DNA of 23,735 nt from a virus, in IMG/VR virus record IMGVR_UViG_3300035180_001006, positions 1-23,735 of that record, one strand, 5' to 3'. Made by a program: the position numbers and the translations under genes. Shown piece after piece: positions 1 through 23,735 of this stretch (position 1 is its first letter; each line of letters opens with the position of its first letter). Under the pieces are notes generated by a model. The model was not told the DNA's origin, did not search any database, and worked only from the letters and a program-made list of their open reading frames with translations.

Positions 1-90
1 GCCGCCAATATACAGGTATTGAATGTGCCACAGGTTGCCGTCACAAGTGACGAAAACGATCAACGTGTTCCCATTTATCATTTCAGCCAT
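1..90 (-). CDS. Hypothetical protein, partial at left edge
   Basis: An open frame starts at ATG 90-88 and runs off the window with no stop. The visible 30 residues begin MAEMINGNTLIVFV and look like the first strand of a small beta-rich protein. It continues the leftward series of small genes, 15 bases after the stop at 106. I do not recognise a family and too little is visible to give a function. Confidence 0.45.
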   Translation of the reverse strand, partial: MAEMINGNTLIVFVTCDGNLWHIQYLYIGG

Positions 91-105
91 GCGCTGCGCG
101 AGTAG

Positions 106-360
106 TCAGGACTTGATAACCCAAACTCGGACGACGCCCCCATTCCGTTCCGGCCTCGTGCTGGGGCGGTAGCCGACGCGCTCAAGGTGTTTGCGGATGG
201 ACGCGAAAAGAACGCCGTAGAGGTTCGGGTTGCTGGGCGGTTCAACTACCGCGTGGCAGTCATCGCTCGTGAACTCCCGCCCGCGCATCTTCGCCAGCAC
301 GACGGGCTTCATCCGTTCAACCCAGTCCCGTTCGAGTAAATCAAGCTGCGTCGCGTTCAT
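106..360 (-). CDS. Small conserved phage-type protein (winged-helix-like)
   Basis: The protein is 84 residues from ATG 360-358. I chose this start over one 24 bases upstream because its ATG forms an ATGA overlap with the preceding gene (stop 357-359). The C-terminal half (IRKHLERVGYRPSTRPERNG, then VVRVWVI) has the look of a short wing hairpin. It resembles small phage proteins whose chain ends in a 'YRxSxRP...RVW' stretch, so a winged-helix fold is possible. No catalytic motif is visible and the function is unknown. It lies in the leftward operon downstream of the integron integrase. Confidence 0.6.
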   Translation of the reverse strand: MNATQLDLLERDWVERMKPVVLAKMRGREFTSDDCHAVVEPPSNPNLYGVLFASIRKHLERVGYRPSTRPERNGGVVRVWVIKS

Positions 361-458
361 CGGTTCACTTTCTTGCACAGCCACCAGCCGATGACTATGC
401 CGGTCAGGAGCATCAGGGTTGGTAGAAGTTGCTGGTAGGAGTAGAAAAGAAATTTCAT
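357..458 (-). CDS. 33-residue membrane peptide
   Basis: This very small gene starts at ATG 458-456 and stops at TGA 359-357. It overlaps its upstream neighbour by ATGA (458-455) and its downstream neighbour by ATGA (360-357). The product (MKFLFYSYQQLLPTLMLLTG onward) has one hydrophobic span of about 20 residues, then WWLCKK and a basic end, so it is probably a single-pass inner-membrane peptide. The two stop/start overlaps are the main evidence that it is translated. A role in lysis or superinfection exclusion is possible, but nothing in the sequence decides it. Confidence 0.5.
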   Translation of the reverse strand: MKFLFYSYQQLLPTLMLLTGIVIGWWLCKKVNR

Positions 459-838
459 CGGTTCAAATAAACGGCCAACACTTTTTTGAACTTCGCCGTC
501 TCGGCTTTGATATTTTCGGTCGTGGCGACGAATGAAAGATTAAGCTCACATCCTTGGACAATGCAAATGCTGACGGAGGCAATCGGCGTGACCGTGACTG
601 GCCTGACACTGTGGTTAATGCTCATCCAGACACGCGCCCTGTCTGTGTTGATGAACGTGCCGCGCGTCGCCACCGTAAGCGCCCGACGCCACAACCGTTG
701 CAGATGGATGCACTCGACATCCAGCGCATCGGAAAGCTTCTTCTGTAATGCGTCGTGCCGGTAGCCTTCGGTGATTTCCTTTGAGTAATCGCGGCACAGT
801 TGGTTGATTGAATCTTGATCGAGTAGTTCTGTTTTCAT
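455..838 (-). CDS. Hypothetical protein, 127 residues
   Basis: The start is ATG 838-836, which overlaps the stop of the upstream zinc-ribbon gene (ATGA). The open frame extends further upstream, but that part reads over the zinc-ribbon gene. The N-terminal 55 residues are charged and helical. The C-terminal half is beta-rich and ends in a lysine-rich helix. No family is recognised. Conserved spacing and overlaps put it in the leftward phage operon. Confidence 0.6.
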   Translation of the reverse strand: MKTELLDQDSINQLCRDYSKEITEGYRHDALQKKLSDALDVECIHLQRLWRRALTVATRGTFINTDRARVWMSINHSVRPVTVTPIASVSICIVQGCELNLSFVATTENIKAETAKFKKVLAVYLNR

Positions 839-996
839 ATTTCGTAATCGTGCGGCAACGGCATTTTGCAGCCGATGCACAACTTGCCGCCAATCCAGTG
901 CGACCAGATGCGGCCATCAATCAGGGCGTGCGTCCAACCGCAGCCGGGGCAGCGCACTCGCGGGTAGGTTCGACGGGGCTTGCGCGGCTTGGTCAT
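835..996 (-). CDS. Small zinc-ribbon protein
   Basis: The product is 53 residues from ATG 996-994 to TGA 837-835. After a basic start (MTKPRKPRRTYPRV) it has CPGC and, about 25 residues later, CIGC, a classic four-cysteine zinc ribbon. Both ends overlap neighbouring genes by ATGA. Such proteins in phages usually bind nucleic acid or modulate host proteins; here the role is unknown. Confidence 0.6.
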   Translation of the reverse strand: MTKPRKPRRTYPRVRCPGCGWTHALIDGRIWSHWIGGKLCIGCKMPLPHDYEI

Positions 997-1199
997 GCGA
1001 ATTGCAACTGGCGTTTGCGTTGGCGTGAGAGCGTAACGAGAATGATTGCCGAATGGCGGCGGGATTCAACCGGCAGCTTGTCGTTGTTAAGCTCTTGCAT
1101 TTCGCGGCGATCTGCAAAAGCAACAAGGCAACTGTCGCACAGCATCGTGTCGCATGGCTTGGTTTCACCGCAAGGGCACTTGGAATTTTCAAAGCTCAT
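993..1199 (-). CDS. Small cysteine-rich protein
   Basis: The product is 68 residues from ATG 1199-1197. The first 25 residues carry CPCG, a further Cys, and CDSC, consistent with a zinc-binding knuckle. The rest is basic (SRRHSA, SRQRKRQ). I prefer this start to one 102 bases upstream because the upstream stop and this start form ATGA (1199-1196). Function unknown; a nucleic-acid or protein-binding role is plausible. Confidence 0.55.
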   Translation of the reverse strand: MSFENSKCPCGETKPCDTMLCDSCLVAFADRREMQELNNDKLPVESRRHSAIILVTLSRQRKRQLQFA

Positions 1200-1633
1200 A
1201 AGCCTAAAGGATAAAGCAAAACGGAAAAGACAAGAGGGACAAGAGAACAAGTCCCCAGAAGAACAGAAAGAGAGAAGCCAAAAGGGAAAACCAGAGCGCA
1301 CCGTGATGCGCTCGCGTTCACCCTCTGAGCTAGGCCGGTAGGTAGGGGACAGTGAATCCTGCGTGCCTTGACCCGCGTTTCTTTATCCCTCTCGGGGCGG
1401 TGGAGTATTACCACCGGGCGGCGTTCACGGCAAAAGAAAACACCGGCCAACCCTTGCGGGCCAACCGGCGTCACGATGCCAACGATTGATCGGTGAACTC
1501 CACCATGAGCGGAGAGCGCCTTGCGGCGGCTTTTGTTATCGTTGGTATCAAACTCATCATGGTCATGTTCACCGATCAAGGAGAACGCAACCAAGTTAAT
1601 CGCACCGTTCACGGCGTCAAATCGAATCTTCAT
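1196..1633 (-). CDS. Hypothetical protein with hydrophobic C-terminus
   Basis: The frame is 145 codons from ATG 1633-1631 to TGA 1198-1196 and has ATGA overlaps at both ends, which is the main support. The first 40 residues are acidic (IGEHDHDEFD). The middle is basic. The last 35 residues (from VFPFGF) are hydrophobic and come from a pyrimidine-rich stretch. That composition could instead mean that the true gene is shorter and 1200-1330 is non-coding. No family is recognised. Confidence 0.4.
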   Translation of the reverse strand: MKIRFDAVNGAINLVAFSLIGEHDHDEFDTNDNKSRRKALSAHGGVHRSIVGIVTPVGPQGLAGVFFCRERRPVVILHRPERDKETRVKARRIHCPLPTGLAQRVNASASRCALVFPFGFSLSVLLGTCSLVPLVFSVLLYPLGL

Positions 1634-1923
1634 CTCCTAAAAACCTCCGTGCCGTCCCCGGCGGGAACGCAGTAGGGGCGTTCCTTGGGTTGTGGCGCAG
1701 ACGTTGGCCGCTCGCGCCGGATGCGGTCGTTGTATTCTTGGGCGGCGTGGCTCGCCAGCTTGTGCGCCTTCGTCTTGGACTTCTCGAACCCGCCGACGCC
1801 TTCGATTGAACAACCCAGCGCATCGTTAATAAACCAATCCCACCAGCCGCTTGCTCGGCGGGACAGTCTCGGAATAGCGCGGCCCGTCACGCGGTCATGG
1901 ACATTTAGGGCGTGCGGTTTCAT
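1630..1923 (-). CDS. Hypothetical protein directly downstream of intI
   Basis: The product is 97 residues. Its ATG (1923-1921) overlaps the intI stop (1922-1920) as ATGA, so the two genes are very likely translationally coupled. The protein is basic, tryptophan-containing (SGWWDWFINDA) and mostly helical, ending in a charged tail. No known family is recognised. It shows that the integron integrase lies inside the phage leftward operon and not in a separate unit. Confidence 0.6.
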   Translation of the reverse strand: MKPHALNVHDRVTGRAIPRLSRRASGWWDWFINDALGCSIEGVGGFEKSKTKAHKLASHAAQEYNDRIRRERPTSAPQPKERPYCVPAGDGTEVFRR

Positions 1924-2915
1924 TTGTCCAATGGCGATTTGATGCACTCTGCCGGCTTCCGCGCAAGATGGATATAAATCAGCGTCGTCTCAATCTTCCG
2001 GTGCCCCATCAAATCCTTGATACGGTAGATGTCCGTGCCAGCTTCGTAAAGATGCGTGCCAAAGCAATGCCGGAAGCAATGCGGCGTGAACCTTTGATCC
2101 AGCCCGATGAGATGCCGCGCTGCCTGAACGCATTTCTGAATGGTGTTCTCGTGGATGTGCCACCGCTTCAACCGGCCCTGATCCTCCGGGTCAGGCGAGA
2201 GATATTTTGCACCGAATACATATTGCCAGCCAAATTCACGTTCCGCGTTCCTGTATTTGTGCCGCAAGGCATCCGGCAAGGCCACGCACGCGCCGCCGTC
2301 CTGCTGCCATCGCAACCTCATGCGTTCAATCTGCGCCCTCAGATCGTCCCGCAAAGTTTCCGGCAACATCACTTGGCGGTCATGATCCTGCTTCGGCGCA
2401 CGGATCGTCACCGTGCCGCGCTCGAAATCAATCTCTTGGGCGCGCAAGTCGAGGGCTTCATTGATGCGTAGCCCGCAACCGTAAAGCGTGCGGCAGACCA
2501 GCCGGTTCTCCTCACCCTGGACGGCCCGGATCAACTCAAGCGTGCGCGCCTTCGCTATCACGATGGGTAGTCGCTTCGGCTTTGCCGCCAAGCTGAACTG
2601 CCCGAAATCGCCGAGCTTCACCTTCAACACCTCGCGATAGAGGCAGACGATGGCGCACATGGCCGAGTGCTGCGTAGACCATGCCACCTTCTTCACATCC
2701 GCCAGGTAGGTCAGGAACGCGCGGATTTCCGGCTCGCGCATTTCCCTCGGATCACGGTTATGAAACGCCGCGAACTCGTAACAATAGCCGAGATACTGGG
2801 CGATGCTGCTGCGCTTGTAGCGGAGCATGGTCATCACCTCGCGCATTTCCTCGCGCAGCCGTTTCGGCTTCGGTTCTGCTTTCGCGGTGTGAATCTCCAT
2901 TTTAACAGATGCCAC
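1920..2915 (-). CDS. intI: Integron integrase (IntI-type tyrosine recombinase)
   Basis: IntI enzymes recombine folded single-stranded attC sites with attI or with each other. From the GTG start (331 residues), the SAM-like core-binding domain spans about 20-105 and the catalytic domain about 115-331. Visible catalytic residues are Arg150 (GCGLRINEAL), Lys175, His279 and Arg282 (TPHCFRH), His305 (LMGHRKIETT) and nucleophile Tyr314. The insert at about 210-260 (ALPDALRHKY to LKRWHIHENT) is the extra IntI domain that other phage integrases lack, and the end (IKSPLD) also fits IntI. ATG 2900-2898 is an equally good start; neither has a clear ribosome site. The gene is leftward and abuts attI (junction at 2930/2931). 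It is coupled to the next phage gene by ATGA. The family is certain; activity is not tested. Confidence 0.95.
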   Translation of the reverse strand: MASVKMEIHTAKAEPKPKRLREEMREVMTMLRYKRSSIAQYLGYCYEFAAFHNRDPREMREPEIRAFLTYLADVKKVAWSTQHSAMCAIVCLYREVLKVKLGDFGQFSLAAKPKRLPIVIAKARTLELIRAVQGEENRLVCRTLYGCGLRINEALDLRAQEIDFERGTVTIRAPKQDHDRQVMLPETLRDDLRAQIERMRLRWQQDGGACVALPDALRHKYRNAEREFGWQYVFGAKYLSPDPEDQGRLKRWHIHENTIQKCVQAARHLIGLDQRFTPHCFRHCFGTHLYEAGTDIYRIKDLMGHRKIETTLIYIHLARKPAECIKSPLDK

Positions 2916-2939
2916 TCGGCATATTAGATGTTAGAGAGC
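2901..2939 (+). other. Candidate attI and first cassette junction
   Basis: The bases GTTAGAGAGC (2930-2939) are a core site with the predicted cut after G2930. They are the perfect reverse complement of the R'' box of the first attC (3077-3086), which marks the left border of cassette 1. To the left, ATGCC-ACTC-GGCAT (2909-2922) forms a small hairpin flanked by TTTTAAC and GTTAGAG. IntI-binding elements of attI are not recognisable by eye. The site lies only 15-30 bases from the intI start, so attI must overlap the intI 5' end. Confidence 0.65.
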
Positions 2940-3160
2940 TTTTCACACTCCGCTCGGAGCATGTTGGAAATTTCCATGTAGATGACGACCATGCACCGGC
3001 GCTGGGTTCGTTCCTCGTCATTGAAGGCGCGAGCCTTGTCCATTTCACGCGCTCTACGCTCAAGCCGTTTCGCCATGCTCTCTAACAATTCGATGGAGCA
3101 CAACGCGGCTTGGCTACTGACTTCGGCCATCATCTCTTTACGTTCGGGTGTCGCATTCAT
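2924..3160 (-). CDS. Cassette 1 protein, helical, unknown
   Basis: The product is 78 residues from ATG 3160-3158, inside the loop of attC1, to TAA 2926-2924, which lies beyond the cassette border in attI. It is charged and helical (EMMAEV, RLERRAREMDKARAF) and probably a coiled-coil-like protein. About the first 28 residues are encoded by attC1. The end (CEKLSNI) is encoded by the junction with attI. No known family is seen. It sits 8 bases upstream of the intI GTG, so ribosomes finishing here could re-initiate on intI. Confidence 0.6.
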   Translation of the reverse strand: MNATPERKEMMAEVSSQAALCSIELLESMAKRLERRAREMDKARAFNDEERTQRRCMVVIYMEISNMLRAECEKLSNI

Positions 3161-3213
3161 TTCGATCCTTATACCGCGCTCGCCGCCGCGTGGCTCATCT
3201 CACCGTTCAGCGG
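3077..3213 (+). other. attC: attC1 (cassette 1, cut 3205/3206)
   Basis: R'' GCTCTCTAAC (3077-3086) is an exact reverse complement of the cassette start at 2930. Left arm GATGGAGCACAACGCGGC pairs with right arm GCCGCGTGGCTCATC, leaving extra bases only on the left. R' is GTTCAGC. The loop carries the cassette 1 start codon and the cassette 2 stop codon. Confidence 0.85.
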
Positions 3214-3723
3214 ATACGGCGTCGCGTCCCCTCGCAGGTAGAGCGGATGGGCGGGCGAGCCGTCTTTGTTTTGTTTCAGGCAGTAGAGGTGCGGCAGTAG
3301 CGCCATAACCTGCTTGTCTCTGCCCATGTGGTTGCCGTCCTTGCCCCACGCCGCGATTACGATTCCCGCGCCTTGCGAGAGAGTTTTCAACGTGCGGTCA
3401 TTGTCCGGCCCGATTGGGTCTTGCGCGGCCATCATGTCTCGCGGTTGCGTGGCACGGAAGGCGAAGAGATTCACCATGCAGAGTCCGCCGTAGTTCCACC
3501 GCTTCGCGTAGCCCACGCAGCGGCGGATTGTCGGGTCGTCTTGCGTCTCGTCAGCCGTCGAGGGGTTTAGTCCCACGAACATGCAGTAGGGCGCGTCACT
3601 CCATCGCCGCCACAGGTCGTAGCGATAGAGTCGGCACGGCGAAAGAACCGCTGAACAAGGCGATGCATGGAACGCGCTTATCGCGTCCATCGGCAATTCA
3701 AGAGTCTGTTGAGGCGCGTCCAT
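3169..3723 (-). CDS. DUF1643 family protein (cassette 2)
   Basis: The product is 184 residues from ATG 3723-3721, which lies in the right arm of attC2. The open frame extends upstream, but that stretch reads antisense over cassette 3. The diagnostic DUF1643 block is clear: MFVGLNPSTADE (48-59), DDPTIRRC (62-69), YAKRWNYGGL (72-81), VNLFAFRAT (84-92), then GPDND and a VIAAWG strand near 122-127. DUF1643 proteins are common in phages and plasmids; their biochemical role is not established to my knowledge. The last 13 residues (PLNGEMSHAA onward) are read from attC1 and the stop is in the attC1 loop, outside this cassette. Confidence 0.85.
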   Translation of the reverse strand: MDAPQQTLELPMDAISAFHASPCSAVLSPCRLYRYDLWRRWSDAPYCMFVGLNPSTADETQDDPTIRRCVGYAKRWNYGGLCMVNLFAFRATQPRDMMAAQDPIGPDNDRTLKTLSQGAGIVIAAWGKDGNHMGRDKQVMALLPHLYCLKQNKDGSPAHPLYLRGDATPYPLNGEMSHAAASAV

Positions 3724-3742
3724 GAGATTATTCGTTCGGCGA
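3648..3742 (+). other. attC: attC2 (cassette 2, cut 3734/3735)
   Basis: R'' CCGCTGAAC pairs exactly with the cassette start at 3205. Left arm CATGGAACGCGC pairs with GCGCGTCCATG and leaves one extra A. R' is GTTCGGC. The DUF1643 ATG is within the right arm. Confidence 0.8.
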
Positions 3743-3943
3743 TTCCGTTCCGAACGGTGGATTGCAGTAGATGAGTTCCGGCTTCGCGGTTGGTTTTCCT
3801 TCGAGGAAGTCGAGGACGTGTTGAGGCGTGAACCAGATGCCGAGCGCAGCGGCGAGGAAGCCGCCAGTTCCGCAGGCCGGGTCAATCGCCGAACCAGTCG
3901 CTGCACCCAACGATGTGGGCGTTGACGTTTTTCGTGTTTTCAT
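3728..3943 (-). CDS. Miniature N6-methyltransferase-like protein (cassette 3)
   Basis: The product is only 71 residues from ATG 3943-3941 (in the attC3 loop; ATGA overlap with the upstream stop). It contains IDPACGTGGFLAAA (about 21-34), which is the SAM-binding motif I of HsdM-type DNA adenine methylases. It also contains NPPFGT (about 61-66), the catalytic motif IV. Between them is FTPQHVLDFLEG, a segment that in full methylases precedes motif I, so the order looks permuted. Full enzymes have several hundred residues; this can hardly be a complete methylase. It may be a remnant assembled from fragments, a SAM-binding decoy, or one chain of a complex. Residues 1-15 come from attC3 and the end SPNE from attC2. 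Confidence 0.55.
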   Translation of the reverse strand: MKTRKTSTPTSLGAATGSAIDPACGTGGFLAAALGIWFTPQHVLDFLEGKPTAKPELIYCNPPFGTESPNE

Positions 3944-3988
3944 AGTCTTTGGTCGCCCGCCTCGTGGATGAGCTTGTCGTTCAGGCGC
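3885..3988 (+). other. attC: attC3 (cassette 3, cut 3979/3980)
   Basis: R'' AATCGCCGAAC matches the cassette start at 3734 over 11 bases. Left arm GCTGCACCCAACGA pairs with TCGTGGATGAGC, with extra G and A on the left. The loop has the ATGA overlap of the genes of cassettes 3 and 4. Confidence 0.82.
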
Positions 3989-4125
3989 AGAGCACGCGCC
4001 TTGTCCCATCGAGCCTTTGCAGCGGCGCGGGCTTGCGCCTTTGTGCGGGCTTTGGCTTTTCCCGTCCCCGCCTTGCCGCCTCGCGCCCCGATGGCGGCGA
4101 GGTATTTGGTGATTGGGTCGCTCAC
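3940..4125 (-). CDS. Small basic Ala/Lys-rich protein (cassette 4, second gene)
   Basis: The product is 61 residues from GTG 4125-4123, which overlaps the upstream stop as GTGA. It begins VSDPITKYLAAIGARGGKAG and continues with alternating Lys/Ala/Arg repeats, then WDKARALRLNDKLIHEAG. It matches a common type of short 'RGGKA' basic protein found in phages and cassettes. The tail LNDKLIHEAGDQRL is encoded by the neighbouring attC3, and its stop overlaps the next gene's ATG. It is probably nucleic-acid binding; function unknown. Confidence 0.6.
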   Translation of the reverse strand: MSDPITKYLAAIGARGGKAGTGKAKARTKAQARAAAKARWDKARALRLNDKLIHEAGDQRL

Positions 4126-4355
4126 ACGCGGCTCGCGATTGCGAAGGCTTCGATTGCGTCCTCGCGTGATTCGTAGCCTGAGAGTGCTTCCCGGCTGTCG
4201 TTGAAGATTACGAACCATTCCCCGGATACGATTTCCGAGTCTATGATTCCGCCGCCTGCATTCGGGTTGCAGAGCATCGCGCCGGGCCGTGATTCCGTCC
4301 AGCCGGTGCAGAGGGTGTTCAGTGCTTCGATTACTTGGTTCGTGTTCGTTTTCAT
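4122..4355 (-). CDS. Hypothetical protein, 77 residues (cassette 4, first gene)
   Basis: ATG 4355-4353 begins MKTNTNQVIEALNTL. The protein has a short helix, a glycine-rich turn (NPNAGGG), a beta region (GEWFVIFND) and a final helix (YESREDAIEAFAIA). It is a compact domain with an Asp/Glu-rich end. The start lies about 80 bases left of attC4, so unlike most cassette genes here its N-terminus is not attC-encoded. The family is not recognised. Confidence 0.6.
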   Translation of the reverse strand: MKTNTNQVIEALNTLCTGWTESRPGAMLCNPNAGGGIIDSEIVSGEWFVIFNDSREALSGYESREDAIEAFAIASRV

Positions 4356-4436
4356 GGCTATACACTGCCATGCGCAAGCCGGTTGCACAAGAGAAATCTG
4401 CAACTATTTTCCGATTGTTTGTAAGCCATTGAAAAT

Positions 4437-4532
4437 GCGCCAGAACCACGGGATGCAGCGAACCCGGCTTGAGCGTTTCGGTTGCAATCATGGCGTCTTG
4501 TGGGCCGGGTCGCTGATCCCGACGTTATGCCG
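4437..4532 (+). other. attC: attC4 (cassette 4, cut 4524/4525)
   Basis: R'' GCGCCAGAAC is 9/10 to the cassette start at 3979. Left arm CGGGATGCAGCGAACCCGGC pairs with GCCGGGTCGCTGATCCCG, with extra G and A on the left. It is nearly identical to attC15. Confidence 0.9.
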
Positions 4533-4932
4533 TCTGGTAGCCACGGTCGCCGATGACATGGATGCTTTCCGAGCCGTCGTATTCCTCAATCTCGAATTGA
4601 GCGCCTTTGGTAAGCCATTCCACATTGAGGTCGTCCGCACCGAGGACGCACACATAGGCATCAGCTTTGCCGACCGCCTCGCGGATTAGTTGCTCCGCGA
4701 GCTTGCCAGCCTTTTCCTTGTCCCCGTCGAGGACGGCTTGCACGATGTCTCGGTGAGTTGTGAGCAGCGGTTTCCACTCATCGTCGTTCCACGTTGCCCA
4801 GCCTGCCCCGAATCCGGGGGAGTAGAGCACCGCCACTTTGCCGTCTTTCTCCATTCGCGGGAAACGGCATAACAAGGCGCTGGAGGCAATAGTGCCCCCG
4901 CCTTCTGTTTTCGTTTGGTCTTCGTTGTTCAT
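4525..4932 (-). CDS. Conserved phage-type hypothetical protein (cassette 5)
   Basis: The product is 135 residues from ATG 4932-4930, inside the attC5 loop and overlapping the upstream stop (ATGA). The body starts near residue 33 with VAVLYSPGFGAGWATWN, followed by a helical segment (DIVQAVLDGDKEKAGKLAEQ), a strand with VCVLGADDLNVEWL and an acidic end (FEIEEYDGSESI). I recall this pattern from unannotated phage and cassette proteins but know no function. About residues 6-25 (KTEGGGTIASSALLCRF) are attC5-encoded. It is one of only two cassette genes that stop at their own cassette border: TAA 4527-4525 is part of the core site itself. Confidence 0.7.
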   Translation of the reverse strand: MNNEDQTKTEGGGTIASSALLCRFPRMEKDGKVAVLYSPGFGAGWATWNDDEWKPLLTTHRDIVQAVLDGDKEKAGKLAEQLIREAVGKADAYVCVLGADDLNVEWLTKGAQFEIEEYDGSESIHVIGDRGYQTA

Positions 4933-4995
4933 ATATTTTTTGTGTTATCGGAGTCTTCCGCCGGGGCACTGTGCCTCAGCTTTTCGTTGGGCTGC
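4864..4995 (+). other. attC: attC5 (cassette 5, cut 4986/4987)
   Basis: R'' ACGGCATAAC pairs over 10 bases with the cassette start at 4524. Left arm CTGGAGGCAATAGTGCCCC pairs with GGGGCACTGTGCCTCAG, with extra G and A on the left. The loop carries an ATGA stop/start overlap at 4929-4932. Confidence 0.9.
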
Positions 4996-5531
4996 TTGGC
5001 GAACGTCCTCAGTTCATCGGCAGCCGCTTTGAGTTTTTGGATTGTGTCCGGTTGCCGCGCTGCCGGATGGCACACGCGGATTAGTTTCGCAGGCCAGAGT
5101 TTTGCCACGGCATCGCCAGCGAGTTTCCCGAACGTGATTACGATGTCGGGATTGTGGTGCTCAAGCGCACACTGGATATGTCGCGGCACTGGCAGGCAGA
5201 TTGTTTTCGGGTCGCCAGCGATTTCCGGCGAGGCTTCCTCCCAGATTATCGCATCACACATTTCACCGAACGCAGCCTTGAGCCTTCGGCCACTTACGCA
5301 GCCAGCGAATAGCGAGTAGTGGATCAGTCGCAGACGGTATTCGTCCCGTTTCATCCAGTGCATCCGCTCGATGCTTGCCTTGACCTTTTCCGGGTCACGC
5401 ACCCACATATTTTGCATGAAGGCCACGACGACGCAGCCCAACAATTCCTTGCTGACAACCGCCTTATCGCTGGTGATTCGAGAGTCACCGGCTTCGGCGG
5501 GCATCGCGGGCGGCATTGAGGTTGTAGACAT
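4929..5531 (-). CDS. Uracil-DNA glycosylase-like protein (cassette 6)
   Basis: The product is 200 residues from ATG 5531-5529 in the attC6 loop. The core resembles the UDG-like fold: a helical front, SLFAGCVSGRRLKAAFG (about 73-89), a strand and helix with NPDIVITFGKLAGDAV (about 127-142), then IRVCHPAARQPD (151-162), where HPAAR stands at the place of the C-terminal catalytic motif of UDGs. The usual N-terminal GxDPG motif is not evident, so it may be a divergent or non-glycosylase member. The last 25 residues (QPNEKLRHSAPAED onward) are read out of the cassette through the core site into attC5. The stop overlaps the next ATG. Confidence 0.6.
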   Translation of the reverse strand: MSTTSMPPAMPAEAGDSRITSDKAVVSKELLGCVVVAFMQNMWVRDPEKVKASIERMHWMKRDEYRLRLIHYSLFAGCVSGRRLKAAFGEMCDAIIWEEASPEIAGDPKTICLPVPRHIQCALEHHNPDIVITFGKLAGDAVAKLWPAKLIRVCHPAARQPDTIQKLKAAADELRTFAKQPNEKLRHSAPAEDSDNTKNI

Positions 5532-5566
5532 CTTGGCGGCGGTGTTAGAGTTTCACGTTCTGCCTA
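5433..5566 (+). other. attC: attC6 (cassette 6, cut 5557/5558)
   Basis: R'' GCAGCCCAAC pairs over 10 bases with the cassette start at 4986. Left arm CTGACAACCGCC pairs with GGCGGTGTTAG, leaving an extra A. R' is GTTCTGC. The cassette 6 ATG is in the loop. Confidence 0.8.
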
Positions 5567-5830
5567 CCAGTCCCACCGTCTCAGTGTTTCAGCCAGCCCG
5601 AGCACGTAGCGCAGAGTTGCTGCGCGCTCGCGGCGCAGTTCGCGGGCCGGACAACACGAGTCCTCGTCGGCCACGATCTTTTCTATTGCCGTGGCATCTT
5701 CGTCGAGTGCCCGGCACAGGGCGTCATAGGCTTCGTCCCACGGGTAGGCAGAACCACTTGCTGCACCAGAACCCGGCTTGGCTTGGGCAGTTCGGACGCC
5801 CGTTTCTTCGTTCACATTTTCTAGTTTCAT
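5564..5830 (-). CDS. Helical hypothetical protein (cassette 7)
   Basis: The product is 88 residues from ATG 5830-5828, inside the attC7 loop, with an ATGA overlap to the gene upstream. It has an N-terminal attC-encoded linker (AQAKPGSGAASGS). Two charged helices follow (YDALCRALDEDATAIEKIVA and LRRERAATLRYVLGLAETLR). No known family is visible. It ends RRWDW at TAG 5566-5564, 6 bases inside its own cassette. Together with cassette 5 it is an exception to the read-through rule. Confidence 0.6.
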   Translation of the reverse strand: MKLENVNEETGVRTAQAKPGSGAASGSAYPWDEAYDALCRALDEDATAIEKIVADEDSCCPARELRRERAATLRYVLGLAETLRRWDW

Positions 5831-5881
5831 AAAGTCTCTTTCGGTTGCGCCGCCGGGTCGGTGAGCTTTTCGTTAGCAGCA
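5743..5881 (+). other. attC: attC7 (cassette 7, cut 5872/5873)
   Basis: R'' GGTAGGCAGAAC pairs over 12 bases with the cassette start at 5557. Left arm GCTGCACCAGAACCCGGC pairs with GCCGGGTCGGTGAGC, with extra bases on the left. The loop holds ATGA at 5827-5830. Confidence 0.88.
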
Positions 5882-6156
5882 TCCCATGCGTCCGCCGCCT
5901 CTGCCTTGCTGCGTTTCCAGAGTTTCATCGGCGGGGACTTCCAAACTTCCTCGCAATCTTCATTTGGGCAGGTGTAGGCGAACTCCTTGCCGTGGTTATC
6001 CCGCGTCGCTTCGAGTCTCACCGGCGAGAATCCACACCGCCAGCACGGTAGCACATCGCGCCCCCACTTTTGCTTGCCCACGAGACTGCTGCTAACAACC
6101 GGCTGCACGCGAACCGGCGCGGGCCTCAGCAGTTCAGATGTCGGAGACGTATTCAC
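5827..6156 (-). CDS. Lar-like zinc-ribbon protein (cassette 8)
   Basis: The product is 109 residues. The start is GTG 6156-6154, chosen because it overlaps the upstream stop as GTGA inside the attC8 loop. The core has LPCWRCGFSPVRL (about 36-48), then YTCPNEDCEEVW about 18 residues on, and ends with AEAADAWDAAN. That layout matches Lar-family restriction-alleviation and related phage zinc ribbons (CPFCG...C..C...EAI.AWN). A role against host restriction is possible by family only. The tail ANEKLTDPAAQPKETL is attC7-encoded. The stop overlaps the next ATG. Confidence 0.65.
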   Translation of the reverse strand: MNTSPTSELLRPAPVRVQPVVSSSLVGKQKWGRDVLPCWRCGFSPVRLEATRDNHGKEFAYTCPNEDCEEVWKSPPMKLWKRSKAEAADAWDAANEKLTDPAAQPKETL

Positions 6157-6204
6157 GGTTTCTCTTGTTCTCGCGCCGGTCGGTGAGCCGGAGCGTTAGC
6201 CGAA
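6087..6204 (+). other. attC: attC8 (cassette 8, cut 6195/6196)
   Basis: R'' TGCTGCTAAC pairs over 10 bases with the cassette start at 5872. Left arm GGCTGCACGCGAACCGGCGC pairs with GCGCCGGTCGGTGAGCC. The loop holds GTGA at 6153-6156. Confidence 0.88.
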
Positions 6205-6536
6205 GGCTGATACGTCACGCGGTCTGCCACCATCATGCAGAAGTTCGCCACGTCGGCGCATTCGTCGGCGGTCTTTTCCGGGTTGGGGCTGTCGATGCCT
6301 TCCGAGTGAGCCGTAAAGGACTGTTGCACTTCCACGGTTTCGTCGAGCATCCGTTCCACCAGTTCCCACGGGTGGTCTTTGAGCCATCCTTCGCGGTCGC
6401 CCTTGTGCCGGTTCTTCGCGAGCTTGGCTTCCATGCGTTTCGCGAAGGCGAGCACATGCGGCCACGTCGGGGAATCGGCTAACAAATCACTGGAGGCAAC
6501 AGCGCCCCCGTCTTGCATTTGAGCATCACTTTTCAT
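6153..6536 (-). CDS. MazG-like nucleotide pyrophosphohydrolase (cassette 9)
   Basis: The product is 127 residues from ATG 6536-6534 in the attC9 loop. The all-alpha core has KNRHKGDREGWLKDHPWELV (about 41-60) with E58, E61, E66 and E69, then DECADVANFCMMVADR with E92 and D95. This is the ExxE...ExxD metal-binding scheme of MazG and related dNTP pyrophosphohydrolases. The 'NRHKG-GW' lead-in is typical of the phage group that includes MazZ-like enzymes. Such enzymes hydrolyse nucleoside triphosphates to monophosphates and can reshape the nucleotide pool or lower alarmones. The tail from SANAPAHRP is attC8-encoded. The stop overlaps the next gene's GTG. Confidence 0.75.
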   Translation of the reverse strand: MKSDAQMQDGGAVASSDLLADSPTWPHVLAFAKRMEAKLAKNRHKGDREGWLKDHPWELVERMLDETVEVQQSFTAHSEGIDSPNPEKTADECADVANFCMMVADRVTYQPSANAPAHRPAREQEKP

Positions 6537-6600
6537 CGGTTGTTTCCTTTGGTTGCGAGGCGTCGCTGTCGGCGCTGTGCCTCAGTTCTACGTTCGGCCA
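6475..6600 (+). other. attC: attC9 (cassette 9, cut 6592/6593)
   Basis: R'' TCGGCTAAC pairs over 9 bases with the cassette start at 6195. Left arm ACTGGAGGCAACAGCGCC pairs with GGCGCTGTGCCTCAGT, with extra G and A on the left. The MazG-like gene starts in the loop. Confidence 0.9.
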
Positions 6601-6849
6601 CACCCGGCGCGACTCGTCGCCCCAGATGTCCAGCCCTGCCGCGAAGCACAGCCAGATGAGCCGGATGACTCGCGGGTTTTGGTCGTCAGGCCGTTGCGTG
6701 TGAAGTCTCGGCAGCCAGAACCACCACACGAAGTTGAAGCGGCTACGATATTCGCCATCCGGTTCTGCGTAGCCTCTTGGCGCGATGAAGCAGTGTGGCC
6801 GAACCAGTCGCTTCAGCGAACGGCGGGATTGCGTCTCAGTTATATTCAT
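6526..6849 (-). CDS. Tryptophan-rich hypothetical protein (cassette 10)
   Basis: The product is 107 residues from ATG 6849-6847 in the attC10 loop, with an ATGA overlap upstream. The N-terminus (ETQSRRSLKRLVRP) is attC-encoded. The body has FNFVWWFWLPRLH, then VIRLIWLCFAAGLDIW, either buried aromatic core strands or a weak membrane segment. The tail WPNVELRHSADSD and beyond is encoded by attC9, and the stop lies 11 bases inside the next gene. Family unknown. Confidence 0.6.
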   Translation of the reverse strand: MNITETQSRRSLKRLVRPHCFIAPRGYAEPDGEYRSRFNFVWWFWLPRLHTQRPDDQNPRVIRLIWLCFAAGLDIWGDESRRVWPNVELRHSADSDASQPKETTDEK

Positions 6850-6893
6850 AGCGTCTTGTGCCCGCCGTCGCTGAGCTTGTCGTTCGGTGAAAT
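6793..6893 (+). other. attC: attC10 (cassette 10, cut 6882/6883)
   Basis: R'' GTGTGGCCGAAC pairs over 12 bases with the cassette start at 6592. Left arm GCTTCAGCGAACGGCGGG pairs with CCCGCCGTCGCTGAGC, with two extra bases (T, A) six apart on the left, a textbook attC. The loop holds ATGA at 6846-6849. Confidence 0.92.
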
Positions 6894-7226
6894 TGGGATG
6901 CCGCCACCAGCAGTCTCCGTCGGCGTGGCCTTTGCTTCGGAAGAAGGCAATTTCTGGTTGGCGGCAAAGAGTTCGCGCACGGCTTCATTCAGGCGCGAGA
7001 GCATCATCTGCATTTTGATGCGGTCTATCAGGTCGTGCGCTTCGATGGTCAGGATTTCCACCCCTTCATCGTCTCGCACCGGCACTTGGATTTCCTTCGT
7101 GGCGACACCTTGGCCGGGCTTCACTTCGGGGACGGTGATTGTGAATGGCACGTATTTCACCGAACCCGTCGTCGCAGCCAACCCCGCGCAGGCGTCCTGA
7201 TTTTCGTTGCTCGTTTTCGTTTCCAT
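6846..7226 (-). CDS. Hypothetical protein, 126 residues (cassette 11)
   Basis: ATG 7226-7224 is in the attC11 loop. After an attC-encoded start (NENQDACAGLAATTGS) comes a beta-rich part (VKYVPFTITVPEV, KEIQVPVRDDEGVEILTI) and a helical part (HDLIDRIKMQMMLSRLNEAV), then a linker. The last residues SPNDKLSDGGHKTL are encoded by attC10. The stop overlaps the next start as ATGA. No known family is recognised; the layout suggests a small structural or binding domain. Confidence 0.6.
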   Translation of the reverse strand: METKTSNENQDACAGLAATTGSVKYVPFTITVPEVKPGQGVATKEIQVPVRDDEGVEILTIEAHDLIDRIKMQMMLSRLNEAVRELFAANQKLPSSEAKATPTETAGGGIPISPNDKLSDGGHKTL

Positions 7227-7274
7227 AGCGTTCAGATTTTCGGCGCGGGGCGGCTGGACTCTGCGTAGGGCGCA
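7154..7274 (+). other. attC: attC11 (cassette 11, cut 7265/7266)
   Basis: R'' ATTTCACCGAAC pairs over 12 bases with the cassette start at 6882. Left arm GTCGCAGCCAACCCCGCGC pairs with GCGCGGGGCGGCTGGAC. R' is degenerate, GTAGGGC in place of GTTRRRY. Confidence 0.82.
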
Positions 7275-7462
7275 AAGGCCGCGATGCGTTCTCCGAGGAT
7301 GTTTGCATACAGGGTCATCGCTTCCAGTTGGCGGTTGAGCCTCGATCGTTCGGTTGCGTCCAGCGAGCGATACAGGTCTCCACCAATGAAGGCGGTCAGC
7401 TTGTTGCGCTTGTCGTCCAGTTCGGTCTTTTCGGTCACTACTCGTTCTTGATGCAGTTTCAT
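7232..7462 (-). CDS. crAss001_48-like small phage protein (cassette 12)
   Basis: The product is 76 residues from ATG 7462-7460, chosen over an in-frame start 48 bases upstream because the protein then begins MKLHQERVVTEKTELDDKRN, as is usual in this group. The pattern QERVV-EK-ELD-K--KL-AFI, then LYRSLDATERSRLNRQLEAM and YANILGERI matches the short two-helix phage family I know as crAss001_48-like. Function unknown. The tail PYAESSRPAPKI reads into attC11, where the usual Asn codon is Tyr (TAC). Confidence 0.65.
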   Translation of the reverse strand: MKLHQERVVTEKTELDDKRNKLTAFIGGDLYRSLDATERSRLNRQLEAMTLYANILGERIAAFAPYAESSRPAPKI

Positions 7463-7481
7463 TTTAGTTTTTCTGTTGTTC

Positions 7482-7584
7482 GTGCGCCCGAACCACTGCA
7501 TGGAGCACAACGGCGGGCGCGTTGCCGTCGTGCAAATTCGTGCGTCACTTGTGCCCGCCGTGGCTCATGCAGACGTTCGGCGCT
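7482..7584 (+). other. attC: attC12 (cassette 12, cut 7575/7576)
   Basis: R'' GTGCGCCCGAAC corresponds, with one T/C change and one gap, to the altered cassette start at 7265. Left arm TGCATGGAGCACAACGGCGG pairs imperfectly with CCGCCGTGGCTCATGCA. The loop has the cassette 13 stop. Confidence 0.8.
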
Positions 7585-7832
7585 TGGCATTGTGCCGTCC
7601 ACGCTGGCAGTGACCATGACAGCACGGCGTCCACCGCATTCCGGTATTCGTGGTCGGCAGAGTATCGCTCTGATTGTAGGGCGAGCATCGCGAGCCTGTG
7701 CGCCGATTCCACGCTCCTTTCCAGCGCCGAACCATGCGGTGCAGCCAATGAGCTACATCGCGGGCAGGTGGACGTTTTCAGTCCTTCCCACGTTGCTCCA
7801 CATTGACACTCTCTTTTTCTGTAGGCGCTCAT
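7545..7832 (-). CDS. Zinc-ribbon protein with attC-encoded ribbon (cassette 13)
   Basis: The product is 95 residues from ATG 7832-7830, which sits in the right arm of attC13 and overlaps the upstream stop (ATGA). The first about 36 residues, with CQCG and CPRC (zinc ribbon), are encoded by attC13 itself. The remainder is helical (ERSVESAHRLAMLALQSERY, then a final helix). Ordinarily attC loops are non-coding, so this one has become a protein domain. The tail APNVCMSHGGHK comes from attC12. Function unknown. Confidence 0.55.
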   Translation of the reverse strand: MSAYRKRECQCGATWEGLKTSTCPRCSSLAAPHGSALERSVESAHRLAMLALQSERYSADHEYRNAVDAVLSWSLPAWTAQCQAPNVCMSHGGHK

Positions 7833-7856
7833 GGCTGGATTTTGTCGTTCGGCGGA
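7723..7856 (+). other. attC: attC13 (cassette 13, cut 7847/7848)
   Basis: R'' AGCGCCGAAC pairs over 10 bases with the cassette start at 7575. Left arm GTGCAGCCAATGAGC pairs with GCTCATGGCTGGAT. The loop encodes the zinc ribbon of the cassette 13 protein; its ATG is in the right arm. Confidence 0.8.
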
Positions 7857-8113
7857 AGTGCGGCATCCATGAGTCCCTTTGCACAACGGAAGATTTCGAG
7901 CTTCGACTCGGCAGCGGCGCGGCGTTGCGCTTCGACGCAGGCCACGTCCGCGAAGTATGCGACGGCCATCCGCAGAGTTCTTCGAGACTCGCCGCAGTCT
8001 ATGTCCTCGGTGATGTCGTTGCTGATTTTTGCGGCGCATTGAGCCTGTTTGTCCGTGAACCGCCGAACAAGCTCACTGGAGCGAACGTGGGCGGGCCGTG
8101 TGGGTTTGCTCAT
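7829..8113 (-). CDS. Helical hypothetical protein (cassette 14)
   Basis: The product is 94 residues from ATG 8113-8111 in the attC14 loop, with an ATGA overlap at both ends. The sequence is mostly helical (SELVRRFTDKQAQCAAKISN, then RTLRMAVAYFADVACVEAQR) with several Cys and Ala. The tail ALPPNDKIQP is attC13-encoded. No family recognised. Confidence 0.6.
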   Translation of the reverse strand: MSKPTRPAHVRSSELVRRFTDKQAQCAAKISNDITEDIDCGESRRTLRMAVAYFADVACVEAQRRAAAESKLEIFRCAKGLMDAALPPNDKIQP

Positions 8114-8172
8114 AAAGGTTTCTGGTTTTCGAGCGTCGCAGATCCGCGTCGCTCAGTTCGGTCGTTCTGACT
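8060..8172 (+). other. attC: attC14 (cassette 14, cut 8164/8165)
   Basis: R'' CCGCCGAAC pairs over 9 bases with the cassette start at 7847. Left arm ACTGGAGCGAACGTGG pairs with CCGCGTCGCTCAGT, with extra G and A on the left. The loop holds ATGA at 8110-8113. Confidence 0.87.
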
Positions 8173-8427
8173 AGCGCGGCGCATCGCGGTGTCACGCTTC
8201 TTGAGGAGCGCGCTGATTGGTTTCACGAACTTCTCGACGACGGCACGCACCTTTTCCTTGTCGGCACATTCTTTGCAGATGTCAGGCTGGTGGACGCAGC
8301 CGCAGATTATCGCCTCGCAGGTGTGGCAGTAATCACGGGCGCAGACTTTGCACTTCGTCAGCCATGACGATTCACGCTTGCACACGTCGCAGGCTTCGAC
8401 CGTCTTTGCTGGTATTTTGATTTTCAT
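8110..8427 (-). CDS. Multi-cysteine zinc-binding protein (cassette 15)
   Basis: The product is 105 residues from ATG 8427-8425. The frame continues upstream into attC15, but this start gives the natural MKIKIPAKTVEACDVC opening. Eight or more cysteines follow in pairs: CDVC, CKVC, CHTC, then CGC and CKEC, between about residues 13 and 57. The layout is a cross-brace or double zinc finger resembling FYVE/PHD/B-box-like folds. A charged helix follows (KEKVRAVVEKFVKPISALLK). The last 20 residues (ASQNDRTERRG onward) come from attC14. It could bind nucleic acid or host proteins; the family is not fixed. Confidence 0.65.
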   Translation of the reverse strand: MKIKIPAKTVEACDVCKRESSWLTKCKVCARDYCHTCEAIICGCVHQPDICKECADKEKVRAVVEKFVKPISALLKKRDTAMRRASQNDRTERRGSATLENQKPL

Positions 8428-8441
8428 TTTGTTCGACGTGA

Positions 8442-8536
8442 TGCCCAACCACGGGATGCAGAGAACCCGGCTTGGGCGTTTCAGTTTCAATTCATGCGTC
8501 TTGTGGGCCGGGTCTCTGATCCCGACCGTTAGGGCA
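8442..8536 (+). other. attC: attC15 (cassette 15, cut 8528/8529)
   Basis: R'' TGCCCAAC does not pair with the start of this cassette at 8164, unlike all others. Left arm CGGGATGCAGAGAACCCGGC pairs with GCCGGGTCTCTGATCCCG, with extra G and A. It differs from attC4 by a compensated C-to-A/G-to-T pair in the stem. Confidence 0.9.
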
Positions 8537-8785
8537 ATGAGCACGCACCACTTCAGCCGCAGCGCGTTTGGATTCCAGATGGCGAGCCATCGCGGCCTCG
8601 CAGTATTGAGCGGAGCAGTATGTCACCATCTCAGCTTTCGCCGCTTCCTCGTCACCTCCGAAGTCCGCTTGCACGAGATGCCGGATTTGCACCAAGTCCC
8701 ACGGATAGGGATTGTCGAGCAGGTCACGAATTGCCCTAACCATGCGCGGCAGCGAACGGCTGGATTGCGCCTCGGTTTCAATCAT
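8492..8785 (-). CDS. Hypothetical protein, 97 residues (cassette 16)
   Basis: ATG 8785-8783 lies in the attC16 loop. The first 18 residues (ETEAQSSRSLPRMVRA) are attC-encoded and resemble the attC-encoded start of the cassette 10 protein. The body (IRDLLDNPYPWDLVQIRHLV, then a helix with two Cys) is helical. The tail CPNGRDQRPGPQDA comes from attC15. No known family. Confidence 0.55.
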   Translation of the reverse strand: MIETEAQSSRSLPRMVRAIRDLLDNPYPWDLVQIRHLVQADFGGDEEAAKAEMVTYCSAQYCEAAMARHLESKRAAAEVVRAHCPNGRDQRPGPQDA

Positions 8786-8830
8786 GGCGTTTTGGCCCAG
8801 CCGTCGCTGAGCTTGGGTCGTTAGATTTTG
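8730..8830 (+). other. attC: attC16 (cassette 16, cut 8820/8821)
   Basis: R'' ATTGCCCTAAC pairs over 11 bases with the cassette start at 8528. Left arm GCAGCGAACGGCTGG pairs with CCAGCCGTCGCTGAGC, with extra bases on the left. The loop has the cassette 16 ATG. Confidence 0.9.
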
Positions 8831-8975
8831 CGCGCCGCTCTGTGCTCGCGGTTTTCTCCCCCACCTCCGCCCACCGAAGAAGAGCAATGCGACGCATCTC
8901 CTCTTTTCGCTCGGCTTTGGTGCTACCCTTCCAGCGATTCCTTGCGCCTTTTTTACCCATGTCGGATGCGTTCAT
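8778..8975 (-). CDS. Small basic protein (cassette 17, second gene)
   Basis: The product is 65 residues from ATG 8975-8973, with an ATGA overlap to the gene upstream. MGKKGARNRWKGSTKAERKE and RRIALLRWAEVG form a short basic helix-turn-helix-like motif seen in many tiny phage and plasmid proteins (GKKGA-RW...ER-----A-RW). It is probably DNA-binding. The tail KSNDPSSATAG is encoded by attC16. Confidence 0.6.
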   Translation of the reverse strand: MNASDMGKKGARNRWKGSTKAERKEEMRRIALLRWAEVGEKTASTERRAKSNDPSSATAGPKRHD

Positions 8976-9151
8976 TTTTTCACCGGACTCCGAAGTCCTA
9001 GTCCCGCGTTTTGATGCGACCTTTTATCTCCGACCTCCCACGCTGGTATGCTGAACCATCCTCCGGGATGACAGCATGATCCGCCGGATGAGCGAAACCG
9101 CTCATCCCCCTTCTTGAGTTTTTCCCCGAACCTGATTTTTCGATGCGTCAT
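8972..9151 (-). CDS. Small hypothetical protein (cassette 17, first gene)
   Basis: The product is 59 residues from ATG 9151-9149. KIRFGEKLKKGDERFRSSGG, WFSIPAWEVGD and a final LRSPVKK match a known style of short phage proteins (GE-LKKGDE...W......G....RRP-K). I know no function. An ATGA overlap couples it to the downstream gene, and both are in the same long cassette. Confidence 0.55.
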   Translation of the reverse strand: MTHRKIRFGEKLKKGDERFRSSGGSCCHPGGWFSIPAWEVGDKRSHQNAGLGLRSPVKK

Positions 9152-9158
9152 AAAAAGC

Positions 9159-9364
9159 GTTCTTTGAGTCGTTGTCAGCCCAGCCCTATCGTGTCGCGCC
9201 TCGGTCGTCTTTCGACTCCGGTGATACACGCTCACACTGGCATTACTTGTTCGCTCTCGCCCGAAGGCCGCGCCATCCGAAGATGACGACTCGCTTGCGT
9301 TGTGCCGGTGAGCGCCGCGTGCGCTTACCAAGGATTTCGGTTTCGTTGTGACGACTCAAAGAAC
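9159..9364. repeat. 14-base inverted repeat bracketing 206 bases
   Basis: GTTCTTTGAGTCGT at 9159-9172 is perfectly repeated in inverted orientation at 9351-9364. The enclosed 178 bases have no clear gene. It could be a MITE-like insertion in cassette 17 or a chance match; no flanking target duplication is obvious. Confidence 0.4.
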
Positions 9365-9452
9365 TGCGGGAAGTATCATGCGTGACGTTACGCATTGCAA
9401 GAAGTTTGTTGAGATTGTTTTTTGGGCGCTCCGCTACCTCCTCCCGCTCCAT
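9243..9452 (-). CDS. Doubtful ORF in cassette 17
   Basis: This is a 69-codon frame from ATG 9452. The sequence is very basic (GKRTRRSPAQRKRVV) and has no recognisable domain. It spans one half of a 14-base inverted repeat (9159-9172 and 9351-9364). It may be the first gene of cassette 17 or a chance frame. The 9152-9480 stretch holds no other convincing gene. Confidence 0.2.
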   Translation of the reverse strand: MEREEVAERPKNNLNKLLAMRNVTHDTSRSSLSRHNETEILGKRTRRSPAQRKRVVIFGWRGLRARANK

Positions 9453-9480
9453 TCAGCAGCGAAAGCTCGGCTCTTAATTG

Positions 9481-9561
9481 GCAAAATCTAACCATGCGCT
9501 ACAGCGAACGGCTACGGCTCGCAGACTCGCCTTCGCCGTCGCTGAGCTTTTCGTTGGCCGT
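9481..9561 (+). other. attC: attC17, last of the array (cut 9553/9554)
   Basis: R'' GCAAAATCTAAC pairs over 12 bases with the cassette start at 8820. Left arm GCTACAGCGAACGGC pairs with GCCGTCGCTGAGC, with extra A and A on the left. R' is GTTGGCC; no further attC follows in 9562-16974 that I can find. Confidence 0.88.
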
Positions 9562-9684
9562 CAGCAGCTTCGGGTTGAGGCGGATTAAAACGCCAGCGCG
9601 TGTAGGCACCCATCGGTGTTTGAGCAGCCGCCAGAAGATGTGCGGTGTCAGCGACCAGTATTCGGGTTTGTAGGCGCGTTTCAT
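9499..9684 (-). CDS. Hypothetical protein ending in the terminal attC
   Basis: The product is 61 residues from ATG 9684-9682, coupled by ATGA to the nuclease gene upstream. It starts MKRAYKPEYWSLTPHIFWRL and continues with a basic segment. The last 20 residues (TANEKLSDGEG onward) are encoded by attC17, the last attC of the array, so the 3' end of this non-cassette gene has been supplied by the integron. No family recognised. Confidence 0.55.
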   Translation of the reverse strand: MKRAYKPEYWSLTPHIFWRLLKHRWVPTRAGVLIRLNPKLLTANEKLSDGEGESASRSRSL

Positions 9685-10052
9685 TGCTTCGTCAATTCCA
9701 GCACGCGCAACGTGCGCTGTTTGCCTTTGCCTTCCCAAGAATGAATTTGAATCCTGCCGCCGCTGGCAAGCCAGATGGCGTGACGCGGTTCCGCCTTCGT
9801 CTTGGCAACGCGCGCGTGATAGTTGCTCGTGCTTAGACCGCCTGTGACTTGAACGAGCATCACGCCTCGCGACGGCGAGCAAGCGAGCAAGTCAGCAAAA
9901 CCAAACGCGTCCCGCGTGATGAATGTTTTCGGGATGCGTTGCTCAACTACCGCCACCGTCCACCCTTCGGCTTCAAGATGCTTCACGCTGGCGTTGTTCG
10001 CCGCGAACGGCTTGGCGCGTTTCGGTTTGGTTTCTGAAATGTCGGCGATCAT
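9681..10052 (-). CDS. Putative PD-(D/E)XK-like nuclease
   Basis: The product is 123 residues from ATG 10052-10050. The open frame extends upstream to a TTG at 10169, but no good start or domain is there. The pattern is a helix (VKHLEAEGWTVAVVEQRI, 23-40), then FGFADLLAC with Asp54, then VMLVQVTGG (64-72). It resembles Holliday-junction-resolvase or VRR-type nucleases, where the D...(E/Q)xK core follows a helix and two strands. Gln68 and Thr70 replace the usual E-x-K, so activity is uncertain. It belongs to the leftward replication and recombination block. Confidence 0.5.
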   Translation of the reverse strand: MIADISETKPKRAKPFAANNASVKHLEAEGWTVAVVEQRIPKTFITRDAFGFADLLACSPSRGVMLVQVTGGLSTSNYHARVAKTKAEPRHAIWLASGGRIQIHSWEGKGKQRTLRVLELTKQ

Positions 10053-10215
10053 TTTGTTGTGGCGCTGGTTTCTTTGAACTCCAGCAAAGTCACTGTGAAC
10101 CAGCTTTTCCGTCTGTCCGGGCAATTTACTTATCTTGGTTTCATCGTTGGCTATACTGGCTTTGTCCAACGCTACGCTATCGCTTGCGCGACCCGAGTGC
10201 GTGAATGTCTTGAAA
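10053..10215. other. Stretch between genes without a confident gene
   Basis: The only leftward frame here is an upstream extension of the nuclease gene with no ATG or GTG, only TTG 10169. I see no attC, terminator or promoter that I would defend. Confidence 0.4.
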
Positions 10216-10395
10216 CTACTCCTCGCGTTCCGCGTGTTCCGCCTTCACGAGTTCGACTGTGCATCGTTTGCCGAAAGGATTGACCTCAAGGCTGCGAATC
10301 GCTTCCTCGGTTGTTTCAACTATGACACGCGGATTGCCGGTTTCCGGGTCGCTGCCGATCTCGGTAATAGTGCCGGTCAGTTTTGTGTTTTTCAT
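10216..10395 (-). CDS. Small beta-rich hypothetical protein
   Basis: The product is 59 residues from ATG 10395-10393 to TAG 10218-10216. MKNTKLTGTITEIGSDPETG, then VIVETTEEAIRSL and a charged end. The composition and the strand-turn-strand look fit a small OB- or Sm-like domain, as in other phage recombination operons. It is 13 bases downstream of the exonuclease gene. Family not certain. Confidence 0.55.
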   Translation of the reverse strand: MKNTKLTGTITEIGSDPETGNPRVIVETTEEAIRSLEVNPFGKRCTVELVKAEHAEREE

Positions 10396-10408
10396 TAGGT
10401 TTGTTGTT

Positions 10409-11098
10409 CTACGAATTTATGTCGAAACGCTCGTCGGCGGGTTCGGGTTGCGGTTGCGTTGGCTTGAACCGCTTTGGCTCGCTGCCGTTTATCTCAACAA
10501 GGCGCGCGTAGGCGGCGTCCAGACGCTCAAGGAAGCCCGCCAGCGCGTCGGCAATGACCGCTTGAATCTTCTCGTCACGCTCAACCACAAGCACGAGCTT
10601 TGGCAACCGGCGGCCGTAGGAGATGAAATGCCATTTCTGCCATCGGGTGACGAACATTGAGAAGTGAACTTGCGGGCCGTATTCTTCAGGCAAGCCGCCG
10701 GCCAAAAGATACTTCACCTGATTCGGTGCCTGCGGGCATTTCAACTCGATCCCCGCCGTGCCGATAACGCCATCGGGCGAACACCCGGCGCGACCGTCAT
10801 CCGTGGTGATGAACGCGGGACGGTGAATCTCGTCGCCGAATTTGAACGCTAGCCAGTTGCGCGCTTCTTCTTCCAAGAGGTTGCCATCTTCGGCGGCGTG
10901 AGAAACCCAGCCATCTTGCATCGGCTGGCCTGTCCAACGCTCGGCGAGCTTTTTGTTGAGATACGTTTTCGGCATCTCGCCTTTGCGAATCTCCCATTTG
11001 TCGGTCACAAGGTTTCCAAACTCACTCGCGGTCACGACGCCAGCGCGGGCTGTCAGCCATTCCAATCCGCCTTGCTCGAAGCCGCTGAACACTTTCAC
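10409..11098 (-). CDS. YqaJ/lambda-type recombination exonuclease
   Basis: The product is 229 residues from ATG 11098-11096, overlapping the ERF gene's stop (ATGA). These alkaline exonucleases resect double-stranded ends for single-strand annealing. Visible motifs are the N-terminal GVVTASEFGNLV (20-31), the acidic helix GNLLEEEARNWL (72-83), GCSPDGVIG with Asp109, GIELKCPQ with Glu118 and Lys120, and the late motif GPQVHFSMFVTRW (141-153). The PD-(D/E)XK catalytic set is complete. Its pairing with an ERF annealing protein is the standard phage exonuclease/annealase pair. The C-terminal 30 residues are a Pro/Gln-rich tail. Confidence 0.85.
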   Translation of the reverse strand: MKVFSGFEQGGLEWLTARAGVVTASEFGNLVTDKWEIRKGEMPKTYLNKKLAERWTGQPMQDGWVSHAAEDGNLLEEEARNWLAFKFGDEIHRPAFITTDDGRAGCSPDGVIGTAGIELKCPQAPNQVKYLLAGGLPEEYGPQVHFSMFVTRWQKWHFISYGRRLPKLVLVVERDEKIQAVIADALAGFLERLDAAYARLVEINGSEPKRFKPTQPQPEPADERFDINS

Positions 11099-11835
11099 TT
11101 CGAGCCTTTCGCTTTATCGCGCAACGACGAATCCAGCATGTCGTATTTGCTCGCCCTGATTTCGGAGAACTTCTTGGCCCCAGCGAACGCGAGGAAGCGC
11201 GGAACATCGCCGTTCAGTTCTTTGACGCGCCGCTCAAGTTCATCGGCGACGGCCTGAGTCACGAACGCATCCGGGTTGCCTTCCATGTGCGGGTCGTTTT
11301 CTTCGTTGAGGCAATCCTGGCGGATGACAATGTTGAGAGCCTGCAACAGTGCGTTGCGCTTCGCCGTGGTGGACGCCTTGCAATCGGCCTGCGTCTCACT
11401 GTCAGCCTTGCCACTTACGCGCACGGCGTAGCGGTTGAGTTCCTTGTGACCGCCCGCGTGCCTAAGTTCGCACGTCACGACGATTTTGTTTTCGTGGTAG
11501 TCCTGGGAAAACTTGATGCTGAATCCGTTTTCCGAAAGCGGCTTTCCGATCTGGCGCATCACGTCCTCGAATCGCTCATACTTTCCCCGGTTCGGAATGA
11601 TGGACGAAGCGACAATGGTTGGCAGTTCGCTTTGGAGCTTGGCGAAAGAGGCGTTGAACTTGCGTTCGCCGTCCATCGCCAGCAGCCGCTCCATGACGGC
11701 GAGGCTGTCTTTGTCGAGCGCCTTGGATGCCGCCGCGTTAAATGCGGATTCGATTGTGATGACGCCTTGCGGCTCAACCGGCGCGACGGCCCGCGAACCG
11801 CCGGGCATGACTTCGAGTTGGGTTTCTTTGTTCAT
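11095..11835 (-). CDS. ERF-family single-strand annealing protein
   Basis: The product is 246 residues from ATG 11835-11833. ERF proteins coat single strands and anneal complementary DNA. The core shows FAKLQSELPTI (64-74), GKYERFEDVMRQIGKPLSEN (84-103), GFSIKF, then GHKELNRYAV and the conserved QADCKASTTAKRNALLQALN (149-168) typical of ERF. It is coupled by ATGA to the exonuclease downstream and to a small gene upstream. The C-terminal 40 residues are charged and variable. Confidence 0.85.
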   Translation of the reverse strand: MNKETQLEVMPGGSRAVAPVEPQGVITIESAFNAAASKALDKDSLAVMERLLAMDGERKFNASFAKLQSELPTIVASSIIPNRGKYERFEDVMRQIGKPLSENGFSIKFSQDYHENKIVVTCELRHAGGHKELNRYAVRVSGKADSETQADCKASTTAKRNALLQALNIVIRQDCLNEENDPHMEGNPDAFVTQAVADELERRVKELNGDVPRFLAFAGAKKFSEIRASKYDMLDSSLRDKAKGSK

Positions 11836-12194
11836 GTCGCGGCCTCGGTGTGGAATTTCACGGTTTCAATCAGTTTCGGCTTGATGCTTTCCGCGTTCTC
11901 GATGATGAGCGTGCAGCCGTCCAGTTCCTTCAACCAGTTCACCGCGCCGCACGAGCCGCTGTTGTGCCTGCGCGTCCAGCCGTCCAAGCCAAACAGGGAA
12001 GCGATTTGCTTCGGCTCAAGCGGATTCTCGCCCCATGTCCGATGGTTGATGGAGATTTCCTTTTCGTTCCACCCGTAGGCTCGCCACTCGATCTGCTCAA
12101 GTGCGGCTGCGTGCTTGGCAAAAAACGCCCGCAGAGCGGCAATGCACCGTTCTGTTTTTTTGAAGTTTTCCTCCGCTGATTCGATTTTGGTCAT
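11832..12194 (-). CDS. Hypothetical protein, 120 residues
   Basis: ATG 12194-12192; it overlaps the ERF start by ATGA. It has an N-terminal helical half (AEENFKKTERCIAALRAFFA) and a beta-containing half (WGENPLEPKQIASLFGLDGW, then IIENAES). No motif is recognised. Its position directly upstream of ERF suggests an accessory role in recombination, by context only. Confidence 0.6.
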   Translation of the reverse strand: MTKIESAEENFKKTERCIAALRAFFAKHAAALEQIEWRAYGWNEKEISINHRTWGENPLEPKQIASLFGLDGWTRRHNSGSCGAVNWLKELDGCTLIIENAESIKPKLIETVKFHTEAAT

Positions 12195-12212
12195 AGTTTT
12201 GTGTTGGTTGTG

Positions 12213-12530
12213 TTAAACGATTCTCTCCGCAATTTCCGCGTGCCGCGTCAGCAAATAGGAAAGCTCCGGCATGCCTTTATCCATCGCGTGCATCGCCATG
12301 TTGGTAAGCGTCGTCCGCGAATACTCCCCGTTGACGTTGAACGACTGCCCGAACGCCACGTTGAATTTCGCAATGGTATCCTCCAGCGATTCCACCGGCT
12401 GCACGGCCATTGTTGGGCGGAGGCATTCGTTGACGGTCGCGGTCAAAGTCTTGCCCTCATCCTCGCGCTCGGCTTGTCCGCGATGCTCAAGATCGGGCGG
12501 GCCTTCGTTGAATCTGTCAAATTTGCTCAT
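12213..12530 (-). CDS. Hypothetical protein, 105 residues
   Basis: ATG 12530-12528, forming ATGA with the upstream stop. The first 30 residues are acidic and disordered (NEGPPDLEHRGQAERE). The rest is helical (LEDTIAKFNVAFGQSF, LSYLLTRHAEIAERIV). No family recognised. Confidence 0.6.
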   Translation of the reverse strand: MSKFDRFNEGPPDLEHRGQAEREDEGKTLTATVNECLRPTMAVQPVESLEDTIAKFNVAFGQSFNVNGEYSRTTLTNMAMHAMDKGMPELSYLLTRHAEIAERIV

Positions 12531-13000
12531 TTGAAAATGCTATTTCCGTTCCATGTCCCAAGCGGAACTTCCTGCCGGTAAATCTTCATGAGTTTTACGC
12601 TGGCGGTCTTCACGGCGGCGGCGTAGGCATCGCGGGCGGGCTTCACGGCGGCGGCGTAGGCATCGCGGGCGGGCTTCACGGCGGCGTCGTAGGCATCGCT
12701 GGCGGGCTTCACGGTGGCGGCGTAGGCATCGCGGGCGGGCTTCACGGCGGCGTCGTAGGCATCGCGGGCGGGCTTGAATTTCAACATGTCAAGCACGGGC
12801 CTGAAATTGTTCAGCCGAGCCACTTGTTCGCTCGGCGATTTTGAGGATAGGATGAACGCAATCCGGTTCGTGGCCGGTTCGGTCAACTTCTCGAAAAGCA
12901 CTTCGTGATGACAGCACCATGCGTGCGTTGCGTTCGGATGTTTTAAGAACGCTGCCCGGCACCGCTTTTCAGCCGCTTTGATTTGTTTGGTTTGGGTCAT
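12527..13000 (-). CDS. Protein with five 11-residue repeats
   Basis: The product is 157 residues from ATG 13000-12998. A globular N-terminus (about 1-73) has CCHHE and FILSSKSPSEQVARLN. Then come five tandem repeats of the form KPARDAYDAAV (about 76-130), and a short end (KIYRQEVPLGTWN). The repeats would form a long Ala/Tyr helix, as in several phage and Verrucomicrobia proteins with 'AYxAA' arrays. Copy number could change by slippage or recombination. Function unknown. Confidence 0.65.
   Translation of the reverse strand: MTQTKQIKAAEKRCRAAFLKHPNATHAWCCHHEVLFEKLTEPATNRIAFILSSKSPSEQVARLNNFRPVLDMLKFKPARDAYDAAVKPARDAYAATVKPASDAYDAAVKPARDAYAAAVKPARDAYAAAVKTASVKLMKIYRQEVPLGTWNGNSIFK
12611..12775. 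repeat. Five tandem 33-base repeats
   Basis: The units are 12611-12643, 12644-12676, 12677-12709, 12710-12742 and 12743-12775. They differ by a few bases and encode the KPARDAYDAAV-type repeat in frame. Confidence 0.85.
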
Positions 13001-13002
13001 AA

Positions 13003-13200
13003 TTATTTCGCTTTCCTCCGTGCTGCTCCGGCGAGAATCACCAAATCGTTTTTCAGCTTCACCGCGTCGCGCTTGAAAATCTCGACCTGATAGCCAAACA
13101 GCGGGTCAACGTTGTCAGCGAGCTTCCGCGCAACTTCCAAGTCTCGCACGAGTTGTTCGGCGACCGTCTCGCAGGTGTCGGTTGCTTGGTAAAGTTTCAT
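13003..13200 (-). CDS. Small helical hypothetical protein
   Basis: The product is 65 residues from ATG 13200-13198. It contains two helices (CETVAEQLVRDLEVARKLAD and EIFKRDAVKLKNDLVILAGA). It ends 2 bases before the next gene. No family recognised. The 71 bases upstream (13201-13271) hold no gene that I can see. Confidence 0.55.
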   Translation of the reverse strand: MKLYQATDTCETVAEQLVRDLEVARKLADNVDPLFGYQVEIFKRDAVKLKNDLVILAGAARRKAK

Positions 13201-13271
13201 TGCGTCGCCAGCGTCTCAGTTTTCAGGGTTGTTGAACATGGACAAACGCCCAACGGACTTGCACTTTCAGT

Positions 13272-13400
13272 TCAGAGGTGAAATCGTTTTTGGAAGTGAT
13301 TACGCATTGTCATACATTCGGAGCACGTCACAAACCAGTTCGCGCTTGCGTCCGCTGAATAGAAAAGCCCATTCGCTCTTTTACAGATTTCACAATTCAT
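13272..13400 (-). CDS. 42-residue zinc-ribbon peptide
   Basis: The frame runs from ATG 13400-13398 to TGA 13274-13272. MNCEICKRANGLFYSADASA is followed by FVTCSECMTM. The two CxxC pairs 23 residues apart make a compact zinc ribbon. It starts 5 bases after the DnaB stop. Function unknown. Confidence 0.5.
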   Translation of the reverse strand: MNCEICKRANGLFYSADASANWFVTCSECMTMRNHFQKRFHL

Positions 13401-13405
13401 AATGT

Positions 13406-14701
13406 TCAATCGTTGTGCGGCATGTCTTGGTCGCTGATTTTCGCGGCACACTCAAACCGTGTCCACTTCGGAATGAATGTGAGGTTGACCGGGCCGCGTG
13501 GGCCGCTTCTCTGCTTCTCAACGTGCAAGCAAACCGCTTCGCCGTGCATGTTCCCGCCTTCACTCCGGTTGAGTTTCCAAATCGCGTCCGCGTGCTGTCC
13601 GGTCGCCCTGGACTCGCGCAACTTCCCATCGTCGTTTAACTGCGACAACACAATCACCGGCGCATCCATTTCTTTTGCAAGCTGCTTCAAACCGACGGCA
13701 ACCTGGGCAACCTCCTGCTCACGGTTGCCTTTAGCATGTGCCTCGGGGCACGTCACCAGTTGCAAGTAGTCCACAACCCACAACGAGATTTTGTTTTTCT
13801 GATTCAGCCTCCGCGCCATTGCCCGCAGTTGTGAAATGGTCATGTCGCTGCCATCCTCGATGTAAATTCCGGCGTGCGATATGTTGCCGCTTGCCGTCGC
13901 CATGCGTTGAAAGTCGCGTTCGCACAGTTCACCGCGCAGGTTTACTCGCGCACGAGCGCCAATCATCCGCTTGATTAACTCCACACCGGACATTTCAAGC
14001 GAAAACACACCAACCGACTTTTTCAAATCAATCGCAACGTGTTCCGCAATGTTCATGGCGAGCGCAGACTTTCCGACGTTCGGGAACGCTGCCAGAACGA
14101 TAAGCTCGCCGCCGTGCATTCCGTCGGTAAAATTGTCGAGGTCAATTAACCCGGTCGTCAGCCCGCCGATTCCGTTACGCTTGTGCCGATCTTCGATCTC
14201 GCCGATGGCCGAGTGAACCAGTTCCTTGATGCCCGTCGAGATCGCGACCCTCTCAACGCGGACAGCGAGGGCCGCGCGCTCCATCTCGTCAATCAGCGCG
14301 CCAACATCCGCCGAGCATTCGTAAGCACGATCTAAAAAGGTAGCGCAGTGCCGGATTGCTTTTCGCAGTGTCCACTTTTCGGTCAACACGTCGAGGTAGA
14401 TGCGGAGATTCGCCGCCGATGGCGTGGCGTCCTGTAGCGAACTCAGGTAGGTGATATTGCCAACTTGTTCCAACTTATTCACTGCGTTCAAGCGTTGCTG
14501 GACTGTGAACATGTCAACCGGGATTTGCTCGTCGCGCAGTTCGCGCGCGGCCTTGAAAATTTCCCAGTGCCGCAAATCGTAGAACGCCCCTTCTCCGATT
14601 GCGGCGCACTCATCCAGGCAGGCAGGATCCCAAAGTATGCAGCCCAAGACGCCTTGCTCGGCTTCGACGGAGTGCGGTGGGTGCCGGTCGTGTGATTCCA
14701 T
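13406..14701 (-). CDS. dnaB: Replicative DNA helicase, DnaB-like
   Basis: The product is 431 residues from ATG 14701-14699. It is a hexameric 5'-3' helicase for phage replication. The N-terminal domain (about 8-110) starts PPHSVEAEQGVLGCIL. The RecA-like domain (about 178-425) has a Walker A AAFPNVGKSALA (Lys211), where the usual G-R-P-x-x-G is F-P-N-V-G. It also has a Walker B WVVDYLQLV (Asp311), SQLN (353-356) in place of SQLNR, and an arginine-finger region KQRSGPRG (396-402). Length is normal for phage DnaB. One base separates it from the initiator-like gene upstream. Confidence 0.92.
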   Translation of the reverse strand: MESHDRHPPHSVEAEQGVLGCILWDPACLDECAAIGEGAFYDLRHWEIFKAARELRDEQIPVDMFTVQQRLNAVNKLEQVGNITYLSSLQDATPSAANLRIYLDVLTEKWTLRKAIRHCATFLDRAYECSADVGALIDEMERAALAVRVERVAISTGIKELVHSAIGEIEDRHKRNGIGGLTTGLIDLDNFTDGMHGGELIVLAAFPNVGKSALAMNIAEHVAIDLKKSVGVFSLEMSGVELIKRMIGARARVNLRGELCERDFQRMATASGNISHAGIYIEDGSDMTISQLRAMARRLNQKNKISLWVVDYLQLVTCPEAHAKGNREQEVAQVAVGLKQLAKEMDAPVIVLSQLNDDGKLRESRATGQHADAIWKLNRSEGGNMHGEAVCLHVEKQRSGPRGPVNLTFIPKWTRFECAAKISDQDMPHND

Positions 14702-14702
14702 G

Positions 14703-15398
14703 TCAGTAGTTTCCCGAGGTTGTCACGGCGGCGTGCGTCGGTGGTGCCGCCTTCCCGTTCCGCTTCGGCTGCATTGGCCGGCCATCGCCTTCCCACCAGC
14801 CCTTGCACCGATCCGCGTATTTTCGCCAAGCCTTCTTTTTCTCCCATTGATCCGCCTCGGCAGCGAGAAACTTGTCCCTCGCATACCACTCGGCAACCAA
14901 AGTTATGCTTTTGCAGTAGCCCCACCATTCTTCCCAGTTTGGTGTTTCTGAAAAAGAGTGAGCGCCTGACGTTTCGCCTTCCTTCCTTCCTTCCTTCCTT
15001 CCTTCCTTCGTTGACGTGTCCGTGACGCCCGCATGACGCCCGCCTGACGTTTCGGATGCAACTTCAACAACTTCAAGCCAATCGGTGTTATTTTCTAGGT
15101 AGGAAATGGCCGTATTCAGGTGGACGTCAGGCAGACGACACTTGGCTGACATCGAGGTGACGTTATGGGGTTCGCCGTTGCCGCGAATCAGCGACCCACG
15201 GGGCGTGCATTTCGAGGCCAGTTGAACCATGAGAATCCAACCTGTGAAGATCACCGGGCCGTCAGGGTGAAGCATCATCGTGCTGAACGTCTCGCCATCG
15301 TGCCGGTTTGGGATGGCGACCCAACGGCAGTTCTCAATTACGCGCGAACGGTTGTTCTCAAAGTGCCTGTTCCAATCGCGAATCTTGTAAAGTTTCAT
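14703..15398 (-). CDS. Phage replication initiator-like protein with repeat tract
   Basis: The product is 231 residues from ATG 15398-15396. The N-terminal part (about 12-125; CRWVAIPNRHDGETFSTMML, MSAKCRLPD, YLENNTDWLEV) looks like the winged-helix start of phage replisome organisers (O/DnaD-like). The C-terminal part is aromatic and basic (WEEWWGYCKS, KKKAWRKYADRCKGWWEG), similar to the helicase-loader end. It lies directly upstream of dnaB. A linker encoded by eight CCTT units (KEGRKEGRKEGE) joins the halves; a change of one unit would shift the frame and remove the C-terminal domain. Confidence 0.6.
   Translation of the reverse strand: MKLYKIRDWNRHFENNRSRVIENCRWVAIPNRHDGETFSTMMLHPDGPVIFTGWILMVQLASKCTPRGSLIRGNGEPHNVTSMSAKCRLPDVHLNTAISYLENNTDWLEVVEVASETSGGRHAGVTDTSTKEGRKEGRKEGETSGAHSFSETPNWEEWWGYCKSITLVAEWYARDKFLAAEADQWEKKKAWRKYADRCKGWWEGDGRPMQPKRNGKAAPPTHAAVTTSGNY
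14977..15008. repeat. (CCTT)8 tetranucleotide tract
   Basis: There are eight perfect CCTT units on the + strand, read as GGAA in the gene on the minus strand. Tetranucleotide tracts in coding sequence are classical slippage sites. Confidence 0.9.
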
Positions 15399-15641
15399 GC
15401 GTGAAATTTCAGTGCGTCACTCGCCAGACGTTGGAAGCGGCTGAACAGCCCAGCACGAATGCTGTGAAGATTACCGTTTGCGCCAGCGAGGGACGCACAG
15501 AAGTTTCGATGGATTGATTGCATTTGCACTGTTCAAAGTATCGCGCGGCTTCCAAACCGTTTCTCGCGAGCAACGACAGAAAAACAAACCCCGCGCACCG
15601 CGTCAAACAAAAACGCGACGCGTTTCCAAGTCGCGTGATTC
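15399..15641. other. Stretch with only a doubtful ORF
   Basis: A leftward frame 15409-15666 (85 codons, TTG start, no internal ATG) has a possible hydrophobic segment (GFVFLSLLARNG) and ends 10 bases before the initiator gene. It overlaps the neighbouring small gene by 25 bases. Without a proper start I do not accept it. The stretch may be a leader or regulatory region. Confidence 0.3.
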
Positions 15642-15812
15642 TCAGGCCGGCAGTTCGCCGTGCCAAGGCCGCCCGCGTGGACGCTGCCCTGCACGCACTG
15701 GCTGCCCGCCATTGCGTTTTGCCGCCGCAACCTTGGCTTGGGAGCGGGAACGGCCCCCGGTGCGTCCTAGGGCAGCGGCAGCTGCAGCGCGTGAAGCGTC
15801 GTCAATGTCCAT
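15642..15812 (-). CDS. Small basic Ala/Gly-rich protein
   Basis: The product is 56 residues from ATG 15812-15810; a GTG 27 bases upstream is an alternative. MDIDDASRAAAAAALGRTGG then AKVAAAKRNGGQP and RPRGRPWHG match a frequent class of tiny phage proteins with an 'AAA-LG-GG' opening and a 'GGRP' end. It may bind DNA; function unknown. Confidence 0.5.
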   Translation of the reverse strand: MDIDDASRAAAAAALGRTGGRSRSQAKVAAAKRNGGQPVRAGQRPRGRPWHGELPA

Positions 15813-15892
15813 GATCTGAGTTGAGGTGAACCTTTTCACGTCGCGCCCCCAATCACCCGAAGTTCAATGACTCCAGGACTGATGACCGTCAG

Positions 15893-16015
15893 TTACAAAT
15901 GTCTGCCAGCTGGAAAGCCTGCCGCTTGCAGCCACTTGCCCTTGAGTCGAACCGTCGGCACCGTCTTGCGCGCGAAGTAGTCCCCGCGCTCCTCGATTTT
16001 CAATTTACGTTTCAC
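15893..16015 (-). CDS. SymE-toxin-like mini protein
   Basis: The product is 40 residues from GTG 16015-16013, which overlaps the upstream stop as GTGA, to TAA 15895-15893. VPTVRLKGKWLQAAGF is the core signature of the SymE-type toxin family (P-RL-G-WL--AGF--G). The fold is an AbrB-like swapped hairpin acting on RNA. The protein stops right after 'AGFPAGRHL', while typical members continue with two more strands, so it is truncated or a minimal form. No antisense RNA gene can be asserted. Confidence 0.6.
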   Translation of the reverse strand: MKRKLKIEERGDYFARKTVPTVRLKGKWLQAAGFPAGRHL

Positions 16016-16383
16016 AATCCACGCTCCTTCCTGAGTTGAAGTTTCAGCTTACGATCCGCACGCGCCACGGCCTGCGACTCAAGCCGCAGCTTCTTACGCT
16101 CCTTCCGCTCCTTGGCTTTGACCGCTGCCGCAGCCGACGCCCGGCAGTGAATCAGCCAACGATACACGTCGCACGCTTTGGCCGAATAGCTGCGCTGCGT
16201 CTTGGCCGCGCGAATCGAAATCACGTCGCCAGCCTCAAGACTCACCACGAGCTTGCGCCCACGGTCACAGCCGAAAGACCCGTCCAGCGCATCGCGAGTG
16301 ACCGCACGCGCCGGACTGGCCTTTGATTCGATAACCTCGCCGGATGCGTCGCGCACCGGGCGCTGGTGACCAAACAATTTCAC
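16012..16383 (-). CDS. Basic hypothetical protein, 123 residues
   Basis: The start is GTG 16383-16381, overlapping the upstream stop as GTGA; the longer open frame upstream reads across that gene. The N-terminal 85 residues contain small beta segments (SFGCDRGRKLVVSLEAGDVI, RSYSAKACDVYRWLI). The C-terminal 45 are a strongly basic helix (KAKERKERKKLRLESQAVAR). The C-terminal helix suggests nucleic-acid binding. No family is certain. Confidence 0.55.
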   Translation of the reverse strand: MKLFGHQRPVRDASGEVIESKASPARAVTRDALDGSFGCDRGRKLVVSLEAGDVISIRAAKTQRSYSAKACDVYRWLIHCRASAAAAVKAKERKERKKLRLESQAVARADRKLKLQLRKERGL

Positions 16384-16655
16384 AGCGCACCAGCCATTTC
16401 CCGCAGCTTGCGATTGATGACGGTCGGATATTTGCTCCCGCGCCGTGTGGATTGAACAGCGAACACCACGCAACGGCACTCCATGCACTCACCGCGAAAG
16501 CCCTTGCTGATTGCCAAGTCCACAACGAACCGGCCCTTGCCGTCGTCGCCGAAACCGAGCGGTAGCTTTTGCGTCATCCGCGCATCGTAACTGAGCGCAT
16601 CTTTGCCGCAATCAGGACAGACCGCCTTGCCGCCAATGTAGGGGATTGATTTCAT
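16380..16655 (-). CDS. Zinc-ribbon protein, 91 residues
   Basis: ATG 16655-16653. AVCPDCGKDAL (12-22) and, about 40 residues on, GECMECRCVVF form a two-knuckle zinc ribbon around a beta insert (LPLGFGDDGKGRFVVDLAIS). The end is basic (RRGSKYPTVINRKLRE). It is the second gene of the leftward operon. A regulatory or host-takeover role is possible; nothing decides it. Confidence 0.6.
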   Translation of the reverse strand: MKSIPYIGGKAVCPDCGKDALSYDARMTQKLPLGFGDDGKGRFVVDLAISKGFRGECMECRCVVFAVQSTRRGSKYPTVINRKLREMAGAL

Positions 16656-16659
16656 GGTG

Positions 16660-16974
16660 TTAGAGGCTCAACTCAAGCCCGGTGTGGTGTTCAATGCACT
16701 GCTTCAACCCGTCGGCGTAAACGCCGTCAACGCTCGCCTCCAACTTGGCCGGATGCCGCGCAATCGCGCCACGGTAGAAGTCAACGCGGTAGGTGTCGGA
16801 AGGCTCAAGCGTCACGACGATTTTATCAATCCGCTTTGGCGAGCCGCGCAGATTGAAGATCAAAGAGTTTGCGGCCCCGAGTTTGTTCATCGTCCCCATC
16901 ATCATAAAAGCGAGGGCGCCTATCTGATGCGCGATTGTGTTCGCGACCTGCATTTTGTTTTCCGTTGTCGTCAT
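16660..16974 (-). CDS. Conserved phage protein, first gene of the leftward operon
   Basis: The product is 104 residues from ATG 16974-16972 with an AAGG 10 or so bases upstream. ANTIAHQIGALAFMMMGTMN, then SLIFNLRGSPKRIDKIVVTL, YRVDFYRG and GVYADGLKQCIEHHTGL. This matches a widespread phage family of about 100 residues ('NTI-QQLGG--F--MTGA ... F-L ... I-L---D-Y-V-F ... GVYAD-L---'). Its function is not known to me. It opens the early operon facing the late operon across the control region. Confidence 0.7.
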   Translation of the reverse strand: MTTTENKMQVANTIAHQIGALAFMMMGTMNKLGAANSLIFNLRGSPKRIDKIVVTLEPSDTYRVDFYRGAIARHPAKLEASVDGVYADGLKQCIEHHTGLELSL

Positions 16975-17146
16975 AGTTGGGCCTTTTTTGTTTCGTCCAA
17001 GTCATCTTGAACACCACCAGAATAAACCCAACCGCTTGGCTATTGGAATGGACTAATCGCCCACCAACTTGCATTTATCGCCCAAACATGTCCTTTCATC
17101 ACAAAAGGATTGACTTCATATCTTTTCAGGTCATTAAAATGGGTGC
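16975..17146. promoter_or_regulatory. Divergent early/late control region
   Basis: These 172 bases separate the leftward and rightward blocks and must hold start signals for both. Two direct copies of T(A/T)ATCGCCCA lie at 17054-17063 and 17075-17084, exactly 21 bases (two helical turns) apart, as expected for a repressor or activator site. On the + strand TTGACT (17110-17115) with a weak ATTAAA 17 bases on is a possible late promoter, but it would give a nearly leaderless message. Confidence 0.45.
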
Positions 17147-17150
17147 GTGA
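17088..17150 (+). CDS. Possible 20-residue leader peptide
   Basis: ATG 17088 opens a 20-codon frame (MSFHHKRIDFISFQVIKMGA) whose TGA (17148-17150) overlaps the GTG of the terminase small subunit as GTGA. It uses the same coupling style as the rest of the genome. It is too short to be sure of. Confidence 0.3.
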   Translation: MSFHHKRIDFISFQVIKMGA

Positions 17151-17611
17151 AGACGCCGACACTTTCCAAACTTCCAGATCGAATTTCAAAGCGCGGGCGC
17201 GTCAACGAGGGAAGGCCCACGGATTACCGAGCAGAATTTTGCGAGCGTGCGATTGAGCTTGGAAAGCTAGGCTGGTCTTTCTGCATGATGGCCTGCGAAT
17301 TCGACATCGCAGAGAAAAACTTCTACGAGTGGATTCAAAAATACCCCGAGTTTCGTCAGGCGACCACGCGCGCGCGACATGAAGCTCAGTCGTTCTTCGA
17401 GCGCAAAGGGATCGAAAACCTCGGGAATCGCGATTTCAATCCGAAGCTCTGGGAAATTCAAGTTCGCTGCCGGTTTCCCGAAACTTATCGCGACACGGTG
17501 CGGACCGAATTGACTGGAGCGAACGGCGGCGCAATCAAAGTCCAGGAGATGCCGGTCGTGTCGGATGCTGAATTGCTCAAGCTCGCCGATCCTTCCAAGT
17601 TCAAAAACTGA
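17147..17611 (+). CDS. terS: Terminase small subunit
   Basis: The product is 154 residues from GTG 17147. It recognises phage DNA for packaging and presents it to the large subunit. The N-terminal region after NEGRPTDYRAEFCERAIELG has the helix-turn-helix pattern of small terminases (WSFCMMACEFDIAEKNFYEW). ARHEAQSFFERKGIENLG and NPKLWEIQVRCRFPETYRD follow, a typical central block, and the C-terminal tail contacts TerL. The last base overlaps the terL start (TGATGG, 17609-17611). Confidence 0.85.
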   Translation: MKTPTLSKLPDRISKRGRVNEGRPTDYRAEFCERAIELGKLGWSFCMMACEFDIAEKNFYEWIQKYPEFRQATTRARHEAQSFFERKGIENLGNRDFNPKLWEIQVRCRFPETYRDTVRTELTGANGGAIKVQEMPVVSDAELLKLADPSKFKN

Positions 17612-19065
17612 TGGCCTCCAAGCTCAACCTGACATCTGCCGAAGCTGCTGACTGGCTTTTGTGCCGTCGCCAGTTGCCCCGGTGGTGTCGGAAAGTTGGG
17701 TTTGAGCCTGCGATGCACCATGACCTTGTGCTGCGTGCGCTGGATGAAGTCAGCCGGGGCGAGTGCAAACGGCTGGCGATCTTCATGCCGCCGGGGTCGG
17801 CAAAGTCCACCTATGCGAGCATCCTTTTCCCAGCTTGGTATCTCGGCAGGCACGCGGGGCATTGTGTTATTGCGGCCTCGCACACCCAAGAGCTTGCCGA
17901 TTCGTTCGGCCGGCGAGTTCGTAACTTGGTAGCCGAGTGGGGGCCGCTGCTGGGCTACAAACTCGCGGAGGATTCGCAGGCCGCAGGACGCTGGGCGACG
18001 ACGAACCAAGGTGAGTATTTCGCGGTAGGCGTTGGCGGTTCGGTGACTGGACGGCGGGCTGACCTCGCGCTGATTGACGACCCGGTGCGCTCTGCCGAAG
18101 ATGCGGATTCAAAGCTGAACCGCGACCGGCAATGGGAATGGTATCGCTTCGATTTGATGACACGGTTGAAACCCGGCGCTTCCGTCGTGCTGATTCAAAC
18201 TCGCTGGCATGAGGATGATCTTGCCGGCCGCATCCTTGCAGCCGAAGGGAAGGACTGGAAAGTCATACGGCTGCCGATGGTGGCGGAGGAGAACGATGCT
18301 ATTGGTCGAACGGAAGGACAGCCGCTTTGGCCGGAATACTTCACCGAAGGCATGCGCGACACGGCCAGGCAGTCCTCGCGCGTCTGGTCTGCGCTGTATC
18401 AGCAACGGCCCGCCCCCGAAGAGGGCGGATTCTTCAAACGTGATTGGCTCAAAGGCTATGAGCCTGCCGAACTGCCATCGAACCTCCGCTACTACCTCGC
18501 CTCAGACCATGCCGTGAGTCTCAAGCAAGAGGCGGACAAGACGTGCTTCATGCCGGTCGGCGTGGACACGGCTGGGGTGATTTGGGTTCTGCCCGACTTG
18601 GTTTGGGATCGGCTGGACGGTCAAGGCCAGGTTGACGCGGCCATGCGATTGATGAAGGCGCACCAGCCGCTGACGTGGTGGGCCGAGTCCGGGCACATCT
18701 CCAAGTCAATCGGGCCTTTTCTGCGGCGTCGAATGTTGGATGAGCGTTGCTACGTCCACATTGACGAGGTTGTGCCGGCCAAAGACAAGCGCACGCGGGC
18801 GCAGTCCATCGCGGGCCGTATGAGCATGGGCATGGTTCGATTCCCGAAGTTCGCGCCGTGGTGGGAACGCGCCGAGGCGGAACTGCTCTCGTTCGACACT
18901 GGCACGCATGATGACTTCGTTGATGCGCTGGCGCATGTCGGCATGGGTCTGGACACGATTTTGAACGCGCCGGGGTTGAATCCCAAGGTGCAACCCGTCG
19001 AACAATCCGCCGACTACTTCGCGGCCATCGAACAACGGCGGCAGTCGCCCGTGAAAGGCTGGTAA
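17611..19065 (+). CDS. terL: Terminase large subunit
   Basis: The product is 484 residues. It is the ATP-driven packaging motor and headful/cos nuclease. ATPase: Walker A MPPGSAKSTYAS (59-70), Walker B LALIDDPV (152-159) and coupling motif IQTRWHEDDL (195-204). Nuclease (RNase H-like): Asp299 in LASDHAVS, a middle acidic residue near AESGHISK (358-365), and Asp434/Asp435 in THDDFVDALAHVG. The length and order are standard. It overlaps terS by one base and is 4 bases from the portal gene. Confidence 0.93.
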   Translation: MASKLNLTSAEAADWLLCRRQLPRWCRKVGFEPAMHHDLVLRALDEVSRGECKRLAIFMPPGSAKSTYASILFPAWYLGRHAGHCVIAASHTQELADSFGRRVRNLVAEWGPLLGYKLAEDSQAAGRWATTNQGEYFAVGVGGSVTGRRADLALIDDPVRSAEDADSKLNRDRQWEWYRFDLMTRLKPGASVVLIQTRWHEDDLAGRILAAEGKDWKVIRLPMVAEENDAIGRTEGQPLWPEYFTEGMRDTARQSSRVWSALYQQRPAPEEGGFFKRDWLKGYEPAELPSNLRYYLASDHAVSLKQEADKTCFMPVGVDTAGVIWVLPDLVWDRLDGQGQVDAAMRLMKAHQPLTWWAESGHISKSIGPFLRRRMLDERCYVHIDEVVPAKDKRTRAQSIAGRMSMGMVRFPKFAPWWERAEAELLSFDTGTHDDFVDALAHVGMGLDTILNAPGLNPKVQPVEQSADYFAAIEQRRQSPVKGW

Positions 19066-19069
19066 AAAT

Positions 19070-21319
19070 ATGCAACCACTCGGAATGATTGACCGCCTCA
19101 AGACTGCTGGAAAAACCCTGCTGACCGGCAAGATGCCCAACCCGCTCGCCCAGGAGCCTCGGCAGAAGGGCCGAAAAGAGTTGGTCGCGGAAATGAACGA
19201 GTGGGCGACTGAAACTCGGGCATTCTGGAAACCCATCTTCGACCGCATCAAAGAGGAGCAGGATTTCGCTGCCGGTCATCAATGGCCGTCCGATTACAAA
19301 TGCAAGGGCGACGAACGAGAGCCTTTCATCGGCGACGTGATCCAGCAGATGCTCAATCGCAAGACAGCCTCGCTCTACGCCAAGAATCCAACGCCCGAGG
19401 CGAAGATGGCCGAGAAGATGAACTATGCTGTGTGGGACGAATCTCAGGAGAGCTTGAACGGGGCGAAGGCGATACTTGAGGCGGCTGGCCCGATTCTGAA
19501 ACAGGCACAGCAGGCGATTATGATGGGGCAGGAGATCCCGCCGCCACCGCCCGAAATCGAGTTCGCGCAGTCCATCGTGAAGGATTACGAGGCAGGCATG
19601 GCCGAGAAGGCGATGTATGACAAGATTGCGCGCACGGCTTCCCTGTTGCTCGACCAGCAATGGCGCGTGCAGTCCCCGGAATTCCTCGCGAGCATGAAGC
19701 AACTGGTGACTCGCGTTCTGACTTCCCGGGTGGCGTTCATCAAGGTGATGTATCGGAGCAAAGGCGACGGGAAAGAGGTCGCAGCGCAGTCGGCGAACCT
19801 GCCCGTGGACGACATTGCGGCGCTCAAGATGCGGCTGGAGGCGATGAGTGAGCCGGACTTTGACCAAGATTCGAGTGAGGTGGAGGAAACGCGGCTGCTC
19901 ATGCAGTCAATGGCGCAACGGATGGCCGGCGCGCAGCAACAGCCCACACCTGACGACGAGCCGGACAACGAGGGATTGGTATATGACTTTCTGCCAGCAA
20001 CCGCTGTCCTGATTGACCGCCGTTGCCGTGGACTTCGGGAGCTCATCGCGGCCAAGCGTATCGCGCACGAGATTGTCATGCCGTATGAGGAGTGCGAGCG
20101 GGTCTATGGCGTGAGCCTGGACGACACTGGGGCCGTCTGCTACGAGGAAACCGGCAAGGAACGTCAGCCGAAGGCGAAGGCGGAGCGGTCGAGCGGCGAC
20201 GATGGCGACAAGGGACAAGTCTGCGTCTGGCACATCGAGGACAAGGAGACTGGTCTGTGCTACGTCGTTTGCGATGGCGTCAAAGACTTCCTGCGCGAAC
20301 CCTACGCCAACGAGCCGAAGGTTGCGCGCTTCTGGAGCATCGTCCCGGTAGTGTTAAACGTGCAGGAGGTTGAGGTCAACGAGCCTGAAAAGGACGTGAC
20401 GATTTACCCGCGCTCGGACGTTCGACTCGCGATGCCGATGCAACAGGACATCAACAACGCTGGCGAGGGATTACGCGAGCATCGCGTTGCAAACCGGCCT
20501 TGGTGGATTGGTGATGCGGCTGCGTGGGGAGAAAAAGACCGAAAGAAGTTAGCGTCCCCCCGTCAGGCTCACGAAATTTTGATGGTGGAAGCTCTTGCGA
20601 TGGGTAAGAAACTTGATGATGCCATAATGCCCGGGCCGCTTCAAGCCATTGACCCCAAGCTTTACGATCCGTCCCCCAGCAATCAGGCCATGATGCTCGC
20701 CACGGGAATGCAGCCGTCGAACTTGGGCGCGCAACGTGCCGACGAGACGGCGACCGGGCAGAGCATCGCGGAAGGTTCGCGCATTTCCGCCGACGCCAGC
20801 AACACGGACGACTTGGACTTTGCGCTTTCCACCATCGCACAGATGAGTTGGGAAATGCTGGCGCAGGAGATGCCCGAGGAGCGCGTCAAGAAGCTGGTCG
20901 GTCGCGGGGCGGTGTGGCCGAGGCTTTCGATGGACGCGATTCGGTCGGAGATTTACTTGCAAATCGAGGCGGGTTCATCCGGCAAGCCTAATGCGGCGAT
21001 GGAATTGCAGAAGTTAGAGAAGGCGCTGCCGTTGTTGATCGAAGTGATGACGCAAGAAGGCAAGAGCTTGGTGCCGGTCATCAAGATGCTGGGTCGCGCG
21101 GCGGATTCCAACATTGACGTGGACGACCTGTTGAAGCCCGCGCAGATACAGGGGCCGCAACCCGTGATGCCTGCCGCGCCGGGGCAGCAAGGCGCACCGG
21201 GCGGGCCGCTGCCGCCGGGCAACGCCGCGACGAATGTTCCGCAGCCGGGACAAGCGCCGGGTGCGCCACCGCTGCCGCCGGCCAGCCGACAGCAAGCCAT
21301 GCAGACGGCAAACGGCTGA
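19070..21319 (+). CDS. Portal protein, P22-like
   Basis: The product is 749 residues. The portal is a dodecameric ring at one capsid vertex through which DNA enters. WATETRAFWKPIFDRIKEEQ (about 43-62), then FAAGHQWPSD and PFIGDVIQQMLNRKTASLYA match the start of P22-type portals. The central part (VVLNVQEVEVNEPEKD, RLAMPMQQDINNAGEGLREH) carries the clip and stem region. The C-terminal 50 residues are Pro/Gly/Gln-rich. It follows terL and precedes the scaffold and capsid genes, the usual order. Confidence 0.85.
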   Translation: MQPLGMIDRLKTAGKTLLTGKMPNPLAQEPRQKGRKELVAEMNEWATETRAFWKPIFDRIKEEQDFAAGHQWPSDYKCKGDEREPFIGDVIQQMLNRKTASLYAKNPTPEAKMAEKMNYAVWDESQESLNGAKAILEAAGPILKQAQQAIMMGQEIPPPPPEIEFAQSIVKDYEAGMAEKAMYDKIARTASLLLDQQWRVQSPEFLASMKQLVTRVLTSRVAFIKVMYRSKGDGKEVAAQSANLPVDDIAALKMRLEAMSEPDFDQDSSEVEETRLLMQSMAQRMAGAQQQPTPDDEPDNEGLVYDFLPATAVLIDRRCRGLRELIAAKRIAHEIVMPYEECERVYGVSLDDTGAVCYEETGKERQPKAKAERSSGDDGDKGQVCVWHIEDKETGLCYVVCDGVKDFLREPYANEPKVARFWSIVPVVLNVQEVEVNEPEKDVTIYPRSDVRLAMPMQQDINNAGEGLREHRVANRPWWIGDAAAWGEKDRKKLASPRQAHEILMVEALAMGKKLDDAIMPGPLQAIDPKLYDPSPSNQAMMLATGMQPSNLGAQRADETATGQSIAEGSRISADASNTDDLDFALSTIAQMSWEMLAQEMPEERVKKLVGRGAVWPRLSMDAIRSEIYLQIEAGSSGKPNAAMELQKLEKALPLLIEVMTQEGKSLVPVIKMLGRAADSNIDVDDLLKPAQIQGPQPVMPAAPGQQGAPGGPLPPGNAATNVPQPGQAPGAPPLPPASRQQAMQTANG

Positions 21320-21353
21320 AATAATTTGACAGCAACTACAACCCAAACTAAAC

Positions 21354-22499
21354 ATGCCCACAGAAATTGACGCTACACCGGCTTCGTCACCCGGAACGGA
21401 CGTGACTGGAGTTTCGTCCAACTCACCGGATGTAACATCGGATTCATCCACCGAAGGCGCAGATTTCAAGCCGGATTTGATGGCGAAGCTCAACGAGATT
21501 GAGGCCGATCACAACGGCGAGGAACCGGAAGCCCCGCCAGCTACCACGACCGAGGAAGCCACGGAGGAAGCCGAACCCAAAACGGATGAGCCGGGTGAGG
21601 ACGAAGCCGGGGCAGGCGAGAAGGTTGATCTTTCCCAAGCAGGACAGGAAAAGCAGTTCACCGAACGGCCTGAGTGGCAAAAGGCGCTCAAGCTGGTCGC
21701 CCCTGAAAAGGCGAAGGAGATGCGCGGGATTCTGCGCAGCTTCTACGAACGTGAAGCGGCAACGACCAAGCAACTCGAAGTTTTCAAACCCTCTCACGAG
21801 CGGGTTGAACGTCTCCGCAAAGCGGTGGGCGATGAAGGCGTGGAGAATTCCATTGCTCTCGTTGAACTCTGGCAGCGCGGCGACGAGCGGGCTGAGGCGA
21901 TGCTGACGGAACTGTTGACGGACTTGCAGACCAGACGCGGCGCGAAGCTTAGTTCCCCGGACTTGCTCAAAAAGGCAGAAGCCTTGAAACAAAAAGTTGA
22001 GCAGGGTTTGATGGACGAGGCCGAAGCCGAGGAGGAAAACAAGCTCCTGTCCGAGTTGGAGCGCACACGCGCCGGATTGAAGCAGACCGAGGCGGAAAAG
22101 CAGGCGAGCCACAAGGCCACGCAGCAAGCCGCCTACGAGAAGATGATGACCGAGCACACGACGGCGCTCAACGATTGGGAAGCTCAGATTGTAAAGTCAG
22201 ACCCGGATTACTTGTTTCGCAAGGACGACGGGACGCCGACGATTCAGGATAACGTAAAAAATCAGGCGTTTGCGGAGATCAACAATCTGATGGCGACCAA
22301 GCAGGGGCCGGTGACCATTGCTGAAAAGCTGGCAATCGTGAAGAAAGCCTACCAACAGCAGAAGGCATTTGCCTCGCAGCGCACTCGAACGACTCGCATT
22401 CCTGTTACGACGAATGGCTCATCCAGAAACGTCCGACCGAAGCCGACCAATCTGATGGAAACCCTCGATGCACTTGAGGAGCAACATAACGCAGATTGA
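21354..22499 (+). CDS. Scaffold-like capsid assembly protein
   Basis: The product is 381 residues from ATG 21354. The first 105 residues are acidic and low-complexity (Thr/Pro/Glu-rich). Residues about 125-275 form long charged helices with coiled-coil character (LLKKAEALKQKVEQGLMDEA, ELERTRAGLKQTEAEKQASH). The end is basic (RTRTTRIPVTTNGSSRNVRP). This composition and the position between portal and capsid genes identify an internal scaffold by context; sequence identity to a named family is not visible. Confidence 0.7.
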   Translation: MPTEIDATPASSPGTDVTGVSSNSPDVTSDSSTEGADFKPDLMAKLNEIEADHNGEEPEAPPATTTEEATEEAEPKTDEPGEDEAGAGEKVDLSQAGQEKQFTERPEWQKALKLVAPEKAKEMRGILRSFYEREAATTKQLEVFKPSHERVERLRKAVGDEGVENSIALVELWQRGDERAEAMLTELLTDLQTRRGAKLSSPDLLKKAEALKQKVEQGLMDEAEAEEENKLLSELERTRAGLKQTEAEKQASHKATQQAAYEKMMTEHTTALNDWEAQIVKSDPDYLFRKDDGTPTIQDNVKNQAFAEINNLMATKQGPVTIAEKLAIVKKAYQQQKAFASQRTRTTRIPVTTNGSSRNVRPKPTNLMETLDALEEQHNAD

Positions 22500-22531
22500 C
22501 GGTGAAGCCGGGCACAACCAAAAGGTGAGTT

Positions 22532-23590
22532 ATGCCATTTACAGTAGCGGTCGCCAGTGACATGGCGGCAATTCAGTTAAACCAATACATCAGTCCCGAA
22601 ACGCCCGAATCCATCCTGCAACATCTCCAGAAGCGTCCGCTCCTGCGGCATCTGGAAGCGAAGAAGAAGGAATGGGGCAGCGGCTTGAACTATGTGCGCG
22701 AAGGCGTCATGGGCGCGTTGCTCAAGGATCAAGCTGGCTTCCGCGCCGGTATCGCCGGTTCAGACCAGTTGGTGTTCAAAAAGTCGGACGGTGCGATTCA
22801 GACCCAATGCACGATTGGCTGGGCGCACTCCGGCATTCAAATCAGCCAGGACGAACTCCAGAGCGCCGGCATCCACATCACGGACGGCAAGAGCCGCGCG
22901 ACCACGGACGAAAAGGAAAAGCTGCTCGACCTGTTTGCCACTCGTATGGCGGACTTCGGCGAGTCGGTCGCCATCACACGCAACTTGGCGTTGTGGAACG
23001 ACGGCACGCAGGACGCCAAGGACATCCCCGGCATCTTCTCCATCCTTCAGGATGATCCTTCTACCACGCAGACCGTGCTGGGTATCAGCACGAGCAATAC
23101 ATGGTGGCGGAATCTCGCGGCGACGGGCATCGCTGGCGAAGATCCCAAGCTCGTGTATTCCAAGACGGACGGCACGCTGACCGAAGGGCTGGCGACGTAT
23201 CACCGGCAGTTGACCCGCTACGGCGGCGACCCGGACGTGTGGCTGGCCGGTTCGGACTTCTGCGACATGGTTGAACGCGAGGCCCGTTACAAGGGGCTGA
23301 ACACCGTCACCGGCTGGTATGACAAGAAAACCAACATCTTGGTCAAGGGCATCATGGTTGGGCCTTACACCATCGAATACGACCCGACGCTGGACGACAA
23401 GGGTATGGAAGCCCGCTTGGTGGTGTTCGACTCGAACCACCTCCGCCTGCGCCCGCAGAAGTTGGAGTGGGGCAAGATTCAGGACCGGCCCGAGCCGACG
23501 GACCAGCTCATCATCAGCAAGTCCATGACGGATCGCGGCGCGCTGACGTGCAATCAGATGGACTGCAACGGCATCTTCGATGCGGTGTGA
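22532..23590 (+). CDS. Major capsid protein
   Basis: The product is 352 residues with a good ribosome site (AAAGGTGAG, 22521-22529). The N-terminus (MPFTVAVASDMAAIQLNQYI) and the central beta-rich body (WAHSGIQISQDELQSAGIHI, NLALWNDGTQDAKDIPGI, YGGDPDVWLAGSDF) are typical of HK97-fold coat proteins of the type found next to P22-like portals. The C-terminal part has GPYTIEYDPTLDD and DSNHLRLRPQKLEWG. It is the strongest candidate for the coat protein because it follows the scaffold gene and has matching length. Confidence 0.82.
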   Translation: MPFTVAVASDMAAIQLNQYISPETPESILQHLQKRPLLRHLEAKKKEWGSGLNYVREGVMGALLKDQAGFRAGIAGSDQLVFKKSDGAIQTQCTIGWAHSGIQISQDELQSAGIHITDGKSRATTDEKEKLLDLFATRMADFGESVAITRNLALWNDGTQDAKDIPGIFSILQDDPSTTQTVLGISTSNTWWRNLAATGIAGEDPKLVYSKTDGTLTEGLATYHRQLTRYGGDPDVWLAGSDFCDMVEREARYKGLNTVTGWYDKKTNILVKGIMVGPYTIEYDPTLDDKGMEARLVVFDSNHLRLRPQKLEWGKIQDRPEPTDQLIISKSMTDRGALTCNQMDCNGIFDAV

Positions 23591-23633
23591 GCTATTGAAC
23601 CGAAACCGAAATCATCAAGACAAAGTGAATCAC

Positions 23634-23735
23634 ATGAAAATCAAGACACTCATCATCGGCGCGGTGCTGGCTCTCGGCCTGTTCGCCGCTCAAACGCAGG
23701 CAGTGGAAATCCTCGAAAAGACACTGCTGTCTGGA
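23634..23735 (+). CDS. Exported protein start, partial at right edge
   Basis: ATG 23634 opens 34 codons to the window edge. MKIKTLIIGAVLALGLFAAQ plus TQA-VE is a textbook signal peptide with a cleavage site after an AxA-like TQA. An exported product right after the capsid gene is unusual; it could be a moron or a lysis/envelope protein. Only the first 34 residues are visible. Confidence 0.6.
   Translation, partial: MKIKTLIIGAVLALGLFAAQTQAVEILEKTLLSG

Follow-up and report, generated by a model that had tools for sequence, protein, structure and literature searches.

An integron in a bacterial virus whose cassette genes run against their attC sites

Integrons are known as a bacterial adaptation tool, famous for drug resistance. 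In the sedentary chromosomal integrons of bacteria, attI lies at the 5' end of intI, the attC sites have R'', L'', L' and R' boxes with extra bases on the L'' arm, recombination occurs at a G^TT core, and each gene runs with its attC and has the attC at its 3' end. A second layout, the reverse-orientation integrase integron, occurs in Spirochaetota (PMC9668308). In that layout integrase and cassette genes lie on one strand, attI lies at the 3' end of intI, and the genes keep the usual relation to attC. Integrons in phages are also already in print: Qi et al. 2023 (PMC9892861) report 3 complete integrons and one cassette-less integrase in temperate phages, together with 17 CALINs, and show attC sites of phages recombining with IntI1 in E. 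coli. Those complete integrons sit in temperate Vibrio, Shewanella and P1 phages and are related to chromosomal or class 1 integrons; attC sites with divergent directions are noted in phage P12002L.

Here we analyzed a stretch of 23,735 nucleotides (the window), positions 1 to 23,735 of the IMG/VR virus record IMGVR_UViG_3300035180_001006. A first-pass annotation had described a complete integron with 17 cassettes within this phage genome, and that observation is confirmed. Its interpretation is only partly supported: a complete integron in a phage genome stands; a gene-capture machine for the phage itself is supported by cassette gain and loss in other phages with related integrases, but is not shown for this very phage; and the claim that such an array is rarely or never described was too strong. 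The annotation also missed what is new, which is that the cassette genes run against the attC polarity, toward intI, and that most of them read through the cassette junction in one fixed phase. We found neither reversed read-through arrays nor virus-only integrase lineages in the literature searched, including those parts of Qi et al. that we consulted.

Integrase, attI and attC sites in a phage genome

The predicted integrase matches the NCBIfam profile TIGR02249 (integrase_gron) with 290.4 bits against a cut-off of 265, whereas its scores for XerC (108 against 335) and XerD (89.6 against 329.6) fall far below their cut-offs; none of 14 control genomes passes the TIGR02249 cut-off. The best solved structure is an IntI, PDB 2a3v (E 4.9e-54), and R150, K175, H279, R282, H305 and Y314, the catalytic residues, are invariant in an alignment of 6 integrases. 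Apart from the same phage, no relative found was more than 45% identical. The attI core lies 14 bases from the intI start codon and pairs exactly over 10 bases with the R'' of cassette 1 (border pair 2930/3084).

To ask whether the cassette borders could arise by chance, we searched positions 2900-9600 for exact complementary GTT..AAC pairs of at least 9 bases. There are 15, against 0.34 per dinucleotide shuffle (maximum 4, 200 shuffles); 14 of the 15 are cassette borders, and the other is a 14-bp inverted repeat inside cassette 17. Allowing one mismatch in 10, 15 of 17 R'' boxes match their own cassette start (attC12 and attC15 match at only 5 of 10), against 4-8 of 10 for the R' of the same integrated site. 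The left arm has more extra bases in 14 of 15 alignable sites, with a tie in attC16; attC6 and attC11 did not align in this test. A custom scanner for the two extra bases finds 10 sites with extras on the left arm and 0 on the right, whereas 50 shuffles give means of 0.12 and 0.06; a stricter version found 5 and 0. The sites have R'', L'', L' and R' boxes with the extra bases on the L'' arm, as in the sedentary chromosomal integrons of bacteria. The sites also covary: 14 of 20 pairs change on both sides, with a score of 0.333 against 0.127 shuffled (0 of 500) and at most 0.096 when slid, although the structure was drawn from these same sites. A covariance model built from the 17 sites also hits bacterial attC sites, for example in Akkermansiaceae (52.9 bits, E 1.2e-9).

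A second IMG/VR record, 99.94% identical, carries the same array joined without gaps to the same phage genes, and together the two records give a circular map of about 45.6 kb with terminase and capsid genes. Terminase and major capsid were identified by profile, whereas a portal gene is only inferred from place and size, with no profile hit. The array therefore lies in a phage genome and not in a bacterial chromosome. Counting intI, the stop and the next start overlap (9) or lie within 8 bases (4) in 13 of 17 junctions, with two of the start codons chosen by hand.

Features of the window. Support for attC sites: B/A, border and arm comparison; B, border comparison only; X, extra-base scan; M, match to the covariance model, which was built from these sites.
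Feature	Coordinates	Strand	Remarks and support
intI, integron integrase	1920..2915	-	331 aa from a GTG start
attI recombination core	2924..2940	+	G^TT at 2930, at the 5' end of intI
attC1	3077..3214	+	B/A, X, M (66.1 bits)
attC2	3647..3743	+	B/A, M
attC3	3885..3988	+	B/A, X, M
attC4	4437..4533	+	B/A, X, M
attC5	4864..4995	+	B/A, X, M
attC6	5433..5566	+	B, X, M (50.7 bits)
attC7	5745..5881	+	B/A, X, M
attC8	6087..6204	+	B/A, M
attC9	6474..6601	+	B/A, X, M
attC10	6795..6891	+	B/A, X, M (89.8 bits)
attC11	7156..7239	+	B, M (51.6 bits); weakest arms; right border uncertain, model match runs to 7274
attC12	7484..7584	+	B/A, X, M; R'' does not match its own cassette start
attC13	7723..7856	+	B/A, M
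attC14	8059..8173	+	B/A, M
attC15	8440..8537	+	B/A, M; R'' does not match its own cassette start; 90.7% identical to attC4 over 86 bases
attC16	8731..8829	+	B/A, M
attC17	9483..9562	+	B/A, X, M; distal end of the array
Cassette 1 gene	2924..3160	-	Reads through the junction in phase 0; stop lies 8 bases before intI
Cassette 2 gene, DUF1643	3169..3723	-	PF07799, 157 bits on the longer ORF 3169-3906; phase 0
Cassette 3 gene, short N6-methylase-like piece	3728..3943	-	Weak PF02384 (below its cut-off) and phrog_799; phase 0
Cassette 4 region, longest ORF	3940..4491	-	Phase 0 at the junction; overlapped by a 93-aa ORF 4122-4403; gene model uncertain
Cassette 5 gene	4525..4932	-	Starts in attC5, stops at its junction
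Cassette 6 gene, weakly like a phage DNA glycosylase	4929..5531	-	30% identity over 63% of its length to MW202510; phase 0
Cassette 7 gene	5564..5830	-	Stops before the junction
Cassette 8 gene	5827..6156	-	A relative is an ordinary gene in phage record G010: 59% identity over 64 aa to 5394-5585 of locus L230, a place without an attC model hit; phase 0
Cassette 9 gene	6153..6536	-	phrog_18269 (unknown function), E 1.1e-6; phase 0
Cassette 10 gene	6526..6849	-	Phase 0
Cassette 11 gene	6846..7226	-	Phase 0
Cassette 12 gene, crAss001_48-related family	7232..7462	-	PF21825, 67.4 bits on ORF 7232-7510; matches in 80 phage records; stops at its junction
Cassette 13 gene	7545..7832	-	Phase 0
Cassette 14 gene	7829..8113	-	Phase 0
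Cassette 15 gene	8110..8427	-	Phase 0 (on ORF 8110-8490)
Cassette 16 gene	8492..8785	-	Phase 0
Cassette 17, ORF nearest the junction	8778..8975	-	The cassette holds further ORFs; not the ORF used in the phase analysis
YqaJ-like recombinase/exonuclease	10409..11098	-	PF09588, 62 bits
ERF-family recombination protein	11095..11835	-	PF04404, 34.9 bits
DnaB-like replicative helicase	13406..14701	-	PF03796, PF00772
Terminase large subunit	17611..19065	+	PF03237, 42.5 bits
Major capsid protein	22532..23590	+	NF033394, 139.5 bits, cut-off 80

Reversed cassette genes and a fixed phase at the junction

We next compared the window with other integrase loci (numbered L), only 82 viral and 80 bacterial loci, the best of pattern scans; the attC model, trained on the window, hits only 40 of the 82 and 29 of the 80. 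The attC polarity relative to intI is canonical. Upstream extra-base sites number 43 against 3 in viral loci and 17 against 1 in bacterial loci, and model hits upstream of intI are all on the minus strand, 97 viral and 45 bacterial (a count based on 102 of 107 viral and 70 of 71 other hits). In contrast, the cassette genes of the window lie on the opposite strand and start inside their own attC, so that the usual layout, with the gene upstream of its attC and read from the attI side, does not apply. By codon usage, the coding strand is reversed in 37 viral cassettes and canonical in 5, with 29 undecided; the corresponding numbers for bacterial loci are 0, 14 and 23. A cruder count by longest ORF is less clean: viral 44 reversed and 19 canonical, bacterial 7 reversed and 32 canonical. 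Nor does the window have the reverse-orientation integrase layout, as the array and attI lie at the 5' end of intI and the genes are turned within the cassettes, although in both layouts integrase and cassette genes lie on one strand. The virus Rctr41k (L018, by border pairs only, the model finding no site there) and L123 look like that other type, as do several bacterial loci.

In 13 of the 17 cassettes of the window, the gene reads through the cassette junction into the neighboring attC (or attI), and all 13 do so in phase 0, while the phases at R'' are 6/5/5. The other four cassettes (5, 7, 12, and 17 by its longest ORF) do not read through. In other viral arrays, 47 crossing genes are in phase 0 and 1 and 2 in the others, whereas 37 stop before the junction and 6 have no ORF or core; bacterial opposite-strand ORFs are distributed 5, 5 and 8.

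The two records of the window's phage have the same array, and its own cassettes were not seen to change. Near-identical phages with related integrases, however, differ by whole cassettes. Comparing L074 with L075, and L116 with L119, 10 of 10 examined breakpoints lie at AAC, the recombination core (2 in one analysis, 8 in another), and the intI-proximal junction, the place of attI in the window, is itself a breakpoint in both comparisons. Protein tails are swapped in the process: for example, the same gene ends ...RPNA in L074 and ...RPNVKVRGPEAALSPEAP... in L075. This comparison of tails considered phase 0 only, and one of its ORFs (in L119) is just 29 aa. A cassette shared by two otherwise different phages, 85.8% identical, also has both ends at AAC. 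These results imply that phage integrons recombine in nature, although the cassette-swapping phages belong to another integrase lineage than the window.

In the integrase tree, the window groups with L072, L073 and L078 (SH-aLRT 99), all viral, and integrases fall into several virus-only groups. All 34 of 34 chosen viral records pass the TIGR02249 cut-off; of 31 tested, 15 carry TerL (phrog_15) and 13 portal (phrog_21). Many viral records lack the hallmark genes tested, and the record of L073, in the window's own integrase clade, has none of them and a 4768-aa ORF.

Interpretation and meaning

We conclude, with high confidence, that the window holds a genuine integron that belongs to the phage and is wired backwards. 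In this view, IntI, encoded right behind the array in the phage's leftward string of genes, recombines attC sites at the G^TT core and inserts cassettes at attI, next to its own start codon, so that new genes would enter at the intI end. Each cassette gene starts in the middle of its own attC, runs to the cassette end and in most cases has no stop of its own; it crosses into the next cassette's attC (or attI), always with AAC as a codon in this window, and stops there, near the next start codon. Neighbors would therefore supply each other's C-terminal tails, and cassettes would be plug-compatible because the phase at the junction is fixed. Of this model, the anatomy is shown by our analysis of the window and the natural breakpoints by that of other phages, whereas recombination of these sites by this IntI, transcription from the replication genes through the array into intI, and coupled translation at the stop/start overlaps are inferred.

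Other explanations appear unlikely. The array might be a piece of a host chromosomal integron picked up by accident and without a lasting role, as reported for Vibrio anguillarum phages (PMC9892861), and a host origin long ago is plausible, since the nearest bacterial integrases in the tree drawing are from Verrucomicrobiota (L169, L226), albeit at weak forks. But the cassette genes are reversed against attC, unlike all 14 decidable bacterial cassettes, the integrases form several virus-only groups, two cassette genes have phage relatives, and the array is set in the phage's gene string with stop/start overlaps. Even less likely, the polarity could be misread, with ordinary cassettes, attI at the far end (9553) and intI merely at the array's tail. 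Because attC sites are near-palindromes and border complementarity is symmetric, the borders alone cannot decide this. The extra bases, however, lie on the same side relative to intI as in bacterial integrons, the natural breakpoints in other phages all lie at the AAC of R', including the intI-proximal junction, and the phase is fixed at R' but not at R''.

That the sites are simply hairpin repeats between small phage genes (terminators or operon spacers), accompanied by an unrelated Xer-like integrase for lysogeny, is very unlikely. The hairpins do sit at gene junctions, and other phages use tyrosine integrases, but this reading is contradicted by the TIGR02249 score, the cross-hits of the model to bacterial attC sites and the breakpoints at the core in other phages. 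Least likely is a mis-assembly of a bacterial integron contig with a phage contig. Metagenome contigs can be chimeric, and the two records may not be independent; nevertheless, the second record spans the same junctions, and 20 other viral loci have at least one decidable reversed cassette beside an integron integrase.

A broader possibility, which we consider somewhat more likely than not, is that phages own several integron lineages of their own and share a private pool of cassettes that follow a common standard: gene turned against attC, start codon inside the attC, and one fixed reading phase at the junction. Such a standard would make any viral cassette fit any viral array as part of a read-through operon, re-tag the C termini of neighboring proteins at each exchange, and separate the viral gene pool from the bacterial one.

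The scheme is directly testable in E. coli, the natural before/after pairs give protein-level predictions, and the junction phase supplies a simple marker for finding more such arrays. Overall, viruses appear to run integrons of their own, with a different wiring that suits a compact gene string: cassettes join beside intI, could be expressed from the phage's own transcription, and are made compatible by a fixed reading phase. This offers an explanation for the turnover of small accessory genes, methylases and unknown proteins, in phage genomes.

The phage genome and its integron

We first asked whether the window could be placed in a larger phage genome. A second IMG/VR record (G001, IMGVR_UViG_3300036715_001249, 45,573 bases) matches the window, itself a whole virus record of 23,735 bases, over three long stretches, the first of which holds the whole integron (see table). 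G001 starts and ends inside dnaB, at window positions 13870 and 13878, and the window bridges that gap, so that together the two records, whose samples may not be independent, describe a circular map of about 45.6 kb. Judged from the match coordinates, the records differ by 66 bases in a repeat near 12.6-12.8 kb. The same phage's terminase occurs, 100% identical, in two short records. Scans found no close relative of the window's own phage with another array.

Coordinates of matched stretches and features in the window and in other records (L numbers denote loci, G numbers records)
Record	Coordinates	Feature	Remarks
Window	1-12775	Stretch matched by G001	99.94%, without gaps
Window	13878-19450	Stretch matched by G001	99.98%
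Window	19451-23735	Stretch matched by G001	99.86%
Window	2930-9553	17 integron cassettes	
Window	4437-4533 and 8440-8537	attC4 and attC15	90.7% identical over 86 bases, although the cassettes next to them show no such likeness
Window	9159-9375	14-base perfect inverted repeat in cassette 17	Arms about 200 bases apart; perhaps a small inserted element
Window	12527-13000	ORF with tandem repeats of about 11 residues	VKPARDAYAAA-like; the window and G001 differ here
L018 (KX853513, Virus Rctr41k)	4680-9975	Integron-type integrase annotated as xerD, cassette-border pairs downstream of it	Deposited virus genome; reverse-integrase layout
L006 (G005)	5455-10933	ORFs that look by eye like MuA and MuB, followed by an integron-type integrase	Phage; integrase 317 bits; no convincing cassette array
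L250 (G034)	2257-3255	Reverse transcriptase (phrog_1423)	In the record of L076; perhaps of the diversity-generating kind (a guess)

DnaB-like helicase, ERF and YqaJ proteins are encoded on the minus strand to the right of the array, and TerL and a major capsid protein on the plus strand. A 749-aa protein between TerL and capsid is portal-like by place only, as it has no profile hit. A search with Rfam at gathering thresholds returned nothing in the window, as expected if Rfam has no attC family, and a tRNA search found none.

The integrase passes the NCBIfam profile TIGR02249 (290.4 bits against a cut-off of 265), whereas none of 14 control genomes does; its nearest solved structure is 2a3v. 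Cassette borders are marked by complementarity between each cassette start and its own R'' box: 15 of 17 match at 9-10 of 10 bases, against 4-8 for the R' of the same integrated site, which is what the joining of circular cassettes leaves behind. A search for exact complementary pairs of 9 or more bases found 15, of which 14 are cassette borders, against 0.34 in shuffled sequence. We considered whether the inverted repeat in cassette 17 might also be a border, but rejected this because it lies inside the cassette. The arms of the sites covary, with 14 of 20 pairs changed on both sides, and the left arm carries the extra unpaired bases in 14 of 15 alignable sites. A scanner for these extra bases, which recovered 5 sites in a first, overly strict form, was loosened and supported the same side.

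As an independent check of the sites, we built a covariance model from the window's sites only and applied it to 82 viral and 80 bacterial integrase loci, a sample limited to the best matches of pattern scans. The model gave 107 hits with E up to 1 in 40 of the viral loci (L071, the window's own phage, being left out) and 71 hits in 29 of the bacterial loci, so about half the viral loci and more of the bacterial ones have no hit. The best bacterial hits are in Planctomycetia, Akkermansiaceae and Acidobacteria contigs. No site with E up to 1 was found in Virus Rctr41k, whose name is likewise not found in PMC9892861. Of the 107 viral hits, 101 were carried into the subsequent counts, leaving out one each in L072, L004, L084, L090, L091 and L144; with one L003 hit added from another search, this gave 102 hits in 37 loci. 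Of the 71 bacterial hits one was left out (L219, cut off by a contig end), giving 70 in 28 loci. Among the hits carried forward, those upstream of intI are all on the minus strand (97 viral, 45 bacterial), whereas those downstream are mostly on the plus strand (4 of 5 viral, 24 of 25 bacterial), the reverse-integrase layout.

Polarity, coding strand and reading phase

In bacterial and viral loci alike, the arm with the extra bases points the same way relative to intI: 17 against 1 and 43 against 3 upstream sites, respectively, in a count that left out L071, L018, L076, L125, L110 and L111. The window's attI is therefore at the 5' end of intI, as usual. The cassette genes, however, are on the other strand. 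A greedy ORF count, in which L071 is included, called 17 of 28 viral loci with a site reversed and 1 canonical by our cut, and 0 and 12 of 13 bacterial loci; taking the longest ORF gave 44 reversed to 19 canonical for viral cassettes and 7 to 32 for bacterial ones. Because these counts were noisy in GC-rich contigs, we scored coding strand by codon usage trained on the long ORFs of each locus. By this measure 37 viral cassettes are reversed, 5 canonical and 29 undecided, against 0, 14 and 23 for bacterial cassettes, and 20 of the 26 viral loci listed have at least one reversed cassette. In the window the reversed strand scores higher in 16 of 17 intervals, the other being a tie at zero. L071 was left out of the longest-ORF and codon-usage counts; the near-copies L074 and L076 both count in these and in the greedy count.

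We next examined how the cassette genes end. In the window, 13 of them run across the junction into the neighbor's attC or into attI, and all 13 read the AAC core as a codon. At R'', which lies inside a cassette and so need not match between cassettes, the phases are 6, 5 and 5. In 93 sites of other viral arrays, with the longest ORF taken at each junction, 47 cross in phase 0, one in phase 1 and two in phase 2, while 37 stop before the junction, 5 have no ORF and 1 has no core. The same test on the opposite strand at 70 bacterial sites gave 5, 5 and 8, with 12 stopping before, 39 without an ORF and 1 without a core. A version using codon scores gave 27 of 27 in phase 0, with 33 stopping before. 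The codon-score version left out L071, L123, L089 and L128 but counts both L074 and L076; the longest-ORF phase count left out these four loci and also L076. This fixed phase is what one expects if cassettes are swapped and must fit each other.

Integrons in phages have been reported (PMC9892861). In what we consulted of that paper, however, no reversed read-through arrays are described, and the claim of novelty is limited to the open-access literature searched, without preprints, which included PMC9668308, PMC8876359 and PMC11551772.

Cassette exchange and integrase lineages

Evidence for natural recombination comes from other phages; the window's own array has not been seen to change. L074 and L076 are identical over 14.9 kb, and L075 matches them at 98.6-99.9% in flanks and shared cassettes (one shared stretch at 89.8%) but differs by whole cassettes. 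The eight breakpoints examined lie at AAC, with shared sequence running up to a few bases past it, and one is at attI. L116 and L119 are 99.9% identical over 5.2 kb before the array and 100% identical over 1.3 kb of the intI side, and both array breakpoints lie at AAC; beyond that stretch, downstream of intI, they differ again. One cassette is shared between L074 and L116 at 85.8%, with both ends at AAC. Reading through these junctions in phase 0, the only phase examined here, the tails change with the neighbor. The gene ending VFTMVRPN-A in L074 ends VFTMVRPN-VKVRGPEAALSPEAP... in L075, the inserted gene takes over the N-A ending, and the frames next to attI in all four loci end N-LNSTTPDVA, although in L119 that frame has only 29 codons. 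The predicted tail peptides include one ending NEKLTDPAAQPKETL. Related DNA stretches of 72-80% identity also recur upstream of the integrase in L127, L074, L005, L084 and L092; in L127 the stretch lies in a C5 DNA methylase gene.

To ask whether these integrases form viral lineages, we built a tree of 147 integrases by a quick method with SH-aLRT support. The tree left out L071, 5 rows with internal stops (L138 among them) and 12 near-copies, so that 10 of the 13 rows that we had labeled reversed remained. The window groups with L072, L073 and L078 at 99, all viral, next to Verrucomicrobiota integrases with weak support. Other all-viral groups include one of 9 rows at 99, two of 5 rows at 98 and 95, and one of 35 rows at 81. 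The reversed label needs 7 changes, so a single origin is not shown. The integrase of one viral record, L128, groups with Lysobacter and Xanthomonas, and this is perhaps a host integron in a mislabeled or prophage contig. L172, a contig in a Rubrivivax MAG (JAJTDE010000039.1), and L125, an IMG/VR record, are both 34,391 long with the same integrase position; on these grounds alone they are probably the same viral contig, hinting at a Rubrivivax host. In INPHARED all integrase hits are under 60% identity.

All 34 of the 34 viral records chosen for this test pass the integrase cut-off. Phage hallmarks, tested by a few families only, were less uniform. The terminase families PF03237 and phrog_2 each hit only 4 of 31 viral records, whereas phrog_15 and phrog_21 hit 15 and 13 of a second set of 31. 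By PHROGs, L078's record has TerL, portal and primase, L003's has TerL and tail, and L099's has portal and head protein, whereas L072, L141 and L145 show only a DnaB-like helicase among the proteins tested. L073's record (G007), in the window's integrase clade, has a 4768-aa ORF and none of the hallmark genes tested, so its viral nature is not supported by these families. Of the cassette-differing phages, the records of L116 and L119 carry TerL and portal; that of L076 carries tail fiber, tape measure and a reverse transcriptase but none of the TerL and portal families tested.

Cassette contents and a proposed mode of action

In the window, the cassettes carry DUF1643, a crAss001_48-related protein, a weak DNA-glycosylase-like protein, a methylase-like piece and mostly unknowns. 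In other phages we found a C5 methylase, a PAPS-reductase domain and a weak radical-SAM match. Apart from cassette 8, the window's cassette proteins, leaving aside the smaller ORF inside cassette 4, found no relative in the loci examined by tblastn at E 1e-3. Cassette 8's relative, in phage record G010, lies at a place without an attC hit, which suggests that phage genes become cassettes.

Overall, we hold the reading of the array as a phage integron with reversed cassettes with high confidence, lowered slightly by the limited reach of the covariance model and by the restriction of the tail comparison to phase 0. The sequences show the layout of the array and the breakpoints in other phages; transcription, the action of this IntI on these sites, cassette entry and coupled translation are inferred, none of them from experiment. 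In the mechanism that we consider probable, the phage's leftward transcription would run through the array into intI. IntI would act on folded attC in single-stranded DNA, which is plentiful during phage replication, and new cassettes would enter at attI, next to intI. The fixed phase and the stop/start spacing point to coupled translation of the cassette genes.
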